Shown here in pieces: positions 1-64,000 of a DNA stretch of 64,000 nt (position 1 is its first letter; each line of letters starts with the position of its first letter). The position numbers were made by a program, and so were the translations under genes. Source of the DNA: Polytrichum commune (lineage: Eukaryota; Streptophyta; Polytrichopsida; Polytrichales; Polytrichaceae); assembly GCA_950295325.1 (NCBI GenBank), contig OX485806.1, positions 6,262,001-6,326,000 of the forward strand, given 5' to 3'. The notes beneath the pieces are model-generated. The model had not been told where the DNA came from. It made no database searches and saw only the letters and a program-made list of their open reading frames with translations.

Positions 1-1686
1 CCCGCCCCCCCCCACGGATGTCACTGTTCCGTCCATCGCGAAGGACGCATAACACAGGCGGATGTCATTCAGGTTCGCGTCATTTTGGACATGTAATTCG
101 TCATGCCGCAATAATTGGATCTAAGATCCTTAGATCTAGGGATTTAGATAATGGCGGCTAAGGTTGTGGCGGCCGTAAAGGCCAGCCGTTAGATGTAGGT
201 ATGACTTGATCTACGGCCAAGAAGACTTGGTGGTTGGAAAGGATAGTCCTCCGAAGGGAGTGCGGGGGCTCATTCTTTCTTTCTCTCTCTCTCTCTCATT
301 CTAGTGGTTAGAACTAGACTTATCTCTCACACATTCTTGTGGTTAGCACGACTCCTCTCTTTGCCCCTCTCCATGTATGTAGATGCAATTAGCTCTTTCA
401 TGATTAGGATGTCATTCATGATTGTAAAGATATTAATCCTAGGTCCTTTGGGGATTTCAAATTAACGAGCAAGTAATGATGAAGTGAAGGGTAAGTTTTT
501 ACGTTCAAGCAAGACAACCCGAGACTTGTCCTTTGGCCCAAAATTACATCGGTGTCTATTATTCAGACAACCAAACAGTGAATGATTGGTCTCAAACAGT
601 GAATGACATAGATGGACATGTATTTCATTATAAACATCTAACTTTCAGATCTTAAATCCGATTATTGCGGCATGACGAAATACATGTCATGAATGACATC
701 CGCCTGTGTTATACGTCGTTCGAGATGGACGGAACAGTGACATCTAAAATTACATGAATATTTGTTATTCAGACAACCAAAAAGTGAAGGACTAGTCTGG
801 AACACTGAATGACATAGATGGACATGTATTTCATTATAAATAACGCACGCACTTAACTTTCAGATCTCATATCCGATTATTGCGGCATGATAAAATACAT
901 GTCATGAATGACGCGAACGTGAATGACATCCGCCTGTGTTATGTGTCGTTTGCGATGGACGGAACAATGACATCCAAAATTACATCAGTGTTTGTTATTC
1001 AGACAACCAAACAGTGAATGACTGTCTAAAACAATGAATGACATAGATAAACATATAATTAATTATAAAATGTATAGACTAAGGCAAGAACTGCTGGAAG
1101 AAAAGATTAAGTGATCATTAAGTAACATCCAATAACCTAAGATATCAAAGCTAATGCAACTAGATAATAACACATCTCTTCAATAGGGTTCAACATCCTA
1201 TCATTCAACATTCATAGGGTTCAAAAACCCTGTTATTCAACATTCATAGGCCTCATAAACCTCTTTGTCCCTCATTTCTATTCCTATGCTTCAACAACTA
1301 ATTGCATCTACATACATGGAGAGGGACAAAGAGAGGAGTCGTGCTAACCACAAGAATGTGTGAGAGATAAGTCTAGTTCTAACCACTAGAATGAGAGAGA
1401 GAAAAAAAAAAAAAAATGAGCCCCCGTACTCCCTTCGGAGGACTACCCTTTCCAACCACCAAGTCTTCTTGGCCGTAGATCAAGTCATACCTACATCTAA
1501 CGGCTGGCCTTTACGGCCGCCACAACCTTAGCCGCCATTATCTAAATCCCTAGATCTAAGGATCTTAGATCCGATTATTGCGGCATGACGAATTACATGT
1601 CCAGAATGACGCGAACCTGAATGACATCCGCCTGTGTTATGCGTCCTTCGCGATGGACGGAACAGTGACATCCGTGGGGGGGCGGG
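1..1686. mobile_element. Foldback / long inverted-repeat transposable element
   Basis: Positions 1-392 are repeated as their reverse complement at 1298-1686 with only scattered mismatches. Each arm starts with a C/G run followed by ACGGATGTCACTGTTCCGTC and includes the same CT-rich tract and the same GGCCGTAAAGGCC block. The 0.9-kb centre carries internal direct copies of the arm end. No reading frame looks coding; the small ORFs read across the arms. Long arms with a short non-coding centre are typical of foldback or Mutator-like non-autonomous elements, but the superfamily is not established. The left end touches the window edge, so no TSD can be checked. Confidence 0.8.
540..1072. repeat. 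Internal tandem repeat of the foldback element (about 2.4 units)
   Basis: Three successive segments start with AAAATTACAT at 540, 746 and 976 (units of 206 and 230 bp, then a partial copy). Each carries TTATTCAGACAACCAAA and GAATGACATAGAT. The first two end with a copy of the outer arm end (CATCCGCCTGTGTTAT, then GATGGACGGAACA). The element therefore appears to have duplicated its terminal sequence inwards. Confidence 0.8.
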
Positions 1687-2015
1687 CAACCTGTTTTTTG
1701 ATCTGACATGCCCCCTATAAGTTCGTAGGGGGTACTTTAACGTCCGCCATACTATCACCGGGTTGAGAGTGGTACGCCTAGATGTAGTTACGCTCTATGC
1801 CCTTGAGTGGTGACGGAGACGGAGATTATCAACATCTTTGCTTGGGTGGGGGGCTATCAATGACGCCGGCATCAAGAGGCTACTTGGAGTAGTCAATGAT
1901 GGATGCGCAAGTTTGAATCATCTACGACCTCAAGTGAGGGCTTTAAACGTTGATGCCAAAATAAAAACAAACAAAACCCAAGGGAAAGGAGAGGGAACAT
2001 GTGAAAATCGATATA

Positions 2016-2797
2016 CATTGAAGCAGGGTTGTCTATCGCGACGTCATGACGGGGTCGTGCCGTCGTGTCGGGTCGGACCCCTCCGTCACGACACAATAGG
2101 CTCCTCGTAGGGTCAAACTAGGGTCAACCTAGTAGGGTGGGTAAAATACTTACCTTCTTGCCAAGGTGGCGTCCTATGTGGCAAAAAATGCCGACGTGGA
2201 TGTGCATATTTCCCTTGGCATGTAAACCATTTTGTTAAAATCAAAGTAATAAAATATTACTAAGGAGGGTGTAGGTCGGACGGGGGGAGGGTCGGGCGGG
2301 GGGGGGGGGGAGGACGGGGAGGGAGGGTCGGGGAGGGAGGGTCGGGTAGGGTGGTCGGAAGGGGGGTAGGGTTGGGTGGGGGGGTCGGGTGTGAGGGAGG
2401 GTCGGGTGGGAGGGTCGGACGGGAAAAGGTCGGACAGGGGGGTCGGACGGGAGGGAACGTAAGGAACGGGTTAGGGAACATGTTAATGGGCTAAGGGAGC
2501 GGGGTTAGGGTACGGGGAACGGGGGGGAACGGGGGCGGACGGGAGGGCGGACGGGCGCTAGTAATTTTATTCCCCACTTTACCTCTATTTTGCTGACATG
2601 TCATCACACGTGGACATCGTAACTCCTACGTGTCCGCAATGGGGTAATGTAAATACACAAAAAATTCGGTAAAATTCAAGTCCGGCAGGATAAAGACATC
2701 ATCCGGCATAATGTCGTGACGGATACGTGTCGTGACGGCACGACATTATGTCGGGATTACCCTCCGTCACGACACAATAGACAACCCTGCATTGAAG
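2016..2797. mobile_element. Non-autonomous hAT-superfamily element with 8-bp TSD
   Basis: The element runs 2024-2789 (766 bp). It begins CAGGGTTGTCTAT and ends with the reverse complement ATAGACAACCCTG; beyond 13 exact bases the inverted match continues imperfectly. It is flanked on both sides by CATTGAAG (2016-2023 and 2790-2797). An 8-bp TSD with ends starting CAGGG is diagnostic of hAT elements. The right-end sequence CCGTCACGACACAATAG also occurs inside near 2085-2100, and ACGACATTATGTCG palindromes lie near the right end. There is no transposase coding, so it would depend on a partner elsewhere. Confidence 0.88.
2270..2560 (+). repeat. G-rich GGGTCGG-type degenerate repeat inside the hAT element
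   Basis: About 290 bp of plus strand is dominated by G runs spaced by GTCGG, GAGG or GACGG, including a run of about 12 G near 2299. The closely spaced G runs could form G-quadruplexes. The proline-rich minus-strand frame here is a by-product of composition and is not taken as a gene. Confidence 0.7.
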
Positions 2798-2979
2798 CAT
2801 ATTTACACAAAATGTACACCATGTGTCTCAAATGAGTTTAATATATTTCACGTGAGTGGACAACTCTCTGTACAAGTAATCGACCGGATCCATGTGTCTC
2901 TCGCCTATTGGATTACAACCTAGGAACTGGGGCACGGTGAGTCTGCTAACCACAAGTGTTTGAAGGTATTTAATGAGGT

Positions 2980-3499
2980 CTAACAAAAAAACCGGTCTTG
3001 GACCTTCCTGACCGTCCATGTAGGGCAAACTATGAAGTTGTATGGTGGGTTCAAAATGTTTTTGGAAGCTTTGTCGTCCACCAACAGCGTGTTATCACAG
3101 GTGGGACAAACGTCGTAGGGATAGCCAGCCATAGAGGGACACCGGTCCCAAATAATTTGCTTCAAGACCTTAAGATATTGATTTACGGCAAGTTTGTTGG
3201 GCATCCTGACAACCTTGTTGTCGGGAGTGTATAAAATTTTATAAAGCTCTTGTCCTAGGACTAAGCAAGGGGGTTCGAGGCCCTTGAAGATGAACTCCAT
3301 GACAACTTGGGTGTTCTCGGACTTCATGAAGCTCTATATGATCACCCATCATCTTGATTGGGAAATCTCCAGGAAGCGCCGAAGCCACAGCTGGAGGTAC
3401 ACAAGCTTGCTTTTGATGTACGTGGGGGGGGGGGGGAGGTTCATAGTTTGTGTCCTTGGGCTTGTAGAAAGGCACTGTGGGAACCCTGGGACAATACAC
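2980..3499 (-). pseudogene. Frameshifted minus-strand coding relic, family unknown
   Basis: Two overlapping minus-strand frames look like one protein broken by a single-base shift near 3330. The upstream part (3499 to about 3335) contains a proline run and PGDFPIKMMGDHIEL. The downstream part (3327 to 2980) contains EFIFKGLEPP and a cysteine pair in YDVCPTC. Composition is protein-like, unlike nearby random frames, but no family was recognised. A further 11-G/C run interrupts the proline-rich part. It may be the 3' part of the old minus-strand gene seen at 7-9.9 kb, since strand and palindrome-bearing spacers agree. That link is inference. Confidence 0.35.
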
Positions 3500-4083
3500 G
3501 CATTGGACAAGGACCCTGCTGAGATTTTAAACCAGGAACCGGGTTTTAGGCGGCAAAGATGGGGTGGGTAAAATCGGGGAGGCCATTGCGTTGTTCTCCA
3601 CGCTTATGGTAGAGGAACGATGGGGAGCTGCAATGCTATGCTTCGATCCTTGCAAAGACGAGCGAGAGAAAAGAAGAAAGGGGCAACGACTATGTCATGC
3701 TATGTCCATTTGAAGCATAACAAAAAAATTGTACAAATACAAAAACAATTGAATCATTAGTGGCAATAGAAATGTACGGAGGGTAAAAACATACAAAATA
3801 CATTTGAACACAAAAAAAAACAAATAAGGACCAAAAATAATAATTTTATTTTTACAATGCTTTATATACAATTTGCCTGGGGGGAGCTGCATTGAACAAG
3901 CCGTTCAGATTATCCTAAATATAAATCTACAAAATTGCTTGTGCACCGCCAAATTCGAGCATAGTCATATATATGCGGGGAGAGGGAGGTTGGCGGGAGA
4001 GAGGGGCAGGAGTGCCGGGGGGGGGGGGGCAGTTCTTTGTAGCTACGGGGACATGACCACAACAACTATACAATGACCTAAGG

Positions 4084-4495
4084 AGTTTGGGTTGAGCAAC
4101 CCAAACTGGGAGGTCTCAATATATTGCCTCGTCTTGGTCATGCTTGGACGTTGTGGAAACCTCCACTGTCTTCACTGCCCCACCTCTCTCACCACCGCCT
4201 TCTCTAACAAGGTCAGCAACCTGCCCTTGCAAAGGCTCAATATCAGGCCTTTGTCCTAACCCAACCTCCGCATGTGCATCATGCATGGATTTATCGATTT
4301 GGTTAGGACTAGAAGTATTACTAGGCCCTTGCGGGCCTTCAACATCTAACATGTTTGTGTCTCTTTGACACTTATGTTGGTCAAGGGGAGACTGACTAGC
4401 AACGGGGTTTCGGTTGTCTGACCCAAACTATCATGCATTGGGGGAGTCACATGCGGGCGCTGTAGGGGCGGGTGGGTTTGGGTCGGCGACCCAAA
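4084..4495. repeat. Dispersed palindrome GTTTGGGTCGnCGACCCAAAC (left copies)
   Basis: Near-perfect palindromes occur at about 4084-4105 (GTTTGGGTTGAGCAACCCAA) and 4471-4495 (GTTTGGGTCGGCGACCCAAA), with a half-site near 4418. The same motif recurs near 7857-7915, 9540-9640 and 34653-34910, always in non-coding gaps. Confidence 0.7.
4116..4352 (-). pseudogene. Possible exon of the old minus-strand gene
   Basis: A minus-strand open frame of 78 codons follows a plausible acceptor (ATGTTAG just upstream). It is acidic and low in hydrophobic residues. Its interest is context: copies of the GTTTGGGT...ACCCAAAC palindrome lie on both sides (about 4084-4105 and 4471-4495), the same arrangement as around exons near 9.6 kb. 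No family recognised. Confidence 0.25.
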
Positions 4496-5243
4496 CATTT
4501 TGGTGTCGTCTTATTCATACACGGGTAGATCACTCTAAGGCATTTTTGTGCACCACGTGCGGCTGGGGGTTTTTTGTTTTGGGGCTATTTACCTTCAAGG
4601 GTTGAATTAAAGCCTCCCTATAATTACTTAAATTTCAAAAATGGCCCATTTGTTTGCACCCTTCCATTACTTATATTGTCCAAGTCACTACAATTTTTTG
4701 TACTCTATATTCCTTTTAAGTAATAAAAACTAATCTACTTCCTAACGCATTGACGAGTGTTAAGGGAAACCATGGAAACAAAGAAGGGTACAAACAGTAA
4801 TATCATTGCAAACAAAGTTATGAAGAAAACACATAGGAGACCATAGCAAATATACTAAACATACCTTCTAGGATCCTTATCTTCAGCCCCTATATTAATT
4901 TTACAAAAAAATAATGGCCCACATTTTATGTCCATCTAACTTACTTATAATGGAATTGTCTACATTTAATGGCCCCTTCATTATTTGGAATTCCTTTATA
5001 ATTTTTATTTCAAATGATTTTAATCCTCTCTATATTATGCCGCACGTCGTTTTTTAAATGCACTAAGTGACCTACCCGTGTATTCATATTGGGGGGGGGG
5101 GGGCAAAAGGGGTGGAAGCTCCGAGGATGCGCCATATGTTGGGATCGTCCACTTGTTGGACTGGGGCATATGGAACGTGGTGGGGCCGCATCATGTGTTG
5201 GAAGCTTAATGAGGAATGGACTACTGAGGGATGCTCTAAGTAA

Positions 5244-6844
5244 GGAAGTGTGAGCCCAAAATGGTGCCCACATGTGGTGATTAACTCTTCGAAACCAATT
5301 TTAGTTTGACTTTGATGTGTTATGACTATTCACAAAACATAAAAAGAGTGAAGTGTGGTGTGGATTTAAGTTTAGGCATTAGAATGTGTTGTGTAGTTAT
5401 TTCAAGGTTTGATTTCAATAAGAGGATGCCTTGATTATGTGAGTAAAGGGTAAGGTGAGGCAAGGTGAGCTCCGCGGGTTAAATGCCCACTTTTGGATCC
5501 ACCTTGGTAGTTTAGGAAGAAGGAAGCTTGGTGGAAGGGGATTAGTCCCTACTTTGAAGGTGAAGGTTAAGGGATTGTGATTGGAGGTGCTAATCCTCCC
5601 ACCCTATCCTCACCTCTCTCTCCCTCTCTCCCTCTCTCCCTCTTTGCTACTTAAGGTGTTCTTTCTCTCATTTGCAACTCTCTCCATCAAGCGCTCTCAA
5701 GGGGAGCAAGCTCTTAAAGAGCTTGAGCACGTGTGTGTGACATTAGTTTTTAGTAGAGTTGATTAATTAAGCTCTCTCTCAAGGCCCCAAGTGAGGGAGC
5801 TCTTGAGCTTAAGGTTGCATGTAGTGATTAGGTGTTAGTTAGTTAAAGTAGTGTGTTAGATTAGCGCATGACTTAGCATCAAAAGAAAGAAAAGAGAGGA
5901 AGAATTAGAACCTTGATGATGGGATGGGAGAGGTTGTATTAAGGGTAGCCAAGACTAAGGTGAGGAGCGACTGCTGGAGGGATTCGGCTGGGCCTAAGGC
6001 CAACCAGCTTAGCTACTGGACTAAGGTGAGGATTTAACTGCTGGAGGGATTCGGTTGGACCTAAGGCCAACCAACTTAGCTGCTGGACTAAGGTGAGGAT
6101 TTAACTGCTGGAGGGATTCGGCTGGACCTAAGGCCAACCAACTTAGCTGCTGGACTAAGGTGAGGAGCGACTGCTGGAGGGATTCGGCTGGGCCTAAGGC
6201 CTCACCCGCTTAGCTGCTGGACTAAGGTGAGGAGCGACTGCTGGAGGGATTCGGCTGGGGCCTAAGGCCTAAGAAGCTTGGCTGCGGGAAGATAATTTGG
6301 CTTGGGCCTAAGTATTTCATTAGCTCTAATTAGTCAAACTACTAGGGGGGTTGTAGTTAGGATAATCCTTTTAGGATTGATAGACCATGATAGATTATTG
6401 CATGCCATCTTGGCTTTAGGTAGAGTTGGATTTACTAGGAAAGTAGAAGTGTGTGGGACTTTCAAATGTGTGGATGGTTACCCATTGAAGCAAGTGTTTT
6501 TAAACACTCGTACCTTTGGTTGGAATATAATACATGCACAATCAATGGGAACTGTGGAGGATCCTAGCAAGGACAAGATAAAGGAAGTAAAAATCAAGAA
6601 GTCTAGAGGGATCTCTTTAAGGGCATGCGTGGCCAAGGCCGCGGGTTGGACCCTTGAAAAATCGAATTCCACTACGAGCAACGATGCTCACAATAATAAA
6701 GCAAAGGAGTTAAGATGAAGTTAGTGCCTTGAACATGAGAGCCATATAGCAATTCATGTTATGGTATTAGGAATTGAATGTGATTCTCAAAGCCATCACC
6801 CGGACTAGGACGCCTAAGGGTGGTGGATTTGGCCTCACAGGAAG
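5244..6844. mobile_element. Solo LTR (TGTGAGCCC...CCTCACA) with TSD GGAAG
   Basis: The LTR spans 5249-6839 (1591 bp), begins TGTGAGCCC and ends GGCCTCACA, giving short inverted TG...CA termini. GGAAG occurs directly on both sides (5244-5248 and 6840-6844), the 5-bp duplication expected of integrase. No internal retrotransposon domain and no second LTR adjoins, so it is a solo LTR left by recombination. It contains a CT-rich stretch near 5600, a 66-bp tandem array, and a 138-codon frame (6302-6718) of unknown meaning. Near its 3' end it shares GGACTAGGACGC and TAAGGGTGG with the LTR at 38968-40386, as well as the start and a CATAAAAAGAGTG block, so the two belong to one diverged family. Confidence 0.85.
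5954..6290. repeat. Tandem array, five units of 66-67 bp
   Basis: Units start with ACTAAGGTGAGG at 5954, 6020, 6087, 6154 and 6221. Each contains CTGCTGGAGGGATTCGG and CCTAAGGCC, with most variation at AGCGACTG versus ATTTAACTG. The array sits within the solo LTR and accounts for part of its extra length compared with the relative at 38968. Confidence 0.92.
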
Positions 6845-7856
6845 CCAAGGAACAAGTGTGGAAAGGAGCTGGAGGAAGCCACCACCAAACCTTGCGCCCA
6901 CATTCCTTGTATCAACTTCATGATCAAGTATGCATTGGACAGAGGCTAGGCCATCGCGCTTTGTCGTTTCTACTCTAACATGAGAGCCCTCAACTTTGCG
7001 ACATCATTCTGCACCGAGGGTTCTTCTGCGGTAGCCTTCTGCAAGTGAATGCGCTACTCCTTGTCCCTCAACATCTTCTAGTTAGCCTCTTGTACAGTTA
7101 GGACTTTGGGTTTCACCCTCACCATGTTGGCGAATGTTGTAGGGGAGGGAGGATCCGACCTAAGCCGTTTGGCAAGCTTCATATCGTCCTCGTCTTCACT
7201 ACTTATAGCGATGGTCTCCTCCACTGCGTAATCGCCGTAGAATTTCTTCCCCTTTAGCCTCCTCCTTTCCTTGAACGTGGCAGTCGCGTCCCCGGAGTAC
7301 ATGTCCCTCGTATCATCCACAGTGAGGACGGCCACCAACTTATTATGCGGAGTTGCCACCCGTATAGCTTTCTTTTATTGAGGGGCTTCGGAATCCTATG
7401 TGTAACCCCTTGCCCCTTCCTCAACCTTTGCTCTCCACCCTCATGTCATCTTCTTCCTGTTCTTCCTCCTCCTCCACCTCGTCACCTGGTTCTCAGGACA
7501 GATTGCCCGAATGCAATCCGATCAGAGGTTTGGAAATTCCAACATGGCGATTTCTTCTGGGTTGATACGCTTCGCCATATCCAATGGGTTTTCATCCCCC
7601 TTGATCAATCTACTCGAAATAGCTTCTCATGATCCAATCGAGGATGTCCATCTTCTTTGCCAATGATTATGGATTTTGTACAATTGAACATCACCATCCT
7701 CTATATAGGAATAATATATGTTTAACTCCAATATCTGTACATTCCCATATCACTTGTATTAGAATTACGCACATGATATTACACCCAAAAAAAGAAAAAA
7801 AAAACATGACAAGAAAATCAAAACAAAGGGATCCACCTAATAAAAACAATGCCTAA

Positions 7857-7915
7857 TTTAGGTCGGTCGACCCAAACCAACATAGTGCTTGATTTGGGCC
7901 GTTCGACTCAGACTA
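7857..7915. repeat. Dispersed palindrome, two copies
   Basis: AGGTCGGTCGACCCAAACC (about 7860-7878) and a degraded second copy GGGCCGTTCGACTCAG (about 7895-7910) lie between coding blocks of the old minus-strand gene. Confidence 0.55.
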
Positions 7916-7958
7916 TGAACCAACTATTTAAAGTTGCTTACCATAGCAACATAGATGG

Positions 7959-8550
7959 GTTTGGAGCCCCAAAGATGTTGAAAATACAATCCCCTCTTCT
8001 CGTTGGAGTCTTCATCATTCATAGGTAGAACTCCATCCACAACTCATCGGCAGGATAGTTGGCGTATTTAGCCTCATCGTAGAGGCATTTGTCGGCACCT
8101 TAACCTTCTGGAACTTGAAAGAGTTTCTCCATCCGGTTTATGATATGGTTCTCCACCTTTAGCAAGTTCGCTTTGTACATGAAGTACAAACACAATACGT
8201 TGATGACCTTGGTTTTCTTGTCCTTCAACGTCATGTATGCCCCCTCCGTTGGTACAGTTTGGAGCCCCCAAAGATGTTGAAAATATAGTCCCCTCTCCTC
8301 ATTAAAATCTTCATCATCCGCCGGTAGAACTCCATCCGCAACTCATCAACAAGAGAGTTGGCGTATTTGGCCTCATCGTAGAGGCATTTGTTGGCACCCA
8401 ATCTTCTGAAACTTGGAAGAGTTTCTCCATCCAATTTATAAAATGGTTCTCCACCTTCAGCAAATTTGCTTTGTACATGAAGTACAAACATAATACATTT
8501 ATGACCTTGGTTTTCTTGTCCTTCAACGTCGTGTACGTCCCCTCTGCCGG
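7959..8550. repeat. Tandem duplication of 298 bp inside the pseudogene
   Basis: The segment starting GTTTGGAGCCCC at 7959 recurs from 8257 with about 85-90 percent identity by eye. Both copies contain AACTCATC, CATCGTAGAGGCATTTGT and TTTGTACATGAAGTACAAAC. The second copy keeps the reading frame longer, so the first is probably the more decayed duplicate. Confidence 0.85.
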
Positions 8551-9537
8551 TGCAGCAATGTAGTGAGAAATACTCACAACATAATCCGGCTGCAATTTCC
8601 TAACAATCTTATACACATGCTTCGTCCTCCTATCCTCGACTATCCATAGTCATAAGTCGATTTCCTTGAACTTGGAGCTTGCATAGTCAACAAACGTTGA
8701 TAGGAAGGGCTTGTAGAAGAAGGTGCTCATGTTGCCTTCAAACAAACTTCCAGGAATGTTCCTAAAATCTATCATTCCAAAGGGGAACCGTTCCTAGCTT
8801 TTGTGCTTATTGCCTTCCTGGCCTCAACGCCAGGCCAATCCTGGATTTTCAAAGGGTCTAGGGTGACAAGGTTGAGATGCATGTCCCCCTCAAAACTGAT
8901 AATTTTTTTTCTCCTTTATGAAGTTGGAGAAGGTACGCGCCATATGATCTAAAAGTGCCCATTTCTTTCCATCTTTCACCAGCTTGGACCTCAAGAAGTC
9001 TTCCCCCGCCTCCTTGATTAGAGCCGTCATGGATGTATTGGTGAACTTGTATTTTGCCTCGAATGCTCTTTAGTGCGCCTCGTGAACCTTGCCATCCATA
9101 AAAATGTTCATTTTAAGAACTAGCTTGTGTAGCTCCTGGATGATAGTCGTCTCCATCTTCATGTTCTTTGTCCAATCCTTCATTGTGTAGCATAAAAGAA
9201 CAAAGAATTTCGACTTGGAGAATACAGTTTTTGGGTGCACCCCGCATCACTTTGCCGACGACTCGACGTGCAGGATGTATGTTACCACCTTCCCCATCGC
9301 CATCTTCGAAAGGCCTTTCAAACACGCTCTTTCACTTCAACCAAACGGCGTTGGATGTTGTGATTAAATAAATCTCTCCTTTCAGCTCATTGTATTATTT
9401 TTGCTTGTGACTAGCGTTATCAATAGAGGAAAACTTATTAATCATCTGGTATTTAAAATCCTACATATGAACTGAGAACACATGTTAGATCTATATTTGT
9501 TGATTCAAAAGAAAATCATGAAAAACAACTGTAATAA

Positions 9538-9640
9538 GAGTTTGGGTCGATTAACCTAAACCATACAAACAATACTAGAGTTTGTGTCGATTGACCCAAA
9601 CTATAAAATAGAACAAGAGTTTGGGTCGATCAACCCAAAC
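9538..9640. repeat. Cluster of three GTTTGGGTCGAT...ACCCAAAC palindromes
   Basis: Three copies about 40 bp apart begin GAGTTTGGGTCGATTAACCT, GAGTTTGTGTCGATTGACCC and GAGTTTGGGTCGATCAACCC. The last abuts the predicted splice donor at the end of the exon ending near 9655 on the minus strand, so the cluster would sit at the 5' end of an intron. Confidence 0.75.
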
Positions 9641-9891
9641 ATACTTACTTCCCACTTGGGATTTTTGTCCTTGTGAGGCCTGCCATAAAACTCCCATGAG
9701 GCCACGATGTTCTTAATCCATGAAACTTGGTAGGCCCATTTCTTGTTCCCCATGTTGAAATAACAGGAGATATCGTCGAGTCTGGTCTCGTTATCGACCA
9801 TACCACCAATGGTTTCCACAATTTCAAATTTTTCTTATGCTGATTGGGATCATAGGTTGTCAAATTGTTCCCAACTTTTTGGATCTCCCTT

Positions 9892-9955
9892 CACTAGTAG
9901 AAAACATGGTAAAAAAGAACCGTAGTCGTTTTCCCATTACGGTTCTTTTGACCAC
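9892..9955 (+). repeat. CACTA left terminal inverted repeat, 64 bp, with internal hairpin
   Basis: Perfect match to the reverse complement of 31743-31806. Inside it, AAAAGAACCGTA and TACGGTTCTTTT form a 12-bp inverted repeat around a GTCGTTTTCCCAT-type loop, so a single end can fold on itself. In En/Spm the TNPA protein binds short motifs near the ends; whether this hairpin plays that role is inference. Confidence 0.95.
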
Positions 9956-11600
9956 CTTTTTCCCTCGAGGTCCACCAAACGCCAATTCATGGTACAGTTG
10001 GTGTTTCCATTGACTGCCGCGTGGAAATTAATAAACATTTCATTCACACTTTGTTTGAGCGGTCATTGCATGCATGGTCTTCGATCACAACTACATGTAC
10101 ATATATATATAATGCACTCTTTATATTTCGTCGTCGATATTGAGCGAATACTATATGTATATATATATCAAACCCCGATTGCAGCAGGTATTCCGTCACA
10201 TTAACGGATCCAAATTATTGTAGGGCCTGCAGCTCATGCGGCACATATGGTAGATGATTGACATAGCGGTCGATTAAAATTATCTGCAGCTGCAGTCGAT
10301 CCCGAATCGGTTGGATTGTGCGCATAAAGGTAGTTAGCCTCCTATTTCTCATTACAGATATCCATCAGGTGGTCGGGTGCAGCACTGACCCGCGTAAAGC
10401 ATACCGATTGTTCATGGCAACATCATCGCCGGATCAAGTGACTGCAGTGTTGGGTTATGTGACACACAAATTCATAAGACACAGAAAACTGAGTGCAAGC
10501 ACACTCAGCTGCGGAGCGGGCGCGGGCTTGGTTGCCTTCGGAATGCATCCTGTTCAATTTGGATAAATCGATTCATGTGACATCCCTGCATATATATGAT
10601 ATTCATATTTCAGGTTGAGACCATTTGCTGACATGATGAGGGGAATCATATATTGACACTCTACAGAGTGAGTGGTGGACAGCTCCGGTCATGTGATGTC
10701 ACGGCATGCAGTCTTTTTCTAGCTATGCCTGACAGACATGTGCACCAACGTCCTGGCGGTCTTCTGGGACTGAGTGAAGGTCAATTTCTGCATATCTATT
10801 CCAGAGACAAACAGTTGGAAATCAAGCCACATCCGGAGTCCATTTCCAGTTTTCCACTGCAGGCGGTTCTGGAGTTGGGAGTCGGATGCATATATACTTC
10901 CTTTGATGTGTGCCCATAACGGTGAAAAGGCCGTTTGGCCTTCTGTCTCAAAAAAAAAACATAACGGTGAAAAGGGTGATGACTCTAATACATAGCAGTA
11001 TCCGTGTTTACCCAGCATTTATTAGCAGCATGATGGGAGGCCTCATGTTCGATAACATGGGAACCTGAACGCAAACACCAATTCCACAGTCTTCCATTCG
11101 GATGAAGCACTTGGTGCATGTGACTTGGGGAGCTTCAAGATGAAATGCACAGAAATACTACAGAATTGAAATGGCAGACTAGTACACCAATCATTGAGGA
11201 AACCTGGATTGCATAAAATAGTCTCTTATTATTTGTATTGGCAAACATCGTCAGAGATAATGCCCTCTTTCCACGGCACACTTGGCATAGACAGTTCTAG
11301 AAACTCAAGTAAAAACTCCTATCAATGACATGGAGCATCAATGCCATGCTCGTCCACAACCCACTACATGGTTTGCTCACTGAAATCTACCATGTACACT
11401 GATGAGAATGTACGTAAGAGTCACCTACTTTCACGTCTTACAAAAACGTTTCCATATCTGCTATATGGAATTGAAACCACCTATTTAATTGCTTCTTGTA
11501 ACTTCAGCTTGTTGTCAAAATATAAAAGCCGTTAACTTTCTGGTCTTCCGAAGGGAAAAATGAAGGATTGTGTTCATGAAAACTGTGTGATGGATGTATG
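9956..11600. other. CACTA left subterminal region, no gene assigned
   Basis: No gene is convincing. A plus-strand open frame at 10318-10566 follows a possible acceptor (ATTACAG at about 10350) and has protein-like composition, and another lies at 10653-10919, but neither links to neighbours or to a known family. CTGCAGCTGCAG at about 10285 is a simple palindrome. Confidence 0.4.
10915..10975 (+). mobile_element. 29-bp poly(A)-tailed retroposed fragment with 16-bp TSD
   Basis: CATAACGGTGAAAAGG occurs at 10915-10930 and again at 10960-10975. Between them lies a 29-bp insert ending in TTCTGTCTC plus ten A. A long TSD and an A tail are the mark of target-primed reverse transcription by a LINE or SINE, here extremely 5'-truncated. 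It inserted within the CACTA element and so is younger than this copy or was carried by its ancestor. Confidence 0.75.
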
Positions 11601-12009
11601 GGGAACCACCAATGTAAGTTGCTCCAATTCACTTCAATGATCTCCGAACTCCTTCAACGACCCCGGTACCGCATCCTCATCACCTGTATGCACACTTTTG
11701 AAATTAGGTGTGTCGCCCAACACAACTATTGCCCATCACACCCATTATGCAACGCATCTCCTACAACCATGCAAGACAAAGTCTGGAGCGTTCAAGATAT
11801 CCCTTACCGCCCTTAGTGCAGCAACACAAACTCTATTTAGTGCACAGTACAAAAAACTTCAGAATCCATGACGCTGCTTCTCTATGGAACGGTGAATTCC
11901 AAATACAGAATCCATCAAAAAACTCTTAAAAGACGTTGTCTACCATCAAAACATCAATTCAGCATAATCACACATTGTGTCTTCCCCAACTTCATGGGAG
12001 GTTTCTTAC

Positions 12010-12225
12010 CGGGGAGACTACAATCCACTCTCCAGGGCTGCGAATCCTAAACTAATGTGACGCGCCACCGTGACCTCTTGTTTCTTCCAACATAGCCGCT
12101 TAATCATCCTGTACATACACTCGCTTCCTGCTCATCTCCATATAGTCTGCCAATTTCTGCCAGTGCAAACAAGTCTCCAACATCCCGGTTGACGGGGTCC
12201 TGGTCCACACTTGCATCAACTGCCA
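12010..12225 (-). CDS. Two candidate minus-strand exons inside the CACTA element
   Basis: Exon a (12225-12119) follows an acceptor (TTCAATAG) and encodes a block with DVGDLFALAEIGRLYGDEQE, ending at a strong donor GTATGTAC in phase 0. Exon b (12051-12010) follows ACATTAG, encodes FRIRSPGEWIVVSP in phase 0 and ends at GTAAGAAAC. The phases match and the intervening intron is about 67 bp. They could be 3' exons of the TNPA-like gene or part of a separate cargo gene; further exons on either side could not be placed with confidence. No family recognised. Confidence 0.4.
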
Positions 12226-13124
12226 CTATTGAACATATTACCCAACTGGTATTTAAATCCATAATTTTTGAGCAACATGCGGTAATTGGAAAACCCAAAC
12301 GATGGCATCAGGGTTTCGCGACAGACGGAATCTACTATACAGCAACTCATGTGAGGCAACAACTGCCAGCAGCAATGTGCATGACTGACAAATCCTTCGC
12401 TCGTGCACAGGCCTGAAGTGAGATTATGGACAAGAGTAAACTTTCGTCTGACCAGATGTCATTTCCTGCATGTGATAGGGTATTCTGGCACATACCTTCC
12501 ATTACTGGGTGGGAGGGGGCAACATCATAAATCTTCCTCCGTTGAATACAGATGAACCCCTAAGCATATAAATATTGTGAGCAAGCAGAATGTGCTGCAA
12601 AGCATACCCAGAATCTAAGGTAAATGATAAAGATATAAACCAAAGCATTTGATAGAGTACAACCAAAAGCTATTTAGCAATGGAGCAGCAAGCTTTAAAT
12701 CTGAAACCAACAGGGGCAGATGGTTTATGTAGTTTATTGCCAATTCTTATTTGGATGCATGCTACACGATACCGCTTCTCCATCACTTTCGATTGAATTG
12801 CCTGCATTTTAGTACTCTGTCAAGGAATCCTCGGACCACATACGACTTTGGTTGCATTGAACTTCGATGGCCTCACTCACAATTCCAAAATGACAGCTCA
12901 TAACTACACACTTCGATATGCAAACTGCAAATGTCAAGAATTCACAGCAAGGCCTTACCTCCAATGCAAGTATCCTACAAATAATCAGCAGCCCACACAT
13001 ATACATGCGGCAACATGATTCATCGAATGGAGCTGACTTGATACATGGATGGTCAGTATCATATCTTCAACATGACAACTCAAATTGGCATGTTGTGCAA
13101 ACTTAGCAATCACCTGACATGGGT

Positions 13125-16100
13125 TCACGGGATGTGCTTGCCATGCAATTTCTTGTTGTCGGTTTTGTTCCTTAGTTGTACGTTGTTGCGCACCTTGCCA
13201 GTCTGCATAGACTCAGTTTTCTTGCCTGCTGCTTCCGGTGTTTTCCTTTGCGTACCTTGAACGATGGCAGTAGACTGAGCCCTCCCACAAACAGCGTTCG
13301 TAACATTGCCCATCATGCGAGTTATTTCCTCCATCGACGGAATCTGCATAATGTAGGGTACACCCCACAATATGGGCGTATTTGGTAGTCCCTCGACTTG
13401 ATCGAGGAAGGCGACGTGCTGTGGATAACGCCCCTCCTTCTTCAACATCACCGGTGTATCCTTGTAGAACACCCTGATGACTGAAATCATTTGCTCCCCC
13501 TTCTTGCACAAATCTTGCTCGTCGTTGATGCACCTCGACTTGTGGTTTATACCAGCGTACGCCTCTGCTACGACCTTCCCTTCGTACTTCGGATGCAACA
13601 CCCATACCTTCACACGTACTCTGATTGGATTCTACAACACATAACTTGCAATAAACATGTTAAATCACAGCATGACTTTTATTAACTTCATTGTTCGCCT
13701 TCCAATAATATGCATATGTCAATTACATACCCCAACACGAAAATCATCCACAAATTGATCAGATACTTACGGAATTTATAGGTCGTCTGCCAAATTCAAG
13801 TTGTGTTATTACAGAAGCGTCAATCTGTGGGCACCTCTGCTTCTTCAGTTGTGGACTGTTGCTTTTCGACCTACCTCTTTGAGTCCTCCGCTCAGAGCCC
13901 TTGGGTTCACTCATTAATTTCCTTTTTACTGGGACTTTTGGTAACACAGGCAGTTCCTCAACATCTGTGTCTGTCCCATTTGGATGACGTTCAACATCTT
14001 CATCGTTGGACTCATCGTCTTCTTCCTGGCTCGTTTCCTCCTTCAATTTGCTCCTTTCATGCTTCTTGTGTGACTCACTAAAGGGTTCTGCCTCGTTCTG
14101 TTCACCCGACTTCCATATCTCTTCTTCTTCTGGTTCATCCCCTCCATCCTCGGGCCAATTTAATTTTGGAAAGGATGTTTCAAGAGGAGGATTCTTCGAG
14201 CCAAGACTCTGGGTATCTTCCTCATAGCTATAGTTCATTACATGTGAGCTCTCTGGAGATGTCGACGGGCTTCGTTTACCTATCCCTGCTGATATTACTC
14301 GTGAGGTTGAGGGTTGTAACTTTTTGCTATTCTGTTTGACCACCTTTTTCTTTGTTGATTTTATTATTGCAATAGGGTTGTCATCGGATGAATGGTCCGA
14401 TGACAAAATCTCCACGGTATGAAAGATTTTACCTCTTGCTGCAGTATCCTGGGAAGGACGGCGTTGCTTTGCCTCAGCTCTGGACACAATATTATTGAAG
14501 AGGGTACCTACTGACCTGCTTTCTTCCTTGTGCTCCACACGGTCCAATGTAGTACTCTTCGATCTCAATTCCAAGGGATGGCGTGAGGACCTCCCATTGT
14601 CCCTGTCTCTTTTATTCCCTTCCACCATGGAGGACTTGCCATGTTCCAGGTGTGACTTCCCTTCTCTGCTGGTTTTGGCCATTACATGGGATTCAGAAGG
14701 CCGTCTCAATCCTTTTAGCACCTCCTGCGTCGTGCGGTTGCTCGGCCTTGCAGCCCTTGGAGACTCTGGTCCGCTATCGTCAACAACATTTTTATGGCCT
14801 TGAGCGGACACGTTCTGCACTAAAGAGTCACATTCTGAGGTTAAGTTGGAAACAAATTCGTCCACCATAGCATGCAACTTGTTACTAATGTCAAGCATGG
14901 GTGGTCGCTCTACGGGGTCGGCCGAAGATGAAATCTTTGATGTTTGTGATACATGGGATCGGCCGGGCAACGCCGTAACATTGGAGCCATTTTCTTTCAG
15001 CTGTCACAAACATTGAACCACAAAAAATTGCACATGATGAGCAATATGCACAGCCTGGAATAAGGATATAACATGCATGGATTAACTTTGAAAATGTGCA
15101 AGTTTACAATGCCAGGAATGAATTGGTCTACATAAACATGCCATTAGTAGCAATTAGGAGCGGGAGTGTTTATACCTTTGCCGGGAATGCTCTGTCCTGC
15201 ACATACAGAGCCTGTTTAACACCATCAACACCTGCACGGAGGGGTTCCCTCTCCCGGGATACGGTTCTGCCATTCTCCTGCACATAAACATTCGCACACT
15301 TCTGGTCAGAATGTCAGACTCTGCAATGACCAAGAAACATGAAACTTAATGAAAGCAAGCTAATCAATCTCAGTACATGCAACTGTGATGGACCATAGCA
15401 GGGTCCCCCAGGATTGCCAAGTGCTTTAAGTTATGACAATCAGATTTGAGGGCAAGAAAACGTACTGATGTTCCTTTCTTCAATGCTGCATTTGCCTTGT
15501 TCCTTTCACATTCTTTGCTCCCTTCCGTGGATTTCCAATAATCTACCAATTGCAACCATGCCGCTGAGGCACAATCGTCAGGCTTACCATGGTCACCGTG
15601 TAGGATCCAATGACGATGATAGACTGCTCTATTTCTCTTATATAGACGTTGTAGGAATCCGGCGACCATGCCCTCTGGAAGAGGTTTCTCTAATATAAAC
15701 TGCCTCTTCACTTCCTCCATGATATCTTGCATTGTAGACGCATTTTTAACGTCTATATCAGCGTATGGAACGATAGCAAGTGCAGCTAGTTTTAAGGCGT
15801 TCAAGAACTGCGCTTTATACTGCACTATGTTCCCATTGTTGTCCTGTTGCAACTGGACTTGTGGCACTCTACCCTCCGCAATGGATCTCTTCACTTCCTT
15901 TAAATAAGACTTCTCTTCTACCCTAAGTTGTTTTCTTTGTGAGGACGTATAAGGAGGGGATGACTTACTGGAGTTTGTACTTAACAACATGGGGCTATTG
16001 CTTGTATGGGTCATGCGAGTCTGCGAAGGAGCGGAGTCATGCTGGTCTGGCAAGGCCCCTCCCCCCGTTGAGGTCTGTGCGCTACCAGTCGCACGATTGG

Positions 16101-17175
16101 CTTGACGTGTTGGCTTTCCAGTGTCAGAGTTCTTCTCTACGCAAGAAGGACCACGAACCTCACTCGTATCTCTCCCGACCTGCAATTCTCTCTGGACCCC
16201 ACAATTACCTTGTGCGGAGGGTGCACTAGTCCCCAGCATGACCTGTCCACTTGCATCATCCATAGCCAAACCTTGTCCCCGTGAGCGAGGATGTGAGTGC
16301 TCTGGAGGTAATCCCTGGAATTGCTGGGAGCTGTAGTCGAATTTTCCTTGCATATATCTGGGATGTTGGTTATATGCTGCACCTTGTGGAAGATTCTGCA
16401 CAGGCAACAACATGTGGCTGGAGGATGGCCCTTCGAATTGAATTTCCCTTTGCGGTGCAGGATATGACAATTGGTTGTTGAATGGACTCGATTGTGCAAT
16501 GGGCGTACCCATACACGGGTTGTACAGGGAACCGCCTCGAGCACTCATGTTGCCAAAAACTGACTGTGGCGTTTGCCAAGGGATTGTTCGTTGCTGTTGA
16601 TGGTAGGTGGCCGCATAAGGCATTCCAAATATCTGCATACAATGAACACTGTCATTCTTGGTTGCGGGTGCTACTTACATCCAAAGCTTGAAATTGCTCC
16701 TAGTGTCATTACATTCATGGTTTGTGGCTTATCGGCACAATGAGGCAAGAATACAGTGGCAGTGCATGTTAGAGCAATGCCTGGCATTAGGGCACGGTCA
16801 ACATTCAAGCCACCTGAATACCATTGCCTTTGGAGAAATAAGTCCTTGTCTAATTGGAGACACAATTTGGGTCAGCATTGTACCTGTGTTTCATCGAATC
16901 TCTGGGATTGTGACTGCTCGACTCTCATTACCTGCAAACGCAAATGCAGAAAATGAGGATTTCACTTGCACAACTTTTCAATGATCCTACACCCTGCAAC
17001 CTGCGAAGTTCATGATTTGCACACCTCTGTCCTAGAAAGCCGAGCGTCAATGTTTGATAAACGTGGACAACAATTGGGAGGAGTCATGTACCCCCCGCGT
17101 CAAGTCATCCGCAAATTGCGTGCTCCGCACAACATCATAGTCCCCGAGGTTGACATGCTCGTATTGGTCCGCCAT
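13125..17175 (-). CDS. TNPA-like CACTA accessory protein (Ptta/En/Spm transposase_24 type), six exons
   Basis: Predicted exons on minus: 17175-17092 (ATG start, 28 codons), 16931-16884, 16632-15466, 15277-15176, 15000-13771 and 13631-13125 (stop), 1045 residues in total. Every junction is phase 0 with GT/AG borders, including the donor GTAAGTAT at 13770. Exon 3 is Gln/Pro/Ser-rich, then carries the conserved block with PLPEGMVAGFLQRLYKRNRA and a tryptophan-rich segment followed by a Lys/Asn-rich end, as I recall for PF03004. Exon 5 is charged and Ser-rich, with a long Glu/Asp tract near 14000-14170. Exon 6 contains RVLHP-like and CKKGEQ motifs and a basic tail. In En/Spm the second protein binds element ends and assists TNP2. 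A donor at 13255 offers an alternative 3' end with more exons. Confidence 0.75.
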
Positions 17176-20100
17176 GGTAAATCCCTGTGTTTAGGCTATG
17201 TGAACATGAGTTTCATCCTTGATTTGCACAAAAAACATGCTTGATTTCCAACTACAATGCGCACGCTGCACTTTCACAATCCATATCAAACAGCTGAACA
17301 AGACGGATGGCTGTGCTTCCAACAAGGGTATTTGTGTGGACAACTCCCTGTTATTCTCTTAGAGTTTGTCCTCGGTGGCTTGTGGTTAGTTTTCCTCATT
17401 ATTCAAGTTCTGTGTGGAAGCTCAGGATGGTGTGCACTCTTCAAATCAACTCGCTGTTGTTATTGACAACAATGCTAATTCAACATGGCAAATTATTTGA
17501 ATAGGACGAGGAAAAAATGGTCAAGACAGCACGAGTATAATACAAGTTCACTCACAATGGACTTGCTCCGACCCAGGGAATGTCAACAATGTTGCTCTTT
17601 CCTGCAGCAGCTCCTGTCGGTGTTGTCTCGCACCCGTGCGTCACTTCCTCAAGGCTGCATATCCAGGAGTTCCCACTTATCAGTATGTACTTCGTGGGTT
17701 TCATCTGTATGACAGTTGCTTCCATTTATGGTCCACTGCATTAGTTTAACTGTGGATAGACAAGAACACCAATGAACACCTTCATCTTTGCTCTTAACCT
17801 GCGTAACACCTCGTGGTTTATGTATTTAACAACGAACGTGGACCAATGAGACTCGCCATGGGGCACTCAAACATCCATAATCGAAATAATAATCCAGAGA
17901 ACACAACTTGGCGAGAGGAGACACATGGGCATATCAGTTCGCAGATGATTGGGGTTTAGCATGCTCATCGTTCTCCCTTGAAATGGCTCATCTCTCATGT
18001 AACACAATCCTGCGCATCATCCACTAATTAATCCCAAAACTAGTCCAATCTGATTTCCACAACCACCATTGGGTGAAATGCCCGGCCTCAAAACAACCCT
18101 TTTGAATTGAGGTGGGTTGGACCCAAGTAAATACATGTAGAGTGTTTGAGATCTGTTGCTCGTCCAATGCCTTCTCGGCATGAACGCCACTGTGCGTTAT
18201 TTTAAATGGGCTCAGCAGGTGCTCTCCACTTGGGGTTGGTGGGTATCTGCAAAAGTTGCTAGAAATGGTGTTAGTGCAGCATCGAGATGACCTTAGCAAT
18301 GAACTCAGTTGCTACCAAAGAACCTCGGAGGGACGAAGATGCCACAATATTGACTAGATGCGAGGACTCTCCGACGAATGCTCATTTTCAAGATTGACCA
18401 ACATAACACATGCAGTCTCAAGCACAGTATTCACCACAAATTGGGACGACCGTTATTCTGCCAGTGCACAGATTATACCATCCACTACATTGAGTATGCA
18501 ATTGCCCATATAGCCCTACATGCAAGACAGCAGACCAGCGAGTTCCAAGCTCCAGATCCCACCCCGACAACAACTGACGGAGCATTTGCATCCACTGTGG
18601 TTGGCACTGCCTTGAAGCACGATCACCTTACAAGACCCACCAAAAAAATCCTCAGACCTCACGAAGAAGTCCACTAACAAGTGTTGCGCAGAGGTGAATG
18701 TTACAGATGCAAAGGGGTGCGATGACATGGGGAAGGGTAGAGGAGCAGGTGAGTTAGACGTGAAGGAGACATGCACAGGATGGTTGGGCCCGGAGGTGGA
18801 CGACATCGCTCGTCGTTTGGCGTTGGCTCTCTAGTTGGCCAACTGCCAAGCCTAGTGTCTTGGAGGAATTAAGGGCCTTCTCTGGGGACTAGGCATAGGA
18901 TAGTGGCAGTGCTAGCATGCTGGAAGCGGGAAGGACGCTGACGTGGCAAAATCATGGACGATGGCTACATCGAATCCACGTACCACATGGCACCATCTTC
19001 GTGCGCAATTATGGCGGGATGGCAAAGGTGTTCTTCAAAGTTAAATCCAGCCCCCGGTAATGATGGGGCTAGATTGATGTCCTTCCCACTCCCTTGGTAT
19101 TCTGTCCCATTATTGCCCCTAGCCGGGCCCCCCCCCTACGCCGCTCCACGGGCAGCGGTGTGGGCCATCGATTATGGTTTTCGGGCAGGGCAGTTGTGCA
19201 TCTTCGGTCAGGGTAGTCTCGGGCAGGCGTGCTTTCCAGAATTTCGCCGGCGGGGAGGAACTCCACCTTTTTGGCGTCGCCACTCTTGTCATCGCCGACC
19301 ATGTCTCCCCCGCCAGGAGATCATGTTTCTCTCCGCACTTGACGATGAGGCAAAGCCTTTCAGGAGAATGCACTGCAATTGGTTTTGTGAGGAGCAACAT
19401 GGGGTGGAAAGAAGGGCAAAAAGAGCTGAATGAATGGTGAAGGACGTTGGGTTGTTCGTGTTGCAGAGCGAAGGTGTGCCAGGAGTAGGGATCATCCTCT
19501 CTTCAATCCATACGTCAGAGTTTGCTTTCCCTACACACCGCCATCTTCATCTCTTGGACGATTCGGCTTGGGACGGTGCATCGCGCCAATCGTCTTACAT
19601 AGATCTTGAACATGCTGCCATGCTTAATTTTTGGAACCTTGGCAATCCTTTGGTTATGTGTCATTCCCATCCGTATGTTCACAATGTCGGAAGTCTTGTG
19701 AAAGCTCGGTCTTATGTATGTTGATGTGGAGTGCGATCTAAATACCATGTTGCAATCATGTTTTGCAGGTCGGCTTTCGATTGACACTTGTTTTATCGTA
19801 GCCAGGATCGCCGGAACTGACCAAAGATGGATCTGGCAAGGTTATATTCCGTATAGCGGCGTTTGTTTCCACCGATGTGGGGAGAATGATGTGGGTGTCC
19901 TCATACATATCCGCATTGCTTGTTGTTGCTCTGCTCCAGTTGCTTCTGTGGTCACACATAGAATGTCCTGGTGTGCACATGCACTGGTGCCAGATCGTCT
20001 AGCATGCCTCTGATAGGTGAATTGAGAACACACGACCATGACATGTAAGTTGATGTGCACTGACAGAGTAGATTTACTATGTTCTTTACTACACTAGTCC

Positions 20101-22197
20101 CAGAACGTGCGTATGCATCTGTTGGAAGCGGATAATTAATAGTGAGCCCCTGTTGCAATTGTTCCTTGAAGATGAATGCTTCATAGTAAGGACTGGTCTG
20201 TGGTATCCCCTACAAACTAAACCAGATTCAGACGCTAGAGATTGTGAGCACATCCATGTTTGTGAAGAGCGAAACAAAATGGGGCTCTACTTCTAAATAA
20301 AAACTGTTGTTTTAGAAGGTCCTCTCCACCTCTACTCAGTAGTCCATGCTCCATGTGTCATTCATTGTAGTTTGATCTGCATGATATTAAAAACAATGAA
20401 CTCTTCGCTTGGCAACCTTATTGTCGTTTCTCTGAATATGAATCCGCTTTCGCAGTGGAAGATAATGATATTTATTTGCAACAGCTGGGAAAAGATATGG
20501 GAGTGCTATAGCCACGTCAGAGCTTGATGCCATCGCGCTTCGACTCGGCCGACATTTCCAACAGATCGAGAGAATGGAGTACCAGATACCGAGGAAGACT
20601 TAAATCCACAATTTGTGTTGGCCACAATTGGTCAGTTTGCCCTGGTGGGATAAAGGTAGGGTCTCTGTGTGTCGTGGGTTGAAATGTTGCTAACTGGCGT
20701 GGAGTTTGGCCCGGAGACGTACAAGTAATTGTATAGCATTGGGGTGCACTATGGAGAGAAATTCTTCAGGAGTGTTGGGAATGATGAAAGATCACAAACT
20801 CTCAGTCAACCCTCGACGGTGAGGTTTCCTTCGCCTGTGAAATCCAATGTTCAGGACCAGGTTTTATATAGGTTCTCTTGAATCGCTTAGTCTGCTGGTT
20901 GTGCACAGCATTTCAATCTGCTGAAATTGGGTAGGTTTTGAGATGAGCCACTATGCTTTACATCATTATAGTAGTTGGATCCCGGCCTGGTTGATTTTAT
21001 CGCATTTCATGGCATTATTATCTGGCGATCTACAAGTGATTCCCTTGACTTATGTTTGACTCACTAATTCTTTCTCAAGTGAGCAACGGTGAGGTAATTT
21101 TCCGAGCCCAAAAACCTTGAATGAATTACCTCCATGAAGAACATGTAGCATGAATATAGTGCCTCTATGTCGGGCCATGAGTTTGTAAACAACTTGGAAT
21201 GGGACTCTTCGAGTGGCAGTATCCAGTTTTTCTGCATGTAAGTTGAATGGCACACTGTAGGTGCAGGAGATATTGATCTGTTCCCCCCCAGGTTGATTTG
21301 AGGTTGTTTGAAGTTTTAATATACCCTCAATATCGCAAATTTCAAGAAGAAAATACAATTTTGTGCACCAAGATTAAACCTCAGGGGCAGCACCATACTA
21401 TGCTAGGACTGTGTAGAGAAGAAGTTGAAAGAGAAGTCAGCGTCACATCTTTGAGAGTAATGTCTTGCATTACCTGGACATTGAGAGGATATACTAATGC
21501 CGCGTGGGTTTTATTACTGTAAAGTATTAATCTTGACAGGTGGAACCGTGTGATAGGCACGGGCGACCAGAAATTTTGACAGTTCCAATAGGTTAAAAAG
21601 CAGCTACCCTTGGCACCTGATGCAAAGTTCAACGTGATTGCTGCAGCAACAGTTGGACACATTGGGTAAGTGATTCAATGAATTCAATTTCACAAACTTG
21701 GGTGATTTGATTTTAGCAGGTTCATGTAGCCGCCATGCATTTGATACACTCATCGAGGCAACAAAGCCATTATCCACACATCTTACATAGGAGTGTCATT
21801 CTCTCGAGGCAAACAAATGTGTAATCTTCCTTATGCATGGTCAACACTCTCTGTGCCCTACGGAACTGCTGTAATTGTGTGGGCTTGACAATATATTTGC
21901 ACTGGATGAGTCGCACGTATAAAATACCTCTGCGGTGTTTGGGATTTGCCAAAGTATGAATAGATTACTTCCAGGGTATGCTTCTCGATGGAGTGCGATG
22001 AATTTTCTCGGGAAGTGGAACGTTCTAATGATGTACGTGTTTGCACTTAATATCTACAGTCTTGCCAGTTGTTTGGGCATAATCTAGGTTTGTTCTCAAT
22101 GACGTTGTAGGTTTTAGTTTCCAAGGGTGCTTTGTTCACAACTCTGAAACATTATTAGTAGCCACTCACAGAGGCTGAATGGATTGACACAAGGCAG
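17176..22197. other. Divergent intergenic region of the CACTA element with orphan minus-strand exons
   Basis: This 5-kb stretch separates the two divergent transposon genes and should hold both promoters. It is not empty. 18806-18632 on minus opens with ATG and ends at a donor (GTAAGGTG). 18246-18024 follows a good acceptor (TTTTGCAG) and ends in a stop. Around 21050-21250, 21400-21660 and 21770-21950 minus-strand stretches have protein-like composition between plausible splice sites. Phases of the 18-kb pair do not join directly, so an exon is missing or they are unrelated. No domain recognised. The 159-codon plus frame at 18954-19433 looks like a GC-rich shadow. Confidence 0.35.
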
Positions 22198-22239
22198 TTG
22201 CCCGATCTTGTGCAGTGGCAGGACATCAATATTACTATT

Positions 22240-25200
22240 ATGGAGGATGAACACGTAACTCGATTGCCACTAAATCATCCACACCGCATCCAGGCAAGGG
22301 ACTTGAAACTGCAACAGAGAGATGAAGAACGTGCACGAAGAAATGAGACGTCTAGATATAGGTGTCCCTGTAATCTATGTGGAGGCCGGAGGCGGCCATA
22401 CAAGAGCACCACGGTTGCGCGCCACTTGAGGCATCGGGGCAGGCATGGTGCCCTCAGAGGGTGGACCCAGGTAAATCACATCTTCACATAATGTTTGAGG
22501 TCAGCATTTGAGGAAGTGCACATTCATTGATGGTGGTTCAGCAAGCCTGGCATTATGTACATGCATTTATAAGTCAATATCGATTTGTGATACAGGGTGA
22601 TGAATGCGACTCCTCTGACGAAGAATGGGACCAACACATTGGCACTCACGCAAGAGCATTTCTTGGCCTTCACGAGCCAGTGGTAGAGATAGCACTGGAC
22701 GAGGGAGTTGGAATCGGTACGATGGTGAGGAACGCGTTCACGCGTGCGGACGACATCCACGTGTGTGCATCTCTGGCTGTGAGTACCTCGACCTCTGCTC
22801 GGGAGGCGTCAGCAGCAGACCAGCAAGCATCTGGAGGCCGTCAATCAAATGGCGATGAGTCCATGAACGCGGAGGAGAGTGATGCAAATATCCCTGCTCC
22901 TCAACCAGGGCAGCTGTTTGAGTCCGGTGCTGACATGGAATCTAATCTCAATTCCACTTCAAGCCTTGGATTGAATCCATCAATGTCGGGCGACCCTGAG
23001 AGGCTGGGAGCATCAGGAGCTGGAGCAGGCAACGACGACCCAGAAGAAAACTCAAGTGACAGCTCCGCTGGGGATGACTGGTCTTCATCCGACGACATGT
23101 CCACTGACAATGAGGATGTGGAAGAGTTGTTGGGTCAAATTCCGAATGATCGAATGGGATCCAATCCCGAGATTGATATCGCTGCCACACTGCCCCTGTA
23201 TGAGGGCAGTACATTGTCGATGTTGTGTGCGACACTACTTATAGTGAATTGTTGCAAGACACATGGTGTGTCGAACTCGTTCTTGAATGAGCTACTTATG
23301 CTCCTGAGCATGAGCATTTTGCCTCAGGGCAATTGCCTACCAAAAACAGAGTATGAGGCAAGCACAATTTTACGTCGACTCGGCTTGGCGTATAACATGA
23401 TACATGCATGTCCTAAGGGTTGTTGTTTGTTTAAGGGGGATTTAGAGGATGCAGAAAAATGTCCAGTTTGTGACCATGATAGGTATAAAATGTGCGGGAG
23501 GTCTCGGGTCCCGACATTGATATTACGTCATTTCCCTCTGATTCCACAATTGCAAAGAATGTTTAGTTCAAAGAGGTTATCCAAGTTAAATGTATGGCAT
23601 CATTTCCACAAGTCAGCAGATGGTAAGATGAGACATACAGCTGATTCTCCACAGTGGAATTTTGTGCACACAGAATTGGAGCCTGAAGCTGGCAACAACA
23701 AGTTTGGCAAGGATCCACGGGATATGCATTTGGGACTTGCCCTAGATGGCATGAACCCATACTCGGAGAAACGCAGCACCCAAAGCTTGACACCGGTGAT
23801 TGTATTCAACTACAATTTACCTCCATGGATGGTAACAAAAAAATACTTTGTGATGTTATGTCTTTTGATTCCAACGAAGTTGAGTCTAACTGGTTCCAAT
23901 ATTGATGTTTTCATACAACCATTGGTAGATGAACTACAACAGCTTTGGAGTCGGACAGGGGTTCCTACACGGGACGCCAGAGCTCACATGGGAAGGTCAA
24001 TCTTCAATCTAAGGGCAGTTTTGATCTGGACATTACATGATTTTCCAGCTTATGGGCTTATATCTGGACTGACAACAAAAGGGTTCAAAGCCTGCCCTGT
24101 ATGCGGCCCACATACAATATCGCGGAGATCAAGAATTCTTCAAAAAAACTTGTATTGCAATTGCCATCGGCGGTATCTTCCACAAGACCACTACTTTCGA
24201 GCACCGGACGCAGCATTTGATGGTGAAGCCAATCACGACATCGCAGAAGAACCACTCACCGGAAACCAAACAATCAGGCGTGGACATGAATCGGAGGCGT
24301 ACATTGATGGTGGCGGCATGGAGAAGGACGCTGAGTTTCCAGCTAAGGTGCATGGCGTAAAGAGGGTATCCGCATTATACCAATTACCGTATTGGAGGGT
24401 TAGTGCTCAAAACCATAATGGCGGCAGATTGCTTGTTTTTATTATGACCTTGTGCCCGACTCTCATCGTTGGTTTATGCGAGTATGTGTCATGTGCATGT
24501 GCAATCAAGATAATATTGCATGGGGGATTCAATCTGTTGTGGGTGATAGAAGACGTGTTCATGGTCAATGTCATGGATACTAATTATCAGAATGTTTGGA
24601 GTACATTGCTCATGGTAGCAATCTAACCTTGTTCACAACACATCTCTATGTGTTAGACGCCCTGTAATATATCCCAGTAACTACACGGGTGTTCAATAGC
24701 AACAGACTAAGGAGTTCATCTGCTTATTCCTCGTTTCTCCTTTCAGCTTCAGAGTGCTTGTGTGCGTATATCGGTGTTTGGGAGGATTCTGGAAATGTTT
24801 GTGTGTTGCACCTTGATGCAGAGTTGCTGTTCAGGATGTCCAAATATCTTATATATGGCTGGTTCATGTAGTCGACGTGTCTTCATGTGATTGAAGTAAG
24901 GCCCATTTGTGTATATTGTAGTGGACATGCACGGTGTCTTTAGGTTTTGTCCATTGCCTTCCTCTTGTCACATCTCTAATCTATGTAAGTGAGGTATTTC
25001 TTTATGGTTGGGCTTTGTAGGTTGAATGTTGATTGGAAGGTTCAGTTTTAAAGTGTATCGGGGTCAAATATCACTGGGCATGGTCTTGAAGTTCCAATCA
25101 CCACTATAGCATATGTTGTAGCGACCTTTAGTCTGTCGTCATGTATTTGTTCAGATTATCATTCATTTTATAACCTGTGGTACTAGCATCATGATGTTCA

Positions 25201-28182
25201 TATCTTGGCACACTTGCACAAAATTAAATCATAGTTGAATCTGAATATATAGTCGGCACCTTTATTATAAAGTCATTATAAGTACCATTTTTGCCAATCC
25301 GTCCATGCCACATAAACACACTTATAGATCAAGGCAGCCAGGCATCATAAGTACTTACTTTGTTGTACTCAAAGTTAATAGGTCAGTGATTCAACCATGG
25401 CTGGAGGTATATGCAGGTGGATTCACTTTGTTGAACTTACATTGAAATGGTGCTGGTATATTGTGATCATGCACGTCCATACATGCATCCAGCCTACATG
25501 CTTGGAGAATTTAGCGTTCGCAGCCACAGTGGTTAAGAAGGAACTGTGTCTACTGTGGGGATGTGCTGCTATAATGCCTATGTTGCGGAGCCTGGCTCCG
25601 CAATTGGAAAACTGACCTCCTGGAGTATGTTTTAAACTGTTTGCCTGGAAATGTTATTTAAACGGCAATTGAAATGCCGAACAATCATTTTTGTCTGTAC
25701 CAATGGGCACTTAACACCCCGGGTAGATACTGGATAACTTAAACTTGGGTTTTTGAGGTTAGTAACCCTAAACCATGGTTATGATCAGTTCTAAATGTAT
25801 TCTGCCGGACAAGTGATATGGAGGGGTCACACACTCCTCAAGGGCCCCCAGGTGTAGATAACTCTGCCAACCTTATCACCCATGCTTTATTTGTCACATG
25901 CAAGTGTTGTTGCATTCCTCACTGTTATGGTTGCAAGAACATGCTGGTTGTTACAATGGAACTCATATCCTTGTAATGGTGTGAGCATATTGTTAACGTA
26001 GATGTCCAGAACTTCATGTTGTGATGTTTGTTGATTACTCACACTGAGTTTGCAAACCATGCACAATGTTGGAGGATATGTGACGTGTCACTAGATTTGG
26101 CCGCAGAGGCTTCCGATTCGGCATCTTCTGGACGTCATGCACATTGAGCGTAACATCTGCGAGAGCTTGTTGAAACTGATTTTTGGTGCAAAAGACACTG
26201 CAGCTTCGCGGCGAGACATGGAGGAGGAGCGGATACGAGAACATTTGTGGCTTCGACGAGGACCGGTAGCAGGTGGGCATTATTTGAAGCCTCCGGCGTC
26301 GTATGTGCTCACGAAGGAGGAGCAAAGAATATTCATGGAGCAGGTGAGCGGTATATCAGTTCCAACGGGATATTGTGGGCCAATGAAGAAGCACATCATC
26401 AAAAACAGAATCGGTAACATGAAGTCACATGACTTCCACATTTTTTTCCAATTTATACTCCCAGTTTGTTTGAGACACCTTATGGGCTCGGGCCCTCGCC
26501 AAGCTATCATTCGTTTGGCGAGGTTATTCACCATGATATGTAAGAAAGTCATAAATGTAGCAGAATTAGAGCGTCTGCAACATTTCGCAGCGGAAACCAT
26601 GTGCTTAATGGAGATATGGTTTCCTCCTTCGTTTTTTGACATTATGGTCCATTTGCCAATTCACCTAGTTAGGCAAGTCAAGTTGTGTGGTCCAATTGCT
26701 AATGCTTGGTGCTACCCGGTGGAGAGGCACTTGAATGTTTTGAAAAAATATATTAGGAGCAGGGCACATCCTGAAGGTGCCATTGCGAACGCTTATGTAT
26801 TTGACGAAGCCTTGGGGTTTTGCACCGAATACTTGAAATTGTATCCTCACACCCGTCGTCGGATTTGGGACGACGAGGAGGAGTTGGGAGATTGCGGAGA
26901 ATTGTTGGAAGGAAAAGCAATTTACCGAGAACTTAGCAGTGAGGAACGACGGGGAATCCATTCGTGGATTATTAGGAACTCTGATGCGACCAGCGAGCCT
27001 TGGAGGTAAGTTTTTTGTCCCCCCGTGCTGAATTGTCATAGGGCAAACCATGTAAAACAACCCATTCACTGTGAATGTTCCAATCAACATTATAATTACT
27101 TTCAGTTTGTGTGCCTTTAGAGATTACCAGGTCCTTACAGAGCAGCTGGAGTCGGAAAGGGAGCGGTTTAGGAGGGACGCTGCAGCACGGGGGCTTTCAC
27201 GAAGAGAGCAACACAGGTATCCAGATGCACTTATGCATGGCCTCCCTGACTTTGTGGAGTGGCTGCCCCAGTACACAACAATGTTGGTAAATGCCCATGG
27301 TTCAAACAATGTCGACATTGAACTACTCCGGCTATCAGCTCTACCCTCAAGGGATGCTGAGACTTACCAACAGATGTGGGCCTATGGCAATCATTACAGA
27401 GTGGCAAACGAGGGGGACAATCCTGGGTTTGTGACGCAGGATTATGGCATCGCCAGTATTTTTGGTGCGGAGGAAGGACGAAGTGCGGGGGTGAGCATGG
27501 TTGGGGTCTTGAAAGAGATTATCGTGGTGCGGTACTCAGCCCAAAGGAGAGTTGTATTTCGAGGATCCTGGATCCGCAATGATCCTGGGCCACGGTCATC
27601 AACAAAGGTAGACCAATTTGGCTTCACGGTGGTACGCTTCAATGATCGAATTCCAAGAAACACGGAACCATATGTATTGCCAGCCACAGTCAGACAGGTA
27701 ATTTTGTCTCTCTAAACATGTGGATTCATCTTGGAGCTTGATAATGTTGCTACAATTGTTTTGATGTGCACCTTACAAAGATGGTTGTGTGGCTGAAATT
27801 CACATGCAAGACAATAATTTCTTGACGCTCTGGAAACAATGAATAGGTGTTCTTCATTCCGGACTGGCTGCACCGTGGGTGGAGCGTGGTGATGCAGAAA
27901 GAGCCGCGGTCAAGGAGAGTAGTAGATAACGATGACGAACAAATACTGGGGATATCTGGCGAATTAATTGGCTTGCAATTGCCGCGAGACATGAATGCTG
28001 CACAATTCCGCCCACTTGTGAGACATGCTGGGGAGGCAGTTCCAGCTGCAGAGATTGCACGGTTAAATGCACTAGTGAGGGGGGAGAGACACCAGGAACA
28101 CCAACGCGGAAGACCACAAGCACCCAGGGGGGTGGAACGGGGAAACAATCAAAGAAGGTTGCACAGGAGGAATGCACCCTAA
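22240..28182 (+). CDS. TNP2-like CACTA transposase (Transposase_21, DUF4218, DUF4216), five exons
   Basis: Predicted exons: 22240-22470 (possibly starting earlier, as an acceptor CAAGGCAG precedes 22198), 22596-24398, 26107-27005, 27121-27697 and 27847-28182; about 1281 residues from the first in-frame ATG. Exon 1 has a CPCNLC...HLRHRGRH zinc-finger-like pattern. Exon 2 holds an acidic stretch, then the transposase core with GLALDGMNPY, FNYNLPPWM and WTLHDFPAYGLISG. The exon 2-3 junction restores the conserved LPYW...LDVMHIERN run across a 1.7-kb intron. Exon 3 is DUF4218-like (LIHLP-type motif, WCYPVERHL). Exons 4-5 are DUF4216-like (YG...GVLKEII...QVFFIPDW) with a basic C-terminus. No stop or frameshift was seen. 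It should catalyse excision and integration at the CACTA ends. Confidence 0.88.
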
Positions 28183-28570
28183 ACTCTGAATACAGAGTTG
28201 GAACCCTGTTACTATCGAATTTGGTGAGTAGCGCTGGAGAGTTCAAACTTAACTTCCCTCAGGCAAAGTAATGTGTTATGCAGTACAGCTAGGCTTTCAT
28301 TATTGGTCCATGTGCCTGATAGGAGAAGATCACGATGGCAGTGTCGATGCATAGATGCAACTTCATGGGTATGAGACAATGCACATATTTGCTCGTGGCA
28401 GCGTAGAGATATGAATCAGTACCCCAACATGGAGATGGCATCTGAGGCTTAGTTATTGTGGTGGCAATTGTTGATGATGACCTTGTGATTGTGTCGATAC
28501 AACATCACTGCGAGTAGTTGTTGATTGCAGACAAGTTGGGCACATGTTGGGTCAAGTTTTTTTTGCGGAA

Positions 28571-29680
28571 TGAGTTGTTGTCTGCAGAGGCCATGGGCAC
28601 GGGAATGTTCAATTTATTTCCTGCTGTGCCTAGGCTCACAATTGCTACTTTGTGAGTGTGCAGGCTTTTTGCAAAAGGAGGCAAAAAAAAGCCCCCCCCC
28701 CCCCCGTCTACAAGGTTGGAATTCATGAGTCCCGTACAGTCTCACATGTGCATAGATCGGGGAAGTGTGAATGGTGTTTTGCAATAACCTTCCAATAATC
28801 TGTTTGATGTCTGCAGTGTTTATAGTTGGCACAGGACCGTTCAATTTTTTGGCGACATTAATTGTTGTGTGCAGACGCCATGGGCACGAAACCGTTCAAT
28901 TTTTTTGCTGTTGTGGCTAGGCTCCCAATTGCTAGTTTGTGAGTGTGCAGGTTACTTGCAAAAGGAGGTAAACCCCCCCCCCCTTCAAAAAAGTTGGATT
29001 TCGTGAGTCTTGTACAGTCTCACATGTGCATAGTTCGGGTAAGTGTGAATGGTGTTTTGCAATAACCTGCCAATACGATGATTGACGGCTGCAGTGTTTT
29101 ATAGTTGGCACATGACCGTTCAATTTTGTTGCGGAATTAGTTGATGTGTGCAGAGGAGGTGGGCATGGGACCGTTCAATTTTTTTTCTGTTGTGGCTAGG
29201 CTCCCAAATGGTAGTTTGTGAGAGTGCACATTACTTGCAAAAGGAGATACAACCCCCCCCCCCCCCCCAATACAAGTTGGATTTCATGAGTCTTGTACAG
29301 TCTCACATGTGCATAGGTCAGGTAAGGGTGAATGGTGTTTTGCAATAATCTGCCAACATGATGATTGATGGCTGCAGTGTTTTATAGTTGTTCCAGGACC
29401 GTTCCATTTTTTTGACGAGATTAGTTGTTGTGTGCAGAGGAAGTGGGCACGTAACTTTTCAAATCATATGTTGTTGTTGCTCTTGCTCCAAAATGGTAGT
29501 TTGTGAGAGTGCACATTACTTGCAAAAGGAGGTACAACCCCCCCCCCCCCAAAAAAAAGGGTGATTTTATGAGTCATGTACACTCTCACATGTGCATAGG
29601 TCGGGTAAGGGTGAATGGTGTTTTCCAATAATCTGCGAATATGATGATCGATGGCTGCAGGTTTCATAGATGGCATTTAA
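28571..29680. repeat. Tandem array of about four 280-285-bp units with poly-C tracts
   Basis: Units begin near 28571, 28857, 29138 and 29420 with TTGTTGTGTGCAGAGG-like sequence. They share GGGCACG, CCGTTCAATTTTTT, GTTTGTGAGTGTGCAGG, AAAGGAGGTA plus a 10-16-base C run, GTACAGTCTCACATGTGCATAG and GAATGGTGTTTT. The array lies downstream of TNP2 within the CACTA element. The C run is in the same place in each unit but differs in length. Confidence 0.92.
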
Positions 29681-29689
29681 TTGACATGT

Positions 29690-30939
29690 GGTCGGTATTG
29701 CAATGTATGTGACAAATGTGCTTTCAATTTGCAGTGACGTGCACAATGTTCACATGACAAATCATCCTATGTATGTATTGATGATTCAGTTACCGGGCTC
29801 CATCGGGTTTCCAACACCGTTTTCATAAATGTCCAGTAATCAATGTTTGAACAATGAGGCTCCTGTTGTGATATTTCTCCTAAATTATGTAGAGAATGAT
29901 GCGGTTATTCCACTTTCCACTTGGCCATCCTTTGGTGCGCCATTATGAAGTGAGGTTGTTATGTGACCGGATCAGGTTGTGGTTGTGTATGTCAATGTTG
30001 GTTTGCAGGATGTGCAAGTCTCCACCTCTCCGACGAAAAAATGCATTGTTTGAAAATGCGGAGCATCGGTGTGTGGTGGTCAATTCTCACTGCGGGGATT
30101 GAACGGGCTTTCCAGCAAACCATGTATATGGAAAAATAGGCGTATTCTTCATATACAGAGACACGCTGGTTGTGGACAAGGTACTTCTCAAACTTGTTTG
30201 AGGATATGTAAACACCTTGATTTAATATATGTTCCACATGCAGTAGTCTATGTTCAAGGGATTGAAGCTATGACGCAAGACACGTAAGCACTTAGTGCAG
30301 CAAACATTGTTCATGGGCGGTAAAATTTCCTCATTAAAACATCCGAATTGTTTACATGTGGGCAGGGACTTTCGCAATGTGGCCGCAGATTCTCATGGGA
30401 AGTGTCAATTCCTGGAACAAAACATTCGGAATTTGCTCATTTTTGGACAGGGACGATTATGTTGTGTTTTGGATTTAGCAGTGGCCTCACTACAGGGGCA
30501 GATCAAATCTGATCTGACAATGCTGGAAACATTGAGTGCAAGGTGTAATATAACTTTATTGTTGTCTGGAAATACTGCACTTCTGGTCCAATGGTTCTTA
30601 TTTCAAAACGTCTGTAATATTTAATGTGAAGTCCATTTCTTGCATTCCCATTGCAATAAACATGTGTAACACAAATCTTATTCCTGAAATGCAATCTAGA
30701 TAGGAATTCATGACAAATTCTCATCCATGTATGCAGCCTGCCATATTTGGGTGGCACCCACACGACCTTCTTCACGGATGACAGTCAACACACTGTGTTT
30801 ATTGCAATGATGGTTAGCACACTGTGTTCCTAGTGAATTGAATGCCAGAGTCCCTAAACCTTGGGTGCCACTTGAATGTGAACCACAGTCGTTTTGGGGT
30901 GTCATTCGTATCACCATGCTTGTTTACGTTCAGGAGCTC
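29690..30939. other. CACTA right-hand region without recognisable gene
   Basis: Nothing coding is convincing. The 109-codon plus frame at 30295-30624 lacks splice context or family resemblance. Confidence 0.4.
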
Positions 30940-31095
30940 AGTAGGCCTAGTGGCAGTGAAATTCGACTGTCACCTGTTTTCCAGTGACAGTGGAATTTGA
31001 CCGATAGTCAAATTCCTGTGGCACTCAAAATCGAGTGTCACTCGATTTTGAGTGTCACTCAATTTTGAGTGACACTGGAATTCGAGATTCAAGTG
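30940..31095. repeat. CACTA right subterminal palindromic repeats
   Basis: A cluster of AGTGTCACT / AGTGACACT motifs. 31022-31054 is a perfect odd palindrome: CACTCAAAATCGAGTG, one T, then its exact reverse complement. A further copy TCACTCAATTTTGAGTGACA follows, and GAATTTGAC / GTCAAATTC half-sites precede. Clustered short subterminal motifs are where TNPA binds in En/Spm; these are candidates by analogy. Confidence 0.75.
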
Positions 31096-31742
31096 ATGTC
31101 AGCTGCCAGTCGTCCTACGTTGGCAACTCAATCGTGGTATTAGTTGAGTGCGACTCAGTCAATGCGGGCAGCATTGGTGAATATGGGCAATAGGGTCACA
31201 GTCAAATCCCAGCGGCAATGCTCATCGAAATGCAGAGAAACGGTGGACATATTCGAAATTTAGCCTAACAACTTCCCGGCTAGCAGTGGTGTATGTGCAT
31301 ACAATTTCAGTTTGGGAGATGACATGGGAGTGTGGATGAGACGAGGAACGATCACATTCATCCGCAATGAACTAGCTATGTATTACGCCAACAGACAAAA
31401 TGTGACATGCTTAATGGCACCTTATGGGCTATATATTAACATCATCTAATTGCAGATGGTGCTCATTGTGTATATATTAATAGCCAGTCACTAATTCCCT
31501 GCGAAGGAGCGTGGACATCATAACTGAACTTATGGAAAGCCAGTGCAATATCCCTACCCAAAATAAACCACCAATATACCCTAAACCAATGTACACACAC
31601 AAATTCAAGGTATTATTAATTGCATGCATTCGCAATTTCGATTATAGGGAAATTGATCTATATATGCAGACGAAGTTGAAAACTTAAACAACAGTGACTG
31701 AAAATTATAAAATATTATGCCTAATAAATTCCCGGCAAAAAA

Positions 31743-31806
31743 GTGGTCAAAAGAACCGTAATGGGAAAACGACTACGGTTCTTTTTTACCATGTTTTCTA
31801 CTAGTG
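31743..31806 (-). repeat. CACTA right terminal inverted repeat, 64 bp
   Basis: Mirror copy of 9892-9955, ending CTACTAGTG. After one mismatch the inverted similarity continues for a few T/A bases. It is followed immediately by the CTT TSD at 31807-31809. Confidence 0.95.
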
Positions 31807-31809
31807 CTT

Positions 31810-32252
31810 GCATCCACTTCTTTCCTGGGTTTTGGCATGCGCAACTCCGGGGAAACTAGCTTGTCAATCATCACTAATGACTATCTTGCCCTCTTCAATG
31901 GGGTCATCTACCGGTTGTTTGACGGAACCGGCGTTTCACTATCAGCTGGTGTTGCCGTAGGTGTGGTTCTTCTTGAGTTAGTCAAAACCGCTCGCGACTT
32001 CCTTATTGTTTGAGGTCTAGACGATCATGCGCCTTCTTCAGTTGTGGCCTTCCACCTCAAAGGTTGTTGTGATTTGGATTTGCTCTGCTGAGCCTTGTTT
32101 ATTGGGTTGATTGCATGTTTTAATTTCATAAACATGCTTGCAACTTTCGTACTCGAAATACTACCATCTATAAATATGGACTCTGGTTTTATTAAGTCTA
32201 GCTCAATGCAAGAGTTTGAACATTCTGAACAACTTCGTTGTTGTTCTTGCAA
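31810..32252 (-). pseudogene. Degenerate minus-strand gene, part upstream of the CACTA insertion
   Basis: Reading from 32252 the minus frame contains LKHAINPINKAQQSKSKSQQ, then continues through stops near 32025, 31917 and 31887 to a block with LVSPELRMPKPRKEVDA that reaches the CACTA right edge. Removing the element and one CTT copy joins this frame directly to REIQKVGNNLTTYDPNQHKK at 9889 and below, so both sides were one exon. An alternative frame (DDPIEEGKIVIS) near 31900 shows extra shifts. Function unknown. Confidence 0.5.
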
Positions 32253-34652
32253 ACACTCTGAATCTCACACAAACAACTAAATCTATTAAACACTTTGAGT
32301 CTTACAAACATAGTGAATGCCACTAAAACTGTGAATCTCACAAACAATTGTTGAATCTCACAAGCACTATAAATCTCACAAACATCTTAACCTCGCAAAG
32401 ACAAGCTGAATCTCTCACAAACGCTTTAAAACGACATCAATACTCTAAAACCACTCAATTCCTTCACTCTGCCGATTTCTCTTTTTCCGTAGGGTTGTAT
32501 GAAAAGATAGACAATTTCTACAAACTAAGATGAAGGAGGAGAGCACTAGCACGCTAGAGCAAGAGAAGGGAAGGAGGGAGAAGAATCAGAGAGGTGGCAG
32601 AAAGAGTAGGAGACGTAGCGCTTCGCGGAGGCAACGCTTCAAGAGGGGCGACACTTCCAGGAACGGCACAGAGTGAATGCTTGGCATGGAGAGAGAGAAA
32701 GAGCATTTTTTTTTTAATTGCATGGTCCTCAGTTGGAATTGCTAACATGCTCTCAAGTTTTTAATCATCCCTTACATATTCACTTTGATGACTCACGTAG
32801 TACATAATAAATATATTGCGCTGTGAACTCAAGTAAAATGATTTAAACCTCCAAGTTACTAAAGGTTTAGGGTAGCTCGAGTAAATGAATTGTAGCTCCA
32901 ATTGTATCCATTGACAAAACATCATAAAATGAAGCCATTATGTGTTTTATAGTTTCACAAATCTAGACATATAGAATCAGATGATAATGATACATAGTCT
33001 AAGAGGGATATTAAAAAATTATATTGCAATCCTCAAAGGCAATTACGTAGTTTAATAATATTAATTTTTATTATAATTTTTATGATGATTTTTGTAAGAG
33101 GACAAGGCTCTAGCCTACCATGGATCCCCTAACAAATAGCATTATGCTAATTCAATACAATTTTATGTATTGTCATTTATTATAATACGGAATTACACAA
33201 TATGTATTGACACCTTATCATTTTTTTTGCCAAAAACATCAAATTGGTTGTTTGATTTATATCATGGAATATTAATATATTTACTTGGAAATTGATTTTA
33301 AAGTAAATAAAGAGAAGCACAATGATTATAAATCCTATCCCCGCACCCCCATGGAGTTCAACATCATATGAAGCCATTCAAGCAATCACTTTGTTGTTCA
33401 ATGTTCCCTCCACGTATACTAAACACTCGAGACTAAACAACATATATTAGATAATGGCACAAGATATAGTAGATGTTGTTTGTATATGGAGGCATCATTG
33501 AAGAACTACGAGATTTAGGGTTTAGGGGTTAGGGGTTAGGGTGGGTTGGCATGGGTAAGGCATGTTCAAAAAGTAATAATAAAATGTGACTTGTTGCACC
33601 GCAAGTCATAATTGTATGGCACAAGGTCAAATGATGGGGCCTTGGTACTTGTAATTTTAAATACAAATATATATAGTCATCACGACATTTTGATTTACGA
33701 GTGTGGAAGGTAGTTGTGTGGTCGTATACAAATGAACTCACTAAAGAGAACATGTGATCTACTGCTCACAATTAGGTCATCCAATGTTAAGCTATAACCT
33801 TGTCTTACTAGCAAGAAGAGTCTAATAGCAAGGTTATAGTAGGTACGATCTTGATCATGTTAATATGTTATTTGAGACAATTAAACATTATATACTAACT
33901 AGTCATATTTTGATTTCAAGGTAAATTTCATGTTGTGGATGTTATGAGGACATACATTTCCAGCTTTGCATATTTTGCTCACACAAGTTCCTACAGTTGA
34001 AGTGGACTTGAGGATAGGTTTAAACATACTTGAAAGAGTGAACAAAAAATATCACTTGTGGTTAGGATCCCATTAATGACTTGCACATATGTTAGACATT
34101 GCCACACTTGCATGCTTGAGAATGGAGCAACGTTGTGTGCACACATTACAAATGACATATGTTCATTTAAAGTCTTTCTCATTTGTACTAGTGCAAATTG
34201 AAATTTGGGATAATAATTCAACTTTGTCATGACATCATTTCCTTGTTCTCAATATATAATTCCTCATGCGAGAGTCTTAATAATTATAATCACTATTGTA
34301 TTTAGTGATTCTTATTATACGGAGGTACACAATATTGCTACGTCTTTTGTCAATATAGTCATAATGTTTGAGTTCAAGTAGAGTAATATCCTGGAGCATG
34401 ATTTATTATGTATGTGATGCATCAAAGTGAACTTGTAGGAGACGGTTTTTCTAAATCACTTATCAGATACCCCTTTCCCTTATTACACTTGCAAAAATAC
34501 ATGTGGCCACCACCCTTCTTTCCAATGGTGCATGTCATATTCATATGAAAGAATTATAAACGGACTCAATATCCAAAATAATGTCAATACACATTTCTTC
34601 AATACACATGATATATGCCAATTTAAGTCAAATCCTGGACTCATCCTGTCAC
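32253..34652. other. AT-rich stretch without genes
   Basis: No supported gene. 32280-32420 has a degenerate AATCTCACAAAC repeat. A short telomere-like run (TTTAGGGTTTAGGGGTTAGG) lies near 33512-33540. The remainder is AT-rich sequence with only chance frames. Confidence 0.5.
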
Positions 34653-34930
34653 AAGGTTTGGGTCGGTCAACCCAAACCCCTTCCCACAGTGTGGACGAAC
34701 TGAGTATGACCCTAAATCCATTATGTCATAAGGTTTAAGTCAGTCGACCCAAAACCCCTTCCCATAGTGTGGACGAACTGAGTATGACCCTAAACCCATC
34801 TTGTCATAAGGTTTAAGTCGGTCGACCCAAACCCCTTCCCTCAGTGCAAATGAACTATGGATGGCCCTAAACTCATCTTGTCACAAAATTTGGGCTAGTT
34901 GATCCAAACCCATCGTCCACACTATTGCCG
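34653..34930. repeat. Tandem repeat, about 3.5 units of 77-78 bp, built on the GTCGGTCGACCC palindrome
   Basis: Units start at 34653, 34730, 34808 and 34885. Each begins AAGGTTTGGGTCGGTC / AAGGTTTAAGTCGGTC and ends with CTAAACCCATCTTGTCA-like sequence. The first 22 bases of each unit are the same palindrome seen at 4-10 kb on the other side of the CACTA element. Confidence 0.88.
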
Positions 34931-37140
34931 CACTGTGTTGAGGGTGTGTCCATTGGAAGATCCAATCTTGACGATCCTCAATGACATAGTAGTCATATAG
35001 ATAGCTTTGGACTAGATTTTCCCTTGGTGAACCTGTATTTGGAAGAACAAATTTTGGGCTGACCCCTCAAGATTTCAACTCTACATTGTAGTCATAGTAG
35101 ACATGTGTTAGGAGTGAGTGTCCCCAATGTTCATAAAGTGATACATTTTCAATATTTTTCTTTTGGACCCTAAAACTTGTGTCTATTTTTGACAAGGTTC
35201 AATGTGCATGTATGTAGGCACGTTGGAAGGATTTAGTGGAAGATGAGATTGCTTCTCTAAAGACATGACCACTTGGCTATCTGCATTTGAGGATGAGCTA
35301 GACATTGTCGGGGAGGTTAATATTGATGACAGTGCAAAGGAAGATTGCTTGGTGGGTCCTTCATCTTCTCTACCATTATGCCCCATTGTTGAATGTATGG
35401 GGCTTTCAAGAGCTTCGTGGATGAATTTGGAGGTGATACTTGTTAATATCAATGGAGTCGCTGTGGCGGAGGGTATTTTTTGTAACACCCATCCACAAGA
35501 TTGCATTGATGAAAAACCGCTTGGCACCGATGACGTTTGAGTTGTCATATTGGAGTTATTCATTCATTCATTCCAAGGTGAATTCCACCCATAGGTTCTC
35601 CCTCCGTAGGTGGCCATTGAGGAATATCACGATTGAGGGAGTTAACTTGCTTGAGCATGAGCAATGACATATGCAAATCCAAAAGGAGCTCCAAACAAAC
35701 ATCCGGCCACACAAATGTCTATGAAAGTACAACACATTGGCACATGCTATTCCGTCTGCAAATGAGTATAAACGTCAAAGGTTGCTCAACGAAGAATCTA
35801 TCAGAAAAGTTGTCACAAAGGTTTGTTGTATGCATCGTTGTTGCCAATTGTTCCTACATGATAAAATGAAGGTCATTCGTGAAGAAATGTGGCTTGGAGA
35901 TTTCCATCTAAGATCCACCAAAAAACTTGATGTCCATAGGACAATACATGTGAACGGGTTAGGTTGTAAGATCATCACCCTTGAAAGCATAAACATGTGT
36001 TGTACATCATGGTACATCATTCACAGTGTATTGAAAGCGGAATTTTATAAACAAGCCGCTTATGCCAAGGAAGGCCACAGTCCTGTCCCCATGGGAACAT
36101 GAGTTTGAAGAAACCTATGAAAACAACAAGGCAACCAACTGCCATTCTGGCGACCATCATTATCCCCCTTGCCGATGCAATGCCGCACAAAACATGCACA
36201 CTCACAATCGGTGAAAAGGTTGTGAAGAAGGTTCCTCCCACATGCACAAAATGGAAACACATATTGTTGGATGTAAATGGAGTTGGCAAGAAGGCCGGTT
36301 TAGAGCCAATTTCGTTGTCAAAATTAAGTGCAATTAAAAAAGCAAACTTCAGCGAATACATTACAAAAAGATGAGGCGACAAATTTGCCCAGTGTTCCAA
36401 ATGCGAGAAGTTGAAGCACCTTTAAGATGCACACATGACGGGGACCAAATCCTATGCAACATATTAATTGAACTATTTCAAGTATGTGAATATGCAAAAG
36501 ACGAATCATAATGATTACTACACACCTAGAGCTTTGTCCATCTTCAGGCCCTTGGAGGTCCTTACGGTCATCCATGGCAAAATGGATCATGCCAAAACAA
36601 CCTCACCATGTTTTACAAATCGAATAAAAACGATGGATGAATTTTTTAAGCTACATGTATCGGTTACGAGTGAATTTGGAAACAATTTTATCGCATGACC
36701 TGAATGCAACTTTGTGTTTGTAGGGTTGTACTTGGGGACATAGATGTATGTAATATGAATTATTTATAGATAAATATTAATCCTCTGGGTTGGCATTGCA
36801 GGAATAATTGCACATGGACATGGTGATGTCAAGTTTGCTCATTATGCTCTCGATTTGTATCCGGTGGATTCAAACCATACGATAGGGTCATTTGTAAGAT
36901 TTTTACGCGATTTGGAGAAACCACCGTCCTATTCTTTAAGATTGTTATTTGAAAATATGGGGTCAACACCTCTATATGAAGTGGTGTTGCATGGAAAAGT
37001 TGTATGCCTTCATTCATTGCCGAAACTACATAGTAAAACTTGTGATTGCCATGAATTTGCTCCCAACTATGTGTGTCCAATTGGAAAATTGTGCCAATGA
37101 CAATAAAAATAGATATATTTTTGCACATTGGTCGTTGTTG

Positions 37141-38072
37141 GTTGCTGTTACATACCTCTCATCAACAATATCTCAAAGTAAAGAATTGAACAAACGCAAA
37201 TTTTATTTCTTCCTCTAAGTACAAACCACAACCAAATATGGTTTGGTCATAGAAGCTCTACCACCCGACCATAGGAGAGAGACAAAAAAGATCCTCTCTC
37301 CTCCCCCGAGCTTCCTTTTATGCCAAAGGCCTACTTTTACTTTCTATATTTACATATAGTAAAAGTATTCTATTCATAGCTCTATCTTCTAGTTCTACTA
37401 TGAATCTTCTATATTTGGTTCTTCTAGAACCTTCTTTCATCTCTTATCTCAATTCCATTCTTCCAATTGGAATTGTCTAATTTCAATTGGATTCATCCAT
37501 TCTTCTTTCTAGTTGGAACTGTCTAATTCCAACTAAATACATCCATCCTTCATTCCAGTTGGAACTGTCTAATTCCAACTAAATACATCCATCCTTCATT
37601 CCAGTTGGAACTGTCTAATTCCAACTAAATACATCCATCCTTCATTCCAGTTGGAACTGTCTAATTCCAACTTGGTTCATCCAACCTTTCTCTTAGTTGG
37701 AACTGTCTAATTCCAACTAATTCAATCTTCTAGTTGGAACTGTCTAATTCCAACTAGCTTTATCTATTCATTGAGAGTTGTCTATCTCCAATGAATAACA
37801 TTCATCTTTCCAATATGGAGTGGTCTAACTCTTGTGCACCTCATCGAGAGTTGTCTAACTCACGTGCACATGTTCCCAATTGGAATGGTCTAGTTCCAAT
37901 GCACTAAATGCGGAGCTGTCTAACTCCAGTGCACATGTTGTCAATCTGGAGTTGTCTTAATCCTTTCCATTCATCCTCAACTGAGAGTTGTCTAGCTCTC
38001 ATCTTTCTCTGCTTACACACTGGCACATGTAGTTAGAATATTCCTTAATAATTCTAGTTACATTACAGTTGC
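37141..38072. mobile_element. Solo LTR (TGTTACAT...CATTACA) with TSD GTTGC
   Basis: The LTR is 37146-38067 (922 bp), begins TGTTACATACC and ends AGTTACATTACA, with GTTGC directly on both sides (37141-37145 and 38068-38072). Deleting the LTR and one TSD restores the reading SLLVAKGIFKEVF of the interrupted gene, which proves the borders independently of the terminal motif. There is no internal domain, so it is a solo LTR. It differs from the TGTGAGCCC family. Most of its length is the hairpin array. Confidence 0.93.
37463..38003. repeat. Array of about 14 hairpins with TGTCTA centre
   Basis: Units start roughly every 30-46 bp from 37463. The first half is regular (AGTTGGAACTGTCTAATTCC plus AACTAAATACATCCATCC, about 46-bp period). 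Later units keep the centre TGTCTA or GGTCTA but change the arms together: GGAAC...ATTCC, GAGTT...AACTC, GGAAT...GTTCC, GGAGC...AACTCC, and TGAGAG...CTCTCA at 37980-38001. Each arm pair remains complementary over about 5-9 bases. No coding frame crosses it. Confidence 0.88.
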
Positions 38073-38967
38073 GAAAGGCATTTTCAAAGAGGTGTTTGTG
38101 TCCTTTCTTTTGGTAGGCCATATGCATGAAAAAATTGATACATCTTTTGGATAGTAGAGCATAAAGCTGCGAGAGGAGGATTTTCCAATAATCCCATTTT
38201 GATGAAGTCGTACATGGATTTAGAGAACGTTCCCATCATCCTCCATATGATCGAGGAGGTGTCCAACTTTAAGGCATTCATAGAACTGTATATTCAAAGT
38301 GGAGTTTACCGATCGATCGGGCATACAAAGGCACAACAATTTTGATTTTACATGAGTGATGATGGTGTCCCCGCCATGTAATACAAATTGTTGTGCACGA
38401 CAGAAGACTGGAGCCCGTCGGAGGGTCTCCTTGTATGGTACATTGATGCGGATGGAAAAACGATGTTGCTGGACAGGGTGCCTAAGCCTTGTAAACCAAT
38501 ACCTATGAAGAATTTGGAGGATATTGTAAAAGGCATATCAAACTTCATACAATATTGGGAGAGTTTGAGGGTAGTGGATGTTGGTGGGTCATGTTGACAT
38601 CATTATGGGAGTTGGATACAGTATTGGACACGTATTCATGCCACCTTGGCAAATTTTTCCCAAGATAGCCCCTTATTTTGAGGCATGGATTTTGGCCACA
38701 AACTTGTGTCGATGTACAAGCTTCAAAGGCTAGTGTTTTGGGAAATGGAGAGGTTCATGAGGAATTTGATGTGGATGACCATTACATCGGGCCTGCAAGT
38801 AACCGTCCCCCACCATCTTTTCGTATTGCAGTGGATTGTCATGATATGCTCATTTAGCATCCTGGAGATGAGACATATGCAAAGCCAGTGTGGGTGGCAA
38901 GAACTTTGTCCAAACCAAATTTTGCAACTTCTAGCCCTCATTTTTGACAAATTCAGGTGAAGTACTA

Positions 38968-40386
38968 TGTGAGCCCAATATTTAGGCCACATATGTTCTT
39001 AAGCCTTTAAAAGTTATTAAGGGGTGGGCTTGAATTTTCTATCAAGCTATTAAACCATAAAAAGAGTGTGAGCTTTGGATTTGGAATTGTGTTAAGTTAT
39101 AGTTAGAATGTTAGTTTTGGGATAGTAAGATTAAGGGTAACACTTTAAAACTAGTGGGTAGAATGCTTAGTTAGTAATGCTCAAGCTCGCAAGCCAGATT
39201 TTATTAGCAACAGTAGGGTAGGTTAGTGTTCGTTTAAGGGCCCAAGAGCTTGGGATATGAGGATAAGCTGCTGGAAATTTGGTAGGGGAGGGGGATCCAG
39301 GGGCCGAGAGGGGAAGCTTGTGTGTGTGTGTGTGTACCGAAGCAGGGGAGGAGGAGACGACGCCGCATCGGCGGCGGTGTGGCTGAGGGGTGAGTGCCAA
39401 CAGGAGAAATCAACGAGACTAGGTTAGTGAGTAAGCTACAACCTGTAGCACGGCACGGAGGCGAGGGGACGAAACAGGGGAGGCAATCTAGGACAATGCA
39501 GGGGAAGTGGCTGGAAGATCTGTGATGCGAGTTCGGGGAGGGCTAGTCGCATGAGGGTGCCAGAATGAATTTATCCCCTGCATTTATGCGCCTGGCCACG
39601 CCCAGGAGAAAAATGCAATGCTGAAAGGAGCAAGGGGAGATGTGATGCGCTCGGAGGGGAGTTCAGAAGGGAGTGGTTCGTAATAGGGGAGATCTCCCGC
39701 ATTTGGAGTAGAGATGAAGGATTCTACTTCTCACGACCAGCTGATGGGTGTCGAATTCGCCGAGGTTAATAGCCGCCGAATTGTAGGGAAGTTGGGGAAT
39801 TTGGGATCTGGATGGTGGCTTGGCTGCAAATCTGCGCTACATTGTTCGGCATCGGAGCTCCACTGGGGGATAGCGGTCCAGGAGGAGACCGAGAAGCACC
39901 TTGGGTGAACGGGGGGAGCAGCCAGATTGCAAAGCCTGGGACAGTGGCTCGGTGATAGCCACGTGTCACCCACAACCCTCAGTCCAGCGGGGTTGAACAG
40001 TTGAACGAGGAGGCATTCCAGACCAGTGGAGGCCGGGTCCTGATTACTCATAATAAATGTAGGTTAAGGGCGGGAGTTGCATTAATCAGGTTGTGATTAA
40101 GACTCAGGCCAACAAAGGAAGTGTGTGAGGACTGTGGGAAATGCCCAAAATTAGTTAAGTAGTAGGGTAGGGGGAATGGTATTAGTGACTTTAGTAGATT
40201 TATGACAACCCATTGAAAGTATTCTTGAATACTATGCCTTGGCTAACTGGAATAAAGGAATGGGTTGAGATGTATGTTGGAGCATTTGGGGTGTGAAGGG
40301 ATGTGCACTGGGATTAGTTAGGCTCGTGTAAGTTCGGAGCACTCACCTGGACTAGGACGCATAAGGGTGGGGGTTTTGGGCTGACA
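38968..40386. mobile_element. Solo LTR, second member of the TGTGAGCCC family
   Basis: Starts TGTGAGCCCAATA at 38968 and ends GGGCTGACA at 40386 (1419 bp). It interrupts the DUF7869-like reading: QVKYY precedes it and TTRNEDVIW follows. Shares the start, a CATAAAAAGAGTG block and, near the end, CTGGACTAGGACGC plus TAAGGGTGG with the LTR at 5249-6839, but lacks the 66-bp array and has a GC-rich middle with a GT run at 39317. The flanking pentamers (TACTA and TAAAT) do not match well, so the TSD has decayed or the ends recombined. Confidence 0.75.
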
Positions 40387-41349
40387 TAAATCGGACCAAC
40401 GACACGGAATGAAGATGTGATTTGGCATCACATAGGCTAGGATACAAACCATAACTTTCGGTGGAAGGTGGATTTGGAGCACAATTCATCTTGGATAGAT
40501 ACATATTCTATATTTATAGCATAGAAACCATGAAAAAATCATAGTAGATTAGTGTCCATCCCTCAAAAGTACATAGCTTTTGCAAAAGATAACCTTGCTC
40601 GGATCGCACAAGAAACAAACCACGTTTGAATGAGAAGTTGGTAGGATTGTGTTATCATAATTATAGTTTCATATATAATTGTAGTAGACACATATTAGTC
40701 ATATGTGTGCTTCTCAAAATAGAGGTAGAGTTTGGGTTGAACTTAGGAATGTTATATTGTTTGGGGTTGGATGAATATCCATATAGAATATTTAATAACA
40801 AATGTGAACTTTATTTCATCATTTTGTTTGGGACTAAATTGTAAGGTTAAATAAATATGCATTTATTACACAATGTTTTTTAGGTCGCAGTGTCTATATT
40901 TTGTTGAACATGCTAATAATAGCCATCATTCTATATGATTTCTTTTGTGAAGTTGGTTTTAAGCGCTCTACCCCATGTGCTTATGTCGGCCAACCACTGA
41001 TACTAATCCATATATTAATGTGGGACAAGAGAAAGTCTCAAATTCACGAAGCTAGTGTTATAACTACTCTACACTCAATAGTGAACACAATCGGTAGGAC
41101 CTATATATCCAGTTAAGAAATCAACAAACATGCACTTCCAATAACCATAACTACATAAGGAAAGATCTGATTTTCAATCCAATTTTTGAATATGTGTCAT
41201 TGAAGATTTGCAAATGCAACGCAAATTTTGTTGTGTAAATCTGATTGGTAGAAGTTGGTGAACATTAAAATATATATATATACCACATAAAGCCCACATA
41301 CCTTAATCGAGACACTGGTGTTTTCATCTTTGTGGAAATCTGACCCTTA

Positions 41350-42330
41350 ATGGCAGAATCAAACGAGCAGGAGCCGTATGAGATTTAGACGCTTAAGAAG
41401 GAGCTTGCGAGTGCGAAGAATGCCAGAGAGGAGGTTGAGAAGGAGATTGAGGAGTTGAATGGAGATGCTGAGGTGAAGAAGACGAAGACGCACAACAAGG
41501 AGGTTGGAGACCTTAACAAGAATGCTGAGCTTGAGAAGAAACTGAAGAAGGAGATTGAGGACAAGGGAGAACTTCGGAAGGAATTTGACTCTAGTAAGAT
41601 CCATGACCTTGAGCTGCTGCGAAAGCGCCTTACGCACAAGGAGCAATTGAAGGAGTTGACACATGACGAGCGTCTTGCCTTAAACCTTGAGAGGCTTCAG
41701 GAGCACATCAAGAAAGTGGACGGCGGAAGTGGAATCGGACACATTGGCCAAGAAGCTTAAGAAGATTGAGGAGATCAAGAAGGCGTTATTTAGAGGAAGA
41801 GTTTTGGATTCAGAAACGGAAACGGAAAGTACTTGCCGAGAAGTCTAAACAAAAGTGTCTGTTCTGGCAGTTTGGACACAAACCGAAATTGGAGACCGAT
41901 AAGGACATTGAGAGTTGTATTGAGAGCGAACTTGGGGATCCGATCGAAGCTGCTGGAGTGTTAATTACGAAGAAATTAGGACACTTCTGTATGTTGATAA
42001 GGAGGATGGTAGGGAGAAAGTGCTCGACACCTGGGAGGGCAGGGTTACCTTGTTCACCAATGGGGGGGAGTGAAAGAAGAACAAGGTCAGAGATCTCCAA
42101 AACGAGGTCTACCAGTTGATTGGCCTTTTCAGCGTGTTCCAGGCTGTAGTCCTCACCGCCGTGTCACAGTTGAATTTACTCAATTGCCGCAATATGTGGA
42201 GTCCAATATTGTTGTCTGTTTTGGCATCAAACGTGACCATGGATGGAGTCATACAGAAGTTGAACCAATTTCGGACTATCATAAGACTGTCAAATCAGAG
42301 GAACATTCCCTGGTATGGTAATACATGTTC
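41350..42330 (+). pseudogene. Coiled-coil / two-membrane-segment protein gene, inactivated
   Basis: ATG at 41350 opens a frame that hits TAG after 12 codons (41386; CAG to TAG would explain it), then continues to 41760 as a Lys/Glu-rich coiled coil (KKELASAKNAREEVEKEIEE and onward). The coil continues in another frame (LAKKLKKIEEIKKALF) to about 41850. From about 41980 a single frame with one TGA near 42072 encodes VLDTWEGRVTLF, NEVYQLIGLFSVFQ and two hydrophobic segments (about 42115-42180 and 42200-42250). This layout resembles coiled-coil membrane proteins I recall from moss genomes; the family has no name I can give. It lies just beyond the TE cluster. Confidence 0.6.
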
Positions 42331-44570
42331 AAGTCTTACGTTGATATTAAGGTATAGGCGGTACCAATGAAGCACCATGTATTTATTTGGTTTAATTATA
42401 CAGGGTAGATTACCAACCAACAAATTTCTGCACCGGTAGCTTGGTATCAGCATTCTTTTTTGGAGTATTGCGAATGTTGATTGGTTGGCTTTAGGCAATT
42501 GCAGATTGTTGCATATATGGCTATGACAAACATGTTCATTTAGCATAGATTGATGAAAATAATTTAGTATTTTCACACATGGGCTATACATAGTGGAAGG
42601 AAGATTGGAATATATGGCCATAATCATATTAACACAAAGTAATAGCCAGAGGTGATACATAACTTTTTTGAGTCTAAAAATGGTCATGAGGGCCTAAAGC
42701 CAAACCTCAAATTGGCTCAAAATATGAATTTTCTCTCAAAAGCTAACTTCAGTGTGAGGGGCAAGTCTTCTCTGCAATGAACTTCACATTAGCATGTGCT
42801 CATGGAAGGGTGGAGCACTCAAGGTCATGAATCTTGCTCCCAGAGGGCAATGCCTCCAACTCACAAGCGAAACAAGCGTGCTTGCAAGCAAAGGCCACAT
42901 CCAAAGGCCCTAAATCGAATGCATTCCTTGCGCACACAAAGTATAGTTCGAGGACCATGTTGCACTTCAACTCCCCCCCCCCCCCCCCCTTTCAAGATTC
43001 ATATTCAAGGTTGATCATGGAGGGAGGGTCAACTGCACAATTACCAAGAGGACCAAATCACCAAGAGGACAAGATTGGGAAGGGAGCAGATTACCAAGAC
43101 AGCGAGATTTGCCTTGCTTGCATCCATACCAAAAAGGGAGATTTACCTTGCATTCAACAACATCCCACCCTATGCCAATAACATTCATAAGAACAACCAC
43201 AATCATAGCAAAACAAACACAAGATAAAACTTAAACAAGGGAGGTTTTGAGCTTCCCTGTTTGGTCGAGATGGTTGCACGCAATCAAGGTCTTGGCCCTT
43301 GAATCCACCCCCCACAATCACACAAGTTCCAACAACTTCATTGTGACCGCCGCAAGACAATTGCTCATCACTCCCCCAACTCCATTGTAGCGTGAAATGC
43401 ACAAGTACAAATTCCCCATCAAGGAATGATGGCAAGTTGGAACTAGGGAGTGATCAACAAAAAGACCGTGGTCACTGGTCAATGCAATTACCACCACTAA
43501 GCACTAGCAACCAATGCACATTCATACCCGGGTGATGAAACTAAACACAAGGGCACTACCAAAGGTGACAGCGGACTGGCAGTCTGTGACTGCTATGATA
43601 ATGAAGAGCTCAAAGGCAATGAACGAAGTGGCAATGAAGAGCTAAGGGAGGGGAAAATGGACACTGGCCATCTCACAAGTGACGATGGACTCAATTCCGT
43701 CGGCAAGGGTGTCGTGTCGCTAGCTACATTTAGAGGAGGAAGATAGGTAGGGCTTCCAAATTAGTGGAGAGTGACACCATAAAGCTTTGTGGCTCTAGAC
43801 ACGTGGTGGCCAGAGTAATGATGACGGTGGCCATTGTGTGAACCCGAATAATTTAACACAAAGTTTTTCATGGTCCCCAAATTTGTTTCAATGTTTCACC
43901 ACTTTCAAAAAAAAGGTTGCTCTATATCCCTCACATTACAAGCCCCTAAAAAAATTAATGCTCTTGCACTTCCTGATGCGTGCGATAGGCATGTTTGCGC
44001 CATGGGCAAGAAGCAAGAGAAAAGTCTCTCATATCATTCATCCAACATATAACTATTTTTAACAGATTTTACACTTGAATTAGCTTCAAAACTTCAACTT
44101 TAATCTAGTTGGAGTCAATGGAGATAAATCAGCCACAAACTTATAAGGGTCAAGTTTTTATGTTGGATGTTAGATGGATGAGAGATATGCTCGTATCCCA
44201 GATTGTTCTCTCGCCCCTGTCAAAAGGCCCTGACATGCCTTGCCTATGCATTGGGGAAGTGCAAGATCATTAACTTCCTCATGGACTTCACATCCTGGGA
44301 AGGGCTCTGTATAACGACATTGTAAATTAGTTCAACATCGGCTTTTTAAAGGGAAATACTCCTCTGTGAAAACATGAGAAGGAGCTATCTTTAATTCAGT
44401 TGATTTTAGAATCAGTATGTGTAATAGTCTGTGTTGCCCGTCAACCAAGACTTCATTTGTGTGTAACCACAAGATAGAGTCGATCAAAGGGTTTATGGTA
44501 TCATGAGCCGATTGTAAGAAATGATTGATATTGATAATTAGTGGCGCGGGCAGACTAATTTAGGAATATA
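42331..44570. other. No gene identified
   Basis: Only chance frames. Contains a C run of about 20 bases near 42970 and a GAGGACAAGATTGG-type low-complexity stretch near 43060. Nothing indicates an RNA gene. Confidence 0.5.
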
Positions 44571-44936
44571 GTGTACTTTGCAATTGTGCCTGGAAGTGTT
44601 GATTTCCAGAAGTACACGATCTCAGTTTCCAGATACTTTTGCCAGGAAGGCATTGAAGGTCGGTACTGCCAGTCCACTATAGGATTTCAGTTTGATCTCA
44701 AGAAAACGATAACATCTGCAACAATCAGTACTGTCATGTGTTTGTTTTTCTGGAACATGTCGATCGTTATCTCTAACATGATTTGCCCAATTGTGCAAGC
44801 AGGAGGTAGTTGCAAGAGTATTAGCCCTTTAAAAGGCAGGGTCAGAAGTTCAGATTCACGAAATTATTGGATAGCCGCGAGCAAACACACCAAATTGGAT
44901 CATTTCTTCAGGAATGCTCTGGTTCTGTCATCTTAA
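44571..44936 (+). CDS. Uncertain ORF, 121 codons
   Basis: Open from ATG to stop, with one hydrophobic stretch (about residues 50-75) and four cysteines in the first half. No family recognised and no splice or promoter support beyond its position 330 bp upstream of the intact small gene. It could be a decayed exon or chance. Confidence 0.2.
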   Translation: MYFAIVPGSVDFQKYTISVSRYFCQEGIEGRYCQSTIGFQFDLKKTITSATISTVMCLFFWNMSIVISNMICPIVQAGGSCKSISPLKGRVRSSDSRNYWIAASKHTKLDHFFRNALVLSS

Positions 44937-45072
44937 CTCTGGGTGTCTTCAAGTTGGCATTCCCTATATCACATTGGAGGATCTTATGTAATCCAGGCCA
45001 TTGTCCATAAATGGTATCGTCCAAGGACCGGGCTGCACATCGTTAGGCACAGGTGCGTGTTAATTCTGTGAT

Positions 45073-45079
45073 TATAAAA
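45073..45079 (+). promoter_or_regulatory. TATA-box candidate for the 45266 gene
   Basis: TATAAAA about 190 bp upstream of the ATG; the only such motif in the near upstream region. Position fits a plant promoter with a leader of about 150 bases. Confidence 0.3.
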
Positions 45080-45265
45080 TGAAATACCTGTTGCTGCCAA
45101 TCGTGTACGTGAATTTTTTGCTTGATCTGATGACGACGGGCAGTTAGTTAGTGCCGTTCTGCGAATTTACTGTAGGTGATTGAATTGTGTTGTCCTCTGT
45201 ATTTGAAACCCCGAAAATCAAGGTTCGGAAGTCCAGGCTCCAACGAACTACTACTGTGTTGAAGA

Positions 45266-45595
45266 ATGAAGATTGTCAAGTTGAGAAATAAGCTGGACAT
45301 CCAAGTCAGGGTGAAAGAAGGGAATGCAAATGTCTTGACAGTTTGGACAGCACTGAATCCAAACGACACTTTTGACCTGAAGCTCGACCCGAATGTCACG
45401 TATCGCGAGTACATCTTGATTATGCCACCTCACAACACTAAACTTGAGTCACCTTTTTCCTCTGATGACGTCAATGACATTTCGGAGATTATTATCGAGA
45501 AAAATGAGGAGGACAAGATTGTGTGGAAGGGGGTTCTCCTTACTGAGAAACCAGGGAAGACTAAATTCCTCAAATGCCTTTTTAAGCGTCATTGA
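45266..45595 (+). CDS. Small single-exon protein, 109 aa, DUF7748-like (tentative)
   Basis: An intact frame from ATG to TGA with an in-frame TGA six bases upstream of the ATG, which fixes the start. The protein is beta-strand-like in pattern: short alternating strands, then NPNDTFDLKLDPNVTYREY, then SSDDVNDISEI and a strand-rich, basic C-terminus. The 'P...F...LD.N.TYREY' segment resembles small bryophyte proteins annotated DUF7748 as I remember them; this is recollection, not a search. No signal peptide or membrane segment. Function unknown. The next 950 bp carry a 123-bp direct repeat. Confidence 0.55.
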   Translation: MKIVKLRNKLDIQVRVKEGNANVLTVWTALNPNDTFDLKLDPNVTYREYILIMPPHNTKLESPFSSDDVNDISEIIIEKNEEDKIVWKGVLLTEKPGKTKFLKCLFKRH

Positions 45596-45873
45596 CAATC
45601 AGGTTTGATTATTGACCGGCATTGAATCTTATTGTATTGCATTAATGTGTTATAATCGTTGCTCGTCTCCTGTTACTCATCTGAAACACTAGTCCATATC
45701 GGCTTACGTATTGGTGGGTAATGACAGTTCCATATTTGACCTTTATTTCTCTTTGAGAGTCATGGGAGTTGGAAATGAAGGTTTAGAACGTCAACAAGGT
45801 TCCTTCGGAATACCTTCTCCGTTTAATTGATCTTCGAGATGGTGATCACCAATTAGGTTTGTCCATTTAGCCC

Positions 45874-46529
45874 ATGCTTTCTAGTCAGGAAATGCCTCAA
45901 CTGCATGATACAAAAAAGTAGTGATCTGAAAAGCAATACGAGCATGCTACTTGTTTGCTTATTTGTAGTACCCAAGATAGTCATAGCAATTTCAGATGCC
46001 AGAATTTTAAGATACATGACTGTCACTTTAAAAAGGACCATTCTTCTTCCTGATCAAGCTCTTCAAATACTCCGCGCATTTGCAGGTAGAACTCTGAAAA
46101 TGAAGGGGTGCTGAACACAATGTGGATGTTCCTGTTGGGTTGAAGTCATACTTTATAGGTTGGGACTTGTAACGGATGGAATGTGCCATCAGACATCTTT
46201 CCATTTCTGAATGTATGACATCAACAAAGATAAGAACCGATTCCTGTATCCAAATTCCAGATTTTCCTTGAGAATGCTGACTTAGTAAATGGTGGAATGC
46301 AGGCAAGCCCACGGATCTGCCTGAGAAGAGTTAAGGCCCACTTGCACTCTCAAATGACTCCGTTTCTTCCTCCTCTTATAAACCCTGAAGAAATCACATC
46401 ATTGGAATGCTTTCTAGTCAGGAAATACCTCAACTGCATGATACAAAAGAGTAGTGATCTGATAAGCATTACGAGCATGCTACTTGTTTGCTTATTTGAA
46501 GTACCCAAGATAGTCATAGCAATTTCAGA
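45874..46529 (+). repeat. Direct repeat pair, 123 bp each
   Basis: 45874-45996 and 46407-46529 match at all but about seven positions, from ATGCTTTCTAGTCAGGAAAT to CATAGCAATTTCAGA, with 410 bp between them. No TG...CA termini or TSD, so not LTRs; a local segmental duplication. Confidence 0.9.
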
Positions 46530-48880
46530 GACACACTGGTCCTAATAAGAGTCACAATGTCTCGAGGATGTTGTATTAATTCCAGCGACCTAGATAGAGT
46601 GTATTTGTTTTACTGTAATAATCCTATGTGCACAGCCAGTAATATGTCCAGCCTTCATGTTTTAGGGAGGATAATTTGCTTCCTCACCGTCACTCTTCCG
46701 TATGACATCTGATATATTTTCTCACCACAGAGCTGCACATTTGGACATGGTATTCTTTCTCGACAAAATTGCACTTCAGCGGTTTTTTTACATGATAGAG
46801 ACAAACTGTACCTCTGAAACTGTTGGAGGCTCTTTGAAGTCATGAGTGGGCGATCTATGATTCTTTGCCATTTCCCAGAATCGCACTGCCTCTGAGGAGA
46901 TTGTTGGTTGCCATCTAAATTTCTTTTCCACCCAATGGTTGGCCATTCTCTTGAAATACCACACACCATGTCCCTGAATAATGGAGGAAATTTAGTCCAG
47001 AATTTGTTGGTCAAGTTCTAGGTTATATCCCAGGTTCAAACCTCAAACATTGACTTGTAAGTGACCAGCAGGAAGAGATGTGAGCAATGTATCAGCCCGG
47101 CAATTGTATCAAATACCATACAATTGTAGTGGTATTTAGCACGATCTGATACAGTTAGTAGGAATATTTGTGATCTCACTACAATTGTATGCCAAGTCTA
47201 TGCCCCGTAATTGAGGTTCGAGACAATCATAAGAGGTGAGAATGGGTCAAGAAGCACTAGTTAGTTTATGACTTAGCATGTGGTTTTGGAATGAGAAGGA
47301 CATTACAGAACTTCATAGTGTGTACACAATTGAATCTATGTACAACATTTAGACAAAAGCTGCATTGTCGGTTTCTATTGCTTTGAAATTTCTACAAGAT
47401 ATTTATTACTTAGTACTTTCTAACATATCAATCAGAATGTCTGTGCGTACCCCCCATAAACCATATTGACGAGGTTCAACTTACCTCAAAGAATGACCAT
47501 GCCCATGCACTAACAATCTAATTTGTATTGTGATAATAATTATGCTAATGATAATGCAATTTTTTGTAAAAACGGTATCGTGAAGAGAGACAGAGAGATG
47601 ATGACCTTGGCCTGAATGGAACGGTTCACCTTTGGGCATAGCCGAAGCTCCATGTAGGGTAGGGCATAGCCGAAACTCAATGCAAGATAGACGGGTCTAG
47701 AATGGCTGATTTTACAAAATACTCCACTTCTCCTATGACATTATTTATGTGATAAGTACGAGATGATTAGCAATTCCAAATTCCAACTCATTTTTCTCAT
47801 ACGGTTTGGAGCTCATATGAATAAAATTGTTATCAAATAGAGGATTCTCTGAGCTCTTCTGGAATGGTCAAGGAGGCCCCCTAAGTAATCATGTTGATAA
47901 TTGGACCTGAAATCATTAACGAATTTTTGAGTAGTAGATGCAATCTCTGGTGAGCACATATCTTTTTAATGTCCGTTCTTAAATCCACGCCTAACTACAC
48001 ACTGATGAAATAAAGGTGTTCAATTAAGATAAGTCACCAAATTAGGCCCGTCATAATCTGATGTAAACCCGACACAACCTCACATAGATGATCTCAAGTG
48101 AGCTCACCAAGAACATGAGAGAAACTTGATCAAGATTGCAAGTTGGCCCGCTGGGTAAATTTCTTCACCATTCGCAACTGAGTTCAAAGCTGATCATAGT
48201 TCAACCTAGTTCAAGATTATTGAACTTGATGTGCACAACTAAATGCTGTAGACGCTCATACAATTTCAATGTGAGATTGCCTATCTGTTACAAAAGGGAG
48301 CCGCATGGCTTGGGAATTGCCACAAGTCAGCAAATTATGAAGATTGTCATTGTAATTTCCAGAATTGGAGTAGAGATGCACAAGTTATAAAGGTCCAAAG
48401 TGAAAATTCTTACTCTTTAAATGATCAAATAAAGCTCTCTCAACTGTGTTCGTTATTAAACCTATAGAGTGGTGTCCACATTATGAGCACATGCTCCAAT
48501 CTCATTGCACCGCATGCCTTTTTGGTGTCCATTCTTGACTACCAGCCTTGCCATATGCCACTCAAATATAGTCATCCAATTAAGAAGAGTGCTCAACATA
48601 GGCCACATGTACCTTAGTGTTGTTTAATTTGATGAATTGGAGCATCACATTTGAGAAGTAATCTCTGTCATTTATTCGTTTCTGCATAGGATTGTGAGGA
48701 TGATAACTCGTGTACCGTTTGATGCAAAGTCAATTCTCATTAGACTGCACTAATTTGGTGCTCAAGATCCACAAAAGGTAATTTAGATATTAGGAATCTG
48801 GCAAAGTATGTCAACTATGCATGGGTATATTTGAGCAGAGAGAACTAGAAAGAGCTCGAGAGGATTGTTTGCTTGGGATT
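46530..48880. other. No gene identified
   Basis: The 119-codon minus frame at 46655-47014 has no recognisable motif. Near 47110-47190 several ACAATTGTA / TACAATTG motifs form small inverted repeats. GGGCATAGCCGAA is repeated twice near 47635-47680. Confidence 0.45.
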
Positions 48881-49285
48881 GTTCATTTTGTAAGATTTCA
48901 AATACCTAAATTGTGTTGCTTCAGCTTTGAGTTGGTCTAATTCTATTGTAACTCTGAAACGGGAACTGCAAAAACATCAGAGGGAACTCGAAGAATACTG
49001 ACTCCTTTATTTCAAAGATGAACATGCTGATTGGGGGCAAACAAGCATGTGTCTCCTCCACGGGCAGACCCTTGAGATCGTTCATTCTGTAAGATTTCAA
49101 ACACCTAAATTGACGTGAACTATGGTGTTGCTTCATCTATGTGTTGGTCTTATTCTAATATTGTAACACCGAAACGGACGTCACAAGAATTTTTGGGACC
49201 CTGAAGAATATTGCTTCCTTTATTATAAAGATAAACACCTTCAATGGGCACGGATAAGCATGTCTCCCCAAGGGCAGACCCCTTG
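48881..49285 (+). repeat. Tandem duplication of about 200 bp
   Basis: GTTCATT(T/C)TGTAAGATTTCAAA starts at 48881 and 49080. Both units continue with TGTTGCTTCA, GAAACGG, CCTTTATT and end near CAGACCC. About 80 percent identity by eye; no coding content. Confidence 0.8.
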
Positions 49286-50312
49286 GTTCAACTTCCTATA
49301 TACTTGCGTCATAATGTTGAGGTCGCTTGAATACACCCCACTATCACTACTGAAACCCAGTGGATTTAATGTCATATTCATTTGTCAACTTTGTGACATT
49401 CTTAGTTTCCACTGAGGAAAAGTGTCATATATGTGACATTATTATGCTCAATAAGTTGACATTGACGCACTCAAAATGCATTAGTGTATGATTGGGTGGA
49501 CCATAGTATTATGGTGCACCGTAAGGCAATACTCCTCGCATCAAAGTTGGTTGATAATGTCCAGTTCACCCAGATAGACCCACTGTTATATTTGGGTGGA
49601 GATAGTGATATGGTGCACTGGAAAACAATATTTTTGCTCCATATCTCTGATGTTCCCTATCTAGAAGCTTGTCTAGAGAAGTAGGTCGCCTGTCAAAAAG
49701 GGAGAAAATTAACTTGATGTTGCACAGCTAGCGTTGAGTATGACATCTGGATTGGTCACATGTTGGATTTGAGCACCTCTTTGATAGAACATTGCATTAC
49801 AATTCCTCATGGCATTATGCTTTTATCAGAAAACGAATGAGGGCAGAAAGCGGGGTTTTTCCCATGGCCAGAAAGCAAGCAAGCAATCCCCACCTGGCTG
49901 AGTGCATTATATATATGTTAAGTTCTGTTGGCATTGTTTGATCATCTATAGGTTGCAAATGAGATATTAAAGTCTGTGGTTGGGCCTCCGACATAATCTA
50001 GCCATGAAAACCGTATTTCAACAATGTCAAGTCTGCATTTGCAAAAACGAATGCTGCAGTCCCTCCCTTCCAGAAGCAGAAATTTCAATTTGCTTTCTCT
50101 TCCAGAGGCAGAAAATCGCGAACAAATTGATGCACAATTTGAGTCCTTGTTTCATGCTTGTTTATTATGTCGTCTGAAACTTGGATTCTCTGCCTAGGGA
50201 TGTGGCTGTTGTGTTCTGCATGGAAACTGTGCAATTGACATTGGCGTTACAATGGGAGTATTTGCAACACATTTTGAAGGCCGTATGTGAGCAACTCCGG
50301 TGTGCTGTTCTG

Positions 50313-51076
50313 GCCACACATAGAACACTTTATCCTTAACTTCCAGTTTAATTCCATGAGCATACAGGTTATGCTCCATAAACAATTTGAGTAGGTGGAT
50401 GTCTCATTGCAATCGCAGCCCATCACCCACTCTCCTATCACCGGTTATGTAGTCCATGACATACTTCATAGAATGGCAATTCTGCTCCTCCTCTCATCCA
50501 AGCACTTCCAACAACTCTCATGCGCTTTTTTATCCAGTGCACAAAGAACATTTAATCCATAACTTCCAATTTTTGGCCATGAGCCAGCAGGGAATGCCTC
50601 ATAAATGGCTCGAGTAGGTGGATGACTTGTTGCTATCGCAACTCATCATCCACTGTCCTCTTGCTGATTATGTAGTTAACAACATAATTGACAAGTTTGT
50701 AAACTAAGCAGTTTGAAACACAACATAAGCCATGCACATTGACGTTGTTGGTCGAAACGCACCCAAGGTTCCCCATACCCAGCTCACCACTTAACCAAAA
50801 TAATGCACTTAGATGCACCACAAGAAAACAGTAGCCTAAGAAATGCACTTCCCCTTTGACATGGGCGATCTTAAGCACGCGCCCCAAATTTACAGGACTC
50901 GAGTCCAATCTATGAATGTCAAATCCATGTAATTCTAGTCGTGATATATCAAAGGAAATAGATTCAGCACTACTCCATGCAGAGACTTTTGACTTCGCAT
51001 TTCCGATGACAGCACCGCAACAACCAGCTCTGACACCACATAGAACACTGTCCACTGCTTCTAACTTATACGTCAT
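50313..51076 (-). pseudogene. Duplicated minus-strand coding-like blocks, family unknown
   Basis: A 147-codon minus frame (51076-50633) with a hydrophobic stretch (YCFLVVHLSALFWL) ends in a segment similar to a second block at about 50470-50313. Both encode an HLL.FM.H.L.AHG.KLEV-like run, so about 155 bp is duplicated with a period near 226 bp. The first continues as KDKVFYVWPEQHTG. Composition is protein-like but no family was recognised and the blocks are separated by stops. Confidence 0.3.
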
Positions 51077-51473
51077 GTCGAAACTACTGGAGCTCGAACT
51101 TCAAAGTCCGACTAAATGTCAGGAAGACTGGACAAATAACTACACGCTTGGATTCTTGCAGTACTAATTACTTAACCTTAAATTTCATCACAAGTTGACA
51201 TAACAACCACCCCTCTGACACACTAACTCCTTCCATTCAATCTCAAACTTTGAAGTTCCTAAGGCCGGAGCTCATAATTAAGTGAGTAATCAGTGTCTCA
51301 TTAGATTCTACCAGCTCACCTCCCACTCAACAATTTAGCCACAAAACGACGACAACAACGACGACACTTTCAGAAGTAGAAACGAATATATTAAGCTTTT
51401 TCTATTAAGCTTTGCCAACAGTTAGTTGATGTGGTCAAGTGGGTCATTTCGAGTAAGTGGATAAACCCCATCA

Positions 51474-51735
51474 GTACACTAAATAGTCCCATTACTGTGG
51501 GCCACAGTAATTTTCTGGAGCCCACACTAGTTCTCATAGCAAGAGAATTCACATGGGCCATATTAATTTTCAACCCACGATAATTTTCTAGTAGGAAACT
51601 AGAATGGACTGCATCAATTTTTTTCCTAGAAAATTAATATGGATACTTCTTTTGTTTTGCGTTACTTTGTCCTGTAACTAATTTTGCGTCCATATAACCC
51701 ATATCGAGTGCACTTCATCTTCAAGGTCCAAAGTC
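51474..51735. repeat. Dispersed repeat, copy 1 (related to 56136-56372)
   Basis: Begins GTACACTAAATAGTCC, carries GTGGGCCACAGTAATTTTCT, ATTAATTTTCAACCCACG and ends near CTTCATCTTCAAG. The second copy at 56136 has the same order of blocks. The start resembles the CTACACTAAATATG terminus of the MITEs at 53895 and 63281, suggesting a related, older member. Confidence 0.6.
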
Positions 51736-51739
51736 CAAT

Positions 51740-53894
51740 ATATATGTTCACTTCAATTGAGTAAATAAGCAATTGATTCGGATTTCGCTTTTGAAGTGAA
51801 ACCGTCAATAAAGCATGTAATTAACTTGGAAGTCAAAAATATTACAAAACCCTCATTAGCATTGAGATCATAATTTTTGAAACTTACCATTGAAAGGGAC
51901 ATTGTCATTCAAAAAAGGAACTAAAATTATTGTTTCCATTTTCAGTATGTTTATTTTATAATGTTTTAGTTAATGCCTTCTATTTCCACAAGTATTTATA
52001 CACATACAAACTAAAAAAGTGTGATTAATTGTAATTAATCATGATTAACCCTAATTAGGCCCAATTAAATCGGAAAGTATGCTTACCAAACTAATTCATT
52101 ATAAAATGTGAATGTCACTAGGGTGAGACCACTAGACGAGCCGGGTGGGGTGGAGCGGGCCTCTAGTAGGTAGGTGACCTTCAAAACAGTTCATGAAGGA
52201 GTCAGGACTATCTCATTCCATGGTACGGCATGCGGGAATGAGCCTCCCCTTTTAAAAGGACTTGAAGTTGCATGGAATATATAACGGACGTCACAAATCC
52301 GAAATTGGAGTATCTTGTTGTCGGTTATGGTGTGGTCTTGTGTGGAGCTAAAATTGTGGGCTATCAACATGCCTTTACCATACCCACCGCCTTTTTTATG
52401 TCTATGACAATAGGCTTGGCAATTGAGACCGGAAGCAAAAAGTGATACAACAGTTGGCGTCCTTTTGAAATTTCAATCACGGGTTTGGTCCCAAAAATGT
52501 CATGTGATAGCTTATATAAGTTATATTGAAATCAAAATGAAATCATGTTGTTTGTGGGAGAAGTGGAGTAGATAATATTACATGTTTTTGTAAACATGCA
52601 TAGTATCCTTCTCATTTTTGTAATTGAACATTAGGTTTACATCCAAATTGCTTATGTATCTCTGGGAACGTGGACAAAACCCATGAATCCGGCACTGAGG
52701 TGTCACAAAACCTATGAACATATTTGTCTTTACAATCTAAACTTCATGTTTTGTTGACTCAGCACATGTCCACGAGAACATAATTTGATGCGCATATAGT
52801 TTGATTGTAACTAGAAATGTTGTCATGAACCATCTTTGCACTTCTAATCAATCCAATAAACAAAATAACATTCGCCTGAATAAACTTTTGTCATTTTTAT
52901 ATGTCATATTCTTACTTGTTGACATTGTATCTTAAATGAACCATTATTGCTTGTGGCATGTGATTGTTATATTATGTGTTGCCTCATTACAAGGAACTAT
53001 TGCAACTAGAATTCCTTGCAAAGTCACACTTGGAGATCCAGTATGTGACTTGTTAGTTCAATCCTCTACATTTATCTTCACTAAAACTAGTGCTAAAAAT
53101 ACCTATTGTACCCTAATACGAATTGGACACCACTATCTAGGTCATTTTGCTATGTACTTATAACATATTATATAGAATCAAGGGTAACCATTTCCACTTT
53201 ACAATTGATTATAAGCCCATCCTACTTGGGTAGTAGGTACCCAAGTGCATTGTGAACATCTACCTCATATTGCTAGGGTAGTGATGAACAAGACAAAAGT
53301 GAAATTCATTTATATTAAAAAATTAAAAAATTAAGAAAAAACTATCTGAAAGTTTCCCCTTGGGCATGATCATATATGTTTTACAAACAAACACTCTATT
53401 CACTACAGTCTTGGTCTTGCCTTGAAGCCAGAGTCTACTTCTTCTAGGTACCCAAACTTCAAGATCAACCAAATATGATTGGCAGTGCTTTCGTAAAGGC
53501 CTTATGACATAAAATTATGGCGAGGCATGATAGACTATAATTTTAAATCAATTATTTAATTGATGATAGGCTTTCAAAAAACCCTAGTTATGAATGAACC
53601 CCATAGTAATATTATATTAACCTGCAATAGGAAGTTGCGCCTTAGGTGCTGGAAATATGATAATTCTTATACTCAACCTAAGTATTGTTCACTATGCAAG
53701 GGCGAAGAACCAAGTGACCCAAGGATTCAAATATTATAGCCTTTTTGTTTTGTTTTTTGGGTAATATATGAGTAGCAAAACCCTAAACCAACGTGGGCCA
53801 TCCTTGAGTCAGTACTTGCTGCATCGTCACCGGTAATTCCAACAGCTGAGTCACCAACACTGAGAATCTCCACTTCAGGTTCTTAGAAACCCAG
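51740..53894. other. No gene identified
   Basis: AT-rich, with only short chance frames. The 75-codon plus frame at 52936-53163 starts with a signal-peptide-like hydrophobic run but has no further support. Confidence 0.45.
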
Positions 53895-54272
53895 CTACAC
53901 TTAATATGATATTTAGTGTCACCAATTCTAATTGTCATGCTCAATACTAATTGTAAACCGCAGTATAATGTCACCAACAATAAATGATAACCCAGCATTA
54001 TTTGTCATTCCTTGAAGAAATTTTGGATGATTATAGATTTACAGTGTTACAATTACAGTCACTTACCGAGTGATTTTTCATCCAAATTTCAATCATATAT
54101 GACAATATTCCATCACAAGTTGCTGACAAGAGAAGGTAGGGTTTCGGCCAATGGATGAACTCATCCATCATCCATAACAATGTTTGTTCACTTATTCATA
54201 AGAAGTGTCATCCAAAAAGTTGCCATAGTGCCACAAAATACCATATGACACTAAATATCATATTTAGTGTAG
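53895..54272 (+). mobile_element. MITE family A, copy 1 (378 bp)
   Basis: Begins CTACACTTAATATGATATTT and ends with the reverse complement AAATATCATATTTAGTGTAG; the terminus is itself almost palindromic (CACTAAATATGATATTTAGTG). Interior blocks (GTCAGCAACTTGTGATG type, CATCCATTGGCC) recur in opposite orientation at 63281-63649. If CTA/TAG belongs to the element there is no clear TSD; if not, TA is duplicated. Confidence 0.85.
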
Positions 54273-56135
54273 GCCCTCTCCAATTGGAATAGGTACCCGG
54301 CAACCTAGCCTAAGTAATGTTATGTCTATTGTAGGATCTTTGCAAAAGAAATTAAGGTCATTTAAGGACCCTATGGTAGCAATTTATCAAGAAATTGCAT
54401 GACATTATTCAGACCCATAACAATGTTATGTGGGACTGACAATATTCCACTTAATATTCCTGGATATTCCCCACATTCAGTTTGAGACAAACTAGTATGT
54501 GCAACACACAAGTATGAGAAATTATAACAAACATGTGATAGGGGACATGTCACATAAGACCGAGTTCCCACAAATGTCCAGACTCCATATTTCATACATG
54601 TATTTCATCAATTTCATTTCACTTCGGACCACATGTTTACATTAAAAATATGTCCATATTTCAGATCCATATGGCTGCTCAGAGTTCAAACTAATGTTCA
54701 AACCACAAACTAAAATGGGTGTATGTCCATTTCATTTCACTTGGGACTGCATGTTGACAGCTAAAATACGCTCATAACTCCCATTCCTGTATAACATTAT
54801 TCAAATGAGTGACCAGGTTGGATGAGCAAGGAATATGTCATGTAAGGTGTTAGAATAATACCTCGTGGATTGTTGACTAAACGATTCAGCCTTATAAACT
54901 CGGGTGAGCACTATCATTGAATATTATCATAATGGAACAGGGTGATAGCAACTAAATAATGTAATGTGTGGCCAATCAAAGTTCTAACCAATATTTTCCT
55001 AGTAACTAGGTTCAAACTAGTATGGGATATGTGTATGAGTTCAAATTCTTGATTTGGCTCTCATTACCAATTGATACCCAAACGCTATTTGCATGTCATA
55101 TACCATTGCAAAATTCAATGATATATCACCTCCAATACACTCTTGCAAATTTTACAAATACTTTTACCACATGACATATTGGATATCCAATTCTAGTTTC
55201 TAGACCCATCAATGAGACATATATACACACACATAGTTAAGAGGGACCCTACTAGTTCACTCACCGCACCGACTCCTATGCACTTAAAGTTTTCATAGAA
55301 AACACAAATTAAATCTGATTGAGATTTTTTTTTTAATTTTTTCCCTTCTAGTTTGTCTTAAAGGATTTGCTAACCCGTTGTGATTGCTATTTCCGTGATC
55401 CATGGGAGGATACCAAACAACAAATAGTGTCCATTTAACACCTATCCATCTTACCGCAAATCTCATTTGCACATGGACTTCACCCAACTACATTGTTTAT
55501 GGTTAATATCGTGGGCACACTTATAATGCGACTTATTGTTTGTTGCACAAATGTAGCTCATAATATACATCATGATACATTGAAACAACATGGAATCTTA
55601 CACTTGAGGGAAATGTTGTTGCGTTAATCTCTCCACATACCCATTCTACAAAGGTGGCTTCAATGATAACCAAATTTTCATGTAAAACACCATACTTCAT
55701 GGAACTTATATTTTTAGACAATAACATGCTAAGAGGAAAATATTTGGGAAAACAACAACTTCCAGTCTTGTTGAAGTCTATATTTGAATACCGAATTCTA
55801 AATTTGAAACCTTTCCATGTAGGTTGGGTATGAGTTGGATCTCACTTTGTAACCTCTAATAGTACATATTGTGGGCTGGGATATAGTGTGCATCCACAAT
55901 GATATCCCCATTGTTTTTAGAGTTGGTTTTCGTATTTATAGTGTGGCCCACACTATTTACCATAAACATTGTAGTGGGAGGAAATTGCTACATTGGAACA
56001 TACCTTATATCTATCCAAGGTATAATCATGCCCCTTGTAGATTTGTGGGTGATTCATTCCAATTTTTATGTATAGATTAAATAAGGGTCCTTGAAGCTTA
56101 TGTTCCAGTGTCAACAAAATTTATTATAAATAAAA
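54273..56135. other. No gene identified
   Basis: Two imperfect copies of a block starting TTTCATTTCACTT(C/G)GGAC lie near 54607 and 54731. Minus-strand frames at 55533-55727 and 55293-55487 are protein-like but unrecognised. Confidence 0.4.
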
Positions 56136-56372
56136 CTACACTACATAGTCCTAATAATTTGGCCACAATAATTTTATAGAGTCCTTGTTAATGAAAATTA
56201 ATGTGGGCGATGCATTAATTTTCAACCCACGCTTAATTTATAGTTTAAATTAGCATGAGCCACATTAATTAATTCTAGAATTAATGTGAGTGATTTTTTA
56301 TAATGTCCTACTTTTGTCCTATAACTAATATTTAATGTGTTGGGCAGAAGTCATCCTGAAGACTACAAAATT
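56136..56372. repeat. Dispersed repeat, copy 2 (related to 51474-51735)
   Basis: Starts CTACACTACATAGTCC and carries ATTAATTTTCAACCCACG and TTTTGTCCTATAACTAAT in the same order as copy 1, ending near AGTCATCCTGAAG. Confidence 0.6.
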
Positions 56373-56566
56373 AATGTAGCTACGCTAATTATTTCCATGC
56401 TGACTTTCCACTCGCATTAATAGGAATGTTAAGGGAACCTCCAACCTACAAAACCTATTTTTGAAGAATTCATTTTGTAAGATGAATGAGAGCCCGTACC
56501 CATGCCGTCCCAGCCCGTCTTTCTTTGGAAAGTTAGTTTGACATGTGTCCATCTTTCATAGAGTCC

Positions 56567-56590
56567 CACCACCACCACCACCACCACCAA
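56567..56590. repeat. (CCA)n microsatellite
   Basis: About seven to eight uninterrupted CCA triplets. Confidence 0.9.
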
Positions 56591-56790
56591 GAGCTCTATT
56601 ATGTAATTATCTATCAACACCCAAGCCATATTTTTAACTTGATAACTTCATCTTAAAATTTGCAAAGGGTTGCTTTGAATTTACTTGGGATCACACCAAC
56701 CAATGAAATAGAAAGATTACTTAATAATAAGTCAATTCAACATGCATGCATGTAACTTCATGATAGTACAACTAAGTTAAATTGTAGAGG

Positions 56791-57331
56791 TACACCGTTT
56801 ATGGTATTTAGTGTCACATCCATAATAGTGTCACTTACCCTATTTTGAGGCGAATGCTAGGTTATACTTATGAACAACAACCTCACCATTAGTGTCACCT
56901 CATGACACTTGGCGTTCAAGTGCACTTATTAATATCTTGCAATGAGTGTGTTCAAAAGTGTTTTGAGGCGTATGCTTATCTTACATAATCATTTACAAGT
57001 TGACTAAAGCATATACAAATGACAGTTCGCATTAGTATGCTCGAGAATATTTTTCTCTTGTAACTAAAATGTAAACACATGACACTTGTCATTAGTATGC
57101 TTAATAATAGTTTCCCCTTGCATACTAGACCCCAAAACTATCACTTTAAGAATCCCAATGTGCTACGCTAAATGCCACAATGTATCTAATTATTTCACTT
57201 AAAAGCATTACTTATGTTGACAAATAATGTCATATTGATAATTAGCAGACTTGACACTTTAAGACCTCTAGGCATCTGGTTTAGGCCCTTTGCAAATATT
57301 GTATGTGACACTAAATACCATAAACAACGTA
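56791..57331. mobile_element. MITE-like element, 541 bp, with about 29-bp inverted ends
   Basis: Left end TACACCGTTTATGGTATTTA and right end (reverse complement) TACGTTGTTTATGGTATTTA continue together as GTGTCACAT; three mismatches in about 28. It shares the TTTAGTGTCA core with MITE family A, so probably a sister family. No coding. Confidence 0.75.
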
Positions 57332-59250
57332 GTCATTATGTTAGGGGCCATTTGATTACATGGAAAACAAAAGTTTTTTTCTTTTTCTTTTTCTTTTTAA
57401 ATTTTTATTTTAAGAAAACTAAAATTGTTTATTGCCTTGAACAAATAAGGGCATTGGGATTTGGAAAAAAAAGCAAGGAAACTCTCTTGATTGCATCTAG
57501 TGGAACCACAAAACTCCAAAAGGTGAACAACCTAAGCATGATCAAATATGCCTCGAGAGTTCACTTAGAAATAATTACAACATGCAAATAATTATAGGGT
57601 GTCATATTACATGTGGATGAACTTTTGAAAAACTATCAAAAAATAGGGTATTAAAACATGGCTAAAATAAATTATAATTAAGATAGGGGTGTGACTATGT
57701 GGGGATTATATTTCCCTTACAAGTGATATAGATTCTCCAATAAACAAGGGTAAAAAAATTTATTTTTAAAAACAAAAATAAAATAAAATAAAATAAATAA
57801 ACAACAACAACAACAACAACAACAATGAAAGTATGAATGGGTTGGGTTGAAATGAATGTACGAAACTATTCAAAATTTGTCCATATTGGAGCTACAAAGG
57901 TGGATGACAAAGGTCTAGCCACCAACATCTTTGCCCTCTTTTGTTGTTTCCTAGGGTTTCCAAATTCTCTCTACGTTGCAGCTAAGGGTTTTTTCGCTTG
58001 AAATTGTTGGTGTGGATGTAGGTTTTGTTGTGAGAAAGGTTTTTGATTTTGATTTGGAGTGTTGGACCAGCTAGAGGTTTTATTGTCAATAAAGGTTAGG
58101 ATGTTGGCTTAGAGAAATCTTGTAGCTTAAGGTTTTTTTGTGGCCAAGGGTTTTCCATTGCAAGCATTGTAACTACCATGTGACCAAGAGTTCAAAGGTT
58201 GTGTGTTTAGGACTTCAAATCTGTAAAGTTTTAGTTGGTTGCTACTACGCTAATGAGCAAGCTAGTGAAGATTAAACTCTCCATTGTTGAAGATGAGGAC
58301 ATAACGCCAACACATTTTGGTTTCATGATCTTCGTGCAAGTTGAGCCATACGTAAATCTATATGTTGATCTTGAATCAAATGGTGTTCTTGACTGACCCT
58401 TTAATTTTTGGGACAAAGAGGAGAATTACCCTGCTCAACACATCGCCACACGTTGTGGCTGATGATGGCAAGTTTCATAGAGCCATATTGCCTATTATTT
58501 TTAGGGTTTTGTCCTAGGCTTCAAGGTGTTGACTTTGGTGTTGTTTTTTGTACATGGAGTATGGGCTAGGGCTAGAGAAAGACACAGTGGGCATTATAGA
58601 ACTTGCAGCGTTCTTTAAATGCTATGGAGTAAATGCTCTACCTTGTTATTGCACATCTTCAAACCATAAACTTTAAACAAGCATGATGTACCCCATTTTG
58701 TAATTGCTTCAGGGTTTTTGACTCTAGATAAGCATGAGGAGTTTTATGTGTTTGTTTTGTGCTCAGTTTTGTGCTTTGGATGTAGATCAAATCCTCATGT
58801 TTTATGTTGTGCATATGATCATGTTGAATTAAACACTATGAAACAATACATTGAGCTCAACCAAGAGGTCTTACATCCATTTTAGCTTATATTCTTACGC
58901 ATTAAGGTTTTTACTGTGTGCATTGTATGTATGTGAATTTGAATGTTGTCTTGTTGCTTTCTTAGTTGGAGATACAATTGGACCATGTAGTTCAAAACTC
59001 ACTGCATTTAATGTGTATGTGATTGTATTATACATTATTGGCATTTATTGATGTTCAAGTTTTTTCAATTAGGCAATTCATTATTTCCAAGTAAGTGTGT
59101 TGCCAATGTAGATGCTAAAACATTATGATGAATGATACCCTAATTTTAATTGGTTGGTTTAGCAAATTAGAGAATTAAGGGGTGGCAAAATTTGCTTTGA
59201 CTTAAAAAAGTACCCCACATTATAATACCTTGTGTTCTCATACGGTGCAA
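57332..59250. other. No gene identified; microsatellites near 57780
   Basis: 57770-57825 holds an (AAAAT)n run followed by (AAC)n. The rest is AT-rich. 57900-58420 has GTTTTGTTG/GGTTTT-rich plus-strand sequence without an extended frame. Confidence 0.5.
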
Positions 59251-59898
59251 CTATAATACATGGACTGACCTCCTCAAGTAAAGAAGCCAATATTGGGCAT
59301 CTGATATGGTTTTAGAATCTAGTCTATGGTAAAGGAGGCCATTGCTGCCCCACATATCATCGAACTTAGCAAGGACGTCATCGTAGATGGCTACCCTCAT
59401 TGAGTCTTTAAAAGCTATTTCCCATGCATTTCTAGCATAGTCAAAAGGGCCCTTGCAAATCATTTGCTTCACCTTACTATCATGTACTAGTGTTATTGAA
59501 TGCAAGATCATTTTCTCAATCCAAATTGTGCACAACGTGATGCCTCTAAGGAGGAGCCAAATCCTAAAGTACTTGCTCAATGAAGCCACAATATTCTTGC
59601 CAAAAAAACCCGGGATTTCATGGTGCTAATTAAAAGCTCTCCAAGGTCCTTTCTAATTAGATTGAATTTTCATGGAGTTTCTGATGCCAATGGCGAAGTT
59701 CCAAGTTGTCCTCACAATTTTGCAAGCCCAAAACCTATGTGCAATGGACTTGGGAATTTCAAGCACACACAAAAGGCATTTGTCATCAATCTTAGCAATA
59801 CACCTAATTCTCCGAGAGTTAAAGGCCAACCCCTCATACCAAAGAGACCAAATGAGTATTGGTGTCGACGATTGGAGTTTCACATGAATTGTTGTCAA
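59251..59898 (-). pseudogene. LINE (non-LTR retrotransposon) 3'-end relic with zf-RVT motif
   Basis: On minus, 59898-59653 encodes GLAFNSRRIRCIAKIDDKC followed by a CxxC, then HRFWAC and a tryptophan at the spacing of the reverse-transcriptase zinc-binding domain (zf-RVT) of plant LINEs. After a stop and shift near 59640, the frame continues at 59589-59251 with FRIWLLLRGITLCTIWIEK, matching the helical segment that normally follows that domain. No reverse-transcriptase core lies upstream, so only the C-terminal end was inserted or kept. Confidence 0.65.
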
Positions 59899-59904
59899 GT
59901 ATGA

Positions 59905-61206
59905 GTTTCTTTATTTATTTATTCACAATACCAATAGTTCAATATGGAAATGCTTAACAAAATTGTCCAATTTATATCCATGCCCTAAATCACAATCTAT
60001 AACTCAATACCTAACAATCCATACTGTGCTATACAATCTATAACATGGATACGCTGATATGTGCAATTAGGTTGCTCCACAATCATTTATTGACATTTCA
60101 CACAATTTTGGATATTTACTACTACAGTAACAAATTCAAGTAGTTTTTTTTAATAGTTCCTATATGGATGCATAAACAAACTTATAAACTTCTATGACAT
60201 GGTTTTCAACCAAGGTAAATTGCATGGGTAAAGAGGCAACCTATTCGTGAAGGCAACCTATTTGCACATATTAGTGTAAAAGGCTTTCTATATGGCAAAT
60301 GTAGAGAAATGGTCATTGATTAAAGAATGCAACCATCAACCACGTAAGGGGAAAGACAAGTGATTGGCAATGATGAGTCATGCACTTTTGAGTTTATTGG
60401 TACAAATTTTGAAGTGGCACACAATGTGTTGACATGGCAAGAAAAAGACATCCTACCACTTTCGGGCACTATTATCCGAAAGTTCTTTGTTTATTGGCAA
60501 CTGGAAAACGACCCATTTGGAGTTGGCCTACATTTGATGCTACAATAGTGATCATAGTGAAAAATGCCACCTTGTGGTAGTGCTTGGTCCGGAACTTTAT
60601 GTCATCTTCCCACTATGCGGAAAAGGGAGGAAAAATGGAGGACAAAGGGACCTAAGGGCATTACCTACCCAACCTTGACCCGTTCCGTTGGGCCGCTTGT
60701 GTCAACATGTGCTACAACGAGAGTGATAGGGTGCTTGGGCTTGAAGGCCATCACTTTATTGTCAATCCTAACATTTGTAACATTATTCAGCTACATGTTA
60801 TGGTTTCATTCCAAAAATTAATGGTTAGATTTACAATTTGTTTTCAAAAAGGTTAAATGTTTAAATTTTGCTAGGCCCCCATGGTGTAATTGGTTGCACG
60901 TTTTGGCATGGAGCAACTAGCTGCCGGTGGGGATCCTGGCACATCACACACCAACACATTGTTTCCTAGGTAGGGAGGCAACGGGGATTACCATCTTGGG
61001 CTGGAATTCTTGACCAATCGGTGCATTATTCACTGTAGTCTAAACATGCCCTTAGATTGTTAGAAATGGTCACAAGGGCAACTAAACAATATATAGCAAG
61101 ACTAGATGATTGATGACATGAAGTTGGAGCTAGCTATGTCCTTTGTGATGAACTCCAAAATGCTTAATCATTAAAGTTACAACCACCGTTTCTGAGCATG
61201 TTCTAT
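59905..61206. other. No gene identified
   Basis: Short chance frames only (60360-60548, 60564-60821). Confidence 0.45.
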
Positions 61207-61618
61207 ACATGAGACCTATGGCAGTAACCCGGGTGTGCGCGGGTTACGATAGTTACCTCAAAAATGGTCCAAATAAGAAGAAGAGGGGCTTAGATTGTTA
61301 GGCTCGTCAAGCTCTATTCGCCCTCAGAACAACAACAACTTTTGAGACTTTGGTTTTTGAGACTCCGCCGTACTAGAAGAGGGCGAACTTTGACCATTGT
61401 GACATTGCCAGCAAACACAAGAGCAAACACACACACAAACCCCAAAAGACGCAATGATGAACCCCGTCCCACGTTCATGTTGTTGAGACTGCACTATTCG
61501 CAAAGTGCAAACCAAATGTTGGTCCTATTTTGGGCACCCTCCAAGAAATTTAATTAATTAAATCCGTTCACGCACTTTATAAATTCAGTAACCCGGGTTA
61601 TTGCCATCGGTCTCACAT
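61207..61618. mobile_element. MITE with ends GAGACC...GGTCTC, 404 bp
   Basis: The element is 61211-61614. Left end GAGACCTATGGCAGTAACCC and right end (reverse complement) GAGACCGATGGCAATAACCC continue as GGGT; two mismatches in 24. ACAT occurs directly on both sides (61207-61210 and 61615-61618). A second CGCGGGTTAC copy lies just inside the left end. No coding; contains an (AC)-rich tract near 61425. Superfamily not assigned. Confidence 0.8.
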
Positions 61619-62425
61619 GTACATTTCACATTTTAGATTTCAGGACTAGGGTTGAACTGAACATGTTCTTCGCATTTGTAGTAGTTTTAGTGGAATAGAT
61701 GGAGATGTAGGGATAGAAAGAAGAGACGTATATTGAATATCTACATGTGTGCCTTATGCCCTTTGTGATACACTGCAAAGTGCTCAATCATTAAAGTTTA
61801 AACCTTTGATTTTGGACATGTTCCATACACATACATTTCAAATTTTCAAATCAAAGATGCATTGTAAAGGCCACAATATTCCACCATACCTAGACAATTA
61901 GAGTGGCCCAAATTGATTATTTCCACATTACTCTTCCACCCATGCTACTACAACTACTGTCTAGTGTACATGTTTGAGACATATACAAATGTTTGTATCC
62001 CATAACATTTGTGAGTTGTATTTGTTGTCTTGGGTGAACCCTTTCATTCCCATACGTCACCAAGTGTTACCTTTCCAAATCATGCCATCAAGTGCACTTG
62101 GCTGCATCGATCTTTATAAATAATAATCTCTTTCAACTGTCTGAAGGAGACTGCGATGTTGTCACCTTTCATCCCTTTCAACTTTACGAAATTTTATAGA
62201 GAGTCAACTTGGAGTCACCTCGTGAGTCTTGCCACACTTTTCAACTTTGTTAGTAGGTACGGTTAACTTTCAACCTACCGTACATGAACGTCTTGTACAT
62301 ACGGCACATAGTACCTCATATATTTAACCAAGCGCATTTAAAGTATTCTTCACCTCAGTCTACAAAGTCCTTTTGAATACATGGGTCACCGGTTCCTAGT
62401 AAATAGAGTTCACTTCAAAAAGGGG

Positions 62426-62848
62426 TAAGGTAGAAATACCATAACCCGTGAAAATAAGGTGATTCGCATTGAAGATCTGGTCTGACAATCATGAGATAAT
62501 TTTCCAAAGATAGACGAGAAGGATTCATGAAGAATGCAAATTGTTTCATATTTTTTTGCCTTATATAAAAAATGCTACAATTTCAAAGTGGAAAGATGTC
62601 CAAATTCTTATTCGTTCACTAGATTCTCCCTACACCGAACACGGTAATCCGCATTTCCATACAGAACATTGTCTAAATCGGTTACCTCATGAGTACATTA
62701 ACACTTGACTTCCATTGGCTACACTAAGTGTGCAAGCATTGAAGTTGCCGCCGAGCCATGATCAGTTTTAGAAATGGCAATCACCATTATGACAGCGGTC
62801 TAGTGCACGGCTAGAGGGTAGTTAACGGGTTATGGTATTTCTACCTTA
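62426..62848. mobile_element. MITE with perfect 22-bp inverted ends and TA TSD, 419 bp
   Basis: 62428-62846 begins AGGTAGAAATACCATAACCC (plus GT) and ends with the exact reverse complement, flanked by TA on both sides. A TA duplication fits Tc1/mariner (Stowaway-like) elements, but the terminal sequence is not the classic Stowaway end, so the superfamily is open. No coding. Confidence 0.8.
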
Positions 62849-63280
62849 ATATCATGCATGTGACGAGATCCGTTGTTCATGCTTGTTCATATAGGAGGCA
62901 CTGTTCATATTCATTTTTATTTTTATTTTCAATGCGTGAGCCTAGATTTCTAGAAGTGTGGATTATCAATGTATTCTAACATGAACCCAAAACCATGCCA
63001 TGAATCATGTGTTTTCTTTCTCTCTATAATGAACTTAAATACGATCAACAAGAAACACAATGACATAACATAATTACTCAGCCTTAGATGAGGGAACTTT
63101 GCCCGCGGGAGGGGGGGGGGGGGTTGACTCTTCATACCACATACGAACTAACGTGAGTGTAGGAGAGGTATTATTTTTCTCTAATGTGTACATTTCAAAA
63201 AGTTATTAAGAATTTCAAAAAAAAAAATAGATGTAAAAAAAAGGCTCCTAAAATTTTGAGGTAAATTGACTAAAGATGTG

Positions 63281-63649
63281 CTACTCTAAATATGATATTT
63301 AGTGTCATATGGCATTTAATGTCACTATGGTAGCTTTTTGGATGACGCCTCTTATACATAAGTGAACGATATTGTCATAGACGGTAGATGAGTTCATCCA
63401 TTGGCCAAAACCGTACCTTCTCTTGTCAGCAACTTGTGATGAAATAATGTCACGGATGATTGAAAATTGGATGAAAAATCACTTGGTGAGTGACTTTATA
63501 CTGTAAATCTATAATCCCCCAAAAATTTTACAAGGAATGACAAATAATGTTCGTTAACATCTAGTGTTGGTGACATTATACCAAGGTTTACAATTAGTAT
63601 TGAGCAAGACAATTAGAAATGGTGACATTAAATATCATATTTAGTGTAG
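63281..63649 (-). mobile_element. MITE family A, copy 2 (369 bp, inverted relative to 53895)
   Basis: Starts CTACTCTAAATATGATATTT and ends CATATTTAGTGTAG. Interior aligns to the reverse complement of 53895-54272, sharing TTTTTGGATGAC, CATCCATTGGCC and AGCAACTTGTGATG. The two copies differ at perhaps 15-20 percent of positions by eye, so this family is not recent here. Confidence 0.85.
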
Positions 63650-64000
63650 TTTTCTCCAATCTACCTTAGTTCATCCAAATGACGTGCGTGTGTTTTAGGG
63701 TCATCATTATGAATTATGTCCTATGAATGAAAAACGCTTAACAATTTTCTTGTTGGAAAGTGAAATTGAATTATATATGTAGTAAAGGCCCATTTATTTC
63801 ATAATTTATAGTATGTGTCTGTAGTATAGATATTTATCACATTATAATGATAAGCTAAGTATAAATACATGAGTTCATTTTATAGCCTATTTTTAGTACA
63901 TATACTCTTTTTTCTCTATAAATGTTCCACATATAGGAGTTTTATTTCAAAGTCACCCACGCACGTCATTTGGGTTTCCAGTGAAGAGTCCACCTCCTGA

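What the first reader, a model, noticed from the sequence alone, without database searches (positions are those of the whole stretch)
9892..31806. Complete, possibly autonomous 21.9-kb CACTA transposon
The sequence directly shows 64-bp perfect inverted ends, a CTT TSD, and two divergent genes whose predicted exons are all open. From established knowledge, TNP2 plus a TNPA-type partner is the En/Spm machinery. The size is unusually large because of a 5-kb divergent gap, a 1.7-kb TNP2 intron, a 1.1-kb tandem array and 3 kb of left sequence with extra exon-like blocks. Identical ends and open genes imply recent mobility.
Basis: partly seen in the sequence, partly recalled or inferred. Interest (0 to 1): 0.8.

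Follow-up and report, generated by a model that had tools for sequence, protein, structure and literature searches.

The report
Young, intact 21.9-kb CACTA plant transposon
This stretch is a complete copy of a large "jumping gene" of a well-known plant type; near-identical copies sit at other places in the same genome, so it moved recently, but its design is a member of a known class rather than something new.

Summary
Window 9892-31806 is one CACTA transposon: perfect 64-bp inverted ends, CTT on both sides, a TNP2 transposase gene and a divergent partner gene. Two more full-length copies on other scaffolds are 99.6% identical over 21.9 kb with their own duplications (ATT, AAG); a fourth copy has no detected right end. 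The C6 copy's target exists unfilled: all 40 listed matches to its joined flanks cross the junction at 94-97%. Five-exon TNP2 (1,281 aa) and three-exon partner (969 aa) models are open in all three full copies; dN/dS against relatives is low for TNP2, low to moderate for the partner. Size and long ends are within the reported range for CACTA. The extra left-hand exons are not supported. The En/Spm equation is partly right: Spm is mostly one transcription unit, whereas here the genes point apart, as in 53 of 54 TNP2-partner pairs counted. Twenty-five facing pairs of the same ends lie only 275-337 bp apart: mini-elements. Autonomy is plausible but untested. Ordinary in kind; modest interest.

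The parts
9889..9891 (.). target-site duplication CTT, left
9892..9955 (+). left terminal inverted repeat, 64 bp perfect; contains an internal inverted repeat (9892-9964 folds as RNA with z -4.96)
9892..31806 (.). whole CACTA element, 21,915 bp; C6 copy 21,914 bp and C5 copy 21,911 bp are 99.6% identical
13125..13631 (-). partner gene exon 3 (stop at 13125-13127); dN/dS 0.14-0.17 against three relatives
13771..15000 (-). partner gene exon 2; the ORF block 13762-15003 gives dN/dS 0.25-0.46
15466..16638 (-). partner gene exon 1, weak Transposase_24 (PF03004) similarity near its 3' end; the ORF block 15373-16674 gives dN/dS 0.30-0.44
16639..22239 (.). 5.6-kb stretch between the two divergent genes; of the matches to 16800-22150 only the four family copies match throughout, others are patchy at 68-86% (40 of 85 candidates scored)
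22240..22470 (+). TNP2 exon 1, partial Transpos_assoc (PF13963, below cut-off); dN/dS 0.04-0.14
22596..24398 (+). TNP2 exon 2, Transposase_21 (PF02992, 5.8e-62); dN/dS 0.13-0.17
24399..26106 (+). 1.7-kb TNP2 intron, GT-AG in 3 of 3 full copies
26107..27005 (+). TNP2 exon 3, DUF4218 (PF13960, 7.4e-38); dN/dS 0.05-0.07
27121..27697 (+). TNP2 exon 4, DUF4216 start (PF13952, below cut-off); dN/dS 0.09-0.12
27847..28182 (+). TNP2 exon 5 with stop; dN/dS 0.08-0.13
28558..29675 (.). 283-bp x 4.0 tandem array, 84% matches
28985..29064 (.). 80-bp noncoding block 98-99% identical in six diverged relatives
31028..31065 (.). three CACTCRATTT motifs 0.74-0.78 kb inside the TNP2-side end; a similar small cluster lies in that region of three relatives; candidate protein-binding site
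31743..31806 (-). right terminal inverted repeat, 64 bp perfect
31807..31809 (.). target-site duplication CTT, right

Best explanation
A complete, recently moved and potentially autonomous CACTA (Class II, cut-and-paste) transposon. TNP2, a DDE-type transposase made from five exons, binds and cuts the 64-bp ends and re-inserts the element with a 3-bp duplication; the divergently transcribed partner is the TNPA-type accessory DNA-binding protein. The nearly identical ends on 275-337-bp mini-elements would let them ride on the same proteins. Shown: anatomy, copies, own target duplications, empty-site paralogues, open genes under selective constraint. Inferred: protein roles, splicing, cross-mobilisation of mini-elements, present-day activity.
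For: Ends and CTT duplication. Two more full copies, 99.62% and 99.59% identical over 21.9 kb, with ATT and AAG duplications and no similarity among the 190-197-bp flanks (12 of 12 flank comparisons empty). Pairwise divergence 0.35, 0.38 and 0.41% (76, 83 and 89 mismatches; 66, 70 and 74 are transitions). Empty site: 40 of 40 listed matches to the joined C6 flanks cross the junction at 94-97% (117 candidates, 40 scored); for the window's joined flanks 38 of 54 listed matches cross it at 75-78%, with only 31-44 bases on the left side (349 candidates, 40 scored). TNP2 open in 3 of 3 copies with GT-AG at all four introns; dN/dS 0.04-0.17 in all five exons against three relatives. Partner 969 aa open in 3 of 3, dN/dS of its ORF blocks 0.14-0.46. 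PF02992 5.8e-62, PF13960 7.4e-38. 3-bp duplications also at 7 of 7 mini-elements and at the two diverged relatives C2 and C1b.
Against: No transcript, excision product or insertion polymorphism could be tested. The partner's Transposase_24 match is below cut-off (0.063). dN/dS of partner blocks 1 and 2 (0.25-0.46) touches the control range (0.44-1.20), and relatives carry stops in aligned coding stretches (C1b three and C1a one in partner block 1, C1a two in TNP2 exon 3). Arrays of short subterminal repeats were not found within 1 kb of either end. The C5 copy has an in-frame TGA at 15427-15429 that falls in an intron only if the donor at 15465 is right. One long relative read, the sister copy on C3, has no matching 3-bp duplication (AAC / TTT). 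The family is small: three full copies and one truncated.
Confidence: 0.85

Rival explanations
1. A recently moved but no longer autonomous copy: intact-looking genes, but the element is silenced or one protein is non-functional, and movement was driven by a related copy in trans.
For: 66 of 76, 70 of 83 and 74 of 89 differences between copies are transitions, as expected for methylated DNA. A sister family looks younger (0 mismatches over 18,920 bp between two copies) and carries related ends and genes. The C6 and C5 copies differ from the window copy by 8 and 15 amino acids in TNP2.
Against: Both genes are open in all three full copies and constrained over longer times.
Confidence: 0.4
2. 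Two different nested elements whose ends only look paired.
For: A mini-element with the same kind of ends lies nested in the left end of relative C2, so nesting does occur in this group.
Against: The 21.9-kb unit with the same two ends recurs at two other loci, each with its own 3-bp duplication.
Confidence: 0.02
3. Segmental duplication rather than transposition explains the near-identical copies.
For: The copies are long and nearly identical.
Against: The 3-bp duplications differ, the 190-197-bp flanks show no similarity, and the C6 target exists without insert.
Confidence: 0.02

Closest known systems
En/Spm of maize (type element of the CACTA superfamily)
   Same: CACTA termini, 3-bp duplication, TNPD/TNP2-type transposase plus a second protein
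   Different: Most of Spm is a single transcription unit, alternatively spliced to tnpA-tnpD (passage in PMC1636069); here two separate genes diverge from a 5.6-kb middle. Its 13-bp ends (passage in PMC2613891) are much shorter than 64 bp.
Tgmt*, 20.5-kb soybean CACTA (PMC2613891, passages read)
   Same: Large putatively autonomous CACTA with a 3-bp duplication and a large transposase gene
   Different: Imperfect 13-bp ends and subterminal repeats (4 left, 24 right); one gene is said to encode both functions. Here 64-bp ends, two genes, and no such arrays found.
Cactavine-5 of grapevine (PMC2528002, passages read)
   Same: 21-25 kb long, 3-bp duplication
   Different: 23-bp ends; a ULP domain, and in two copies a captured PPR gene part, are reported there. 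Here no captured gene was identified in the parts searched.
Jozin elements of Chenopodium (PMC8978399, passages and section 6 read)
   Same: Ends of some begin CACTAGTAGAAA; domains TAD, Transposase_21, DUF4218, DUF4216, with Transposase_24 in ORF2 of some types
   Different: 8.3-10.1 kb, with 19-23 copies of a 12-bp subterminal motif; here 21.9 kb and no such array found
pvCACTA1 mini-elements of common bean (PMC4938662, passages read)
   Same: Small non-coding CACTA elements with long ends
   Different: 145-158-bp ends, more than 12,000 copies, and no autonomous partner was found there; here 275-337-bp elements share nearly identical 64-bp ends with intact long elements of the same genome

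Membership tests
CACTA superfamily | CACTA...TAGTG inverted ends | tested here: met
   64 bp perfect in the window copy; the same ends in the C6 and C5 copies
CACTA superfamily | 3-bp target-site duplication | tested here: met
   CTT, ATT, AAG at the three full copies; ACG and GTA at relatives C2 and C1b; 7 of 7 mini-elements. Not at the sister copy on C3
CACTA superfamily | TNP2-type transposase (PF02992 with DUF4218 and DUF4216) | tested here: met
   PF02992 5.8e-62, PF13960 7.4e-38; PF13952 4.1e-4, below cut-off
CACTA superfamily | second protein gene of TNPA/ORF2 type (Transposase_24) | tested here: inconclusive
   Direct E 0.063; five relatives 4.6e-6 to 0.076, best 27.3 bits against a cut-off of 28.7; two more distant relatives gave no match
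CACTA superfamily | arrays of 10-20-bp subterminal repeats in direct and inverted orientation | tested here: not met
   Apart from ATATATATA no 9-mer occurs 4 or more times in the first or last kb of the window element; there is one small CACTCRATTT cluster near the right end. Fewer or degenerate repeats would be missed. I treat this as a usual rather than obligatory feature, so membership stands.
En/Spm-type gene layout | both proteins from one alternatively spliced transcription unit | tested here: not met
   The two genes lie on opposite strands, divergent; the same in 53 of 54 pairs counted. Transcripts were not seen.
Autonomous CACTA element | its own proteins mobilise it | not testable with these tools
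   No expression or transposition data; only open, constrained genes shown

The most novel reading that the evidence does not exclude
This genome hosts a live CACTA system of a non-Spm design: transposase and accessory protein are separate genes fired apart from one central, possibly bidirectional, control region; recognition is concentrated in a 64-bp hairpin-bearing end instead of subterminal arrays, so 333-bp foldback elements that share only those ends are mobilised by it; and diverged families swap their TNP2-side 3' regions, which stay about 95% alike (up to 98% in some pairs) while the gene-bearing stretches have diverged to 73-84% (the latter measured for one pair, C2 and C1a).
Probability: 0.2. 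Interest if true: 0.5.

Novelty: new member of a known kind. Interest (0 to 1): 0.3.

Why it matters
Intact CACTA elements with matching mini-elements in one assembly are useful: they give a testable transposase / mini-element pair and candidate insertions for polymorphism work in a plant genome. The consistent divergent gene layout is a reminder that the maize Spm model, with one alternatively spliced transcript, does not describe every CACTA element.

Tried and rejected
Host gene capture: for the 5.4-kb middle (16800-22150) only the four family copies matched throughout; other matches were patchy, at 68-86%, and include relatives (40 of 85 candidates scored). No captured gene was identified there; the rest of the element was not searched for this. 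Known RNA families: none in the window at gathering score and none in 28180-29760 up to E = 1. The 80-bp block is not an exceptional fold (z -0.30 and -0.81). I first read that block as a possible ultra-conserved functional element; some searches showed that in the relatives it is part of a shared stretch of 550-700 bp or longer and that right-hand regions are mosaic, so exchange between elements is the simpler reading; function is not excluded. In one search TNP2 exon 5 was tested in a wrong frame (dN/dS 0.63-1.57, with stops); one search repeated it in the frame of the spliced model (0.08-0.13). In one search I also tested ORFs in the middle: 18942-19430 gave 0.17 (26 codons, C2), 0.74 and 1.01, 19122-19502 gave 0.70, and 19518-19841 gave no alignment, so no further gene is supported there. 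In one search longer spliced TNP2 variants (up to 1,320 aa) existed; I chose splice sites by eye and by the usual break after LPYW (recalled), so the exon boundaries, the start of exon 2 above all, are uncertain. In one search longer partner variants (up to 994 aa) existed; the donor at 15465 was chosen because homology in two relatives ends soon after it and the frame stays in phase. In one search relative C1a was cut with about 300 bp of flank and its target duplication was not read. The TIR-internal inverted repeat does not match strictly in each mini-element, so I claim no selection on the hairpin. Literature on divergent CACTA genes: in the listings of searches and the passages read I saw no paper that describes it, but Wicker 2003 was not held and the library is partial; I cannot say it is unreported. 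The host was not identified: no call gives a name. Seven large scaffolds (C1-C7; lengths) suggest a plant with seven chromosomes (inference).
Full report
What is there. Window 9892-31806 begins and ends with a 64-bp perfect inverted repeat and is flanked by CTT on both sides. Allowing mismatches the arms are 73 nt at 97%; the next longest inverted repeat listed is 53 nt at 74%. The window is C4:6262001-6326000 of a 408-Mb genome in 64 contigs.

One element, not two. The 64-bp end gave 440 candidates, of which 40 were scored and matched. Two further loci hold the same pair of ends at the same distance: C6:27428590-27450503 and C5:21370946-21392856. They are 99.62% and 99.59% identical to the window copy over 21.9 kb, with duplications ATT and AAG; the 190-197-bp flanks of the three copies show no similarity (12 of 12 comparisons empty). 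A fourth copy on C7 has the left end at 998363 (100%), but no right end was found; in the 7 kb fetched its match stops at element position 19165, inside the tandem array. Pairwise divergence of the three full copies is 76 of 21,911, 83 of 21,909 and 89 of 21,909 sites, mostly transitions (66, 70, 74). With a plant rate of about 7e-9 per site per year (recalled, not from a call) that is roughly a quarter of a million years; faster mutation of methylated cytosines would make it less.

Transposition shown by empty sites. With the insert left out and one duplication kept, the C6 flanks match 40 of 40 listed places across the junction at 94-97% (117 candidates, 40 scored). For the window copy, 54 matches are listed (349 candidates, 40 scored): two are its own two halves, 38 cross the junction at 75-78% but with only 31-44 bases on the left side, and 14 are left-hand pieces that do not reach it. 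So both copies sit in repeats whose relatives lack the insert; the evidence is strong for C6 and weaker for the window copy.

Genes. On the plus strand: exons 22240-22470, 22596-24398, 26107-27005, 27121-27697, 27847-28182, 1,281 aa, open with GT-AG introns in 3 of 3 full copies. Pfam: PF02992 5.8e-62, PF13960 7.4e-38; PF13952 (4.1e-4) and PF13963 (5.2e-4) are below their cut-offs. dN/dS against relatives C1b, C1a and C2 is 0.04-0.17 over the five exons; C1a has two stops in exon 3, so that relative is itself damaged. On the minus strand: exons 15466-16638, 13771-15000 and 13125-13631, 969 aa, open in 3 of 3; the ORF blocks around them give dN/dS 0.30-0.44, 0.25-0.46 and 0.14-0.17 (C1b has three stops and C1a one in the aligned stretch of the first block). 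Controls in antisense or alternative frames gave 0.44-1.20, so the first two partner blocks are only moderately separated, the third clearly. The C5 copy's in-frame TGA (15427-15429) lies in the predicted first intron. Splice models rest on sequence, not transcripts.

Is the partner TNPA? Directly it is a weak call: PF03004 at 0.063. Two relatives at 26-27% identity in the same genome reach 4.6e-6 and 0.0028; three others 0.0038-0.076; two more distant ones gave nothing. None passes the curated cut-off. I take it as TNPA-type by this chain and by position.

Layout. Taking the listed hits (150 scored of 631 candidates; 80 matches), 54 of the 80 partner hits have a listed TNP2 within 25 kb, and 53 of these 54 pairs are divergent, one is in the same orientation; 26 partner hits had no listed TNP2 that near. 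Hits are not independent, since identical copies and split hits of one gene are included; among the 20 paired of the 42 lowest-ranked partner hits, 19 are divergent. Most of maize Spm, by contrast, is a single alternatively spliced unit (passage of PMC1636069).

Mini-elements. Of the first 100 of 111 pattern places, 72 form 36 facing pairs: 25 of 275-337 bp and 11 of 18.5-49 kb; 28 ends are unpaired. Seven of the short ones were read: 7 of 7 have a 3-bp duplication, six are 87-90% self-complementary without gaps and one 67%, and the two tabulated against the window element share with it only the end, 64-65 bp. Whether this transposase moves them is inference.

Ends and subterminal region. The end contains an inverted repeat that folds well as RNA (z -4.96). 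No 9-mer apart from ATATATATA is repeated four or more times in the first or last kb, unlike the arrays reported for Tgmt* and Jozin. A motif CACTCRAWTT, searched on both strands of four lineages, occurs 3, 2, 4 and 2 times (window, C1a, C1b, C2), each time only in a small cluster 0.67-0.94 kb inside the TNP2-side end: a candidate binding site. The motif was picked by eye from the sequences.

Mosaic right-hand regions. An 80-bp block of the array (28985-29064) recurs at 98-99% in six diverged relatives, where it is part of a longer shared stretch. Relatives C2 and C1a are 94.6% identical over 1,609 bp up to the right end, but 73-84% in the longer stretches that hold the genes. Exchange between elements is the simplest account.

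Ends, duplication, genes, intron, array and mobility are right. The size is ordinary (passages; pairs). End lengths of 8-64 bp are quoted in PMC11790086 (passage) and 10-54 bp in PMC4938662 (passage), so 64 bp is at the long end. The left-hand exon-like blocks are not supported: three ORFs tested, one 38-codon stretch at 0.25, the rest within or near the control range. Autonomy is plausible, not shown.

Verdict. A young, structurally complete member of the CACTA superfamily with divergent genes. New member of a known kind; interest 0.3.

Noticed in passing
L039 (C5:8183046), L040 (C3:28736883), L041 (C2:41407371): A sister CACTA family (TNP2 about 87% aa identical over the 253-aa query) shows 0 mismatches over 9,900 bp among three copies and over 18,920 bp between two, with unlike flanks: a very fresh burst or an assembly effect. 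The C3 copy (21,467 bp) has no matching 3-bp duplication (AAC / TTT), and the C5 copy runs into a 200-N gap.
   Followed up: partly
window 28985-29064; L035:339-1039; right ends of C1b, C2, C1a: Noncoding stretches and whole right-hand regions are 94-98% identical between some CACTA relatives; for C2 and C1a the gene-bearing stretches are only 73-84% identical: mosaic elements.
   Followed up: partly
L007 (C2:45947540 element), element positions 255-566: A mini-element of the same kind is nested just inside the left end of the relative C2.
   Followed up: no
C2:5127819/5136077, C2:41422717/41435035, C7:5484686/5497106: Pairs of identical-scoring sister-family partner genes lie 8-12 kb apart, with only one listed TNP2 beside each pair, suggesting tandem or composite arrangements.
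   Followed up: no
L035 positions 583-749 (query positions 245-411 of L035:339-1039): A stretch of about 165 bp of the shared cassette, palindromic in part, also occurs at many other places at 92-94% identity: another dispersed repeat.
   Followed up: no
window 2274-2456: G-rich tandem repeat of GGGAGGGTCGGG-like units outside the element.
   Followed up: no
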